The position numbers were made by a program, and so were the translations under genes. DNA of 64,000 nucleotides from Stropharia rugosoannulata (lineage: Eukaryota; Basidiomycota; Agaricomycetes; Agaricales; Strophariaceae): assembly GCA_028532985.1 (NCBI GenBank), contig JANCIK010000005.1, forward strand, positions 688,501 to 752,500, read 5' to 3'. This document shows, in pieces, positions 1 through 64,000 of the stretch. Each line of letters opens with the position of its first letter. The first letter of the stretch is position 1. Below the pieces are notes generated by a model. The model was not told where the DNA came from. It ran no database searches and saw only the letters and a list, made by a program, of their open reading frames with translations.

Positions 1-347
1 GACATTCTCGCTGCTGGGGGCAAGCTCGTGTTGACACTGGGGCCCCTCGTAACCGCTACGGCGCAAAAGAAAATCCTTAACCCGTTCGGAGCCATCGCAC
101 AGGAGTACAACGCTCACTTGCTAAAGCCATTGTATCACGACTACCTATTTGGCCTGGTGGAGAAGGGCGACATAAAAGTGAGCTTTCATTTGACTCCATT
201 TTCCAGGGCTTAGCTCAGTCGTTATCTTTGTAGCCAAACAAAGTCGAGGTTCTGCCAGGCGGGCTCGCAGGCATTCCTGCTGGGTTGGCTAAACTGGAAG
301 CCGATAAAGTATCTGGGACGAAGCTTGTTGCCCATCCCCAGGAATAA
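1..347 (+). CDS. 3' end of a medium-chain dehydrogenase/reductase (enoyl-reductase or zinc-ADH-like), partial
   Basis: The frame is open from the first base through 177. A 56-nt intron (178-233, GTGAGC...TTTGTAG) follows, then a last exon 234-347 ending in TAA; the join is in phase. The tail carries the motifs KLVLTLGPLV, LVEKGDIKPNKVEVLPGGL and SGTKLVAHPQE. These match the C-terminal end of GroES-like/zinc-type alcohol dehydrogenase-like proteins of the trans-enoyl-reductase kind, which use NAD(P)H. The Rossmann fold and catalytic part lie upstream of the window, so substrate and exact subfamily cannot be given. The gene ends about 370 bp before the left end of the Plavaka element, so the transposon landed in its 3' flank and not in the coding part. 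The family call is from remembered motif similarity, not a search. Confidence 0.8.
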
Positions 348-713
348 ATTGGCAAACGGAGTGTATTAATAGATAAATTTGTACATTAGCTAAGGTGTAA
401 TTGGACTGGAGTCAGGGAGAGCGAACTGCTTGCCTTGAACAATGATTAATCTAGGACTCTAACTAGAGTCTAGCCGAAAACTGCCGAAAACTGCAAAGCA
501 GCGGCCTTGCTGCTTTGCAATTCGCGCTCGCTGCTCTGACTCTTAGGACTTTTTGCCTGCACAAAGTATGCCATGAGACCTCGCTGCACTCAGCAGAAAA
601 AAACGGAGCCGATCTTGATTCTTGACTGCCTCGCTCCGCTCGACCAAAGAACCTTGGCCGAATCGCAAAATATCAGCAAGCAGAAGTTCAGCAGTAAACT
701 ACGTTGCAGCTTT
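348..713. other. intergenic, no gene seen
   Basis: This is the 3' flank of the dehydrogenase-like gene up to the left transposon end. It contains a short direct repeat (TGCCGAAAAC twice near 481-495) and a small GCAAAGCAG-type hairpin near 495-520. I see no convincing coding exon. Confidence 0.6.
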
Positions 714-743
714 TGTCGGAAATCTAAAAGTAGCATGATCATG
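714..743 (+). repeat. left terminal inverted repeat of the Plavaka element
   Basis: The repeat begins TGTCGGAAA and has TGATCATG at positions 23-30. It matches the reverse complement of 38043-38072 at 22 of 30 positions without gaps. The base pair TT precedes it. Confidence 0.7.
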
Positions 744-812
744 GCGTGCCCTGTTCAGGGATATGTTTCCCATGATCAGGCTCATGACCAGACTAGCTGG
801 CTATGATCACGA
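733..812. repeat. left subterminal TGATCA cluster
   Basis: ATGATCATGG (735-744), CATGATCAGG (771-780) and ATGATCAC (803-810) lie within 80 bp, with further CATGA/CATCATG half-sites. The same motifs are dense near the right end. Clustered subterminal motifs are binding sites for the transposition protein in CACTA-type elements; that role here is inferred. Confidence 0.6.
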
Positions 813-1452
813 TGGACCTTATCTCATCATGCCAAGCCTCGCCTGTATAGTGCCAGGGCTTATGTATATGATATAGCACTATGTTCACGGAGGCAAACTA
901 TTATTAACATACCCGTCATTGACAACGGTTCTAATAATAACATGTCATTAGGGTAATTGTCGAGTGTGAGTTAAATATAATGTAAATAATGAGTGATTTC
1001 TGTGAGCATTTGCTGTTGGAATTTACCATAGCTATTACTAATGCTACTGTGTTATCTGATTACAATGTCAATGAGTAAATCACATCGACACAGAATTAAG
1101 AATAGACACGGATTTACAGAGGTTTTTGTGTTAGGTATTAGAACAGTAGAAGTCCTACTAGGAAGCCCACCATAGACGATATGTCGCCGAGGAGTGGATT
1201 TACTGTTGAATTAAGGGAGTTTATGTGGACATTCTTAAATTCTGGCCATTGAAAGTGCTTACACAGTAGTTCCACAATGGTTTTCTGCCCGCATGTAGTC
1301 CGCCGTAGCACGGAATTTTAGTAGCCCAAATACAGAAACGGCTGTGTTGCGGACCTAAGATTTGTATATAAGATAAGTGAGGTGCAAGAAAGAGAAACAT
1401 TGCTCCATCCTTTCCAATTAATCTCGCAAGATTTCAGAATATCATTTCCACA

Positions 1453-4400
1453 ATGACCTCTCGCATTCCATCCATCGAAGTTCCTTGTCGTTTCTGTGGG
1501 GAACTATTCAAGGCACGAGGTGTTGCATCACATGAAAAACGATACTGCAATAAGCGCCCCCGAGATGAATCCGAACAGACTGCAATACGCCTCAATATGC
1601 AGCACGACAACCAAACATTCGAGCTAGTGCATGATGCCGTGCAAGCAGGTAAGTTATATCTTTTTAAATGTTACACGAGGCAAGCTCTAATGTGCTAATT
1701 AATATTATGTAGAGGAATATGCAGCTTTCAATATAAATTGTTCACCATCTCAGCCGGTGCCCATGTATGAAATAGAATCCAAGCACATCGCAGATAAATG
1801 TTAGTATTTTGTCAATTCAGATTGAGAAACTACAAAACTCTAATAACATATTATTTAATGGACCTAAGTAGATGAAAATATGACTATCGACTCCCAGTCA
1901 AGAGGACCAGATAGTCCAACAATGACATTTCAGCTAGAAGCACCAGGAGCCTCCGAAACAAATGAGGACAATGGCATATTAAACTCATCCGAATCCGAAG
2001 GGTCTGGCTCTTATGTCGTACCCAATCACAATGACATAAAGATTGAGTACCATCCATCATCACATCGACCGGCTCAAATTCTGTCCTTTAGCGAATATTG
2101 CAAGTTTACAGACATTGATCCAACTGAGGAGTCTGTCCGTGCCATGGCAATGGCACTGTTCCTCCGCAGTAATGCCCCAAATGATTCTCTCCTAGACAAT
2201 GTTTACCATAATCGTCCTTGGCGTCCATTTGCAACGAGACTTGACTACGAGCTCGCAGAGGTCATCCTGGACTCGCACATGAATGCATCACAGACTGACC
2301 GTATAATTTCCATTATCCAGCAAGTTGTCCAAGGTAGCCGCCCTGATAGTGTATCGTCTACTAGTGGAATGCCGGACAATTTGTTTCAGAATTCACTTAC
2401 TCTGAATCAAGCACTATGTACATTTCAAAACAGCAATGATTTGGCCAATGCGTGGGAGAAAGCACAACGTTTGAGGGGGACTGGTGTATGTTTAATCTTT
2501 CCGGTTTTTAATGAAATTCAGTGCTAATAATTATCAAACAGTTTATTAAGAAGACTATTACAGTAAATTACAAGAAAGAGGAGTATGTTTATGATGTATG
2601 GTGCCGACCGCTTTGGGATTGGTGCTTCGAACTTCTTACAAATGAGGCCATTGTCAAAGAGTTAGTTCCATTGGGTAGCCAAAAGGTTGTCCAAGTACAA
2701 TGGATCCAATTTTGAACACTTTATCGATGAGCCGTGGACAGCAGATGCATGGTGGGCAATGGAGGTATGTTGTGCTCATATTAATATTTAATTTCAATGT
2801 CCCTAAATTTATTCATACAGAATGTGCTTCCGGCTACTGCATCACCTTTTTTTCTCACATTATATGCCGACAAAACAAGGCTTTCATCGTTTGGTACTGA
2901 GAAGGGATACCCCGTAATTGCCCGCTGTGCAAACCTACCAGTTGCAATAAGAAATGGAACTGGAGTTGGCGGTGGTCGACTAATTGGCTGGCTTCCAATT
3001 GTATGTGTCGCAACAATAACTTGTTTGGGGTACACATGAGTTGATATCTAGCTCTATTAGCCCGAAGAAACAGCAGATGGCAACAAGAAAACACGCTTCG
3101 TAAATATGAAGCGTGCCGTGTGGCACACAGCGTTCAAAGAAATTATTGCTTCCTTAACAGAATACACCGAGTTTGGTGCACTCGTTAAATGTGGGGATGG
3201 CATCAACCGACAGATATTTCCTCGTATATTAATTCTCTCTGCGGACTATGAGGAACAGTAAGCAATAAATCTGTACTATTAGGGTTGGACCCATATAATT
3301 ACATAACATTTGGCTGACGTCCATCAGATCTATGATCGCACTTATTCGAGGAGGAAGCGGCAAGTTTCCTTGCCCGATTTGCCTTGTGCCAAAAGAGGAG
3401 ATACCAAATTTGTCTAAGCAATTTCCCAGGCGGACAACAGAAGAAATGGAGCAAATATGGGACGACAGCCAGGAACTTAATCAAACCAATCGAGAAGCGC
3501 TCTTGAAGTCTTACGGATTGCGCGATGTTGATGTAAAGGTGAGATAAATATTTCATCATTATTACATTTTGGTATACTGAACTGCAGTGGTCCATTGACA
3601 TTATTACAGAATGTTTTTTGGGGCATTAAGGGCACTGATGTATATTTTGTATTATCCTGGGATCGTCTTCACGCATATCACAACGGTCTCTTTGCTGATC
3701 ACCTTTTAAATGAGTTAAAACGCATTCTTGCGGATGCTCCGGGACGACAAATGGCCATTGAGATTGACGAAAGGTAAGTTGACCAGTCAAAGTGTTTTGA
3801 CATGATATATTTCTAATAATGCACTTAATTACTAGGCTCAAAGATATACCACCATGGCCAGGCCTGACACATTTTACTTCACTGGCTGCTACAGGGGACT
3901 TTGCGGACGGATCAAAGTTTGAGGATTTGAGTAAGGTACTTATTATAATATATACACCTCATTGTTATTTGATCTCTAATAGACTTTTAACACACATGAC
4001 TAGGTAATTTTGTTTGCCTCAATTGGGGCATTCCAGCACGATTCGAAATCCCATTATGGAAAAGGGCCAAACAGCCATCAAGAATATTCACGCGAAGGTT
4101 ACGCCCTACTGAAAGTCATCCGCAGCTACCTCGAGCTCGATATGTATGCTGGCCTTAGTATACATACCGAGTCTACTATTGCCGCTGGAGAGAAAGAATT
4201 ACTGACTTTTGAAAGTGCTCTAAAGGTGAGTAATTTCCATTCTCATAACAATTTTATTCTGTATTCTGTACACATTTCTAGGAGTACCAGAAAGTTACAT
4301 CAAACCCATCGAAAGCCTGGGACTTTCCAAAGGCTCATACACATCAGCACATGTTCAAGATATACGCAACAAGGGAGTCACGTGAAACTACAATACCAAA

Positions 4401-5192
4401 CCTAGTGAAAAGGCAAATGGACCACTAAAAAAATATTACCAGCGGCACACAAACTTCAAGCATGTAGCAAAACAGGTGAGTTCACAGTTTAATTTTATTA
4501 TTATACCGTCTACATAACATAGTATTAATGTGTCAAATGTCACTTATTTACAGATTCTTGCGGTCAATGAAATGGATGTTATATCTGCAATGATACGATC
4601 CGATATTACGATGTATGATGCAGCAATAGAGATGCTGGAGGAATTGAAAGAGGATCATGGACCGCAGAATGCCACTTTGGAAGACTCCGAGGACTTGTCT
4701 ATTGCGGATTCACAGCAGGAATCTGACACGGGTGCCCATGTAGATTCCCGTATGACACACGGGTCTTCTTTGCCGCCGTGTTCAATTTCCGACCTAGTGA
4801 ATGCACATGCCGGCGATGTCGCCTTTACGGATCTTCGCAAGAAGTTGATTTGTGCTCTTTCAATTAAACTTAATGTTGCCAGGATCCCACTTCAAGATTC
4901 TGATATGGTATGTTTGTATATTAACTACGGGAATGCTTGACTAAAGTTAGCTAATAAGGTCACACCTTATCAATATCTCAAAGCAACATTTACATCAGTT
5001 GTAGACTGGCGAAACAACACAAACATTATAAGAGCCAATAAGCTCTTTCACAATAAGCCAAGATATGATTTTGCTCTTGTGAAGGTCGATGATGAACTTT
5101 GTATCTTTGTTCAGGTCATCTTTATCCTTCAGATCACCTATCAGTCAAAACATCATTTTATGGCTCTAGTCCTCCCATATGACGTGGGTCGT
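1453..5192 (+). pseudogene. Plavaka transposase, 5' part (interrupted by the gypsy insertion)
   Basis: Thirteen exons can be followed: 1453-1648, 1713-1799, 1872-2483, 2542-2764, 2821-3000, 3061-3257, 3328-3538, 3610-3773, 3836-3935, 4004-4225, 4282-4475, 4554-4907 and 4959-5192, where the LTR begins. The N-terminus has a CX2CX11HX4C finger (CRFCGELF...HEKRYC). Family hallmarks follow in order: RPLWDW, FGTEKGYPVIARCANLP, GGGRLIGWLPI, ILSADYEEQ, FPCPICLVP, LSWDRLHAYHNGLFADHL, LTHF...DGSKFEDLSK, YLELDMY and NGPLKKYY. The Asp residues in LSADYEEQ and SWDRLHAYH are the likely catalytic acids (inferred). The gene is broken by a +1 frame change near 2663, an in-frame TGA at 4383-4385 where related proteins have Arg (CGA to TGA would be a CpG transition), and the retrotransposon at 5193. 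At about 4355 this copy also lacks the G of TTCGAA that the three downstream copies keep. Confidence 0.9.
5189..5192. repeat. target-site duplication, left copy (TCGT)
   Basis: TCGT directly precedes the first LTR and recurs at 33501-33504 directly after the last LTR. The 4-bp length is short of the 5 bp usual for Ty3/gypsy, but the restored transposase frame supports it. The right copy is 33501-33504. Confidence 0.8.
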
Positions 5193-6154
5193 TGTGAGGG
5201 GCTGGGGCTGGCCTCGTGAAAACAAGAATAACCATAAGGTTTACAACATAGATACACAAGAAGCGACATATCAGCCATAACGATCGGAAACTACTATCGG
5301 AAACTGAAAGAACAAGAAGAAGCACGAAATATGAAGACTGAGATATGAAGATGCAAGTTTATTCGAAGATATGAAATATGTACATGATGAAACAAGAAGA
5401 CAAGCACAAGGAAGACTCAAGATGTTATTACAACTCAATGGCAGATCAAGAAAGACAACAGCATCAGAGTAATATTGGACTTCTGATGCCGACAACATCA
5501 GATCAATATTAACAATCTGATGTAACTATGGACCCACAAGGAAGTCAATCACATGGAAATACTCATACATACGACCTGGGACAACAATGGTGACGGATTC
5601 CGAAGATATGCAAGGGTTTCCGACGACATGCAGGCGTGTGGTAGCAGAAAGCAGAAGAATCTCGACACAAACACAAGGGACATAGGTGTGGAGAGAGGGT
5701 TGGAGGAGATGTATATTTAGGGGTGAACATGGAGATGATCCGGCCACAGGAAGATTTCTTGTGCTTGGGCTTGGTTTCCGAAGATAAGGAAATTTGTGGC
5801 CAAGATATGAAGCATGCTGTAGTGCAGCATGGTTTCCGACGAGATAAAATCAGCACGGGCGGTCGGATCTTCGTGGATGTATATGGTACGATCTGGGCAT
5901 GGCAACCAGACGGGTATTTAAGGAGTAGAATATCTCTGTACTTCTGCAGCTTCCTTCAGGGTTAAATTCCACCTACACACATCATACCAGTTCGCATCGA
6001 AACCGTTGTATAAACCTCATACACTGGAAGCTCCTTGTTATAAAACAAGTAAAACCTTTTCAACGTGCTATCGTTGTACACACGTTGCCTTCGCACATTG
6101 TGAACTATAGAGACAGGCTTTTCAGACCAGTCCAACCCAACTACGCACCTCACA
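5193..6154 (+). repeat. LTR, copy 1 (5' outer LTR)
   Basis: It starts TGTGAGG and ends CCTCACA (inverted). It is 962 bp, with a short C deletion in the CCCCTCGTG tract near 5212 relative to the others. A TATA-like TATTTAAG lies at 5915-5922, probably the LTR promoter. Each LTR has seven TTCCGA/TCGGAA sites, far above chance for a 6-mer. Confidence 0.95.
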
Positions 6155-6157
6155 ACG

Positions 6158-6175
6158 TGGAGCCCACCGCAAGGG
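6158..6175 (+). promoter_or_regulatory. candidate primer binding site
   Basis: TGGAGCCCACC... begins 3 nt after the LTR and starts with TGG, as expected for pairing to a tRNA CCA end. The same site follows LTR copies 2, 3 and 4 (22950-22967 in the last). I cannot name the tRNA. Confidence 0.55.
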
Positions 6176-6344
6176 TCTACAGTTCACAATAGATCCGTCT
6201 GTTCCAGACCGTCGGATAACTCGTCAACTTGCTGCAGAATTTGCTATACCCCTACAACCTCCTGAAGCGCCCATCAAGAGAAGAAGGAAAAGACCGACAC
6301 CGTCAGGAAGCCAAATATCTTCAGTACTCAGCCATATATCAGAA

Positions 6345-8318
6345 ATGGATCACGGAATCGAAGCAAACCCTTTTGAAGTTCAAACCGTGGTGCCCAAAGT
6401 CAAGCCTTACCCAAATCGCAACTCAAAAGATGCTCCATCGTTTACAGGACCCACTACTCCTTTACATCGATACCTAGAGGACATCGAGGAATTATGCAAA
6501 GACAGGGGAGACACATCGGATATCACACGGATTACAAAAACCCTGTGGTATGTGGATTACCGATACCACGAAACATGGAAGAATATTCTAGATGAAAACA
6601 AATCCTGGAAGGAGAATAAACAAATATTACTGGAATATTTCCCTGGGTTGGATTTGCTCTACAAATACTCAGTCAACGATCTGCATAAATTAATACAGAA
6701 GTTTTCGAGCAAACCCATGGATAATCAAGAACTTCTAGCAGAATATCATTGTGAATTCATGATTATAGCTTCTTATCTGGAGAAGGAGCAATTATCATCA
6801 AGAGACGACATCAACAGAAACTATGTTCTAGGTCTTCCAAAAGAATTCAGGGCGAAGGTTCTTACTCAATTAACGGCTGAAGACCCGAAGCGGAAACCGG
6901 GCCTGGTTCATGATTATCTTCAAGTTAATCGAGCGCTCGATATGTTCTTCAAGATAACGCTTATTCTGACAGGTATGGCCTTGAAGACACACCTCGTGAA
7001 CGGACGAAACCGAAGAAACTGCTCTTGAGCTCATGCTAAGGAAAATGACATCGAATTAGGATCAATAAAGATGTTTATGCAAGGCCAACCTAATACATCT
7101 TTTCCGACGCAAGAAAGACCTATGTATCGTTCCACTCCGCGCCACGCCCTGGTTGCTTGTTTTGCGGAGACATTAATCATATTATGAGGTCTTGCAACTT
7201 GCCGGATGAATTTATAAACAAGGGAATCATCAAACAAGGACCGAATGGTAGATTCACAATGGCTAACGGCGACTGGATCAATGGAACTGGAACAATAAAA
7301 GAAAGGATTGAAAACATCCTCAAACTGCAACGTGCTCGAGATGTACCCCCTCACCTGTCGCCAGCTACCACAATGATGTTTTCCTGTACTACGGCTGAAA
7401 CCTTGTTTAATTCTTCCAGTAAACTCGAAGAAGTCGACGAAGAAATCGGTGAGGTTTATCTGAAGACAAGGTCTTCGCCCCAAGACAAACCTGGACCAGG
7501 CAAAAACTCATCTGCTTATGAAAAAGTCCCTGAAGTCGTGATTGCCGAAAGGAAATCGGAAAAGACAATACCAGAAGCACATGTAAGATTTGAACCGGCT
7601 AAAGGACCCCAGTACAGATTCACCTCAGGAGCGGAAAATCTGGATCTTCTTAAGAAAGTCATATCAAAATCTTTGGATGCAGAAATTACTATTTCTCAAA
7701 GAGAGTTGTTGGCTATTTCTGGAGAACTTCAGAAATATTTCAAGGAAACAACTACACCAAAGAGAATTCCGACGGTTAGCTATGTCCATGGCGAAGAAAA
7801 TGAAGGGTCTTATGTGCTACAATTTGCTTCGGAAAATGGGCCATCAGATAGAGTCCTTTTGACGGCTTCTCCCTTATGAAACTCAGGGTGATACCGCGTT
7901 GCTAAACGGTGAATTCACGGCGGAATGTGTCTTGGACCAAGGATCGGAAATCATGGCAATGGACAAGCGCATATGGAGAAAACTGTCTCACAATATAAAC
8001 CCAGAAAGGAAAATATATATGGAGTCTGCCAACACGGAATTATCGCAAACGGACGGAATGTGCGAAAACCTTAAAATCACTATTGGAAGCCTTGAACTCT
8101 ATTTTCAAGTACATGTCGTGGATAAAGCCCTTTTCAAGTTCTGATAGGACGACCGTTCTTTGTGTATACTGGGTGCACTACTAGGGATTATACAAATGGC
8201 GACCAGGAAATTACTTTGACTTGCCCCAACACGCAAAAGGTGGTTACTATTCCAACTCAGCCCAGGAACAAGGTTCCGAAAAAGAGTTAGCGGATTTTCC
8301 AGAATCCCGACTGAATTA
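6345..8318 (+). pseudogene. gag-protease, unit 1 copy (frame-broken)
   Basis: The sequence matches the unit 4 gag-protease. The frame is broken near 6936 (GAGCGCTCG where others read GAGCGGCTCG), near 7000-7055, around 7140 and near 7870-7900. The breaks lie at CpG-rich spots where the other copies differ too, so they may be consensus errors. Zinc knuckle CX2CX4HX4C lies near 7157-7198. Confidence 0.85.
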
Positions 8319-8333
8319 AAACGGTCGGGAAAG

Positions 8334-9770
8334 ATGTTCATGTTAAATATAGTGCACAAGAAACGACATGAACAGCAAGAGAAGGATATTCCTTCAGCAC
8401 TATCATTTGGACGATTTATAACTCCCTTATTTGCGGCAAGAATAGATGATGAAAGAGGATCATCATACCATGAAATATACCCTACTAATTTTAATTTTGA
8501 AGTTTCGGCTAGATTTATCGGCCAATGTTTACAGAAGACTTATGCTTACTCTTTTCAACAAAGAGCACTAATAATAAAAGCCAGGAAGAAATATAAACCT
8601 GTGGCAAGACGGACGTTTCCTGTGTCAACTACACTTCCCGAAGAATATCGTGTTATTAGAAGAATTCCATCGGATCCTCTGGCTAATATGAAACCGTTAC
8701 CTTTTAAAGTGGACCATATTGAACCAGGAATACGCTATACTAAAGAAACGAATGGACGCCTGGAACATAAATGAAGATGGCTTCTTGACACCGGATGAAG
8801 CTCGTCTAGTTCAATGGATCATTAAAGAACATGAGATGGGATTCGCCTGGAATGAGATGGAGAAAGGTGCCTTCAGAGAAGACTATTTTGAACCTCTAAA
8901 GATACCCGTTGTACCACATGAACCATGGGCGGAAAAACCGATACCGATACCTCCAGGCATCGCTAAAGAAGTCACGAGAATTTTTCAAGATAAGGTCGCA
9001 AGCAAAGTATATGAGCCTTCTAGTTCACCTTATCGGTCAAGGATCTTATATGTGCCAAAGAAAAGCGGAGCAATACGGGTAGTGCATGACCTGAGAAGGT
9101 TGAATGCAGTAACCATAAAAGACTCAGCTCTACCGCCAGTTGTAGAACTTTATGCGGAATCTTTCGGTGGAAGAACTATCTATGCCATGTTTGATTTGTT
9201 TGTAGGATTTGACCATCAGGTTCTTCATCAAGATTCAAGAGATTATACTACGTTCTCTTCGCCTATCGGAAACCTGAGATTGACCCGTCTACCACAAGGA
9301 TTTACAAATTCGGTTCAAGTCCAACAGGGCGATGTGTCATTTATCTTGGAGCCTGAGATTCCTGAATTTACGGCACCTTTTGTGGATGATGTACCGGTCA
9401 AAGGACCACGATCTTATTATCAAGATGAGAATGGGGTCTATGAAACGATTTCCGAAAACCCTGGTATCAGAAGATTTGTCTGGGAACACTTGAAAAATGT
9501 ACACCGCATTATTCAAAGGATACAGCATGCTGGAGGAACCTTCAATGCCTCGAAATCCTTTTGGCTGTACCAAGAATTAATGTTGTTGGCCATATGTGCA
9601 GCATCCAAGGAAGGACGGTTGATGAGTCAAAAGTCAGAGTTATCAGGGATTGGAAACCTTGTGAAAACTTGACAGAAGTTCGCTCATTCTTGGGAACATT
9701 GGGTGTAATGCGTATCTTTATAAAAGATTATGCAATGCATTCAAGACCGTTAACTGAACTAACAAAGAAG
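8334..9770 (+). pseudogene. pol 5' part (RT), unit 1 copy, truncated at the junction
   Basis: It contains the linker and most of RT, including FVDDV near 9379. The frame shifts near 8745 and near 9560. The unit ends at 9770 before the RNase H part, where the sequence jumps to Plavaka. Confidence 0.85.
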
Positions 9771-10792
9771 TCTACTATTGCCGCTGGAGAGAAAGAATTA
9801 CTGACTTTTGAAAGTGCTCTAAAGGTGAGTAATTTCCATTCTCATAACAATTTTATTCTGTATTCTGTACACATTTCTAGGAGTACCAGAAAGTTACATC
9901 AAACCCATCGAAAGCCTGGGACTTTCCAAAGGCTCATACACATCAGCACATGTTCGAAGATATACGCAACAAGGGAGTCACGTGAAACTACAATACCAAA
10001 CCTAGTGAAAAGGCAAATGGACCACTAAAAAAATATTACCAGCGGCACACAAACTTCAAGCATGTAGCAAAACAGGTGAGTTCACAGTTTAATTTTATTA
10101 TTATACCGTCTACATAACATAGTATTAATGTGTCAAATGTCACTTATTTACAGATTCTTGCGGTCAATGAAATGGATGTTATATCTGCAATGATACGATC
10201 CGATATTACGATGTATGATGCAGCAATAGAGATGCTGGAGGAATTGAAAGAGGATCATGGACCGCAGAATGCCACTTTGGAAGACTCCGAGGACTTGTCT
10301 ATTGCGGATTCACAGCAGGAATCTGACACGGGTGCCCATGTAGATTCCCGTATGACACACGGGTCTTCTTTGCCGCCGTGTTCAATTTCCGACCTAGTGA
10401 ATGCACATGCCGGCGATGTCGCCTTTACGGATCTTCGCAAGAAGTTGATTTGTGCTCTTTCAATTAAACTTAATGTTGCCAGGATCCCACTTCAAGATTC
10501 TGATATGGTATGTTTGTATATTAACTACGGGAATGCTTGACTAAAGTTAGCTAATAAGGTCACACCTTATCAATATCTCAAAGCAACATTTACATCAGTT
10601 GTAGACTGGCGAAACAACACAAACATTATAAGAGCCAATAAGCTCTTTCACAATAAGCCAAGATATGATTTTGCTCTTGTGAAGGTCGATGATGAACTTT
10701 GTATCTTTGTTCAGGTCATCTTTATCCTTCAGATCACCTATCAGTCAAAACATCATTTTATGGCTCTAGTCCTCCCATATGACGTGGGTCGT

Positions 10793-11756
10793 TGTGAGGG
10801 GCTGGGGCTGGCCCCTCGTGAAAACAAGAATAACCATAAGGTTTACAACATAGATACACAAGAAGCGACATATCAGCCATAACGATCGGAAACTACTATC
10901 GGAAACTGAAAGAACAAGAAGAAGCACGAAATATGAAGACTGAGATATGAAGATGCAAGTTTATTCAAGATATGAAATATGTACATGATGAAACAAGAAG
11001 ACAAGCACAAGGAAGACTCAAGATGTTATTACAACTCAATGGCAGATCAAGAAAGACAACAGCATCAGAGTAATATTGGACTTCTGATGCCGACAACATC
11101 AGATCAATATTAACAATCTGATGTAACTATGGACCCACAAGGAAGTCAATCACATGGAAATACTCATACATACGACCTGGGACAACAATGGTGACGGATT
11201 CCGAAGATATGCAAGGGTTTCCGACGACATGCAGGCGTGTGGTAGCAGAAAGCAGAAGAATCTCGACACAAACACAAGGGACATAGGTGTGGAGAGAGGG
11301 TTGGAGGAGATGTATATTTAGGGGTGAACATGGAGATGATCCGGCCACAGGAAGATTTCTTGTGCTTGGGCTTGGTTTCCGAAGATAAGGAAATTTGTGG
11401 CCAAGATATGAAGCATGCTGTAGTGCAGCATGGTTTCCGACGAGATAAAATCAGCACGGGCGGTCGGATCTTCGTGGATGTATATGGTACGATCTGGGCA
11501 TGGCAACCAGACGGGTATTTAAGGAGTAGAATATCTCTGTACTTCTGCAGCTTCCTTCAGGGTTAAATTCCACCTACACACATCATACCAGTTCGCATCG
11601 GAAACCGTTGTATAAACCTCATACACTGGAAGCTCCTTGTTATAAAACAAGTAAAACCTTTTCAACGTGCTATCGTTGTACACACGTTGCCTTCGCACAT
11701 TGTGAACTATAGAGACAGGCTTTTCAGACCAGTCCAACCCAACTACGCACCTCACA
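10793..11756 (+). repeat. LTR, copy 2 (inside the tandem array)
   Basis: It has the same ends as the outer LTRs and is preceded by the same Plavaka sequence (GACGTGGGTCGT). That shows it is part of a copied unit and not an independent insertion. Confidence 0.95.
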
Positions 11757-11945
11757 ACGTGGAGCCCACCGCAAGGGTCTACAGTTCACAATAGATCCGT
11801 CTGTTCCAGACCGTCGGATAACTCGTCAACTTGCTGCAGAATTTGCTATACCCTACAACCTCCTGAAGCGCCCATCAAGAGAAGAAGGAAAAGACCGACA
11901 CCGTCAGGAAGCCAAATATCTTCAGTACTCAGCCATATATCAGAA

Positions 11946-13885
11946 ATGGATCACGGAATCGAAGCAAACCCTTTTGAAGTTCAAACCGTGGTGCCCAAAG
12001 TCAAGCCTTACCCAAATCGCAACTCAAAAGATGCTCCATCGTTTACAGGACCCACTACTCCTTTACATCGATACCTAGAGGACATCGAGGAATTATGCAA
12101 TGACAGGGAGACACATCGGATATCACACGGATTACAAAAACCCTGTGGTATGTGGATTACCGATACCACGAAACATGGAAGAATATTCTAGATGAAAACA
12201 AATCCTGGAAGGAGAATAAACAAATATTACTGGAATATTTCCCTGGGTTGGATTTGCTCTACAAATACTCAGTCAACGATCTGCATAAATTAATACAGAA
12301 GTTTTCGAGCAAACCCATGGATAATCAAGAACTTCTAGCAGAATATCATTGTGAATTCATGATTATAGCTTCTTATCTGGAGAAGGAGCAATTATCATCA
12401 AGAGACGACATCAACAGAAACTATGTTCTAGGTCTTCCAAAAGAATTCAGGGCGAAGGTTCTTACTCAATTAACGGCTGAAGACCGAGCGGAAACCGGCC
12501 TGGTTCATGATTATCTTCAAGTTAATCGAGCGGCTCGATATGTTCTTCAAGATAACGCTTATTCTGACAGGTATGGCCTTGAAGACACACCTCGTGAACG
12601 GACGAAAACCGAAGAAACTGCTCTTGAGCTCATGCTAAGGAAAATGACATCGGAATTAGGATCAATAAAGATGTTTATGCAAGGCCAACCTAATACATCT
12701 TTTCCGACGCAAGAAAGACCTATGTATCGTTCCACTCCGCTACGCCCTGGTTGCTTGTTTTGCGGAGACATTAATCATATTATGAGGTCTTGCAACTTGC
12801 CGGATGAATTTATAAACAAGGGAATCATCAAACAAGGACCGAATGGTAGATTCACAATGGCTAACGGCGACTGGATCAATGGAACTGGAACAATAAAAGA
12901 AAGGATTGAAAACATCCTCAAACTGCAACGTGCTCGAGATGTACCCCCTCACCTGTCGCCAGCTACCACAATGATGTTTTCCTGTACTACGGCTGAAACC
13001 TTGTTTAATTCTTCCAGTAAACTCGAAGAAGTCGACGAAGAAATCGGTGAGGTTTATCTGAAGACAAGGTCTTCGCCCCAAGACAAACCTGGACCAGGCA
13101 AAAACTCATCTGCTTATGAAAAAGTCCCTGAAGTCGTGATTGCCGAAAGGAAATCGGAAAAGACAATACCAGAAGCACATGTAAGATTTGAACCGGCTAA
13201 AGGACCCCAGTACAGATTCACCTCAGGAGCGGAAAATCTGGATCTTCTTAAGAAAGTCATATCAAAATCTTTGGATGCAGAAATTACTATTTCTCAAAGA
13301 GAGTTGTTGGCTATTTCTGGAGAACTTCAGAAATATTTCAAGGAAACAACTACACCAAAGAGAATTCGACGGTTAGCTATGTCCATGGCGAAGAAAATGA
13401 AGGGTCTTATGTGCTACAATTTGCTTCGGAAAATGGGCCATCAGATAGAGTCCTTTGTGGCTTCTCCTTATGAAACTCAGGGTGATACCGCGTTGCTAAA
13501 CGGTGAATTCACGGCGGAATGTGTCTTGGACCAAGGATCGGAAATCATGGCAATGGACAAGCGCATATGGAGAAAACTGTCTCACAATATAAACCCAGAA
13601 AGGAAAATATATATGGAGTCTGCCAACACGGAATTATCGCAAACGGACGGAATGTGCGAAAACCTTAAAATCACTATTGGAAGCCTTGAACTCTATTTTC
13701 AAGTACATGTCGTGGATAAAGCCCCTTTTCAAGTTCTGATAGGACGACCGTTCTTTGTGTATACTGGGTGCACTACTAGGGATTATACAAATGGCGACCA
13801 GGAAATTACTTTGACTTGCCCCAACACGCAAAAGGTGGTTACTATTCCAACTCAGCCCAGGAACAAGGTTTCCAAAAAGAGTTAG
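11946..13885 (+). pseudogene. gag-protease, unit 2 copy
   Basis: From 12152 to 13885 this copy is one open frame of 577 codons, the longest gag-protease stretch in the array. It holds the knuckle CLFCGDINHIMRSC and the protease motif LDQGSE. Its first 70 codons are in another frame because of a G-run change near 12105 (AATGACAGGGAG against AAAGACAGGGGAG). Confidence 0.88.
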
Positions 13886-13928
13886 CGGATTTTCCAGAAT
13901 CCCGACTGAATTAAAACGGTCGGGAAAG

Positions 13929-15363
13929 ATGTTCATGTTAAATATAGTGCACAAGAAACGACATGAACAGCAAGAGAAGGATATTCCTTCAGCACTATCA
14001 TTTGGACGATTTATAACTCCCTTATTTGCGGCAAGAATAGATGATGAAAGAGGATCATCATACCATGAAATATACCCTACTAATTTTAATTTTGAAGTTT
14101 CGGCTAGATTTATCGGCCAATGTTTACAGAAGACTTATGCTTACTCTTTTCAACAAAGAGCACTAATAATAAAAGCCAGGAAGAAATATAAACCTGTGGC
14201 AAGACGGACGTTTCCTGTGTCAACTACACTTCCCGAAGAATATCGTGTTATTAGAAGAATTCCATCGGATCCTCTGGCTAATATGAAACCGTTACCTTTT
14301 AAAGTGGACCATATTGAACCAGGAATACGCTATACTAAAGAACGAATGGACGCCTGGAACATAAATGAAGATGGCTTCTTGACACCGGATGAAGCTCGTC
14401 TAGTTCAATGGATCATTAAAGAACATGAGATGGGATTCGCCTGGAATGAGATGGAGAAAGGTGCCTTCAGAGAAGACTATTTTGAACCTCTAAAGATACC
14501 CGTTGTACCACATGAACCATGGGCGGAAAACCGATACCGATACCTCCAGGCATCGCTAAAGAAGTCACGAGAATTTTTCAAGATAAGGTCGCAAGCAAAG
14601 TATATGAGCCTTCTAGTTCACCTTATCGGTCAAGGATCTTATATGTGCCAAAGAAAAGCGGAGCAATACGGGTAGTGCATGACCTGAGAAGGTTGAATGC
14701 AGTAACCATAAAAGACTCAGCTCTACCGCCAGTTGTAGAACTTTATGCGGAATCTTTCGGTGGAAGAACTATCTATGCCATGTTTGATTTGTTTGTAGGA
14801 TTTGACCATCAGGTTCTTCATCAAGATTCAAGAGATTATACTACGTTCTCTTCGCCTATCGGAAACCTGAGATTGACCCGTCTACCACAAGGATTTACAA
14901 ATTCGGTTCAAGTCCAACAGGGCGATGTGTCATTTATCTTGGAGCCTGAGATTCCTGAATTTACGGCACCTTTTGTGGATGATGTACCGGTCAAAGGACC
15001 ACGATCTTATTATCAAGATGAGAATGGGGTCTATGAAACGATTTCCGAAAACCCTGGTATCAGAAGATTTGTCTGGGAACACTTGAAAAATGTACACCGC
15101 ATTATTCAAAGGATACAGCATGCTGGAGGAACCTTCAATGCCTCGAAATCCTTTTTGGCTGTACCAAGAATTAATGTTGTTGGCCATATGTGCAGCATCC
15201 AAGGAAGGACGGTTGATGAGTCAAAAGTCAGAGTTATCAGGATTGGAAACCTTGTGAAAACTTGACAGAAGTTCGCTCATTCTTGGGAACATTGGGTGTA
15301 ATGCGTATCTTTATAAAAGATTATGCAATGCATTCAAGACCGTTAACTGAACTAACAAAGAAG
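13929..15363 (+). pseudogene. pol 5' part (RT), unit 2 copy, truncated
   Basis: Same content as unit 1. A lost A near 14529 (GGAAAACC against GGAAAAACC) splits the frame, and another indel near 15240 ends it. The copy stops at the junction to unit 3. Confidence 0.85.
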
Positions 15364-16383
15364 TCTACTATTGCCGCTGGAGAGAAAGAATTACTGACTT
15401 TTGAAAGTGCTCTAAAGGTGAGTAATTTCCATTCTCATAACAATTTTATTCTGTATTCTGTACACATTTCTAGGAGTACCAGAAAGTTACATCAAACCCA
15501 TCGAAAGCCTGGGACTTTCCAAAGGCTCATACACATCAGCACATGTTCGAAGATATACGCAACAAGGGAGTCACGTGAAACTACAATACCAAACCTAGTG
15601 AAAAGGCAAATGGACCACTAAAAAAATATTACCAGCGGCACACAAACTTCAAGCATGTAGCAAAACAGGTGAGTTCACAGTTTAATTTTATTATTATACC
15701 GTCTACATAACATAGTATTAATGTGTCAAATGTCACTTATTTACAGATTCTTGCGGTCAATGAAATGGATGTTATATCTGCAATGATACGATCCGATATT
15801 ACGATGTATGATGCAGCAATAGAGATGCTGGAGGAATTGAAAGAGGATCATGGACCGCAGAATGCCACTTTGGAAGACTCCGAGGACTTGTCTATTGCGG
15901 ATTCACAGCAGGAATCTGACACGGGTGCCCATGTAGATTCCCGTATGACACACGGGTCTTCTTTGCCGCCGTGTTCAATTTCCGACCTAGTGAATGCACA
16001 TGCCGGCGATGTCGCTTACGGATCTTCGCAAGAAGTTGATTTGTGCTCTTTCAATTAAACTTAATGTTGCCAGGATCCCACTTCAAGATTCTGATATGGT
16101 ATGTTTGTATATTAACTACGGGAATGCTTGACTAAAGTTAGCTAATAAGGTCACACCTTATCAATATCTCAAAGCAACATTTACATCAGTTGTAGACTGG
16201 CGAAACAACACAAACATTATAAGAGCCAATAAGCTCTTTCACAATAAGCCAAGATATGATTTTGCTCTTGTGAAGGTCGATGATGAACTTTGTATCTTTG
16301 TTCAGGTCATCTTTATCCTTCAGATCACCTATCAGTCAAAACATCATTTTATGGCTCTAGTCCTCCCATATGACGTGGGTCGT

Positions 16384-17346
16384 TGTGAGGGGCTGGGGCT
16401 GGCCCCTCGTGAAAACAAGAATAACCATAAGGTTTACAACATAGATACACAAGAAGCGACATATCAGCCATAACGATCGGAAACTACTATCGGAAACTGA
16501 AAGAACAAGAAGAAGCACGAAATATGAAGACTGAGATATGAAGATGCAAGTTTATTCAAGATATGAAATATGTACATGATGAAACAAGAAGACAAGCACA
16601 AGGAAGACTCAAGATGTTATTACAACTCAATGGCAGATCAAGAAAGACAACAGCATCAGAGTAATATTGGACTTCTGATGCCGACAACATCAGATCAATA
16701 TTAACAATCTGATGTAACTATGGACCCACAAGGAAGTCAATCACATGGAAATACTCATACATACGACCTGGGACAACAATGGTGACGGATTCCGAAGATA
16801 TGCAAGGGTTTCCGACGACATGCAGGCGTGTGGTAGCAGAAAGCAGAAGAATCTCGACACAAACACAAGGGACATAGGTGTGGAGAGAGGGTTGGAGGAG
16901 ATGTATATTTAGGGGTGAACATGGAGATGATCCGCCACAGGAAGATTTCTTGTGCTTGGGCTTGGTTTCCGAAGATAAGGAAATTTGTGGCCAAGATATG
17001 AAGCATGCTGTAGTGCAGCATGGTTTCCGACGAGATAAAATCAGCACGGGCGGTCGGATCTTCGTGGATGTATATGGTACGATCTGGGCATGGCAACCAG
17101 ACGGGTATTTAAGGAGTAGAATATCTCTGTACTTCTGCAGCTTCCTTCAGGGTTAAATTCCACCTACACACATCATACCAGTTCGCATCGGAAACCGTTG
17201 TATAAACCTCATACACTGGAAGCTCCTTGTTATAAAACAAGTAAAACCTTTTCAACGTGCTATCGTTGTACACACGTTGCCTTCGCACATTGTGAACTAT
17301 AGAGACAGGCTTTTCAGACCAGTCCAACCCAACTACGCACCTCACA
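16384..17346 (+). repeat. LTR, copy 3 (inside the tandem array)
   Basis: It has the same ends and the same Plavaka flank. It differs by single-base losses at CpG positions, for example CCGGCC to CCGCC near 16933. Confidence 0.95.
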
Positions 17347-17535
17347 ACGTGGAGCCCACCGCAAGGGTCTACAGTTCACAATAGATCCGTCTGTTCCAGA
17401 CCGTCGGATAACTCGTCAACTTGCTGCAGAATTTGCTATACCCTACAACCTCCTGAAGCGCCCATCAAGAGAAGAAGGAAAAGACCGACACCGTCAGGAA
17501 GCCAAATATCTTCAGTACTCAGCCATATATCAGAA

Positions 17536-19512
17536 ATGGATCACGGAATCGAAGCAAACCCTTTTGAAGTTCAAACCGTGGTGCCCAAAGTCAAGCCTTA
17601 CCCAAATCGCAACTCAAAAGATGCTCCATCGTTTACAGGACCCACTACTCCTTTACATCGATACCTAGAGGACATCGAGGAATTATGCAAAGACAGGAGA
17701 CACATCGGATATCACACGGATTACAAAAACCCTGTGGTATGTGGATTACCGATACCACGAAACATGGAAGAATATTCTAGATGAAAACAAATCCTGGAAG
17801 GAGAATAAACAAATATTACTGGAATATTTCCCTGGGTTGGATTTGCTCTACAAATACTCAGTCAACGATCTGCATAAATTAATACAGAAGTTTTCGAGCA
17901 AACCCATGGATAATCAAGAACTTCTAGCAGAATATCATTGTGAATTCATGATTATAGCTTCTTATCTGGAGAAGGAGCAATTATCATCAAGAGACGACAT
18001 CAACAGAAACTATGTTCTAGGTCTTCCAAAAGAATTCAGGGCGAAGGTTCTTACTCAATTAACGGCTGAAGACCCGAAGCGGAAACCGGGCCTGGTTCAT
18101 GATTATCTTCAAGTTAATCGAGCGGCTCGATATGTTCTTCAAGATAACGCTTATTCTGACAGGTATGGCCTTGAAGACACACCTCGTGAACGGACGAAAA
18201 CCGAAGAAACTGCTCTTGAGCTCATGCTAAGGAAAATGACATCGGAATTAGGATCAATAAAGATGTTTATGCAAGGCCAACCTAATACATCTTTTCCGAC
18301 GCAAGAAAGACCTATGTATCGTTCCACTCCGCTCGCCCTGGTTGCTTGTTTTGCGGAGACATTAATCATATTATGAGGTCTTGCAACTTGCCGGATGAAT
18401 TTATAAACAAGGGAATCATCAAACAAGGACCGAATGGTAGATTCACAATGGCTAACGGCGACTGGATCAATGGAACTGGAACAATAAAAGAAAGGATTGA
18501 AAACATCCTCAAACTGCAACGTGCTCGAGATGTACCCCCTCACCTGTCGCCAGCTACCACAATGATGTTTTCCTGTACTACGGCTGAAACCTTGTTTAAT
18601 TCTTCCAGTAAACTCGAAGAAGTCGACGAAGAAATCGGTGAGGTTTATCTGAAGACAAGGTCTTCGCCCCAAGACAAACCTGGACCAGGCAAAAACTCAT
18701 CTGCTTATGAAAAAGTCCCTGAAGTCGTGATTGCCGAAAGGAAATCGGAAAAGACAATACCAGAAGCACATGTAAGATTTGAACCGGCTAAAGGACCCCA
18801 GTACAGATTCACCTCAGGAGCGGAAAATCTGGATCTTCTTAAGAAAGTCATATCAAAATCTTTGGATGCAGAAATTACTATTTCTCAAAGAGAGTTGTTG
18901 GCTATTTCTGGAGAACTTCAGAAATATTTCAAGGAAACAACTACACCAAAGAGAATTCCGACGGTTAGCTATGTCCATGGCGAAGAAAATGAAGGGTCTT
19001 ATGTGCTACAATTTGCTTCGGAAAATGGGCCATCAGATAGAGTCCTTTTGACGGCTTCTCCCCTTATGAAACTCAGGGTGATACCCGCGTTGCTAAACGG
19101 TGAATTCACGGCGGAATGTGTCTTGGACCAAGGATCGGAAATCATGGCAATGGACAAGCGCATATGGAGAAAACTGTCTCACAATATAAACCCAGAAAGG
19201 AAAATATATATGGAGTCTGCCAACACGGAATTATCGCAAACGGACGGAATGTGCGAAAACCTTAAAATCACTATTGGAAGCCTTGAACTCTATTTTCAAG
19301 TACATGTCGTGGATAAAGCCCCTTTTCAAGTTCTGATAGGACGACCGTTCTTTGTGTATACTGGGTGCACTACTAGGGATTATACAAATGGCGACCAGGA
19401 AATTACTTTGACTTGCCCCAACACGCAAAAGGTGGTTACTATTCCAACTCAGCCCAGGAACAAGGTTTCCGAAAAAGAGTTAGCGGATTTTCCAGAATCC
19501 CGACTGAATTAA
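17536..19512 (+). pseudogene. gag-protease, unit 3 copy
   Basis: Breaks near 17697 (shortened G run) and 18335 (CGCTCGCCC). From 18346 the frame is open to 19512, covering zinc knuckle, spacer and protease and ending ...FPESRLN. This is the best view of the natural end of the gag-protease frame. It overlaps the RT frame by about 100 nt. Confidence 0.88.
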
Positions 19513-20963
19513 AACGGTCGGGAAAGATGTTCATGTTAAATATAGTGCACAAGAAACGACATGAACAGCAAGAGAAGGATATTCCTTCAGCACTATCATT
19601 TGGACGATTTATAACTCCCTTATTTGCGGCAAGAATAGATGATGAAAGAGGATCATCATACCATGAAATATACCCTACTAATTTTAATTTTGAAGTTTCG
19701 GCTAGATTTATCGGCCAATGTTTACAGAAGACTTATGCTTACTCTTTTCAACAAAGAGCACTAATAATAAAAGCCAGGAAGAAATATAAACCTGTGGCAA
19801 GACGGACGTTTCCTGTGTCAACTACACTTCCCAAAGAATATCGTGTTATTAGAAGAATTCCATCGGATCCTCTGGCTAATATGAAACCGTTACCTTTTAA
19901 AGTGGACCATATTGAACCAGGAATACGCTATACTAAAGAACGAATGGACGCCTGGAACATAAATGAAGATGGCTTCTTGACACCGGATGAAGCTCGTCTA
20001 GTTCAATGGATCATTAAAGAACATGAGATGGGATTCGCCTGGAATGAGATGGAGAAAGGTGCCTTCAGAGAAGACTATTTTGAACCTCTAAAGATACCCG
20101 TTGTACCACATGAACCATGGGCGGAAAAACCGATACCGATACCTCCAGGCATCGCTAAAGAAGTCACGAGAATTTTTCAAGATAAGGTCGCAAGCAAAGT
20201 ATATGAGCCTTCTAGTTCACCTTATCGGTCAAGGATCTTATATGTGCCAAAGAAAAGCGGAGCAATACGGGTAGTGCATGACCTGAGAAGGTTGAATGCA
20301 GTAACCATAAAAGACTCAGCTCTACCGCCAGTTGTAGAACTTTATGCGGAATCTTTCGGTGGAAGAACTATCTATGCCATGTTTGATTTGTTTGTAGGAT
20401 TTGACCATCAGGTTCTTCATCAAGATTCAAGAGATTATACTACGTTCTCTTCGCCTATCGGAAACCTGAGATTGACCCGTCTACCACAAGGATTTACAAA
20501 TTCGGTTCAAGTCCAACAGGGCGATGTGTCATTTATCTTGGAGCCTGAGATTCCTGAATTTACGGCACCTTTTGTGGATGATGTACCGGTCAAAGGACCA
20601 CGATCTTATTATCAAGATGAGAATGGGGTCTATGAAACGATTTCCGAAAACCCTGGTATCAGAAGATTTGTCTGGGAACACTTGAAAAATGTACACCGCA
20701 TTATTCAAAGGATACAGCATGCTGGAGGAACCTTCAATGCCTCGAAATCCTTTTTGGCTGTACCAAGAATTAATGTTGTTGGCCATATGTGCAGCATCCA
20801 AGGAAGGACGGTTGATGAGTCAAAAGTCAGAGTTATCAGGGATTGGAAACCTTGTGAAAACTTGACAGAAGTTCGCTCATTCTTGGGAACATTGGGTGTA
20901 ATGCGTATCTTTATAAAAGATTATGCAATGCATTCAAGACCGTTAACTGAACTAACAAAGAAG
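19413..20963 (+). pseudogene. pol 5' part (RT), unit 3 copy, open but truncated
   Basis: The RT frame is open without a break from 19413 to the junction and on into Plavaka-derived sequence up to 21221 as a chance fusion. RT landmarks: SGAIRVVHDLRRLN, MFDLFVGFDH (motif A Asp), LPQGFTNS, and FVDDV as the catalytic box. It lacks RNase H and integrase. Confidence 0.88.
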
Positions 20964-21981
20964 TCTACTATTGCCGCTGGAGAGAAAGAATTACTGACTT
21001 TTGAAAGTGCTCTAAAGGTGAGTAATTTCCATTCTCATAACAATTTTATTCTGTATTCTGTACACATTTCTAGGAGTACCAGAAAGTTACATCAAACCCA
21101 TCGAAAGCCTGGGACTTTCCAAAGGCTCATACACATCAGCACATGTTCGAAGATATACGCAACAAGGGAGTCACGTGAAACTACAATACCAAACCTAGTG
21201 AAAAGGCAAATGGACCACTAAAAAAATATTACCAGCGGCACACAAACTTCAAGCATGTAGCAAAACAGGTGAGTTCACAGTTTAATTTTATTATTATACC
21301 GTCTACATAACATAGTATTAATGTGTCAAATGTCACTTATTTACAGATTCTTGCGGTCAATGAAATGGATGTTATATCTGCAATGATACGATCCGATATT
21401 ACGATGTATGATGCAGCAATAGAGATGCTGGAGGAATTGAAAGAGGATCATGGACCGCAGAATGCCACTTTGGAAGACTCCGAGGACTTGTCTATTGCGG
21501 ATTCACAGCAGGAATCTGACACGGTGCCCATGTAGATTCCCGTATGACACGGGTCTTCTTTGCCGCCGTGTTCAATTTCCGACCTAGTGAATGCACATGC
21601 CGGCGATGTCGCTTTACTGATCTTCGCAAGAAGTTGATTTGTGCTCTTTCAATTAAACTTAATGTTGCCAGGATCCCACTTCAAGATTCTGATATGGTAT
21701 GTTTGTATATTAACTACGGGAATGCTTGACTAAAGTTAGCTAATAAGGTCACACCTTATCAATATCTCAAAGCAACATTTACATCAGTTGTAGACTGGCG
21801 AAACAACACAAACATTATAAGAGCCAATAAGCTCTTTCACAATAAGCCAAGATATGATTTTGCTCTTGTGAAGGTCGATGATGAACTTTGTATCTTTGTT
21901 CAGGTCATCTTTATCCTTCAGATCACCTATCAGTCAAAACATCATTTTATGGCTCTAGTCCTCCCATATGACGTGGGTCGT

Positions 21982-22946
21982 TGTGAGGGGCTGGGGCTGG
22001 CCCCTCGTGAAAACAAGAATAACCATAAGGTTTACAACATAGATACACAAGAAGCGACATATCAGCCATAACGATCGGAAACTACTATCGGAAACTGAAA
22101 GAACAAGAAGAAGCACGAAATATGAAGACTGAGATATGAAGATGCAAGTTTATTCGAAGATATGAAATATGTACATGATGAAACAAGAAGACAAGCACAA
22201 GGAAGACTCAAGATGTTATTACAACTCAATGGCAGATCAAGAAAGACAACAGCATCAGAGTAATATTGGACTTCTGATGCCGACAACATCAGATCAATAT
22301 TAACAATCTGATGTAACTATGGACCCACAAGGAAGTCAATCACATGGAAATACTCATACATACGACCTGGGACAACAATGGTGACGGATTCCGAAGATAT
22401 GCAAGGGTTTCCGACGACATGCAGGCGTGTGGTAGCAGAAAGCAGAAGAATCTCGACACAAACACAAGGGACATAGGTGTGGAGAGAGGGTTGGAGGAGA
22501 TGTATATTTAGGGGTGAACATGGAGATGATCCGGCCACAGGAAGATTTCTTGTGCTTGGGCTTGGTTTCCGAAGATAAGGAAATTTGTGGCCAAGATATG
22601 AAGCATGCTGTAGTGCAGCATGGTTTCCGACGAGATAAAATCAGCACGGGCGGTCGGATCTTCGTGGATGTATATGGTACGATCTGGGCATGGCAACCAG
22701 ACGGGTATTTAAGGAGTAGAATATCTCTGTACTTCTGCAGCTTCCTTCAGGGTTAAATTCCACCTACACACATCATACCAGTTCGCATCGGAAACCGTTG
22801 TATAAACCTCATACACTGGAAGCTCCTTGTTATAAAACAAGTAAAACCTTTTCAACGTGCTATCGTTGTACACACGTTGCCTTCGCACATTGTGAACTAT
22901 AGAGACAGGCTTTTCAGACCAGTCCAACCCAACTACGCACCTCACA
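21982..22946 (+). repeat. LTR, copy 4 (leads into the full-length pol)
   Basis: It is 965 bp with the same ends and the same Plavaka flank. It is the 5' LTR of the only unit that continues into complete pol. Confidence 0.95.
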
Positions 22947-23136
22947 ACGTGGAGCCCACCGCAAGGGTCTACAGTTCACAATAGATCCGTCTGTTCCAGA
23001 CCGTCGGATAACTCGTCAACTTGCTGCAGAATTTGCTATACCCCTACAACCTCCTGAAGCGCCCATCAAGAGAAGAAGGAAAAGACCGACACCGTCAGGA
23101 AGCCAAATATCTTCAGTACTCAGCCATATATCAGAA

Positions 23137-25090
23137 ATGGATCACGGAATCGAAGCAAACCCTTTTGAAGTTCAAACCGTGGTGCCCAAAGTCAAGCCTT
23201 ACCCAAATCGCAACTCAAAAGATGCTCCATCGTTTACAGGACCCACTACTCCTTTACATCGATACCTAGAGGACATCGAGGAATTATGCAAAGACAGGGG
23301 AGACACATCGGATATCACACGGATTACAAAAACCCTGTGGTATGTGGATTACCGATACCACGAAACATGGAAGAATATTCTAGATGAAAACAAATCCTGG
23401 AAGGAGAATAAACAAATATTACTGGAATATTTCCCTGGGTTGGATTTGCTCTACAAATACTCAGTCAACGATCTGCATAAATTAATACAGAAGTTTTCGA
23501 GCAAACCCATGGATAATCAAGAACTTCTAGCAGAATATCATTGTGAATTCATGATTATAGCTTCTTATCTGGAGAAGGAGCAATTATCATCAAGAGACGA
23601 CATCAACAGAAACTATGTTCTAGGTCTTCCAAAAGAATTCAGGGCGAAGGTTCTTACTCAATTAACGGCTGAAGACCCGGCGGAAACCGGCCTGGTTCAT
23701 GATTATCTTCAAGTTAATCGAGCGGCTCGATATGTTCTTCAAGATAACGCTTATTCTGACAGGTATGGCCTTGAAGACACACCTCGTGAACGGACGAAAA
23801 CCGAAGAAACTGCTCTTGAGCTCATGCTAAGGAAAATGACATCGGAATTAGGATCAATAAAGATGTTTATGCAAGGCCAACCTAATACATCTTTTCCGAC
23901 GCAAGAAAGACCTATGTATCGTTCCACTCCGCGCTACGCCCCTGGTTGCTTGTTTTGCGGAGACATTAATCATATTATGAGGTCTTGCAACTTGCCGGAT
24001 GAATTTATAAACAAGGGAATCATCAAACAAGGACCGAATGGTAGATTCACAATGGCTAACGGCGACTGGATCAATGGAACTGGAACAATAAAAGAAAGGA
24101 TTGAAAACATCCTCAAACTGCAACGTGCTCGAGATGTACCCCCTCACCTGTCGCCAGCTACCACAATGATGTTTTCCTGTACTACGGCTGAAACCTTGTT
24201 TAATTCTTCCAGTAAACTCGAAGAAGTCGACGAAGAAATCGGTGAGGTTTATCTGAAGACAAGGTCTTCGCCCCAAGACAAACCTGGACCAGGCAAAAAC
24301 TCATCTGCTTATGAAAAAGTCCCTGAAGTCGTGATTGCCGAAAGGAAATCGGAAAAGACAATACCAGAAGCACATGTAAGATTTGAACCGGCTAAAGGAC
24401 CCCAGTACAGATTCACCTCAGGAGCGGAAAATCTGGATCTTCTTAAGAAAGTCATATCAAAATCTTTGGATGCAGAAATTACTATTTCTCAAAGAGAGTT
24501 GTTGGCTATTTCTGGAGAACTTCAGAAATATTTCAAGGAAACAACTACACCAAAGAGAATTCCGACGGTTAGCTATGTCCATGGCGAAGAAAATGAAGGG
24601 TCTTATGTGCTACAATTTGCTTCGGAAAATGGGCCATCAGATAGAGTCCTTTTGACGGCTTCTCCTTATGAAACTCAGGGTGATACCCGCGTTGCTAAAC
24701 GGTGAATTCACGGCGGAATGTGTCTTGGACCAAGGATCGGAAATCATGGCAATGGACAAGCGCATATGGAGAAAACTGTCTCACAATATAAACCCAGAAA
24801 GGAAAATATATATGGAGTCTGCCAACACGGAATTATCGCAAACGGACGGAATGTGCGAAAACCTTAAAATCACTATTGGAAGCCTTGAACTCTATTTTCA
24901 AGTACATGTCGTGGATAAAGCCCCTTTTCAAGTTCTGATAGGACGACCGTTCTTTGTGTATACTGGGTGCACTACTAGGGATTATACAAATGGCGACCAG
25001 GAAATTACTTTGACTTGCCCCAACACGCAAAAGGTGGTTACTATTCCAACTCAGCCCAGGAACAAGGTTTCCAAAAGAGTTAGCGGATTT
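23137..25090 (+). CDS. gag: Gag with CCHC knuckle fused to aspartic protease (unit 4, frame restored by eye)
   Basis: The frame is open from ATG 23137 to 24705. It breaks at a CCCG/CCG difference near 24687 and continues as 24668-25090. Residues 1-230 are the capsid-like helical part (KYSVNDLHKLIQKFSSK, LPKEFRAKVLTQLT). About residues 268-281 are the zinc knuckle CLFCGDINHIMRSC (CX2CX4HX4C), which binds packaged RNA. A charged spacer follows, then a retropepsin-like domain with LDQGSE as the active-site loop (usual form D-T/S-G) and FQVLIGRPF near its end. In the unit 3 copy this frame ends just past the protease, so gag and protease share one frame and RT does not. The open frame extends about 60 codons upstream of this ATG (basic cluster KRRRKRP) but has no ATG there. 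Confidence 0.88.
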
Positions 25091-28000
25091 TCCAGAATCC
25101 CGACTGAATTAAAACGGTCGGGAAAGATGTTCATGTTAAATATAGTGCACAAGAAACGACATGAACAGCAAGAGAAGGATATTCCTTCAGCACTATCATT
25201 TGGACGATTTATAACTCCCTTATTTGCGGCAAGAATAGATGATGAAAGAGGATCATCATACCATGAAATATACCCTACTAATTTTAATTTTGAAGTTTCG
25301 GCTAGATTTATCGCCAATGTTTACAGAAGACTTATGCTTACTCTTTTCAACAAAGAGCACTAATAATAAAAGCCAGGAAGAAATATAAACCTGTGGCAAG
25401 ACGGACGTTTCCTGTGTCAACTACACTTCCCGAAGAATATCGTGTTATTAGAAGAATTCCATCGGATCCTCTGGCTAATATGAAACCGTTACCTTTTAAA
25501 GTGGACCATATTGAACCAGGAATACGCTATACTAAAGAACGAATGGACGCCTGGAACATAAATGAAGATGGCTTCTTGACACCGGATGAAGCTCGTCTAG
25601 TTCAATGGATCATTAAAGAACATGAGATGGGATTCGCCTGGAATGAGATGGAGAAAGGTGCCTTCAGAGAAGACTATTTTGAACCTCTAAAGATACCCGT
25701 TGTACCACATGAACCATGGGCGGAAAAACCGATACCGATACCTCCAGGCATCGCTAAAGAAGTCACGAGAATTTTTCAAGATAAGGTCGCAAGCAAAGTA
25801 TATGAGCCTTCTAGTTCACCTTATCGGTCAAGGATCTTATATGTGCCAAAGAAAAGCGGAGCAATACGGGTAGTGCATGACCTGAGAAGGTTGAATGCAG
25901 TAACCATAAAAGACTCAGCTCTACCGCCAGTTGTAGAACTTTATGCGGAATCTTTCGGTGGAAGAACTATCTATGCCATGTTTGATTTGTTTGTAGGATT
26001 TGACCATCAGGTTCTTCATCAAGATTCAAGAGATTATACTACGTTCTCTTCGCCTATCGGAAACCTGAGATTGACCCGTCTACCACAAGGATTTACAAAT
26101 TCGGTTCAAGTCCAACAGGGCGATGTGTCATTTATCTTGGAGCCTGAGATTCCTGAATTTACGGCACCTTTTGTGGATGATGTACCGGTCAAAGGACCAC
26201 GATCTTATTATCAAGATGAGAATGGGGTCTATGAAACGATTTCAAAACCCTGGTATCAGAAGATTTGTCTGGGAACACTTGAAAAATGTACACCGCATTA
26301 TTCAAAGGATACAGCATGCTGGAGGAACCTTCAATGCCTCGAAATCCTTTTTGGCTGTACCAAGAATTAATGTTGTTGGCCATATGTGCAGCATCCAAGG
26401 AAGGACGGTTGATGAGTCAAAAGTCAGAGTTATCAGGGATTGGAAACCTTGTGAAAACTTGACAGAAGTTCGCTCATTCTTGGGAACATTGGGTGTAATG
26501 CGTATCTTTATAAAAGATTATGCAATGCATTCAAGACCGTTAACTGAACTAACAAAGAAGGACGTTGAATTCACATGGGGACAAAGAGAACAAGAAGCAA
26601 TGGACAGTTTAAAGCGTCTCTTAATTCAGTCTCCCGCACTAACGGCATTGGACTATGAATCCGAAGGACAGATCATAATGGAGGTGGACTCAAGCAACAT
26701 AGCCGTGGGTTTTATTTTATCTCAGGTTAAAGAAGACGGAAAGGAACATCCTGCGCAGTTTGGTTCGATAACTTGGAACGAAAGAGAATCAAGATACTCA
26801 CAAGCCAAGATCGAGTTATATGGCCTATTTCGCAGCCTTAGAGCGTATCGGATATACCTGGTTGGAGTGGAAAACTTGATAGTCAGGACTGATGCGAGTT
26901 ACCTCAAGGGAATGTTAAACAACCCCGATACACAACCTAATGCTACGATAAATCGCTGGATAGCCGCCATACTTTTGTTTGACTTCAAGCTAGAACACGT
27001 CCCTGGAAAATCACATTCACCAGACGGTCTGTCAAGAAGGAGACGATCAGAATTAGATCCTCAAGAAGATTCCGAAGAAGAAGTAGAAGACTGGATCGAC
27101 AGGGCATGCGGCTTCGGAATCTGGGTCTTAAACAAAAATGACGATCGGAAATTCACTCACATGTCCATGGTACAGAAGAAAATACCAGGATCGTCATTGT
27201 CTTACAAGGCTATGGTACTTATTGCAGCTAAATCGATACCTCACCGTGCGGAAATTACTACAACGCTTAAGTTACCGGTTTCCGACAGAGGGGCTGACAT
27301 GGATGAGGAATTAAAGAAGGTCAAAGAATTTCTAGGCGACCCCGAAAGACCCGCATGGATTCGCACAAGAAAGGAGTACGACCGCTTCCTCAAGAAAGTA
27401 AGGCAATTCTTCATACTGGATGGAAAGTTATGGAAAAGGTCCGACGATGGTGAACATAAACAAGTGATACAACAAGAAGATAGGCTTCGGATACTTCAAG
27501 AAGTACACGATAACTTAGGACATAAGTCTTATTTCACTGTGTGGAATAGGCTCACGAAGCGTTTTTGGTGGCCTAACATCAGTAATGATCTTACGTGGTA
27601 CTTGAAAACTTGCGATATATGTCAGCGACAGTCAAGGGTAAAAAACCTCATTCCGCCAACAGTAGCTCGTCCATTGTCGCTATTTGTCAAGGTTCACGCG
27701 GATACTTTCTTTATGCCCAAAGGAAAAGGGGGAAAACATCTCTGTCTTCATCTACGATGTTCACTTTCGGGAATGCCTGAAGCTCTGGCTGTAGCGTCGG
27801 AAAACCATACGGTTATAGGAGAATTTCTGTTGGATGTTATGTCGCGATGGGGAGCTATGGCTGTTATCGTGACAGACAATGGTACACCTTGGGTTAAAGC
27901 CGTGAACTATTTGGCGGAAAAATATGGAATCTACCACATCAGGATTTCGGGATATAATTCGCAGGCAAACGGCTTGATTGAAAAACGACATCTCGATGTT

Positions 28001-28660
28001 AGGGAAGCAATAGTCAAGACTTGTGAAGGCGACTTATCAATATGGCCATTAATTCTCCGATTTGTTTTATGGGCTGAATGTGTTACGGTACAAAAATCAA
28101 CAGGTTATACTCCCTACTATATCGCGCACGGGGTGGAACCGTTATTCCCATTTGACATCACAGAAGCAACCTTCATGTTTCCCGATCAAGTTGATATGAT
28201 TTCCGAAGAAGAGCTAATAGCACGAAGAGCTATAATGCTGCAGAAGCGACCGGAGGATCTTGAAAGGGTCAAGGACAAAGTGGAGCAAGCACGGCTGAGG
28301 CAAGCTCGTTATTTTGAACAATACAATAAGCATCGCATCGTGTTACAAGACTTCGCACCAGGTACTTTGGTCCTAGTCAGAAATTCACCAGTTGAAAAAT
28401 CACTTGATCGGAAAACAAAACCGCGATACTTTGGGCCTCTAATGGTGTTACGACGAACGAAAGGGGGGTCTTACATCTGTGCTGAACTCAGTGGAGCCGT
28501 ATCCTACAAGAGATTCGCCGCATATCGCCTAATACCTTATATATCAAGAGAACCGCTGGAAATACCATGGGAACTATTATCTCAACCCAAGGATCTAATT
28601 GAAGGCATGGTACGAGAAGAGGTACCAGAGGACTCGCAAGTGGCGCCTGATGATGAATAA
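25072..28660 (+). CDS. pol: Pol: reverse transcriptase, RNase H, integrase (only full-length copy)
   Basis: RT runs from about 25700 to 26520 (VVHDLRRLN, MFDLFVGF, LPQGF, FVDD at about 26169-26180). The connection and RNase H follow to about 27040 (MEVDSSNIAVGFILSQ, QAKIELYGL, VRTDASYLKG). Integrase starts with an H-H-C-C zinc domain near 27505-27635 (VHDNLGHK ... CDICQRQ). Its core acids lie in HADTFF, VIVTDNGTPW and NGLIEKRH (D,D35E-like). The tail near 28335-28500 has PGTLVLVRNS and KPRYFGPLMVLRR, a GPY/F-type module. No chromodomain is seen, so targeting must differ from chromoviruses. The frame is broken once near 26243, where this copy reads TTTCAAAACC and the others TTTCCGAAAACC, and near 25313-25370. 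Both are probably consensus errors. Stop TAA is at 28658-28660. Confidence 0.9.
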
Positions 28661-28918
28661 CAAGTTTCCGAAAACGCTTACACAACTTAAATTTCTTATT
28701 GGAGCTTCAACAGTTTCAAGTTCATTTCTTCTCATTTGTTAAATAAACTCTTTTTCTTTTAGGTTATGTTTCTGTTTTTACAAGATTATGAAATTATGGT
28801 TGTCAAACTAAAATACGCATGGCCAAGACAATTTATTGATTACAAGATATTATGACAACTGGTTTCCGACGAAGGGTGAATGGAAATACGACAAGAAGAA
28901 ATACATATAAATTCCCTT
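28661..28918. other. gap between pol stop and antisense gene 5 stop
   Basis: It holds AATAAA-like sequence (AAATAAACTC near 28741) and T-rich sequence on the plus strand, and the end of the convergent gene on the other strand. No further gene is seen. Confidence 0.5.
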
Positions 28919-29913
28919 TTACTTCCTGCGGAACCTTTTGACTTCCCCGGAGATTTTACGGATCTCCTCAATGCACTCCATCGATAATTCCACCAGATCG
29001 CGAAGTCGATTTTCCATATCGGAATAATGTCGCAAGTTTCTGTCGCAGAGGTCGTCCAGCTCTTCAAGCCCATTTGTCGGGTCGGCAGTCGTTTGCCATT
29101 CGCGGAAATCTCGCACCAACTGTGTATATGGCGCATACGATGGTAAACCTTCGACAGGTCCGCTAGTACTTGTGCTGGGGCTGGAACGCGTAATACCTGT
29201 ACAATACGGTTGCCGAAACTGTTGATGATAGGAAATTGCATTTACTTACCTGAGGTTCCTTCGCCAACATCCTTTTGGTTCGCGACAATGGTATCTGTGT
29301 ACTCGAAAGCGTGCATAGCGTCATAATAGGGAAGAGGGCCGTCATCCTCAATGCGCATAGGGCTCGTGGGCGCGTCGTGGAGGGCTGCTGTGTTGGCCTC
29401 GTCATTTTCTTCGAGTTCGTCTACTTCCTCGTCATCATCGTCCTGGTTGCTGTCGCTCTTGTCATCGCTCTCTTCTTCGGGATCTGGGTGGACGGTACGG
29501 AACCGTCGGTCGTATGAGAAGTCGCTACCGGCTAGGGCGCAAGTCAAGAAGTCGCCCGGGTGTTGTTTCTAAATTACGGATGAAGTTATCAGCATGAAAA
29601 ACGACCGAAAACAATTACCAGAAACTTACACATTCGGCAGTATTATTGCTGCAATTCTTTTTGTCAACCTTGCAGTTGGTACACGCCCTGCTCCAGCGAG
29701 GTGTGTAGCGCAAGGTACACATGTAACCGGGGTGATTTTTGCACCAAGAACATATCTGGATCAATGGTTAATAAAACAGACATTCATTACTCCATGGCTA
29801 CTTACTTGCTCGTATTCGTACCATCCTTCAGCGAGACCAAGGATTTGAGGGGCGGCCCAGCGCATGTCGACTTCGTGTGTAGACGCAGGACGAGCAGTAC
29901 GACGAGGAGGCAT
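28919..29913 (-). CDS. antisense gene 5: Cys-rich, acidic protein, four exons (276 aa)
   Basis: I do not recognise this protein. Exons on the minus strand are 29913-29806, 29755-29630, 29568-29250 and 29196-28919; all joins are in phase with GT/AG introns. It starts MPPRRTARPAS. Exon 2 has two Cys clusters, CSWCKNHPGYMC and CTNCKVDKKNC, a Cys6 layout (CX2CX7C, then CX2CX6C) resembling a fungal Zn-Cys DNA-binding module, so zinc and nucleic-acid binding are plausible (inference). Exon 3 holds a strongly acidic stretch (EEESDDKSDSNQDDDDEE). The C-terminal exon looks helical or coiled-coil (ENRLRDLVELSMECIEEIRK) and ends in basic residues. A TATA box (TATAAAAGCC) lies at 29976-29985. The gene converges on pol, 258 bp from its stop. 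It is inside the retroelement but opposite to its transcript, so its introns survive retrotransposition. Confidence 0.75.
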
Positions 29914-29975
29914 TATTGGGAAGGGAGATGGAGGAGGGAAGGAAAGAATAGTGAAAGTATGAGTGGAATGGGCGG

Positions 29976-29985
29976 GCTTTTATAT
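29976..29985 (-). promoter_or_regulatory. TATA box of antisense gene 5
   Basis: TATAAAAGCC on the minus strand lies 63 bp upstream of the ATG and within 50 bp after the stop of antisense gene 4. Confidence 0.6.
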
Positions 29986-30024
29986 TCTTCTAGGACTGTG
30001 GTTCTGCACGTTTTCGGATATCGG

Positions 30025-30460
30025 CTAGCTTGGATTGGGTACGGCATCATGCGCGGATGGCACTACGAAGAAACCGATAGAATGCTGTGGATTCTTCTCT
30101 ATGACTCGGTCCTGTATGTTGGACAATTGGGCTGCCTTTACTGGAACTGCGATAACTTCGACGCGAATCTTGTTCGGATTTTCTATTTTTAGGTCGGAAA
30201 TCACCGTGGCTCTTGTTCTGGAAAGCGGCGTTGCCTAATCAAGTATGACGGCGTGATGGCGCCGGGTTTATGGTGACATGCCGTGCTGCTTTAGGAAATG
30301 GCGATACCTCTTTGGTCTGCTGTCGGGTTGTTGTTGCGGCAATGCTCTGGGCCGCGGAGTTTTCAACTGGCATTTTCGGCTGTGATGGCGCATGTGTAAG
30401 CTGGGCGGCATGTTCAGTCTTACTGCATCTTTCATTTTCATTCGGCTCTTTTCGCATCAT
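30025..30460 (-). CDS. antisense gene 4: small unrecognised protein, two exons (120 aa)
   Basis: Exon 1 is 30460-30308 and exon 2 is 30234-30025. The 73-nt intron (GTATCG...TTGATTAG) joins in phase 0. Exon 1 encodes a polar, low-complexity N-terminus (MMRKEPNENERCSK). Exon 2 encodes a more ordered part (VISDLKIENPNKIRVEVIAVPV, then IGFFVVPSAHD). A TATA-like ATTATA on the plus strand at 30492-30497 (TATAAT on the minus strand) is 32-37 bp before the ATG. I do not recognise a family. The clean splice phase and amphipathic C-terminal half support coding. The product could also be a short regulatory or structural protein of the element; nothing shows which. Confidence 0.55.
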
Positions 30461-30525
30461 ATGACAGCGTCAAAATTGTGTGCGGAAATCTATTATAATG
30501 GGTTTACATCTATGAGCAGTTGTAT

Positions 30526-31036
30526 CTACGGCTGATTGGCTTGTCTCTCAATCCAGTCCCTCCATCTCTCTACTCCATCTATGGTGAAGTCAGTCTCACA
30601 CAAGTAGCAGTGGCGGAAACCTTGCGACTGCTTCTCAGCTGCTTTGAGTAGGCTTAATGCCTTATCCTGCTCGCTGTCTACAAGAACGGCTCCGTATTCG
30701 CTCATGATCCGGCGAAGCAAGAGTAATGTCCACGATGACCGGGGTCGAAATTGTTTCGCGGTTATGTGATCTTCAAAATGGTCATTCTGTGCAGAATATG
30801 GACTGTCAATTGGGTTTGATTTCAACAGGTCAAGTGGGACAACTTACAATGTAATGGCACAGGGCGGCAAGTGTCCGATGTGTTTCCATCGTGTCTGCTG
30901 CGGAACGAGGTAGCATTTGATCGGATAACAATTGGTCTATGGTGGGCTGTATGGCATGCTCTAGGACCTGCATGATGTCCGCTGGATTCTTCACAGCTGT
31001 GGTCAATAATGCGGTGAATCGAGTGGTGGTGCTCAT
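30526..31036 (-). CDS. antisense gene 3: small unrecognised protein, probably two exons
   Basis: Exon 1 (31036-30848) encodes 63 residues, MSTTTRFTALLTTAVKNPAD... to ALCHYI, followed by a GTAAGT donor. Exon 2 (about 30802-30526) is open in a frame reading SPYSAQNDHFEDH ... CYLCETDFTIDGVERWRDWI and ends TAA-like at 30526. With the obvious donor and acceptor the two frames do not join (one base off), so either a base is missing in this assembly or the protein stops early (about 69 residues). A single CYLC pair is the only motif. TATAAAAG on the minus strand (31067-31074) lies 31-38 bp before the ATG. No family recognised. Confidence 0.55.
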
Positions 31037-31066
31037 TTCTGGTGTTGGACAGACTAGTTGCCTTTC

Positions 31067-31074
31067 CTTTTATA
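31067..31074 (-). promoter_or_regulatory. TATA box of antisense gene 3
   Basis: TATAAAAG on the minus strand is 31-38 bp upstream of the ATG at 31036. The spacing matches antisense genes 1, 2 and 4. Confidence 0.65.
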
Positions 31075-31178
31075 CAGTTTTCAGGCGCTGGGCTACTTGG
31101 CATTGGATGATCTGGACGCATGGGTACATGTCACTTGTCTGGAGATTATCTAGCTATTTTCCGACAGCCGGTTGCTGG

Positions 31179-31667
31179 TTATGGGTCGCCTACTCTGCAC
31201 ACACATGCCTGTTGATACTGGAAGAAAACGTCGTCCATACGCTCTTTGATTTCGGGAATCTCGTGCCCGGTGTATCCAAAGGTCATCGTCATGTACCGCA
31301 TACGCATTAGCACTCTCAATTCGACCATGGTGATTTGCTCGCTAGGCGATAGATGTATGGCTACATGCTGGCGACCACGCCATGCTATATACTATGATTG
31401 TGTTAGGGCGGCACGTCACCTGAAGAAGTTGCTTACTGCTATGGTTTGTCCTAGGAACAAGAAGGACCGGAGATCGGTTATGACAGGCTGCAAGTTGATT
31501 GTATCAAGCTGGAGTATTCGTGTGTATTCGTATTCTAGGGCTTCGACGAAGGGATCAAGGCAATGTTTGAAGACATATGGGATCGGAAATCGCGATCGGA
31601 AATCGTTTAGATCGGTGGGCAACTCAAGCACTAATGATTGAAGATATAGACGTAAAGGCGCTTGCAT
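31179..31667 (-). CDS. antisense gene 2: unrecognised protein, two exons (147 aa)
   Basis: Exon 1 is 31667-31437 (77 codons) and exon 2 is 31391-31179 (70 codons plus stop). The 45-nt intron has a GTAAGC donor, a CCCTAAC branch-like site and an ATCATAG acceptor, and joins in phase 0. The protein starts MQAPLRLYLQSLVLELP and looks mostly helical. Exon 2 is Met-rich (VLMRMRYMTMTFGYTGHEIPEI). Its TATA box (31705-31712) overlaps the TAA stop of antisense gene 1. An open frame in the same phase extends upstream to 31754, so a fusion with gene 1 through a missing base is the alternative reading. I do not recognise a family. Confidence 0.6.
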
Positions 31668-31704
31668 TGCGGGTGCTATGGAACTATCTACTTGTGCTCT
31701 ACGC

Positions 31705-31712
31705 TTTATATA
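31705..31712 (-). promoter_or_regulatory. TATA box of antisense gene 2, overlapping the stop of gene 1
   Basis: The minus strand reads GAG ATG GAT ATA TAA AGC. The stop codon of antisense gene 1 lies inside TATATAAA, 38 bp before the ATG of gene 2. Confidence 0.5.
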
Positions 31713-32449
31713 TCCATCTCTCGCACCGATGTTCGGAATCTGGCATGCGGACATTGGGTGGGCACGGCCGTTTGAAGATGAAAGATCGCCGCTGGAATTT
31801 CTTCGATATCTGATGTGTCTTCAGGTGTCGCGGCTGGCCTGAATGCAGGCAGGTGTTCTTCAAGGGGGTCTTCGGCTTTGACGCGGTTTGAAAACTGTAT
31901 CCACCACCGACTGTTGCTGTCTAGTTCATTATATTCTTTGAAGTCGACTTGGTTTTCTTTGGTCGCGTCAGCAGTGTCTTCAGCATATAGCGCCATGAAC
32001 CGCAATATGGTCGACCAATATTCGAACCCTTCATGATCCTCCATCGGAAACATCTCCAGTAACTGCCTGGCACTTGCGCTTAGGTAGCGGCATTCAGGTG
32101 GAATCATACGCTCAATTTCACGCTCATTTGACGGCCGCATGTTGACGCGAGAGCATAGCAATAAGCGCTGCGCTATCATTAGCAGGGCTAGCTGTGAAAC
32201 GGTTCGAGGGCTTACCATGTGATCAAGGTGATCATGAACGTACGCTTCCACTTGCGCATGGTCGATTATGTTCAGTTCTCGTACGCTGCGAGTGCGGATG
32301 TCCTTGTAGATGGCGAGGCACAGGATTTCATGTTGGTGACGGATGGACAACGCAAATTCACGCATGGTCGTTGGTACCACGAATGCATGGCTTCGGTTTC
32401 CTGGAGCAAAACAGAGCGAGCGAAATATTCTTTCTGCTGCGGGGTCCAT
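31706..32449 (-). CDS. antisense gene 1: unrecognised helical protein, single exon (247 aa)
   Basis: The start is MDPAAERIFRSLCFAPG at 32449 and the stop is TAA at 31706; no intron is needed. The chain looks helical and charged (FALSIRHQHEILCLAIYKDI, VSQLALLMIAQRLLLC) with an acidic C-terminal part (TPEDTSDIEEIPAAIFHL). There is no recognisable motif. A TATAAATT box on the minus strand at about 32482-32488 lies 34-39 bp before the ATG, and the purine tract and 3' LTR begin 70-90 bp upstream. The open frame extends further upstream to 32623 inside the LTR, but the TATA position and the family pattern of short leaders favour the start at 32449. Expression would be antisense to the retroelement genome. 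Confidence 0.65.
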   Translation of the reverse strand: MDPAAERIFRSLCFAPGNRSHAFVVPTTMREFALSIRHQHEILCLAIYKDIRTRSVRELNIIDHAQVEAYVHDHLDHMVSPRTVSQLALLMIAQRLLLCSRVNMRPSNEREIERMIPPECRYLSASARQLLEMFPMEDHEGFEYWSTILRFMALYAEDTADATKENQVDFKEYNELDSNSRWWIQFSNRVKAEDPLEEHLPAFRPAATPEDTSDIEEIPAAIFHLQTAVPTQCPHARFRTSVREMDI

Positions 32450-32481
32450 GGTGCTTGATGGCGACGACGCTTTTGGCTGAA

Positions 32482-32488
32482 ATTTATA
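32482..32488 (-). promoter_or_regulatory. TATA box of antisense gene 1
   Basis: CCTATAAATT on the minus strand lies 34-39 bp before the ATG at 32449 and about 50 bp from the LTR boundary. Confidence 0.6.
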
Positions 32489-32519
32489 GGTTTCCGACCA
32501 CCCAGGAGGGTGGTATTTT

Positions 32520-32535
32520 AAAAGTTGGGGGGAGA
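32520..32535 (+). promoter_or_regulatory. polypurine tract next to the 3' LTR
   Basis: AAAAGTTGGGGGGAGA ends immediately before the TGTGAGG start of the 3' LTR. That is the expected place for the plus-strand primer of reverse transcription. Confidence 0.7.
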
Positions 32536-33500
32536 TGTGAGGGGCTGGGGCTGGCCCCTCGTGAAAACAAGAATAACCATAAGGTTTACAACATAGATAC
32601 ACAAGAAGCGACATATCAGCCATAACGATCGGAAACTACTATCGGAAACTGAAAGAACAAGAAGAAGCACGAAATATGAAGACTGAGATATGAAGATGCA
32701 AGTTTATTCGAAGATATGAAATATGTACATGATGAAACAAGAAGACAAGCACAAGGAAGACTCAAGATGTTATTACAACTCAATGGCAGATCAAGAAAGA
32801 CAACAGCATCAGAGTAATATTGGACTTCTGATGCCGACAACATCAGATCAATATTAACAATCTGATGTAACTATGGACCCACAAGGAAGTCAATCACATG
32901 GAAATACTCATACATACGACCTGGGACAACAATGGTGACGGATTCCGAAGATATGCAAGGGTTTCCGACGACATGCAGGCGTGTGGTAGCAGAAAGCAGA
33001 AGAATCTCGACACAAACACAAGGGACATAGGTGTGGAGAGAGGGTTGGAGGAGATGTATATTTAGGGGTGAACATGGAGATGATCCGGCCACAGGAAGAT
33101 TTCTTGTGCTTGGGCTTGGTTTCCGAAGATAAGGAAATTTGTGGCCAAGATATGAAGCATGCTGTAGTGCAGCATGGTTTCCGACGAGATAAAATCAGCA
33201 CGGGCGGTCGGATCTTCGTGGATGTATATGGTACGATCTGGGCATGGCAACCAGACGGGTATTTAAGGAGTAGAATATCTCTGTACTTCTGCAGCTTCCT
33301 TCAGGGTTAAATTCCACCTACACACATCATACCAGTTCGCATCGGAAACCGTTGTATAAACCTCATACACTGGAAGCTCCTTGTTATAAAACAAGTAAAA
33401 CCTTTTCAACGTGCTATCGTTGTACACACGTTGCCTTCGCACATTGTGAACTATAGAGACAGGCTTTTCAGACCAGTCCAACCCAACTATGCACCTCACA
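32536..33500 (+). repeat. LTR, copy 5 (3' outer LTR)
   Basis: It is 965 bp and preceded by a purine tract. Near its end it has TATGCACC where the other copies have TACGCACC, a CpG-to-TpG change. It is followed by TCGT and the Plavaka transposase C-terminus. Confidence 0.95.
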
Positions 33501-33729
33501 TCGTCTTCCCATGAACCGCAAGCGCGATAGGGACCTCAGAATCAGGCGCCTTTGTCCACATCCACGGGCTTCCGCTTTATTTATAGATACAAACTCCATC
33601 ATCCGTGGTGGATTACTTGCAAAGGATCCTTTGTCCCCCGGTGCAGAGCATTTAATTGTAGAATTTATTGACAAAGATATGTGGATGCGTCTCAAGTCCA
33701 CAAATCTCGTAATCAATGCCCCAATTTAG
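33501..33729 (+). pseudogene. Plavaka transposase, C-terminal remainder
   Basis: Removing 5193-33500, together with one copy of the 4-bp TCGT duplication, continues the frame exactly from LPYDVGR into LPMNRKRDRDLRIRRLC. It then runs through RASALFIDTNSIIRGGLL and FIDKDMWMRLKS, the usual end of Plavaka transposases, to TAG at 33727-33729. This proves the gypsy element landed in the coding sequence about 75 codons before its stop. Confidence 0.9.
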
Positions 33730-33977
33730 TTACGTACTTTGTACTATTTAAATTGCAGCGCAAATGTAATCTACTATGTCTATCAATGGTACTCAGATAC
33801 CCCATGTCATATGGTCTGCATGAGCTTGGTGAGAATGATACTATACATACTATTAACAACACCTCTTGAATCAGTGGAAAACTATGTGATAGCATTAATA
33901 GCTTTGGACCATGAGTAGTGATAACATAAAAGTGTAAATACAGAGTACGACCACTGTTCCAGTACGCATTTTCCATA

Positions 33978-36646
33978 ATGTCTCGCAAACCCACTGCGCA
34001 GCGGTCTGTTGCTCCTATTGTTCGTTCATATGCTCAATACCCCCTTGAAATGAGCACTGGATCAGGACAGAGCATTGGTACTGGCTCATCCAGTTTAGTA
34101 TCTTCTATTTTTATTTGCAAATCTTCTTCTAACTCGCAAACACTTTGTACAGCAATGCACACTCCCGGTGGAGCTGAGGTTATAGGTAGCAACACTGCTG
34201 CAGGCGGTGCATACACAGCATCAGTTGCACGTGTGCTTCCAGCATCTTCCTTTAATGCTCCAGAACTAATCAATCCAGAGAGGTTGTACGAGGTATGTCA
34301 TCCAATTTATTCAATGGTTCAATCATTATATACTGACAGAATATTTAATGTGTATGAAATGGCCACGGCCAGGCATACTTACATGCACTTGAGGATGTGT
34401 CCCGGCTCAAAGAGGAGAACCAAGAGCTTAAGGAGGTGATTGCCGAGCTTGAACTCAAGCTCGATGGATTTATCCACGCTAGTCGACGCCCAGGCACCCG
34501 ATTTGGGCAAGACCTTGAGATTGTGGAATCCACGACGCGCGAGCAAATATTGGAGAATGTCAAAAAGTTGGGATGTACATTCATTGTTTTTTGGAACTTG
34601 TTTGTGGAAGCCCAGCTAGCTAATGTTCCCTGTCCATCATTTGCGTCCAGTGATCCTATTCGCTATTTGAGTGCGGAAAATGCTCTTGCTGGCGCAGTAG
34701 CTGAGCTTTATGAGGCTAATCCACCTGCCTATCACCCCATAATGTTTAAGCCTTCTTCTCCTGGATATTTGAGCAAGTACTGGACGGCTGTACGTTCAAC
34801 CTGTTATGCAATTGTTTGAAGACTTGTTATTAAATTTCTTCTACTACAGTTTATTCACGCTGGCTCAACGGCGCGGTCAAGCACTCTGTCGACACTCCGT
34901 CGTGATGTCATAGCTGACATTTTTGGATTGCCAACAAGGTATTTTGTTGACGACACTACATACCCTCGCAACACCATCCCCGAAATCCAGGCACTGCTTG
35001 GTTACAACCCAAACCCCACCGGTAATAACAAGTGGTACCCCGCTTTTCCGCCACTTCTGTATGAAGATGGAGACATCACAAAGATTACTGGCCGGTTTTT
35101 GAGAACAGAACTATTTATGGTGTGTTCTTTATCATATCAGACTCTATTTATATCGTCGTTTCACACTGGTGTCGCCCTTTATAAAGGTTGCTCGAGCTGT
35201 TCTATTTGGAAAATCTGCTATACATGATGTTGGGCATGCTGTGTCTTGTAAAAAGAGCACGATTTACGCCGACATACCTGTCCGCACTACTTACGGGATG
35301 CTGGCATTTTTTGCAACAATTGTGTGTATTTGAATTTATTCTTATATTCAACGGTTCACTAACTTTGAATCAATATTAGACTAGATATGTCCTCTCACAC
35401 GATGTTTCGTTTGATTCGGTTACAGGGGTCGGTGCCCAATCAGGAATCCAATATGCAGTCGACTATGCCTACTATAAGCAGTTCCTCATCACTGCGGCCA
35501 AAGCAGGAGGAGTTGAGGTGATTAAGAACCTGTTGGCCACATGGGACAGGGAACTCTTCTCCAAGCAGAACAGGCGTCGCAGACATAGCATTGGTGAGGA
35601 AGACAGTGCACGTTCTACTAATGCAAGCAGTCCAGGATCTGGTCAGCCTGGTGTACCTTTAACAGCAGAAAATCATCAGCTACTTGCATCGCAGGAGATT
35701 GAGCGGGAAATGGAAATGCTTGCCATATCAATGCCTTCTGAAGAGTCTACAGGTGAGCACATGAAAGACCTTTCACGCCTTTTATTTAAATTTAATAACA
35801 AAAACTAATTTAGAGCATCAACAAGGGGAAGAACCTGAAGCTTTCGAGGACTCGGACAGCACTGATGCTTCTGCCTCTTCGGAGTCTGATACTGAAGATA
35901 TGTATTACAATCCTGTTGTGCTAAGCAAAGAGACAATGCCCACAGAAGAGAATGAGCCAGATTCAGATAAATCATCTGGCTCATACTCATCTACATCATT
36001 GAACGCCCTTGATAGCGAGTCTCAGGTATGTGCAGTAAATTTATGGAATTTATTTTTCAAGTATATCCATGATTTTCTGAATATATAATTGCTTTAACCT
36101 TAGGTCCATATTGCTGCGATTGCGGCAAATCTTGCTCCCACAGCTGGGAACACCGTTCATGACACTCACGCCCACGTTGTGCCCACTCTTTCCCACACCA
36201 ATAGTCCGGCCGCACCTGCTCACACTGCTCCCGCCCATGTCAATCCTGTTCACACTGCTCCCGTCCATGATGCTTCCCACGCCGCTCCCACTTTGACAGC
36301 CCATGCCGAAGCCCACATTGCTGCTCTTGCACATGTTGCTCCTTTTGCAGCAGCAGATCCTGTTCAGGCATTGCCCATACAGCTCCTTGAGAATGTTGCT
36401 CAGATTGCTCATCCTCGTCGCAGTAAGCGGATGGCTGTTGCTATTCCTGGACCATCCGGTGCTATTTCTGGTGACAGTTTGAATGTAAATTTAGCTCTTT
36501 CTTCAGCAAATGACACTGCTGTCGCTAGTAATGCTGCAGACTCCTCCAAGAAGACACGTAAAGCGGGAGGGAAACCGAAGAGTGCAAAGGGGAAAGGACG
36601 AGCGAATGCAGCAGTAGGCAGTGAGCCGGGACCAAGCATTATCTGA
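33978..36646 (+). CDS. second gene of the Plavaka element, unrecognised, multi-exon
   Basis: The start is MSRKPTAQRSVAPIVRSYAQYP at 33978. The first exon ends near 34291 (ERLYE before GTATGT). The second starts near 34372 and has a coiled coil (VSRLKEENQELKEVIAELELKLDG), followed by WNLFVEAQLANVPCPSF and ending near 34789. Later exons cover about 34852-35120 (FGLPTRYFVDDTTYPRNTIPEI, NNKWYPAFPPLLYEDGD), about 35187-35330, about 35428-35752, about 35813-36026 (acidic, Ser-rich) and about 36107-36646. The last exon is rich in Ala, His and Pro, then basic (SKKTRKAGGKPKSAKGKGRA), a likely nuclear signal. It lies inside the terminal repeats, downstream of the transposase and on the same strand, so it is probably a passenger or accessory protein of the transposon. 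No catalytic motif was recognised, and I see no TET/JBP dioxygenase signature. Exon limits are approximate. Confidence 0.65.
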
Positions 36647-37849
36647 TGGCATCTGAGTTCTGCTACCGGTGTACTAATATTGTCTTTCATGTATATATCT
36701 AGCATCTATGACAATACTATGAAGTCCCCATTGATTTGTACCGTGGATTTGAATCTATTGCCTTGATTAAGCATGCCACATTCTGAGAAACCGTGATGTC
36801 TTAATCATAATCACGACTGTAAATTGTAAAAACTATTATTAGATGTGCGCGCTTGGTGCGCGCATTCAGAAAAAAAATGTCTTAATGGATATGGATACGT
36901 AATGTGTAGCAAAATTCTATATGTACGTATCCACAAAAGTATGTATAGCTATATAATATGTATTAATATAGTTTGTTGGAAGCTAAGAACAATATGTCAA
37001 AGGTTCTATTAAGCCAAGTTTTCGTAGTGCGCAAGTACAGTGCGCACACTATCAATCGTGTGAACTTTTAATTCTGTGTGCACACATCTATTATTAATGT
37101 GTACATGTAGCGCAGCACCTCCTGTTCTATCGTCATCCTAATGTATCCGGTGTCACTATTTCCCGGAAAAGTCTTTTATATTCCCAGCGTCGCTTTTCAG
37201 TACTGTCGTAAGTTTATTGCTGCCATGTATCAATACTTGCAGCTTGACGAGCTCCATTAATAAACATGTCAACAGCACATTGACAACGGTTGTAGTCTGT
37301 AACTACTGCTAAATATAATTTACAAAGACTTTGCCACCTTCGAGCAGCTATTTCCTCCTACCTACTCCCAGAAGATGTGGAAGTTCACCCATGTGCGAGG
37401 CGCATCGGTAACATTGTTTTATGATCTGGTTCAGCTTACCTAACCAGACCCAGTCAGCCGAACAAAATACATAACTCAGGTGGCATGACCTAATAGTTGT
37501 CCTACATATATAACATGCCTGAAGGCTTGCAAATTTCCCTAACATGTACAACGACATATGAAACGCAAGTCAAACTAGTTTATAATTATGGTAGAGCCTT
37601 TTGTATCTGAATTCGGTAGACTTGCAATAGATCATTTGAAATAACATATAGTTAATTACGTAGCTACATTAGTGCGAAGTAAGGTCAAAGCTAGCAAGAG
37701 AATCCAGATTGTAAGTCATTTAAAACAGAAATGTGACATAGACATGCGCAGTCAATAATAATAATAACTATCGTTACAAATATGCCTACATAAATGTTAG
37801 ACGAAATAGACCGACATGTTCAAGGTGCCTAATAAGATATCAGTAAAAA
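36647..37849. other. AT-rich non-coding right arm of the Plavaka element
   Basis: There is no coding exon. It holds a 7-bp-stem hairpin TGCGCGC...GCGCGCA near 36845-36863 and further GTGCGC/GTGCAC palindromes near 37029-37046 and 37076-37088. A 14-bp match CATTGACAACGGTT near 37277 also occurs at about 916 near the left end, in direct orientation. Confidence 0.5.
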
Positions 37850-38052
37850 TGATCATATCACCTTTCATAATCGCGAGGCCCCTCTGATCATGGGAGCTTC
37901 GCCTGATGAGATAAACTGTCTGATCATGTTGCAGAGTCTGATCATGAAGGTCCATCTGATGATATAAGCCCTGTGATGTTCATAACGACTTGTCTCATGG
38001 CAAGGCATGATCATGGGAACCGCCATTAGGCGGCATTGACAGCATGATCAGG
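37850..38052. repeat. right subterminal TGATCA cluster
   Basis: At least six TGATCA sites lie in 200 bp: near 37850, 37885, 37920, 37939, 38008 and 38044, several as CATGATCATGGG or CATGATCAGG. Compared in reverse complement with 733-830, short blocks also match, such as TTCCCATGATCA and CAGGGCTTAT. Confidence 0.65.
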
Positions 38053-38072
38053 CCCCTGGGAACTTTCCGACA
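38043..38072 (-). repeat. right terminal inverted repeat of the Plavaka element
   Basis: The outer end reads TTTCCGACA on the plus strand. It matches the left repeat at 22 of 30 positions in reverse complement and is followed by TT, a possible 2-bp target duplication. Confidence 0.7.
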
Positions 38073-38179
38073 TTAGCTCTGACTCCTATGGTTTGTGCTA
38101 TCTGCAGCAGTTGCAGAGACCAGGCAGATGGCAGGAGTGACTGTAAAACCGAGTAAGAAAAAACATATATGTGTTCAGC

Positions 38180-38185
38180 AAAAAA
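38180..38185 (-). terminator. Pol III terminator of the tRNA
   Basis: A run of six T on the minus strand begins five bases after the tRNA 3' end. Confidence 0.75.
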
Positions 38186-38190
38186 GGATT

Positions 38191-38305
38191 GACAAGAGTG
38201 GGACTTGAACCCACGCCACATTTCTGTGATGAGAATGCGCTGTTGCCTACTCACAGTAGGAAGCTAAGCTTGAGTCACACGCCTTAACCGCTCGGCCATC
38301 TTGCC
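38191..38305 (-). tRNA. tRNA-Leu(CAA) with an intron of about 38 nt
   Basis: The minus strand starts GGCAAGATGGCCGAGCGG, typical of Leu/Ser class II tRNAs. The acceptor GGCAAGA pairs with TCTTGTC. The T arm is GTGGG TTCAAGT CCCAC. The anticodon arm is TGTGA ... TCACA with loop CTCAAG, giving anticodon CAA. An intron of about 38 nt follows position 37, where eukaryotic tRNA introns sit. The mature molecule is about 77 nt with a variable region of about 10 nt, short for tRNA-Leu, so a base or two may be missing or the intron limits may shift slightly. The Plavaka element ends 119 bp beyond the tRNA 3' end. Confidence 0.85.
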
Positions 38306-38306
38306 A

Positions 38307-38909
38307 TTACTTAAGCATTGTACTTAACCAATATCTTGTTACGCAAACGATCATCCTCGCCGTTGTGGATTGTTCAATGCTGTTTTCAGTCCAAGGAGCA
38401 CCATTGTCTTCCTCTCTGCTAGCTAATCTTGGATTTGGTTGTTCAGCTTTGGTATATATTGTCCCGCATTTTAGCATGCCACTCTGCGTAGATGAAGACG
38501 TACAAGCAAACACACTCTCAGGGAGTCTCATCGCACCGACCGAGCGGAGCTTCAATTTAGGGGGATGCCGGAACTTGACACTTCGAACTCTTGCCTCAAA
38601 CTTGCCTTCAACCATTCTGGCTGCAACCGACTCACTACTTGTGACCGAGGTCGAAAAGATTCTACTGTGCCCACTTCCAAAACCTCGATGCATCCTCGTC
38701 GCAGTTAGTATAACTTGCAATATACACTAACTCTGTATGGATAGCATTGCGACTGCTTCTCCTTCTATATCCTCTCAGCGTCAGCTATGTATGGTCGAAA
38801 ACTACGTGGCCGTAGAGAAAGGACTTGAAATACTCACGCCCACGGTCTGCACTAGCTTGAGCGTTTGGAAAGCTCTTCGAAAGCCAGTTCCCGACATAAA
38901 CTCGCGCAT
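38307..38909 (-). CDS. possible small spliced gene, unrecognised
   Basis: A spliced reading on the minus strand is possible. It would start MREFMSGTGFRRAFQTLKLVQ at 38909 with a GTGAGT donor near 38835. A middle exon would lie near 38710-38750 with a GTTAGT donor, TACTAAC branch site and CACAG acceptor. A last exon from about 38670 reads RIFSTSVTSSESVAARMVEGK and runs to 38307. The splice signals are good but no family is recognised, and the last stop nearly touches the tRNA. Treat as a candidate only. Confidence 0.3.
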
Positions 38910-39182
38910 ATTGTCACTGTCTTGACTGAAATATCGACTTGATACTACTGTCCGCGTTTACCTGCTCAGGAAAGCCATCCCCAAGAGAAAGGCAGCAGGA
39001 TCCTGGGGGAAGCTAAAACCCCAAACATCAACTATATGCCACCATTCATCCGAGTTTTACCATAAAGATTCCACTAGGTACCGAGGTACGGAAGCCACAT
39101 ATTATGTATGCGCTCTCCAGGATTCTATATCTAACGTCATTTTTTTAAAATCCAATAAGATACCTCCTAACCCATGACTCCA

Positions 39183-40600
39183 CTAACTTACTTCGTGCTC
39201 GCCTTGGATGAGAGCTTCTGTCGTCCGTGTTCTGGTATCCTTCAAAAACTTAACCAAATCTGTTCCTCCCGTCCCTTTCAATGCATCCTTCTCGCACTGG
39301 TCCTTCGAAGCAGCCATCCGGGCTCTTCTAGCTGGCCCAAGGATATACAACGTTACGATGATCATATGCGCATCACGGAATGTCTTCAATGCCGCCACTG
39401 CAGTGTTATACGCGTCTAGTAGGCCCTCGTCTCCCGCATCCATTACGAAGGCACGCAAAGGCCGCGGGTTTGCTTTGAGGTGGTCTAAGAAGAGTCTGTG
39501 GTTGCGTGGCATGTACGTTTGCATGCGGTCCATGAAAGGCTTCTGATTTGCGGATGCTGAGGCCTGATGGTCGACGCAAAGGAAGATGTCGAGGACATGT
39601 ACAAGCGAGCTCTGACCCGCGCTTGGGCCGGAAAGCTCTATGGGGATGTTTAGTCCTTCATAGCCATCGATCTCGAAGACCCACTTCCGTGCTTGTTCGT
39701 CTGAGTCTTCGCCGCGGAACCATGGGCGAACCTGGTTATAATATATGTCAGGATCGCACCCCTTCTTGACATCCAGCAATAGCTCCCTCATTTCATTTAT
39801 GACGTTAGCGATGGTGGCGAGGTACCCCGCAATGCGTCGTGCTGCGATGGCGTCCCCGACAAACGTCTCGTCCATCGTCATGCGCATCAGCTCGAGTACC
39901 TCAGTGCCACGCAGCTCGATGCGCGCGGAGCAGAGATAAAACTCTTCCTCGTCTTTCAATCCAGTGAACAGTGTCTGTGAGTGAATGTTATTTCTATCTG
40001 GGGTGTGCTGTACCTCTGGCCGTTGGGGGGAGGCAAAATCCCAATTGTACAACACCGTGTCCGAGAAGGTGAGTACAGGTGGGATGTCTAATGCTTGCGA
40101 AAGGGAGAGGATGGGGACAGATATGGATGCGGGTATCAAGATAGGCTCGTCCAGAGGAATAGTCTGGATGTAGAAATGGAGAATGTATGCTAAAACAAGG
40201 TGAGCACGGCGCAGAAGCACTGCTGATGCTTCAAGACCATGTATAGGGATTAAAGGCATCTGATTACGTTTCTGAGTAGGCCATATCACTCTAAACGGTT
40301 AAGTCGTACCTCACGTATAAGCTGTCGCCATCTTTCTGACGTTGCCGCTTCTGCAGGAGTCAGATCTGGTTTGTCTGCTAGCTGTAGCCGTTCTTCTATG
40401 GCAGACCGCAATGCTTCCTCCCAGTCCTCCCACTGTCTTGGTAGAGCAGAGAGTGGCGGCTCTGGAGGCATAAATCCTGATCTTTCGTCGACGTCGAAGA
40501 CGTGCGCAGTCTGCAGAGTGGATTTGACATGTTGCAGGGGCTCAGACATGTTGGCGTCTAATCTTCGACGAATTACGGGAAGCGAGCGGGTGGAAGACAC
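39183..40600 (-). CDS. indoleamine 2,3-dioxygenase paralogue 1
   Basis: Heme dioxygenase opening the indole ring of tryptophan to N-formylkynurenine, first step of the kynurenine route to NAD. Exons are 40600-40310 and 40259-39183, with a 50-nt intron (GTACGA...TAATCAG) in phase 0; about 455 residues. Family marks: GFMPPEPPLSALP, EVLELMRMTMDETFVGD, RPWFRG, IELSGPSAGQSSLVH, YMPRNHRLFLDHL, FRDAHMIIVTLYILGPARR and KGTGGTDLVKFLKDTR. The His in DAHMIIV corresponds to the proximal heme ligand of IDO (aligned from memory). A second in-frame Met at 40549 could be the true start. A 42-nt stretch beginning GTACAG near 40012 looks like an optional in-frame intron. It faces paralogue 2 head to head. Confidence 0.92.
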
Positions 40601-41311
40601 TAGAAGACACGCCTACGGCGTAGTGACGGAATAGCAAAGGGATGAAAACGACTTGAACTCCCCCTGCCCATATCTTAAAGCTCGGGTCTTACCCGAGCGC
40701 AATACATACATATCATCGGTACGCTCCGCCAATATGCGCCCCATTTTTCTGGGGCACATGGACAATCAAGAGAGCTTGGCTGACAGGATAATCTTCCCTC
40801 TAGGTGAAGGAGAATTGATTACCAATGTCAGCGCATTACAGAGGAACAGAAGATTCACGATTAAGCAGCGGAAACCGTTGGCATTGGACAAACTGTAAAA
40901 TGCAATGCTAACGAGTCGTTCGACCCAACCCAAGGAAAAAGAGTGCTTCTTTCAGTCAGAGACTAGTGGGGACCAGTGTTAACAGGCTAACAGTGATTAT
41001 ATGATGGATGTAGCTCTTGAGGTAAGTTCTTTGTCAACTTTCAGTCAACGAGATACTCAAGTGAGACTTTATGACAAGAACGGTCCGGAGCATTCCAGAC
41101 GCCCTCGGGAACAGTGGAGCTCGGAAATTACCTGTGGACTATTTGGGTTGATCCGCTTGACGTCTTAGCTAATCAGATAAGATGTTGCGCCATCTTTACT
41201 TTTTCTGCAATTTGTTATTACTTACAAAGATCAGCAACAAGGCTGAATAATTTACTCAAGTCTTTCCCCTTAACCACTTCCTCATCCATACAGCCCTCCC
41301 TCACATCGAAG
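40601..41311. promoter_or_regulatory. shared intergenic region of the divergent dioxygenase pair
   Basis: The 711 bp between the two start codons must hold both promoters. I see no gene in it and no obvious strong TATA box close to either start. Confidence 0.5.
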
Positions 41312-42843
41312 ATGGCCCAGCTGGGAGCAGACCATTTCTTGTCTCTCCCCCGCCCAGATGTCCTTGTTGGACCGCCGGCTGGTGTGGTCGATACCACCAC
41401 GCTTGCAGCCCACGACTTCGATGTCGATACGCGGACGGGGTTTATGCCTCCTCAAGTACCTCTGCGACGGCTTCCTCCCGACTGGGAGGCATGGGAATCT
41501 GTCTTAGATGGTGCGATTTCCCAGAAGCTGACACTGGGTGATACCCCCGACATTTCCCCGGCCGCGAAAGAGTGCTCAGAGCGATGGCGAGCTCAAGTCA
41601 GAAGCGTCAGTCTCACCGCACCATTGAAACAATTGCACATCTAATGTCCGTGAACATTACCTAGCTGCCTGTGCTCCCGATCGAAGAGATGAAGCTCTCC
41701 GAGGTTGTCCTGCGCCGTGCGCATGTCGTACTTGCATGGATTATGCACTTTTACGTGCATTCACTCCCCCCTACAGAACCCGTCAATATACCCCCTCCCG
41801 TGACGCTTCCGCTGCTCCAGGTTTCAGCACAACTTCAGATACCCCCTGTTATAACCTATTCTGATGATGTTCTCTACAACTGGCACCTGGGCGCCAATCC
41901 TGGCGCCGATGATCTCCCGACGGCCGAAGCGCTGCAGTGTACGACCTCGTTTACCTCTACCACAGACGAAGCCGAGTTTTACCTCGCCTCGGCACGCTTG
42001 GAGCTTGTGGGCGCCGATGCGCTCGAGCTCATGCAGGCAACGATGGACGAAGCATTCGTTGGGGACATCATTGCCGTGCGCCGCATCACTGGCTTCCTCC
42101 ACCAGCTCGCGGCCGTTATTGACCGTCTGCGCGAGATGCTGCTGTCCGTGAAGCAAGGGTGCAAACCTGATACCTTCTACCACGATATCCGGCCATGGTT
42201 CCGTGGCCAGGACTCGGTGAGCGACCGCAAGTGGATATTCGAGGGCATCGAGCAGGACCCGACGCTTGTCCACCCCACTGAGCTCTCAGGCCCCAGCGCA
42301 GGCCAGAGCTCACTTATCCACGCTATTGATATCTTCCTTGGCGTCGACAAGTACGCTGCGCACGGGAAAAATGTGGGCGGGGATGCACAACCGCAGAGCG
42401 ACGCGGAGGTGAAGGCGGCGCGCCACGCTGCGTTGTTGAAGCGCATGCAAATTTACATGCCACGACACCACCGCGCTTTCCTAGAACACCTTTCCCAGAA
42501 CCCCCGTCCGCTGCGTGACCTCGTCGCCGCCGCGTCAGCTTCTGAAGAGAACAAGGCGGAAGGCAAGGCGTTCCTGGAGGCGTACAACGCGGCGGTCATG
42601 GCGATGAAGCAGTTCCGCGATGCACATATGATCATCGTCACGTTATATATCATTGGCCCTGCGCGCCGTGGTCGTGTAGGCACCCAGGGTTCTGCCTTAT
42701 CTGAGCACCTTGCGAAAACACCTCTTGAAGATGGACTTTCCGGAAACAGTGCTCAGAAGGCCCCGTTGAAGGGCACGGGTGGGACTGACCTAATTCAGTT
42801 CCTCAAGGGCATTAGAGACCAGACTAAAGGAGCTATAATGTAG
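41312..42843 (+). CDS. indoleamine 2,3-dioxygenase paralogue 2
   Basis: Same enzyme family as the gene on the other strand. Exons are 41312-41605 and 41665-42843 with a 59-nt intron in phase 0; 490 residues. The start MAQLGADHFLSLPRP gives an N-terminus of similar length to paralogue 1. Marks: GFMPPQVPLRRLPPDWEAWE, LRRAHVVLAWIMHFYVHS, DALELMQATMDEAFVGD, RPWFRGQD, ELSGPSAGQSSLIHA, YMPRHHRAFLEHL, the heme-ligand region FRDAHMIIVTLYIIGPARR near 42615-42670, and KGTGGTDLIQFLKGIRDQ. Its coding DNA is more GC-rich than paralogue 1, and it has extra residues after YAAHGKNVGGDAQ and after GRVGTQ. The pair differs enough to be an old duplication, so the two enzymes may differ in affinity or regulation (inference). 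Confidence 0.93.
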
Positions 42844-43354
42844 AGGTCCTTCTAGCTTTTGTATCGTCTTTTATCTTGTATGGCCTACTGTAACTTATCG
42901 TTAAACTCTGTATAATCGCTATTCTACCTTCTTCATCTGCCCGCTGAGTTGGAGAGACCGTTTTGTTACCCGTACGCGCTTAACAATTGATTCTTCTGTT
43001 CCAGCGACATTAGTCAATGCTGGGATTCTAGTGTGTTCGCAAAATGGATTCGAACCTTTTCGTTCGGACGTCATGCACTACGCATGATGCACCAAATCGT
43101 TGCCGATATGTGTAAAAGGCGCATGGCTGGGGGATACGGCCCGCATCAAAAAGTAATTAAAGGACGATGTTTTCCATGATACATACTGCCCAACTGACCT
43201 GGCCCAGAGCCATACTATCAATAGGCGAGGGCAAGTTCACGCCACTTTACACCGCTCAGTCAGAGATTGTGATAAGTGGAGGATTATCTTCTTTGTCTTT
43301 GAGGGCGACTCTACTGGACAGAGGACTGAAGACACTGTATATGCAATTAAAATT
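42844..43354. other. intergenic with a tRNA-like piece
   Basis: Apart from the Pol III-like sequence at about 43030-43100, I see no gene between paralogue 2 and the end of the first BTB gene. Confidence 0.5.
43030..43100 (-). ncRNA. tRNA-like sequence with a Pol III B box (tRNA relic or SINE head)
   Basis: The minus strand contains GGTTCGAATCC, a perfect B box, preceded by a short anticodon-like hairpin (CATGC GTAGT GCATG). The acceptor strands do not pair and the T stem has a mismatch, so it is not a working tRNA. It could be a tRNA pseudogene or the head of a SINE. Confidence 0.35.
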
Positions 43355-44579
43355 TTATGTAAAGAGAGTATTAGAAATGTCTTGTTCAACATCGCCTCCA
43401 AACACAAAAATAAATCGATCTGCATCGAAATCTTTCATCCTTTCCCATGCGGGAAGATTGAAACATGCAGGCAGCCTTTCCCATAACTTGGTCCTGCATA
43501 TATGAAAGTCGCGAGCAAAGGCGCTCTTGCAATCCTCGCAAAGAGCGGTGACGATGTTGGGAAAGTCAGATTCCATGTCTTTCGTAAAGGATATTTTCCC
43601 TTCCATCAGAGTAGTTCCAAGGGTTATCAAATCTCCGAAAAGTATTTGAAGTGTCTTTGAACACTTGTTCTTGTGCTCACACCTGTCGGAGGGTAAATTA
43701 TACGGAAATCTTGCCGCGATTGTCTGGTCTGCCGGCTTATAGACCATCACAAGGTCGGAGAGGAAGGAGTGCAGGAATGTCGAGCGACCTTTTATGCAAT
43801 CTAACAATGGCCGCATCTCCAATATCGTCTTTGTACCGCCAATAAGACGATCCACTTGTAGAATTTCATCCTAATAAACGCCACGGTAAATTATGCGGAT
43901 TATGACCCAATGTAATGCTAACGTCTACGTACCAAGCTGTGCAGTGTGCACAGAGAAAGAAAAGCAGCTGGCACAATGGACATGAGATCGGACTCATATG
44001 CTAAATTAATAACGTGAAACAAGAAAAGATCGTCTCCACCCTTCAGAAACGATGCTATGATGGGCTGCTTCGAGTACCATGCGGATAATGTTTGAGGAAA
44101 TAGGGCCCGTAAATGCTTCAATGCTGAGGTCTTGAAGTAGTTTATTTCGTACTTGCGCCCAAGACGGATCATGGTCTGCAAGTACGAAGAGTCGGTGTTG
44201 TCGATATCCAGGCTAAGGCTTGGAGATTAGCTCCGGTTCAGTCATTATTTCAAGGAACCTACTGGTATAACCCATACAATAGAGAACACATATTCTCTAT
44301 ATCCGTAGACGATTCGGGCAAATGAACAAGGATGCAGCCTTCCACAAGCACCGAATCCTCTGGTTGTGGAATAGAGAAACAATCTCCCAATATTTCGGAG
44401 TGTAGGGTTAAAACCGACCTGTGTACGCGAAATTGAGTACGGTCCTCTGCGTCCAGGATCACATTTCCATCGTCGAACCAGAAGCGAGTGCTTCTCCTGG
44501 TAGTGCCTTCGGTAGTATCTCTCGGGCCTTCTATTAGGTTGCTTTCGGTGGTGGGATTAGTTTCATTTCCTTGGTCCAT
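43355..44579 (-). CDS. BTB/POZ domain protein A
   Basis: Three main exons on the minus strand: about 44579-44260, about 44210-43918 and about 43860-43355. The N-terminal part has the basidiomycete BTB pattern: STRFWFDDGNVILDAED, FRVHRSVLTLHSEILGDCFSIP and GCILVHLPESSTDIENMCSLLYGLYQ. The middle exon reads MIRLGRKYEINYFKTSALKHL..FP and YESDLMSIVPAAFLSLC, the usual extension of this family. The last exon carries several Cys (CEHKNKC, CEDC) and ends DFDADRFIFVFGGDVEQ. BTB domains mediate dimers and can recruit CUL3 ligases, but the role of this expanded fungal family is not known. Gene B, just downstream on the plus map, is a close tandem paralogue. An ATG 24 codons further upstream (44651) is possible. 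Confidence 0.85.
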
Positions 44580-44983
44580 TTTTGTAGTAGCACTTGAAGG
44601 AAGAAAGGTCAAATAGATTTCTGCTGAGCGTGTGTTAAGTGCCACCAGCACGGGCGCCTATTTGTAATATGGCACTGGCGTAAGGTCACGAGTCAGACTC
44701 CAAGTATCTAGTAGTTACTTTTACGACAAATGGGCTTCTTCTTAGAGCACATTCACGGTCTGAATAGTTTACTATAATTTGTGGCCCTTCACGGCCTATT
44801 TAAATTCAATAGCTACGGGAGACAGGTGGAAAACAGAAACACATAATATCTCGATTAATGAACATGGATTCACTTCTTGCGATACAAGTTAGTGTCAAGA
44901 TGGCACTTATAATTAACCATGCAAGCGTACCTCGACGTTCCTCCCGATAAGCATTTGTGGAACGGATGTTGCGAAATGGTGTG

Positions 44984-46162
44984 TTATATCGCATGAATGT
45001 GATCTCCATCGAAGTCTTCCAATTTTGCCCAAGGAGGAAGATTGAAACATTTGGGCAATCTTTCCCACAAATTGTTTCTGCAGGTCGTAAAGTCTACTTT
45101 CATCGCAGTCCTGCAAGCGTCGCAGATATTGGTAACAACATAGGGACTCAGGTCGCATTCCATGTCTTCGGTGAAAGATATTTTTCTGACATTCACAACA
45201 GTCCCGAGGGCTATCAAATCCCCAAAGAGTGTTTGAAATATCTTGGCGCATTTGTATTTATGCTCGCAGTCTTCGGAAGATGGCAAGTTATAGGCATGTC
45301 GTGCGTTCGCTGGATCATCCGGTCTATAAAGGGAAACAAATTCGGAGAGGAAGGAGTGCATAAACGTTGTGCGGCCTTTCATGCAATCCAACAATGGATG
45401 TATGTCCAGTAACGTCTTTGCGCTGCCATTAGAGAAATCTCTTTTTAGTATTTGATCCTAATAGGTCGCACTGTAAGCTGGGTTGACCGCAGTCAATGTG
45501 ATGATGAAACATACCAAATCATGTGTTGTACACAGGGAAAGGAAGGCGGCTGGCAGGATGGACGTGAGATTGCATTCATAGGCTACGTTGATAATGTCAA
45601 ACAGGAACCGATGGTCTCCATCGCTCACAAATGATAATATGATGGGCTGTTTGCGGTACCATTCGGATAATGTTTGAGGAAATAGCGTCCGTAAATGCTT
45701 CAACGCTGCGACCTTGAAGTAGCTTATTTCATACTTGCGCCCGAGACGAATCATGGTCTGCAGGATGGAAGAGTCCGTAGCGTCTATTTCCAGGCTAAAA
45801 ATATGATATAAATTCCCTGGAATCTAAGCATTAGATAAAAGAACGTACTGGTATAGTCCATACAATATAGCACACATATTCTCTATGTCTTTGGCCGAGT
45901 CAGGCAAATGTACAAGAATGCAACCATCCACAGGAACGAAGTCCTCTGGTTGTGGTACAGAGAAACAATCATTCAAGATTTCCGAATGTAGAGCCAAAAG
46001 CGACTTATGCACGCGAAATTGGGTATCTTCTGTTTGCAGGATCACGTTTCCGTCGTTGAACCAGAAACGAGTGCTTCTCTTGATAGTGCCATCCTTGGTG
46101 TCTTTTGAGACTTCTGTTGGTTTCTGCTCTATGGAAGGAGAGAAGCCTTTCTTCCGACCCAT
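44984..46162 (-). CDS. BTB/POZ domain protein B (tandem paralogue of A)
   Basis: Same three-part layout as A: about 46162-45845 (STRFWFNDGNVILQTED, FRVHKSLLALHSEILNDCFSVP, GCILVHLPDSAKDIENMCAILYGLYQ), about 45800-45510 (MIRLGRKYEISYFKVAALKHL) and about 45400-44984 (LLDCMKGRTTFMHSFLSEF, CEHKYKC, DFDGDHIHAI). It starts MGRKKGFSPSIEQKP. Both copies keep the gene order and intron places, so they arose by tandem duplication. Upstream of each ATG is a similar stretch containing GTAGTAGCA and GGGCGC(C/T)TATTTGTAA, probably part of a shared promoter. Confidence 0.85.
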
Positions 46163-46196
46163 ATTAGTAGCAAGTGAAGGCAGAAGGCAAGTTTAA

Positions 46197-47199
46197 TCTA
46201 TCTGATCTGAACGAGTGTCTAGTTCAACCGTGGGCGCTTATTTGTAACAGTGCGTGACTGCCTCTCACGTTCGTTAAGGGTTGTAACCGTGTAAGCGAGC
46301 ATGGGTGAACTTTGGGTGAATTCTGACATTATTTACGGGCATTTACGGGCATCCATAGAAGAGCCGTTCTGGAAACTTGACCGCATTGTCCCAGGGTTCA
46401 ATTGTTGAGAGCAGCTCTAGATTGATATTGAGGTGCGTCACTCTCGTACTTGGACATAGCCAAAACATAGCCCCTGAGAAGTCTTAACTTCAATGAATCA
46501 ACATCTGACGTGCTTTTTCACCGCGAGTCCGTGTTCAAGTGGACCTCACTATGGCTGGAAAGGCAGGTTGGAATTGTGGAGTCTATTAACCATTTTTCTG
46601 ATGCTCCGACTAATGGTCGGAAGTGGAGCCTTCAAGTTGGAGCCTTGTTGATGAAAATAATTTCTCAGCTATTAGTACAACTACAGTTGGTCTAACAATG
46701 TTTATTCCAAGCACAAGTAAACAAGAGAAGCTTATCGCCTTAAGATAAGTATACCAGCCTAATATACGTCGTAATTAGTATTTAACTGATCTCATAAGCT
46801 ATATCATCACTAGATACCGTCGAACATTCCAGCGTGATCTAAATGTACTGCGCTAATACATACTTTAAATTTCTCCATTCTCTGTATAGATCAAAGATTA
46901 ATTAAATCAGCGCCGAACACTGAGGAAGGACGGAACTCCCGATGATGCTCTCCAAACTAACCAGGGACTAGGGACTGTCTGCTTCTATATTTCTTGTCTC
47001 ACACACTCCATGATACATACATCATCATTCTGCACCATGACACTCAACATAAATAGGGAGGCCGAAAGATACGCACCTTACGCATACGGGGTTTGACGTC
47101 TGCGGAACTTCTTATAGATCGACGTATCATGGAGTTGCTTTTACTCACTATCCGTATAAGATCTGCCAGCAGTGTACTCTCATTTCACCGCTTCGGAGT
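46197..47199. other. intergenic, no gene seen
   Basis: It includes small direct repeats (TTTGGGTGAA and TTTACGGGCA near 46310-46352) and AT-rich sequence. No exon with support. Confidence 0.55.
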
Positions 47200-48773
47200 A
47201 TGCCCTTACTCACTACATTTATTGAAAGTACATCCCCTCTTCTTCAGCTATCAGGGAGCTGGAGAGACGGAACATCCGAAAATGACACCTTTGCTGACCA
47301 GTTAGTCTATCTATGTTTTGCACTGACATACCCAAATTTTATACCTGTTCAGATACACAGACAGCAGTTTTGTCCTTACCAACGTCTCTCAGTCTACTAT
47401 GGCTATACAATTTAACGGCAGCGCAATAACCTTAACAGGAGCGAAGAGAAATAATCATGGAACATACAGCGTGGATATTGACGAGACGGAATTCCCTCCA
47501 ATGAATGGGTTTTCAAATGACGCTCAATTTCAAGTGCCATTATATCAAAGTAGTACTCTAGATTTGAGCAAGCAGCATACCCTGACAGTAACAAACCAGG
47601 AAAACAATTATTTTGATATAGACTATGTAAGCTCAGGTTTATGAGAATTATAATTACTATCTGACGCGTATTATATGATAGATCCTTGTTACCACACAAG
47701 TCGGCAGTATAACGGAAGATCTCATCGTGAATACACTACAAGGAAGTCATCCATCTTTCACGTATACTCCGCCATCTGCCTGGGGTTCACCAGTATTTCC
47801 AAATAGTTTTCTAGGAGGCTCTGGACAGTATGTTCCTTGTATTTTTGAAACTTACTTTTGTTGATTAATATCATCATATAGTGCGACTCAAAGTACCTCA
47901 GCTTTGATGTCTTTAGCGTTTGAGGTAAGCTTTGAGCTACTTCTAAACTAAAAGTGGCTCACCGAGTAACAATGTCATTCTTCAATAGGGTAAGACATCT
48001 GTACACTTAGACGTGTCCACAATAACCGACGTCGTCTTCTCCTTTAGGCGATGGAGTTGCCATATATGGACCAGTCGGCCCAAACCAGACAAGCTCATAT
48101 ATTGTTCAGGTAGACGGAGGCAGTACCCAGACACTTTCAGCCTCGAATCAATTTTACAGATCTCAGCAAGTTATATTTCTTGCCACAGGGCTAGGCGGAG
48201 GTCAGCATAATGTCACGATGAAGATAGGAAACTCAGGCGGTGGCATGGAGCTAGCTATAGATTTTGCTTCCATTTACACAACTCCGTCACTTGGAGGAAG
48301 GTACGCGGAGCCTATACTAACATTCTTTCCTCAATTCAATTCTCTTTAGTTATTTTAGCCTCGCATCGGCCGGAGCACAAACAAATAGCACGAGGTTATC
48401 ACAGCAAGCTGCGTCGGTCACACCAGCTGGAGTTATTGCGGCTCTTGTTATCCTCGGGGTTCTTGCAGTCTGTGGCATGATATCGTCTGCGTATCTCTTC
48501 CGACAGCTGAGGCGGCTATCAAAACTACAATATACACAGCCTCCACAGGCGGAGCCCCAATCTGGTGTCAATCCATTTCCTTTTGTTCCTGCAGAAAATC
48601 CGTTCAACTTCCCGATACGCCAGAGGGCAGCCAATGAGCAAGGACTGCCATCGAGTGCTGGATGGAGTCACACGGGCTCATCGCGAAGTCGACCGACAAC
48701 AACAAGCAATGAAGTCACGTCGAAGACACAATCGACCTACTCCACAACTCTCCCTCCACAGTATGACGAGTAG
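47200..48773 (+). CDS. single-pass membrane protein with beta-rich ectodomain, copy 1
   Basis: Exons run about 47200-47301, 47352-47629, 47692-47828, 47881-47922, 48048-48300 and 48350-48773. The start MPLLTTFIESTSPLLQL is not a classical signal peptide. Ectodomain repeat 1 has AIQFNGSAITLTGAKRNNHGTYSVDID and NNYFDIDYV. Repeat 2 has GDGVAIYGPVGPNQTSSYIVQVDGG and ELAIDFASIYTTPSLGG. Both look like galactose-binding-like beta sandwiches. A transmembrane segment (GVIAALVILGVLAVCGMISSAYLF) is followed by a basic, Pro/Ser-rich cytoplasmic tail ending STTLPPQYDE. This is a common basidiomycete membrane family of unknown role; sugar or wall binding is a guess from the fold. It is the first of four relatives on this strand. 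Confidence 0.8.
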
Positions 48774-48799
48774 GATAGCTTGTTATGTCAGAACTATGT

Positions 48800-48947
48800 A
48801 ACTTGCTTCGTTTTCTGTGGTAGGATTGGTATCATTTCCCTGCTCAATTTTAGTAGTAGCACTCTAATACAGAAGATGATAGGTTGACTAGATTTCTGCT
48901 GAGCGTGGGTTGCGAGCGGCTACCAGCACGGGCGCCTATTTGTAATA
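48800..48947 (-). pseudogene. relic of a third BTB gene (promoter and first codons)
   Basis: The sequence resembles 44537-44672, the start of BTB gene A and its upstream region. Shared pieces include TTTCTGCTGAGCGTG, CCAGCACGGGCGCCTATTTG and the codons QGN(D/E)TNPTTE. The start codon reads ATT instead of ATG and the rest of the gene is absent. It lies between two membrane-protein copies, so duplications of the two families have been interleaved. Confidence 0.7.
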
Positions 48948-49489
48948 AGGTCCAAACAGACTCAGAGTCGGCCGGGGTCTCATGTCGTGGATCATATAAA
49001 TCACTACACAGACGTCTTTATACTTGGTGACGTTCATCCACATGGTTAACTCAAGTTCAACAATGGTACAGCACAAAGCATGTGGTACACTGACAAATTC
49101 CAGCAGTCCCGTACTTAAGGAACTGATCAATTAAACCTTGCCTTTTACCGCTATCTCACCTTCAGGCAAACTATTTCTAAGTTTGACAAGGTGGAGGAGA
49201 GCTTCTGAAGCATAATGACAGCTACTCTGATATTCCCTTTCATTAGTATGATCAGTTGAAAGTGGAGTCTTGTCAATCATAATGATGCCCGACAAGCATG
49301 GCCCTTCTGAATCGCTATTATACCTGGATAAACTCATAGACACCTTACATCGTGTACTGCTAGTATGCTCTCCACTGAGATACATCAAAGATTTGGCAGA
49401 AATACGCAAGTCATGTGGCGCACATTTTATAAATACAGGGTTTAGGGTACTGAATCTGATATCAAAGAGGTATTACTCTATATGTCAGA
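48948..49489. other. intergenic, no supported gene
   Basis: It has short open frames on both strands (for example 49131-49409 minus), without motif or splice support. It may hold decayed parts of the second membrane-protein copy. Confidence 0.4.
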
Positions 49490-49990
49490 TTATAGTTACG
49501 ACACAAGTTGGCGATTCAACGGAGAATCTAATCGTAAACACACTCCAAGAAAATCATCCGTCGTTCACGTATACACCACCATTTTTGTGGGACTCACCAT
49601 CATTTCCGGAACGTTTTCTAGGAGCCTCAGGACGGTATGTTTTATTTCCCATAATCACTTTTGTTGCCTAATCCTATCATACAGCTCTGAGCCACGTCCA
49701 AGGAGAGTCGACTCACCGAATGACGGTTTCATTTTTGTACAGGGTAAGACCTCTCTGCACTTGGGGCATTACTGCAATAGCCGACTTCCGTTTAGGCGAT
49801 GGAGTTTCTATATATGGACCAGCTTTCGGCCCAAACCAGACTACTAGTAGTTCATATGTTGTCCAAGTAGACGGAGGATATACACAGACACTTTCGGTCA
49901 ACACGCAAATATGTAGACCTCAGCAAGTTCTATTTCTTGCAATTGGACTGGGCGCCGATTGTCATCCCTCCCGAGTCCATAACCTCGTCG
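49490..49990 (+). pseudogene. fragment of the membrane-protein family, copy 2
   Basis: Two recognisable exons remain. One, near 49495-49635, reads VTTQVGDSTENLIVNTLQENHPSF and has FLGASGR at its end. The other, near 49794-49965, reads GDGVSIYGPAFGPNQTTSS, YVVQVDGGYTQTLSV and QQVLFLAIGLG. The first exons, the transmembrane segment and the tail are missing; the frame diverges after about 49960. The next functional copy starts 800 bp further on. Confidence 0.75.
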
Positions 49991-50809
49991 TCGAGCCGCC
50001 TCAGAAACTGTCACAATCTGCTCTTGAAACTTTCATTTCTGCTGACAATTACATAAGCCGTGAGTGGGCAGACAGAGGCAGTCCTTGCAGGCGCAGTGAG
50101 TCGAGTTGCAATCAAGTTGCTCAATGCTGACTAGGACTCCGCCGGAGTGTATTCAATGAAGCTCCGTTTAAACACCGACGTAACACTGTGCCAAGAATTG
50201 ATGTAGACCAGCGCCCAACCAGCGCCCAACCAGCGCACAGCGTCTCGGCCCTGACAAAGGAAAGAGGTTTTTTCATTGACGCCTGGCTACTAGACCTAAA
50301 AAAATCCCTCTCAAAATTCTTGGGAAACATGTGATCTTCTCATTTCAAACATACTGCCTCACTTGAAGTGGAGCTGTGTTACTAATCTAAGAATAATGCT
50401 TCGCAAGACCCCGGCCACAGTTTGGTTCTCATTCAGTAAGAAGTGTGTGTTTGTGGTGAGCTGCGAACTCCAGAGGTGAGTGATATTCATTCTACCCACA
50501 TAAAGTGCCACAAGTCTTGTCTCTGAGAATAATGTGTATGTAGGATGCCTATGGAAGGCAGCGGCGAGGTAGGACATCAGATAACTACTTACTGTATTCT
50601 GTCATGACACGCAATGATCATCATAGTATCTTAGCGAGCTTCATATATGATGGTTGAAAATAGCCAGATGTTTCCCTACGTTTCCACTGATGTGTTTTCG
50701 TAAGTAATTATATTAAGACCCTCGGAGAGAAGACGTTTGAGCTCTATATAGAACATGCCCATTAGAACTGATTAGGCTTTACTAGTCACTCCTAACCACC
50801 TTCTTGATC
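49991..50809. other. intergenic, no gene seen
   Basis: It contains a short tandem CAGCGCCCAAC repeat near 50212-50236. No exon with support. Confidence 0.5.
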
Positions 50810-52487
50810 ATGCCCTCGTTCACCACTCTTATTGAGTGTACCTCTCCCCTACTACAACTTTCTGCCAATTGGAGAGATGGAACATCTGAGTCGGACCCCT
50901 TGGCAGACCAGTAAGTATATAGGTAGCGGTCTCTTGAGATAAGAATTCAACTGCATACCGTTAGATATTCCGAGAGCAGCTTTACCCTCACTCAAACTCA
51001 AGGAGCAGCAATGACACTCTCGTTCAATGGAACTGGGATTTCTTTGGTTGGGGCAATGCGCAATAATCACGGAATTTACAACGTAAACGTGGATGGATCT
51101 ACTTCGACGGGCAATGGGTTCTCCAACGCGGCCCTGTTCCAACAAACGTTATATCAAGTAGATGACCTGGCGCTTGGACAGCATAAATTGGTTATGACGA
51201 ACGAGAATAATACGTTTTTTGACATAGACTATGTATGTATAATGCATCCTGCGAGAGTGTGTGGGGCATACTTTATTGACATGGGAAATAGGTTCTAGTC
51301 ACCACGCAAGTCGGTAATCCGTCTGAGAGCCTTATAGTGAACATGTTCAAAGACGGACATCCATCCTTCTCTTACACACCTTCCTCCTCTTGGACGACAC
51401 CACAAAATTTGAGTAGTTTTGTTGGCGCTTCAGGACAGTACGTTTTCGAATCCTTGACCATGAGAACCGTGTTTATTTTCTTGATAGTGCAACTCAAAGC
51501 CCATCAGCATCAATGTCCTTAACATTCGATGTGAGTACATCAGTATTTTTGTACAACGGTTTGAATTCTCTTCTTAACCTCTTCAGGGCATGTCTCCACT
51601 TCGCGTTTATGTGACAAAAATTTAACCGTACTATTCAATTAAAGGTGATGGTGTCGCCATCTACGGACCCGTTGGCCCTACAGAGGCGACTTCGTATATT
51701 GTTCAAGTCGACGGAGCGCAACTGCAGACCTTTTCGGCACGGAATCAGTTCTATAGATCACAACAAATATTGTTCTTTGCCACGGGCCTAGGTGGAAGTA
51801 CTCATACGGTGACTATGCAGATTGAGGGAAACAGTGTCGGAGAGCTAGCAATAGACTTTGCTAATGTGTACACAGCTCCTTCATTGGGAGGAAGGTGCGG
51901 GCATTGAGTCTTCTACTTTTATATTATACTAATCTTTGATCTTTGGATCTGTTGAAATAATTAGCTACGCATCAGTGGGAGTCGGAGAGAATGCTACGGC
52001 GCCTCAAAACATTACCACATCACCCTCACTACCTACTAGTGGAGCGACTTCATCACCAACAATTGTGACTGTATCTGTCATCCCTCATGGCATTATTGCT
52101 GCACTGGCTATCCTCGCAGTGCTTGCCTTCGGTGGTATCTTAACCTCCGCTTATCTGCTCTGGCGACGCATACAAGATCTCCGCAAGCCGACACCAGAAC
52201 CCGGCCATCCCCCAAAGACCTCGCAAGCCATTGTCCAACCGTTCTTATTGGATCCATACAGTCCGACAACAGACATAGCCCAAGAGCCTATCTCAGCTGC
52301 GCCGGCACGTTCAACCCTATTGACAACATGGAATAATACCAGCGACCATTCTCAGAATGTATCTACCAGCGGCCCTTCTCACACTCACGCATATACATCA
52401 ACAGTTACGAGTAGTAGCAAGTCAGGTTCGAACAGACTTTCAGACCCGGCGACTCGACCTCCGCGATACGAGTACTCGCCATCATAA
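50810..52487 (+). CDS. single-pass membrane protein with beta-rich ectodomain, copy 3
   Basis: Starts MPSFTTLIECTSPLLQLSANW at 50810. Exons run about 50810-50911, 50965-51231, 51297-51440, a very short one near 51491-51530, 51645-51894 and 51963-52487. Repeat 1: TLSFNGTGISLVGAMRNNHG and FFDIDYV. Repeat 2: GDGVAIYGPVGPTEATSYIV and ELAIDFANVYTAPSLGG. The transmembrane segment is GIIAALAILAVLAFGGILTSAYLL, followed by WRRIQDLRKP and a long Ser/Thr/Pro tail ending PPRYEYSPS. Exon order and sizes match copy 1. The tail diverges much more than the ectodomain, as expected if the ectodomain is under stronger constraint. Confidence 0.8.
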
Positions 52488-53041
52488 TACTGGGGAAGCT
52501 TATAGTAATTCTTAGTACTTAGTCTCTAACGTTGTTAATCAAAATTTATTCGTCAAATACTCAGTAACCAGCTATTAGTACCAGAGGGTGTATTTAAACC
52601 CAATTTTGATGCCTTTTGACACTGACTTTATTTCTCCGGCCTTTGATCTGAGTATTGTATACTCACCGAGTCTTCTGTGTGAATTTTGCCCAACTTTTCC
52701 GATAGAATTAGGCTTCCCACACTGTTTGATCAACATGTATTCATCTCCCGGCATGGCGACCAACTATGATCAATGTTCAAACGTTCAACGTTCAACAGCT
52801 GCTAGCCATCTGTCTGATATTCTGACACATGTTGTAGAATAAGAAGAAGTGTGGACCGAATTCTTACTAAATCATCTCCGGTGTTTCAATGATGTGGTGG
52901 GTCGGAATCGCATATAAGATGTTATATTCAGTTCCGCAGATTGCAGGGAAGTGAGGTAAATAGTCGGTGTTAGTGTTATAAAGTCCGACTTAGCTTTGCT
53001 CTTCCAACAAAATCCCTGGTAGAATTTCTTGTAGACATCTC
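52488..53041. other. intergenic, no gene seen
   Basis: The AT-rich stretch includes a small AACGTTCA repeat near 52780-52795. It probably holds the promoter of copy 4. Confidence 0.5.
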
Positions 53042-54628
53042 ATGCCGTTATTATCGATATGCCTGGAAGTCACCTCCCCTATTCTTCAGTACGACTCTAC
53101 ATGGCGTCATGGTACCTCTGAGAGTGATATTTTTGCAGACCAGTAAGTGCTAATCTGCAACTGTGCCTCCGCCTTCGCGCATACTAACGGCACTCAGGTA
53201 CACAGAGGGTAGTTTTACCCTAACCGGTACACCCGGGTCGCGCATGAGGTTGCCATTCAACGGGAGCAGCGTCACAATTGTGGGGGCAAAAAGGGAGAAC
53301 CATGGTAATTACACAGTTACCGTCGATGATGACGCCTTTCCGAGCATGAATGGATCCGCTGCACCAAATGCATTCAACTCAACACTGTTTACAAACAACA
53401 CCCTTGAACAGGGTCCTCACATTCTGACCATTACCAACAATCCAACCTCTCCAAACAACTTCTTTCTAGATGTTGACTACGTGCGTCATCTTAACAAAAA
53501 AGGGATTTTTCTTTTATGCTTATTACATTTTCAGATTTTAATTGGGACAGAGATAGGAAATATCTCAGAAAGCTTGATAGTCAATACATTCCAAGACGTG
53601 CACCCATACTTCTCCTACAGTCCCCCTTCCGCGTGGTATAGTCCGGGCTTGGCAAGTTCTTTCTCTGGGGGTACTGGACAGTGCGTATACTGCAAATTGA
53701 TACCAATGAGGCAAAACTTATTCGCTATCTAAACGCTAGCGCTACGAAGAACTCATCATCGGTAATGACGTTGTCGTTTCAGGTATTTCATTTGGTGATA
53801 CGTCTTATTATGTGTATACTTACTATTCATTGTTCAGGGTAAAACTTTCACCTTGATAAGTATTAATTTTCTTTCATTAACGCTTCATACTACATGTAGG
53901 TGATGGAATTGCCCTTTATGGCCCAGTCGGTCCAAACCAGACAGACTCGTACATAGTACAAATCGATAGCGGCCCATTTGAAACGTTTTCCTCTAATCAG
54001 AAGTTTTTTAGACCCCAGCAGATCATATACTTTGCATCAAATTTGGGTGGTGGATCTCATATGCTATCCGTAAGACTAGCGCCAACGGCCAACGGCGAGT
54101 TTGCAGTTGATTATGCCAATATATACTCAACAGCTTCACTCGGAGGAAGGTATGCTCCCCCTATGCTTCCCATTTTAAATTTCAAATTCGTATTGACAAA
54201 CGGTTCTTCAGCTTTGCTACTACCAGTGCATCTGAGCCGAGTATACCAAGTAGTACCCCCGTCGGGCCTTCACGGTACGCATTCCAGCAATTTGTACTCC
54301 CGACTGACAAGGATTCTCATAATGTGCTTACTACAGAGTATTTTCGTGCTCTTTGCCACATAGCGTCATCGCAGCGCTAGTTATTCTGTCGGTGGCCTCT
54401 CTGACCGGACTGTTTGCACTGTATTACTTCCTGAAGACTGGCTCTAAACGCGATTTTGAGGAGCGAAGGGAGAAAACAAGATTTGCCTTATCACAGATGG
54501 AGAATGCAGAGGCTACTAATCGTATATCGGAAAGAAGGGTCTCGGAAGTACCCCGCATTCAACCGTCCAGTCCTGGGCTATCGTACGTGTCAGAACGGAG
54601 AGACCGTTCGACCCATCTTAGACCTTAA
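53042..54628 (+). CDS. single-pass membrane protein with beta-rich ectodomain, copy 4
   Basis: The start MPLLSICLEVTSPILQYDSTW at 53042 aligns with the starts of copies 1 and 3. Exons run about 53042-53142, 53199-53480, 53535-53680, a short one near 53737-53783, 53901-54150, about 54210-54275 and 54363-54628. Repeat 1: RLPFNGSSVTIVGAKRENHG and FFLDVDYV. Repeat 2: GDGIALYGPVGPNQTDSYIV and FAVDYANIYSTASLGG. Membrane segment: SVIAALVILSVASLTGLFALYYFL. The cytoplasmic tail is charged (KRDFEERREKTRF), shorter than in copies 1 and 3, and ends RDRSTHLRP. An additional intron seems to separate the Ser/Pro linker from the membrane segment. Confidence 0.78.
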
Positions 54629-56360
54629 AAGCAGATCAATAATACAACAGTTAATTTCTCTATATCTCTTAAGGGTCTGACTTGCTTCAAGAGACAAGCA
54701 ATCTTTGAGTTTTTAAATGAAATTAAATAGGAAGGAAAGCACTCATGAGGTACGCAGTAGGCGGAACAGTGGTAAATTCTCTGGCTTCTTGGGGCTCGAG
54801 AAAAACGCCGATAATTTGGATGCTGCGAGTTATCAAATACAGATCCTTCTCTCTATTATGCGCAAGAACAGAAGCCGCAGAACCAGCCATAGAACACCTG
54901 TCCAGCACGGCATGGCATGGCAGGACAACTCTTTCTGCTGTTCCAAAAATAGACACAATGGGGGCTATAAATAACACTGCCTCCGTCGAATGGCGTATGT
55001 ATGTGCGGAAGCTCGGGAATGAGCAGGCCAGGGTGCATTCCGAGCATGTGCACAGCAAGAATACACAGAGTTCCGGAAATAATTATTAAATGCTACCGCT
55101 CCGTTCACCTTGACTCCCCTTCCGTACGGCCGATCACGTTTACCTTCCCACAAAATGCCCAACTCTCGATGCCTTAAACGGGCTGTTCGTTTATCTGCTG
55201 TGTATGAGTGAGTACGCAATGTGTGCACAGCGTATGGATGTGGTCCGCGCCGGATGCCTGGTCCGCTCAGGTCTGATGCGGTTGTTTCTGGAAAGTGCAT
55301 GATGGGACAATGAATGTGCCACTCTGAGCTGGCAGGAGCAGAACATCGGACGTTACTTGTCTTGTCGACGTCCCAGTAAGGTTTTGTCTGAGAAAAACAC
55401 ATTTTACAGGGGACTCACAAAGGAGCAAGCGGTCTATATTTGTCGAATAATCAATTGCTGCCTATTACTGTGTAAGCTACTAATAAAGCAACGGCCATAA
55501 ATGGTTCTTCGTGCCATAAATGGCTTTTCGTACTATAGCCGCGCGTAGTCAGTAGCCCCATATTGCCCTGCCCTTCTATATGGAGCGAGCTGGGGGAGTA
55601 TGCTTCAGTCGCAGCCCCGCGCTGTGTTTGAGTCATAGTATGTGAGAAAGAAGACACAGAACAATGTACAGTCCATTGCCGTTACTTCAGGCAGACTCAC
55701 GAACCATGTATGATGATGAGGGTATAGTCATTTTGTGATTGTGAACACTGATACTGGATCTAGTGTAGTCATGAGCGGTAATTGTGCCAATAAAAATGTA
55801 CATAGTGCGAAGAGATGTATGATGTGCATGCGAATGACGAATACGAAGAGAAATGTAAGAATGAAGTGAGATGAAAACGAAGAGTAGCGAATAATGATAT
55901 TGTGATTAATGATAACGTAGGAGGCGCTTTGGCGCAAAATTTCGTAGACCGAGAGCTGTGCAAATGCACCGCTGGGGTTTGGAAGGCACTATATGGCCGT
56001 GGCAATCGCGAAGGGTCCCGCAAAGTAGCGCAGTCGAGGCGATGGCGCCAAGAAGGCGGCGGAAATGTGTCATGGGCAATATCCCCCGCCGTAAAGGGAG
56101 GAGAGCCGCTGGCTGGTCTCATTCATTACTGTCGTGTAGATGGTGGTGGTGATGGTCGTAATGCAGAGTGCAGCGATCCACGCCGCGGGTATACAAAACA
56201 TGGTATGAATGCGGGGTGGTGGTACAATGCGGAGTCGGGCGGCCCATGCAAGTATTCGTGATAAGAAATGGTGGCGGCATGTTAATCGTGGATTTATCCA
56301 TAGTAAACCCTGATAAACAGAATGAGCTCCATATACATTGAAACAGAAATGGAATCGGGC
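54629..56360. other. intergenic, no supported gene
   Basis: Several overlapping open frames exist on both strands (54723-55402, 55728-56261) but none has motifs, splice sites or a family I know. Confidence 0.5.
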
Positions 56361-57345
56361 TCACCCTCGGGGCGTTGTCGAGATGGGCTTGAAGTCTCGC
56401 CTCCCGCTCTCGACGAAGTGCGAAAAGACCTGTGCCCAGTCTTCGCGGACATCCCAAGACATTCTTGAGGGTGGGTCACCGAGCTCGACAGGCATCACCT
56501 GCGACGTCCCGCCGCACTGAATGATGATGACCATCGCACCGGCGCCGCCGCTCTGCCGGCACCGCTCCTCACGGCGCTGAATATCGGCGATGACAAGTGG
56601 GTCACGGATGTACGTTCTCGGAACAATGTGCGTCGACGAGATGGAGAATCTGAAATAAAGGCAGGCGATGATGAGCCACTGGAATGCAGGTACGGGCGCT
56701 GGACCCGGATCATAGAGCTCTACACACCTTCGGTGCGCCTCGGTGTGGCTGCGGTAGTTGAGGTCGATGAGAAGGGCATTTTGGCGGAGGTTGGAGGGAA
56801 CTCGTTTGAGCTGGAGAGCTTGGAAACAGGCCCAGCCAAGGAGAGTTTCGTGTGCCGAGGTAAATTTACGGAGGTTCTTGGCGACGTTCTCGTCGCCGTA
56901 TGCACCGGTTGCCGCAGACGTAGCCTGCTTCACTTGCGTTTGTGTGTGTTGGCAGATAGTCCTATGCGAGGGCCAGTCGATCTTTTGGCAGTCTTGTGAC
57001 TGTAAATACCGAGTCAGTTACTTGGATGGAAAGTATAAAGTGCTCGAGGACGTACGCAGTACTGGGTGATCATCTATTCGGGGCGATGGCCAGTAGGTAA
57101 GAAGGATGTCATGAAACTAAATGTGACAGCAGACGTACGCATCCACCGCAGAGCCTGAACTTTACAGCTGGTGTTTCAACCGTCCCACATTGATCGCAGA
57201 CGCGGTACCCCCGCTGGCGCTGGGTGTGTGGTTGGGGAGTGTGGTAGTTGGCCGCGGCAGGCTGGGAGTAGTAAGCAGTCATCGTGGCCGGAATAAACGT
57301 CGGGACGAGATATGGAAGTGGCCGAGGGCGGAGTGCTCGAAACAA
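56361..57345 (-). CDS. MYND-type zinc-finger protein
   Basis: Exons are 57345 (or 57282)-57139, 57073-57056 and 56999-56361; joins are in phase and the 18-nt middle exon is needed to complete the finger. The finger reads CDQCG ... CGGCMITQYCSQDCQKIDW then HRTICQH, the CX2C-CX2C-YCX3C-HX3C MYND pattern, which binds two zinc ions and usually peptides with PXLXP motifs. The C-terminal 190 residues (ETLLGWACFQALQLKRVP, AFQWLIIACLYFRFSIS, MSWDVREDWAQVFSHFVESG) match a fungal domain commonly paired with MYND; its function is unknown. The more internal start MTAYYSQPAAANYH gives 265 residues. Confidence 0.85.
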
Positions 57346-59046
57346 TGGAGGCCATGGTATGAGATGTTATATAGGACGAGTCAGGAGTATGGGAGTGTGA
57401 ATTCATGATGTGCAGTGCGGCTAATTTCTGTATGCAGATCTGGATGGATAACCGACAGATCTGGGAGGACGCGGTGATGGGATGGCCCAATTTGGGGAGG
57501 CGGGCGGGACAGAACAAAAAGCGCGAATGAATATCGTCACTTCACTTTTGTTAGCTGACAGGACTTAGGACGCCCGGAGCCCGGCCGGGAGAGCTTTTTG
57601 TTATTGTCTTGCTTTTTGTTGTGTCTGCCCTCGACGTCCTTTTGTTATTACCGACCCCGGACGGCGCTGCACACCCACGCCTTGCCTGCAGGCATTAGCT
57701 TGGGTAAGCCCACTAATTGTCCTTGAAATCCCACCCCCGTCATGTGAAGGCGCAGAAACAAAAGGCTTCGACCGTGAGACTCTATACTACCTTCCTTTTT
57801 TGGCTGGCAGGACAATTAGACCACAAGCTAGTTGGTAAATGAGGCGCACAGAGACTTGGAATACATCATCACTGTTCAATAAATAGAAAAAACTTGCACT
57901 GAGTACAGATAGATATCAGCAGACTGTCTACAACCTCGCTGCCAGACGACTTGTAAAATAAAATATGTCGCCGATTAAAGTTCGGCATTTCCCGGAAACT
58001 GTTTATTATGTTCTGTACAATGTTTATAATCAATGGAGTTTCAAGCTGAAGAGGAATATCGAGCACCACGGAAAGACATCTCATTGGAAAAATGGTGCAA
58101 GTGCCCAAGAGTACGTAAGCTTCAGGACCTGCAAACGGGAACAAGGTCTATCTGCCCCTTAATATCAAGACTTACTTAATAATCTTTCGCGGTAAAGTTT
58201 TGCAGGATATGTGTTTCCGCTAGCCAAAAAGGGAACGATAGCATTTTCCCTGAGATTCAGATCATGCATTTTCTTAATTACTAGTATGCATATCCAAACT
58301 TCCTCGATATTCTATACATTAGTTCCTGACCGACGACCCAGCATAAGGCTTGAAGCTTGAAGTAGCTAATCGAGCAAAGTCTGCAGAAACGCACTCCGGC
58401 CGCCGCCGCCCTAGGTTGTGATACATGTGCTCAAATCAAATCAAATATCTGTTCGGCACATCACACAACCGTCCGGAACGGGTTACATGACTGCCATATC
58501 GGGATCAATTGCCAAAAGCTTCCGCTTCGCTGACGAGAGCGGGAACGACAGAAAATGCCAGGGTTAACTCTAGCTTCATGCAGCTTTGTTGATACTTCAC
58601 TCTCGTCTCATTTAACTGTCTCATTTGAACGCGAAAATAGGAATGCTATTCGAGAATATACCGCACTTGCAGCAACAATAGCTCCTCCGAAGGGATTATA
58701 CACTTTCTCATGCTGTTGACGAGGTCCTGATCCTGATCAAGACTTTTCTTCCGTGCATATGCTGTGTCTCGAATCTCCAACCCATGATCCAAGTGGAGGC
58801 TGGTGGAGATCCCTCCTTGCCCCGGTCGCAGCGTAACTCGCTTCCGCAGGGTCGGTGGATGTATATCGATGCATGTATGGACAGGTACATGTATCGAGGA
58901 GAGTCCCCTCCATTTGGATAATTTCGATCAAAGCCTTGTTCTTTAATTGCCTTCCACAAGCGGTGCTACAGCTACACACGGGTTCAATTACCAGGCTCTA
59001 GCCTGGACCAACGAAGTGAGTGATAATCTATGACCACATGCCGCAG
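57346..59046. other. intergenic, no gene seen
   Basis: Short open frames lack motifs or splice support. The sequence has GC-rich patches near 57570-57700. Confidence 0.5.
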
Positions 59047-60257
59047 GCTATGGAGGCCTGTACTGGCCTGCTCACTTTTGTGACAGCCAAGCCGTTCGAC
59101 AAAGGTAAAACCACATGTTTCGTACCTAAATATATTTTTTGTTTGTCTTTTCGGTCGGAGACCCCGCCGAGCTCCCCTTATGGTCCCGGGTGGCGCTGTC
59201 AGCCGTACGCCCAAGGCGTATGTGTACTTAGTCTCGTACCCACCCGTACTGTAGATCCCAATATGGAATTTGTACCCAAATTGAGATCAATAAAAATTAA
59301 TGGCTTCTCACTGAGTAGTATTGGAGTAGTAGGGGCAGCGCGCCATCAATTTTGTCAAGAACTTGCGCTCCCACCAAGCTCCCACGGGGTAGCGTGACCG
59401 AATGCAGATGGGTACGAGTCTATGCGTGCTCGATAACAGCCGGTATGGCCGAGATAGTGTTACTAAATTATAGTATCAGTTGTATGGACTGGTACAGTGA
59501 ATTTAACATCTGAAAACACGTCGTGCTCTAATTCAGACAAAGTTCTGTTCCCAATCTGTTCCATTTAGCTGACATTCAGTATAGTGTTCATTGTTTAACC
59601 TCTACAATGATATTAGTTGAGCATTGTCTGAATGACGTTTGCGAAAACTTCTGTCATTACAGGCAAAGGTTCCAATTGCAGTAAAGAGGCCGTGTTTTTC
59701 TGTGAGCGACCGTGGTAGCAGTGTTCACCATCTTCAAAGTTTGTGTATAATTGATCATGGAATAGCAAAGCCATTTAAATGCTAAAACGACATCACTTAT
59801 CTTGTTAAACGTTGTCCGCTAATCCTCAGAGGTGTTAAGTCTTAGTCCGTGGATAAGATACGAGGCAGTTAGTACATATGTATTGGCCTAGATACTAGAT
59901 GAAGCTCTGCGGAGACAAAAAGCAGGCTTGGCATAAGAAAACAAGTAGTATTATTATTGGCACCTAATTTTCACACAATAGATACACCTACAGCTAAGCT
60001 AACTTATCACATCCATTTTTCATGGCTTATATAGGTGTTTGACAGGACTACCTCTTGCGGAGCGTGCTGCTCTTTGGGCGCCTATTTGACAGCATGCTGA
60101 CAAACCCGTTTCCGGCCGGAGGCCTTGAGGAGGCTCGGCGGACTCACCGACCGAAGGGACAAATAAAGATATATTTAGGTACCGAACATGTGGTTGTACT
60201 TTTGCCGAATGGCTTGGCTGTCACAAAAGTGAGCAGGCCAGTACAGGCCTCCATAGC
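59047..60257. mobile_element. inverted-repeat element, probably a non-autonomous DNA transposon or foldback
   Basis: Arms of about 134 bp at 59047-59180 and 60124-60257 are inverted copies with an estimated 80-85% identity by eye. Shared pieces include GCTATGGAGGCCTGTACTGG, TTTTGTGACAGCCAAGCC and GTACCTAAATATAT. About 0.95 kb of non-coding AT-rich sequence lies between. No transposase is seen and no clear target duplication was found. Confidence 0.6.
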
Positions 60258-61726
60258 AGGCAGCTTACGGAGGAGTAATTAAGTACGCCTAGATTCCTGA
60301 TATGGCAAAGACGGGTCAAAACCCACAAATTGGGAACTCCCTCTTGGTGTCCCACAATGACACGGGTATCATTGATTTCAATATTTAGGTATGGACAATC
60401 GATAACCCCATGTATCTGCTTCGTTGGGTGGAGCCTGCGTGTGACCCATATACCCAACTCATTACCCACATGCATGTGGGTAATATCTGGATAGAAATTA
60501 TTACCATCCTTGCTGATTTTTGAGGACTGAGTGTACTGCCAGTAAGTGGGCGTACTAGTGTGCCACGTACTACTGCCGCTAGATATTACTTATGGGATGA
60601 ATACAACGGCCCATGAATTAATGTCCTCTCATGTATGCACGTTTCCCTCCAATATTATCGCCTGCTGCCAAACCGCCCTGACAAACCCGAAAACCTCGCT
60701 GCCGGAGCGGCAGGGCATTGATGTGCAGTTGTGCATTACCGACGCCCTTGTTCGCTGTTTGGGAATGTCCAGACTTGGAAACGGGATCGGAACCTGTGAC
60801 TGTATATCTGTCTACGCGCCCTGATACGAGCCGGAAGCGCCACGAATGACAGGCCGTAAGAGTAGCAGTTCTGAACAACAGATTGAGGTCGCTGACAAGT
60901 CTGACTGCGAGTTTCAGACGTTAGCTATCTTTGGGCTGGTGCGTGTGAACACCAAGAGAGGATCAGGAACTCGAAGCTGAAGCCCTTATGCTCTAAGCAC
61001 GCATCAAAACCTCATTCGTCATCCTGAAAAATATCTTCGTCATGCGACATATGAAACGCGTATACTGCGTGTCGACACTCTCTCAAGGAGACGCAGAACA
61101 AGGTCAACAGCTTAATTTAAGGGAGGCGCCTACAAACGCAACACGAGGCGCCTAGGCGGCGCTAGAGACACACGCCCCGCTTCGCCTGTCCTTCCCAACA
61201 CCGCCCACACACCTTGAGTTCCAGGCGTGACATCATGTATCAGCCACCTCTGCCTCGTGGCGGCCTGTTCTCTCGCGCTCAAGGCCAATGACGGCTCGCG
61301 CTCGGAGATATGTTTATCTTGAAGGTAGCTTCAGTACACCTACTGGTTACTGGATACGGGTACCCGGTAAGCAGAGAACGGTGACCTTGTACTACTTTTG
61401 CACATACGCTGACACGGTGGAGTTGCCTGGGACCTAGGGGTATGCTGAGACGTGCCACGTTTTCATCAGCAAAAGGTGGAAAAATTGATTTCACCTTTTA
61501 ACTCCGACAACACGATGGCTATGTTTTGTCGAGTTTTATGTCCTTATGGGGCATTATGCTGCGATATTCATGGCGTTCTTGGCATGAGAACACTTTAGTA
61601 TAATTACGCCGGATTGTATGTATATGTAAGAGAATATATTTATTTCTTCATCAGGCATGGAATGACAGAAGATTACCTATCATATCTCATAATGTCAACT
61701 GTCTGATAGTATTTGTAACATATGCA
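60258..61726. other. intergenic, no gene seen
   Basis: Apart from the palindrome at 60461-60484 I see no structure. Short open frames lack support. Confidence 0.45.
60461..60484. repeat. perfect 24-bp palindrome
   Basis: The first half ATTACCCACATG is followed directly by its exact reverse complement CATGTGGGTAAT. Confidence 0.9.
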
Positions 61727-61852
61727 TACTCGCAATACTGAACCATAATCCTTAAACTGGTGGGATAATGTACTGATAACGTAGTGTACTCACAATACTG
61801 AACGATACTCATTAAACTGGTAGGATAAAGTATTGATAACGTAGCGTACTCA
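61727..61852. repeat. 60-bp tandem repeat, two copies
   Basis: TACTC(G/A)CAATACTGAAC at 61727 recurs at 61787, and TACTCATT at 61847 starts a third partial copy. Shared parts include TTAAACTGGT and TGATAACGTAG. Confidence 0.75.
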
Positions 61853-62276
61853 TTCTATAACAGTGTAAGGACTACAGAATTCCTGTAGCTAAGCCCAATG
61901 TAGTGTTTTATTATCTTACTTGTATCTTACTTTAACCAGCTAGAATACAGTACAATAATGATGAGTCTAGTTATATAATGTATTCATAAGGTAGCGACCA
62001 TAGCCTGCAAGATAATAATCTATAGAAGTATACTATAACATAACAACAGTCTTCTACAAGTTTATAGGGGATCAATACATGATATATAGGTATACGGATT
62101 GGAACAGGTTTACGCTAGGTTTTACTACCACACTGAGCTAGATAGATTGTATTTATACACTGGTTACATTTCAGAGGACAAGATTTTTCAGTCTGGTACG
62201 TATGTATTGGCATTTTTTATTATCAAATAGCAAAAGGTCCCTAGAAAGATATCAGACTAATCAAATAGACATTCAA
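61853..62276. other. AT-rich intergenic sequence, no gene seen
   Basis: No exon or repeat with support. Confidence 0.5.
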
Positions 62277-62790
62277 TTATAAACTCACCGCAGCGAACTT
62301 CATATGCCTCTTCTGCAGAGTGCGGCTCCCTGGTTTTCTGGAGATTCGTGCGCACTCGATGTCCTTCACGGTTCCTTCTTCGTCGACGTATACGTGAAGA
62401 TACCAGATCGCAGTGAACAATTTTCCGGTCTTGTCGTCTTCGACACGAGAGAAACCGAACGCCGTGTAATGGGGTAGAGTCTCGTCGCTGTTGGAAATGT
62501 GAAGATCTTGGCTGTCGAAAACGTGTCTGGTAAGTGTTACCGAAAACAATATAAAGAAAATGTACTTACTATATAACAACGCGCCAAAGTCCGTTCGACG
62601 GTGTTTCAAGTCCTTCACGGTGGACTGAACCTTTTCGATTGCGAGTTTCACGGCCGAAATTGCGCCTCGCGTCTTTCTTGGGCATTGCGCAACGTTCGTT
62701 TGTGGAAATAGATGCTGTACGCGAACGCTTGAAAAGAGTAAGGGTTAAGCATTGGGAAGAGCAGGAAATGGAGTACGCACTGTTGGACAT
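62277..62790 (-). CDS. small unrecognised protein, two exons
   Basis: Exon 1 runs from ATG 62790 (MSNSAYSISC) through MPKKDARRNFGRETRNRKGS to NGLWRVVI near 62571. A GTAAGT donor follows, and the ACAG acceptor near 62510 restores the frame into QDLHISNSDETLPHYTAFGF, VEDDKTGKLFTAIWYLHVYVDEEG and a basic end near 62277. A second possible start is the Met before PKKDARRN. No family recognised. The first codons sit in an 83-bp tandem repeat, so the same ATG context occurs three times and the true transcription start is uncertain. A different phase can be read in exon 1 (KLAIEKVQSTVKDLKHRRTD), which weakens the call. Confidence 0.45.
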
Positions 62791-62984
62791 AACGAGCAGA
62801 GATGAGGACGCTTAAAAAGAGTAAGCATTAAGCATTGAGAAAAGCAGGAAAGGTAGTACTCACTGTTGGACATGACGAGCAGAGATGAAGACGCTTAAAA
62901 GGAGTAAGCATTAAGCATTGAGAAAAGAAGGAAAGGTAGTACTCACTGTTGGCCATGACGAGCAGAGATGAAGCTTTGCGTAAC
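62736..62984. repeat. 83-bp tandem repeat, three copies, over a gene start
   Basis: GAGTAAG at 62736, 62819 and 62902 marks a period of exactly 83 bp. Each copy contains, on the minus strand, ATG(T/G)CCAACAGTG followed by a purine-poor stretch. Confidence 0.85.
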
Positions 62985-63150
62985 GGACGAGGAATTAAAT
63001 ACTCCCAACCAGCTGACTTTTGATTTGTTCTCGCAGTCCTGACTTTTCTCGCAGTCCTTAGTCTTCAAAACTTCGTGCCAGGTTTTGATTGAGGCTGAAA
63101 TAGACGTACGAATGAGATGCAGCAGCCACAAGAAGGGTCAGGGCCATAGG

Positions 63151-63188
63151 GAACGCTCTACAGCCGTGGAGAACGGCTGCAGAGCGTT
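63151..63188. repeat. imperfect hairpin
   Basis: AACGCTCTACAGCCGT is followed after GGAG by AACGGCTGCAGAGCGTT, nearly its reverse complement. Confidence 0.7.
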
Positions 63189-63224
63189 CTGAGGCGCGCC
63201 GGGACGGGGACGACGCTACCTGGC

Positions 63225-64000
63225 TGCCTGCACGCGTGCGGTTTTTGGGGCGCTGGTGGGCGCGGTGCCCGGGCGCAGAGGCGGGGGCGGAGGTGGACAC
63301 AAAAGGGCAGACGCCCTGCAGCCGCATTGGGCAGCTGCAGGGCGCCGTACATGCACGCCAGGACGCTGCGAGCGTCCTGGCATGCGCTTTTTGGGGCGCT
63401 GGTGAGCGCGGTGCCCGGGCGCAGAGGATGGGGCGGGGGCGGGAACAAAAGGGCAGACGCCCTGCAGCCGCATTGGGCAGCTGCAGGGCGTCGGATACGC
63501 ACGCCAGGACGCTGGGAGACGTCCTGGCATGCGCTTTTTGGGGCGCTGGTGAGCGCGGTGCCCGGGCGCAGAGGCGGGGGTGGGGGCGGGTACCACAGGG
63601 CAGCCGCCCTGCAGCCGAATTGGGCAGCTGCAGGGCGTCGGATACGCACGCGAGGACGCTGCGAGCGTCCTGGCATGCGTTTTTGAGGGCGCAGGTGGGC
63701 GCGGTGCCCGGGCGCAGAGGCGGGGGTGGCGGCGGGGACAACAGGGCAGACGCCCTGCAGCCGCATTGGGCAGCTGCAGGGCGTCGGATACGCACGCCAG
63801 GACGCTGCGAGCATCCTGGCATGCGCTTTTTGGGGCGCTGGTGGGCGCAGAGGATGGGGCGGGGGCGGGGGCCGGAACAAAAGGGCAGACGCCCTGCAGC
63901 CGCATTGGGCAGCTGCAGGGCGTCGGATACGCACGCCAGGACGCTGCGAGCGTCCTGGCATGCGCTTTTTGGGGCGCTGGTGGGCGCAGAGGATGGGGCG
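63225..64000. repeat. GC-rich minisatellite, unit 139-147 bp, at least five copies, open at the window end
   Basis: CTGCAGCCG recurs at 63316, 63462, 63609, 63755 and 63894. Each unit contains two dyads: ACGCCCTGCAG...CTGCAGGGCGT and CCAGGACGCTGCGAGCGTCCTGG. The last copy lacks the GTGCCCGGGCGC part. All three minus-strand frames stay open over hundreds of bases. This follows from composition and repeat structure, so I do not annotate genes here. Confidence 0.92.

Follow-up and report, generated by a model that had tools for sequence, protein, structure and literature searches.

What do antisense genes do for a retrotransposon that carries them between pol and its 3' LTR? The question is raised by a gypsy element of 11.5 kb in Stropharia rugosoannulata, which lies within the 64-kb stretch of DNA that was analysed (the window; coordinates in Table 1). 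The original prediction placed five intron-containing antisense genes at this site and proposed silencing suppression, an envelope-like set or cargo as their possible roles.

The gypsy element and its copies

The element has the paired LTRs, the TG..CA ends and the gag-PR-RT-RH-IN order of a gypsy LTR retrotransposon. Its LTR pair shows 1 mismatch in 964 aligned bases, and by its sequence the element in the window is young. A CCHC-like knuckle was read by eye in the gag frame. The reverse transcriptase frame of the window copy is interrupted before the RNase H/integrase frame, and in 11 close copies RNase H and integrase are found in open frames of 1122-1228 codons. The antisense cassette lies between the end of pol (28660) and the 3' LTR (32536-33500); LTR pair, domain order and frame coordinates agree with this predicted location. 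Genes A to C are present at 26 further genomic places, with A split in copy c24 and C reduced to mere fragments in c06 and c17. Gene E was aligned in 24 other copies, the c24 alignment spanning 107 bases only.

Table 1. Features of the gypsy element and its antisense cassette (positions in the window).
Feature	Position	Strand	Basis or remark
5' LTR	21982..22946	+	965 bp, TGTGAGG...CCTCACA
gag open frame	22903..24705	+	600 codons stop to stop; PF13352 DUF4100, E 1e-10
Aspartic protease frame	24656..25363	+	PF13650, E 2.9e-5, barely above cut-off
Reverse transcriptase frame	25306..26370	+	PF00078, E 5e-5, under its cut-off
RNase H and integrase (zinc-binding domain) frame, end of pol	26075..28660	+	frame and Pfam scan
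3' LTR	32536..33500	+	LTR pair comparison
TATA box of A, TATAAAT	32482..32488	-	26/26 other copies
Gene A, one exon, 247 aa	31706..32449	-	open frame, copies, dN/dS
TATA box of B, TATATAA	31706..31712	-	26/26 other copies; overlaps A stop codon
Gene B exon 1	31437..31667	-	copies, dN/dS, splice sites
Gene B exon 2	31179..31391	-	copies, dN/dS, splice sites
TATA box of C	31068..31074	-	TATAAA in 21/26 other copies, CATAAAA in 4/26, missing in 1/26
Gene C exon 1	30848..31036	-	copies, dN/dS, splice sites
Gene C exon 2, CYLC motif	30526..30786	-	copies, dN/dS, splice sites
Region D, no conserved protein gene	30025..30460	-	frame comparison across copies
TATA box of E, TATAAAA	29978..29984	-	24/24 copies holding the stretch
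Gene E exon 1	29806..29913	-	copies, dN/dS, splice sites
Gene E exon 2, six cysteines C-X2-C-X7-C-X11-C-X2-C-X6-C	29630..29755	-	genome matches
Gene E exon 3, acidic stretch	29250..29568	-	copies, dN/dS, splice sites
Gene E exon 4	28919..29196	-	copies, dN/dS, splice sites
TTTCCGA/TCGGAAA, 30 copies along element	21982..33500	both	word count
Motif sites 1-10	22075, 22088, 22408, 22566, 22624, 22788, 23893, 24349, 24622, 24737		
Motif sites 11-20	26057, 27145, 27279, 27797, 28200, 28408, 28665, 28863, 30194, 31158		
Motif sites 21-30	31583, 31596, 32044, 32491, 32629, 32642, 32962, 33120, 33178, 33342		

Four antisense genes are retained under purifying selection

All five predicted frames (A to E) were located on the minus strand at the expected positions and are thus antisense relative to gag-pol. 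Gene A comprises 247 codons as one exon, in which an in-frame intron is possible. Genes B and C have one intron each (31436-31392 and 30847-30787, respectively) and gene E has three (29805-29756, 29629-29569 and 29249-29197); all joins are in phase, in line with the splicing foreseen. Counting the window, the frames are open in 17 of 26 aligned copies for A (c24 omitted), 22 of 27 for B, 21 of 27 for C and 18 of 25 for E. The GT..AG borders are retained in 26/27 copies for B, in 25/27 for C and in 24/25 at each of the three introns of E, while mean intron identity to the window is 93% for B, 89% for C and 71-82% for E. Given that the splice sites endure in diverging introns and that the frames recur in other copies, A, B, C and E are more than chance open frames. 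Pooled dN/dS values of 0.128 (A), 0.235 (B), 0.259 (C) and 0.189 (E), from up to 26 other copies, indicate retention under purifying selection, as the prediction required. Exon 2 of gene E, the putative zinc exon, is matched 26 times in the genome, at 25 places, and 25 of these matches are free of stops.

Region D did not hold as a gene. With an intron at 30307-30235, the modelled frame stays open in the window and in no more than 4 of the 24 other copies, most of the others having shared in-frame stops or frame shifts, and D has no TATA box. A frame kept in most copies, as expected of an additional antisense ORF, was found for A, B, C and E and not for D. By comparison of the copies, the cassette therefore consists of four genes (A, B, C and E) and not of five; copies, dN/dS, splice sites and TATA boxes support these four, whereas D is open in 5/25. 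At the DNA level, few parts of the cassette are as well conserved as region D, which extends from about 40 to about 480 bp upstream of the E TATA box.

The TATA boxes lie at -39 (A), -45 (B), -38 (C) and -71 (E) from the ATG. Only one further TATA box is found on the antisense strand of the cassette, of which about 9% of random 80-bp stretches contain one. As A, B, C and E each have their own TATA box, no shared transcript is needed.

Gene E encodes a Gal4-like cysteine array

None of the products had been recognised from the sequence, and this was borne out: in Pfam searches A, B, C and E had no family, and D matched DUF6099 alone, at chance level (E 0.24). The VANC domains DUF1985/DUF287 were likewise not matched in A, B, C, E or D. 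A and E found nothing at E 0.001 in a collection of 5.8 billion proteins, perhaps thin in fungal genomes, and the N-terminal 100 residues of E matched no solved structure in the PDB. An AlphaFold model of A, based on nine copies that are 87-98% identical, was uninformative (pLDDT 34).

The six cysteines of E are spaced 2-7-11-2-6 and are followed by an acidic stretch. Gal4-type Zn2Cys6 clusters have the spacing C-X2-C-X6-C-X5-12-C-X2-C-X6-8-C and target CGG-containing sites. The array of E is Gal4-like, but its first loop is one residue longer than usual; the Zn2Cys6 Pfam model did not match E, nor did any Pfam family up to E 5.

A family-specific word is preserved along the whole element

The word TCGGAAA/TTTCCGA occurs about 9-fold above expectation over the whole element, a dense family-specific motif as expected of a VANC-type system. 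It was discovered in the cassette and LTR (13 vs 1.06 expected, P ~1e-10) and afterwards tested in gag-pol, where it is again over-represented (10 vs 1.66 expected, P 1e-5). In 30.4 kb of flank it occurs 6 times (3.8 expected), and two other families have 2 and 0 occurrences in their gag-pol. Some other words are over-represented in the flank (ATGATCA, 19 vs 4.4, P ~2e-7). The longer word GTTTCCGA is the top 8-mer in the cassette, with poor replication in gag-pol (2 vs 0.32, P 0.04). With one LTR counted, 10 and 14 sites lie on the two strands, as expected of a site in double-stranded DNA.

Between copies, CpG sites vary far more often than other bases, and controls containing CpG were used for comparison. 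Across 26 copies, 14 motif sites were 92% intact, compared to 58% for 474 control CpG heptamers (permutation p < 1e-5) and 72% for local heptamers (p 0.002). The difference was also seen in 16 non-redundant copies (90% vs 56%) and within gag-pol (96% vs 79%, p 0.025; five copies, one covering 35%). CpGs were retained in 330/346 cases inside the motif and in 4723/6037 elsewhere. The comparison of copies showed that TCGGAAA is preserved as if by selection. The genome contains 6 DNA methylase and 31 TET/JBP matches above cut-off which, together with the CpG variability, suggest that there is probably methylation to counter.

Antisense genes and words in sibling families

At about 90 places, a family whose pol is about 40% identical encodes a pair of antisense proteins that do not resemble A-E; of the 88 places examined, 81 lie antisense to a pol end. 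The antisense arrangement is evidently not private to the element with A-E. Simple tallies of ORFs in the sibling families were set aside because their sense strands also hold long ORFs. A tblastn comparison of A-E with the sibling regions gave no notable relation (best E 0.06), and ten antisense frames of these families had only weak Pfam matches, the best being Transposase_24 at E 0.009, under its cut-off. The first antisense protein of a second family (F39) had no homologue among the same 5.8 billion proteins, a collection perhaps thin in fungal genomes.

A different word, TGCGCGC, is dense in F39 (53 vs 7.9 expected; gag-pol 27 vs 8.3, P 2e-7). Its preservation does not clearly exceed that of controls (80% compared to 68%, p 0.03, or 73%, p 0.21), in three other copies over 2.4 kb. 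A third family (F40) has antisense frames together with a cysteine array; of its 6 top 6-mers only 2 reach P < 0.001 when tested again in gag-pol, and the first antisense protein is weakly conserved (60-100%, with stops in 5/9). No comparable scattered motif was present in pieces of 2-7 kb each from families F51, F52, F46 and F45.

Discussion

We tentatively propose, with confidence a little short of even, that this gypsy retrotransposon carries its own regulatory module, made up of the antisense genes, one of which would encode a reader of TCGGAAA, and of the word itself. Gene E would encode a DNA-binding protein of the zinc-cluster type that bears an acidic arm; this protein would recognise TCGGAAA in its own element and keep the element transcribable, with A, B and C as its partners. 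This could be achieved through activation of the LTR and the antisense promoters, or by keeping DNA methylation and silent chromatin away from the element in the manner of Arabidopsis VANC. By analogy with VANC or a retroviral transactivator, we infer that E may act as a sequence-specific, self-encoded regulator. Of the roles suggested originally, silencing suppression gains indirect support from the motif, in the sense of an element-protecting or regulatory role, whereas nothing was found in support of an envelope or cargo.

The same sites could serve E as a plain transcription activator, in which case the motif would activate the LTR promoter and the four antisense promoters from upstream, without a role in chromatin or methylation. 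The motif at 32491 adjoins the TATA box of A, that at 22624 precedes the TATTTAA of the LTR by about 80 bp, and E has its acidic stretch; we nevertheless regard this reading as rather unlikely, as the ten sites within the gag-pol coding sequence, remote from promoters, also exceed expectation and are preserved. It is also conceivable, and in our view unlikely, that a recruited host factor binds the motif while the antisense genes serve otherwise, in nuclear entry, particle assembly or RNA handling. E is one candidate reader of the motif on a par with other factors, A, B and C contain no recognisable domain and the model of A is uninformative; however, host DNA would be expected to carry such a motif too, and its frequency is low in gag-pol of the other two families and close to the expected value in flanking DNA.

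Two further explanations were considered. Antisense transcripts have been proposed in other elements to act as RNA (PMC7264820), and double-stranded RNA could here tune or silence the element, the proteins being incidental. Selection on the proteins, as seen in dN/dS values of 0.13-0.26 and preserved splice sites, makes this very improbable. That the cassette consists of captured host genes, benefiting the host rather than the element, is hardly credible, since all 34 matches to A and all 26 to the zinc exon of E lie, by their coordinates, inside the 27 element copies or their fragments.

Beyond the module proposed for this element, retrotransposons of this genome may each carry a sequence-specific anti-silencing code, in which a family-specific CpG word is scattered along the full length of the element, coding sequence included, and a DNA-binding protein encoded antisense reads it as a shield against methylation, word and reader changing together as families diverge. 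Such a system would be an independently evolved retroelement counterpart of VANC; we consider this generalisation somewhat doubtful.

HTLV-1 HBZ is an antisense regulatory gene located before the 3' LTR and shares the transactivation logic proposed here, but it is a single viral gene encoding a bZIP protein, with its promoter within the LTR. The antisense HTLV promoter is mentioned in PMC7264820. Plant LTR retrotransposons with antisense genes are amply documented, and the function of these genes is not settled (PMC7264820, PMC11963269). Plant Retand elements, with 104 antisense ORFs in 63 clusters, similarly have a long pol-to-3' LTR region (2.9-6.6 kb) with antisense ORFs and a predicted DNA-binding product, and about half have family-specific tandem repeats in that region (PMC11963269). 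They differ in their TRP28 domain (PF04195), which was absent in Pfam scans of A-E and the ten sibling antisense frames, and the parts of that report available to us describe neither per-gene promoters nor a conserved short word across gag-pol (PMC11963269). Gene23 of maize Grande and other plant antisense ORFs share the pol-to-3' LTR site, an own promoter and a nuclear product, but gene23 is a single plant gene, likened here by its description (PMC7264820). A fungal gypsy element with an antisense gene, Boty/brtn, is described from Botrytis cinerea (Zhao et al., 2011, cited by PMC7264820 and by PMC8365987); it is again likened by description, but has one gene and belongs to an ascomycete. Among the papers listed by the literature searches, mostly without subscription papers, no multi-gene antisense cassette was reported for a fungal gypsy element. 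Within this scope, the predicted novelty of a fungal five-gene cassette would hold for a cassette of several genes, now four, alongside the one-gene case of Boty/brtn.

Arabidopsis VANDAL elements encode VANC proteins, with DUF1985/DUF287 domains, that counter DNA methylation, and a short motif is repeated in the own family while related families have a different one (PMC5735166). VANDALs differ in encoding a transposase and lacking LTRs, and VANC21 sites are in non-coding parts, often as tandem repeats, whereas TCGGAAA, a candidate site, is also found in coding sequence (PMC5735166). Fungal DNA transposons encoding TET/JBP proteins are also thought to counter cytosine methylation, but enzymatically and not by a motif (PMC12730594).

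What is new here, at the level of sequence, is the recurrent and well-preserved family word TCGGAAA/TTTCCGA along the whole element. Several antisense genes, each with its own promoter, are combined in one element with a conserved, family-specific word over its full length, and the question of what antisense genes do for their element becomes one of binding between a named protein and a site of 7 bp. Should E counter silencing, retrotransposons of fungi would have a motif-guided counter-defence that works without the TET enzymes of fungal DNA transposons.

Antisense genes of the gypsy element

The gypsy element in the window is organized as gag, protease, RT and then RNase H/integrase, and the 3.9 kb that follow the end of pol are occupied by a cassette of minus-strand frames, designated A to E. 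The insertion is recent, since the two LTRs differ at a single site in 964, and the sequence TCGT, common to both flanks, is a possible 4-bp target duplication. The RT frame is disrupted in the window copy. In at least 11 close copies (53 of 430 candidates scored), the RNase H/integrase stretch lies in stop-free open frames of 1122-1228 codons. Upstream of the full element three near-identical 5.6-kb units are arranged head to tail, each consisting of an LTR, the initial 3.6 kb of element sequence, from gag to RT, and ~1 kb of other DNA, with an extra copy of the latter ahead of the first unit. The array gives the impression of either a tandem duplication where the element inserted or an artefact of the assembly.

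Coordinates of features in the window and at related loci
Feature	Position	Remark
LTRs of the full element	21982-22946 and 32536-33500	965 bp each; start TGTGAGG, end CCTCACA
End of pol	28660
Array of 5.6-kb units	about 4309-21981	LTR starts 5193, 10793, 16384
Conserved DNA in D	30061-30260
Motif pairs	22075/22088, 32629/32642	both LTRs
Motif pair	31583/31596	start of gene B
First F39 antisense protein	L063:5559-6014
Second F39 antisense protein	L063:2564-2839
Six-cysteine array beyond F39 element	L063:9819-9956 (+)	CNWC...CLRCKTMKVKC
Six-cysteine array, F40 antisense region	L062, about 4464 (element orientation)	CAACLLLG...CTPCIVRKSTTFPC
Repeat-rich DNA near F51	L057:2480-5260
DNA similar to the repeat-rich DNA	C11:2490336-2493228; C7:1745472-1747359

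A search of the whole genome (48 Mb) with protein A gave 34 matching pieces, grouped into 27 places including the window, and the cassette was compared in the 26 copies besides the window. With the window counted, 17 of the 26 copies aligned have an open frame for A, 22/27 for B, 21/27 for C and 18/25 for E. GT..AG borders are retained in 26/27 copies for the B intron, in 25/27 for the C intron and in 24/25 for each of the three E introns. Intron identity to the window is 93% for B, 89% for C and on average 71-82% for E, with length variation of the E introns within three bases. Two copies (c06 and c17) contain C as fragments only, and E was not found in them; in a third (c24) A is interrupted by about 3 kb and 107 bases of E are present in the stretch compared. 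Pooled pairwise dN/dS was 0.128 for A (without c24), 0.235 for B (without c09 and c16), 0.259 for C (without c06 and c17) and 0.189 for E (without c07, c20, c23 and c24), and 0.126, 0.187, 0.228 and 0.228, respectively, with CpG transitions masked. On the opposite strand of the same exons, which served as control, dN/dS was 0.19-0.39 in the frame sharing third positions with the gene and 0.65-2.4 in the remaining two. Purifying selection acts on A, B, C and E, which are protein genes, and their frames recur in other copies of the element. The structure model obtained for A carries no information on its fold.

The original prediction of five antisense genes holds for these four by frames, splice sites and dN/dS across copies, and fails for D. 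The model proposed for D is open with a start codon only in the window and in four of 24 other copies (c02, c03, c13 and c22); in most remaining copies the reading is interrupted by shared frame shifts or in-frame stops, many of them unlike CpG decay, and no TATA box was found for D. Despite the broken frame in most copies, part of the D DNA is among the best conserved of the cassette (mean identity to the window 97-98%). Lying just upstream of E, D may be regulatory, as a control region of E.

TATA boxes precede the ATG by 39 (A), 45 (B), 38 (C) and 71 (E) bases, and there is a single further one on the antisense strand across the cassette. They are retained in other copies for A (26/26), B (26/26) and E (24/24 with the stretch); for C, 21 of 26 have TATAAA, four CATAAAA and one lacks the box. 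The B box and the A stop codon overlap. As each gene has its own box, tight packing is possible without a shared transcript, and transcription would begin at these boxes.

A conserved word spread over the element

The element carries over its whole length a preserved, family-specific word, TTTCCGA/TCGGAAA. The 11.5 kb contain 30 occurrences; counting only one of the LTRs leaves 24, compared with 2.7 expected from trinucleotides. To reduce circularity, words were ranked in the cassette and 3' LTR only and then tested in gag-pol. TCGGAAA was the top 7-mer (13 vs 1.06 expected, P about 1e-10) and replicated in gag-pol (10 vs 1.66, P 1e-5); the top 8-mer, GTTTCCGA, replicated less well (2 vs 0.32, P 0.04). 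TCGGAAA occurs six times in the 30.4-kb right flank (3.8 expected), which has enriched words of its own, such as ATGATCA (19 vs 4.4), and two and zero times in gag-pol of two other families.

With the window as reference in all comparisons of conservation, the 14 sites in the cassette and LTR are 92% intact in the 26 other copies, compared to 58% on average for 474 heptamers with CpG at the same place (permutation p < 1e-5), 72% for heptamers within 60 bp (p 0.002) and 65% for CpG heptamers within 250 bp. Restricted to 16 non-redundant copies, the values are 90% for the motif and 56% for controls. CpGs survive in 330/346 cells within the motif and in 4723/6037 elsewhere. The ten gag-pol sites are 96% vs 79% intact (p 0.025) across five copies, of which one covers 35%; no sites came from a sixth. 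The distribution over both strands (10 and 14 sites) suits a site in double-stranded DNA over an RNA signal. Same-orientation pairs exactly 13 bp apart occur at three places.

Protein E as candidate reader of the word

Gal4-type zinc clusters have the cysteine spacing 2-6-(5-12)-2-(6-8) and bind CGG triplets. The six cysteines in exon 2 of E are spaced 2-7-11-2-6, apparently close to this type with a loop one residue too long, and CGG is present within TCGGAAA. This zinc exon has 26 genomic matches at 25 places, 25 of them stop-free; full-length matches are 88-100% identical, except for the damaged copy c23 (53%). Across five aligned copies the six cysteines are invariant and the acidic part of E is divergent, exon 3 being acidic. 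E, as a putative DNA-binding protein, would read TCGGAAA in its own element. Pfam and PDB searches found no zinc cluster in E, and the word may alternatively be read by something else.

If E is the reader, protection from silencing is modestly favoured over plain activation as its putative role, because the sites lie throughout the coding sequence, CpG decay is strong and the genome has six DNA methylase and 31 TET/JBP matches above the Pfam cut-off (TET/JBP matches in 14 control genomes: none). The TET/JBP matches, together with the shortness of the introns, point to a fungal genome, probably that of an agaricomycete. TET/JBP enzymes are described in fungal DNA transposons and reportedly not in retrotransposons (PMC12730594). 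VANC proteins of Arabidopsis bind short motifs of their own element family, strip methylation and switch target between families (PMC5735166); a likeness of E and its word to this system would be conditional on E binding.

Words and antisense cassettes in sibling families

Sibling gypsy families in the same genome share about 51, 46, 45 and 40% identity in pol with the window element. In one of them (F39) TGCGCGC is enriched in the cassette and LTR (53 vs 7.9 expected) and in gag-pol (27 vs 8.3, P 2e-7), and occurs five times in the flank (4.1 expected) and not in gag-pol of the other two families. Over 2.4 kb in three further copies, its sites are 80% intact, compared to 68% (p 0.03) or 73% (p 0.21) for controls. 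A second family (F40) prefers words like CCGGGC/ACCGGG; two of its top six 6-mers (AGCCCG and AGCGGG) replicate in gag-pol at P < 0.001 and the other four do not. No comparable scattered word was found in the 2-7 kb pieces of F51, F52, F46 and F45. A tandem array follows further along in F51. GCCGAGA and CAGGTGC each occur about 20 times in repeat-rich DNA some 2.2 kb downstream of an F51 pol, and similar DNA occurs at two places. Six-cysteine arrays were also seen in the F40 antisense region and beyond the F39 element, the latter with weak similarity to exon 2 of E (tblastn E 0.07).

Plant Retand elements are nearest in anatomy, and their TRP28 domain is absent from the window cassette (PMC11963269). 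The Botrytis Boty gene brtn is the single antisense gene from a fungus that was found cited, and none of the matches listed in literature searches described a fungal gypsy element with several antisense genes in a cassette.

The pol-to-LTR region of F39 probably spans about 6 kb and encodes two antisense proteins. The first has 101 genomic matches (identity down to 38%, 18 with stops) and the second 94 (two with stops); after omission of short or duplicate pieces, 96 and 88, respectively, were used for a pairing test. At 74 of the 88 second-protein places the first protein lies 1.5-5 kb upstream on the same strand, 72 of them at 2.8-3.2 kb, compared to a mean of 0.5 and a maximum of 4 in 500 random placements. 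Using pol ends of at least 69% identity (94 of 150, minus one duplicate piece), 81 of the 88 places of the second protein have a pol end on the opposite strand at a distance of 0.5-6 kb; seven have no such pol end and none has a same-strand pol end inside 6 kb. Comparison of A-E with the sampled sibling-family regions gave no match of note. At least two gypsy families in this genome habitually carry multi-gene cassettes in antisense orientation, and their proteins are unlike.
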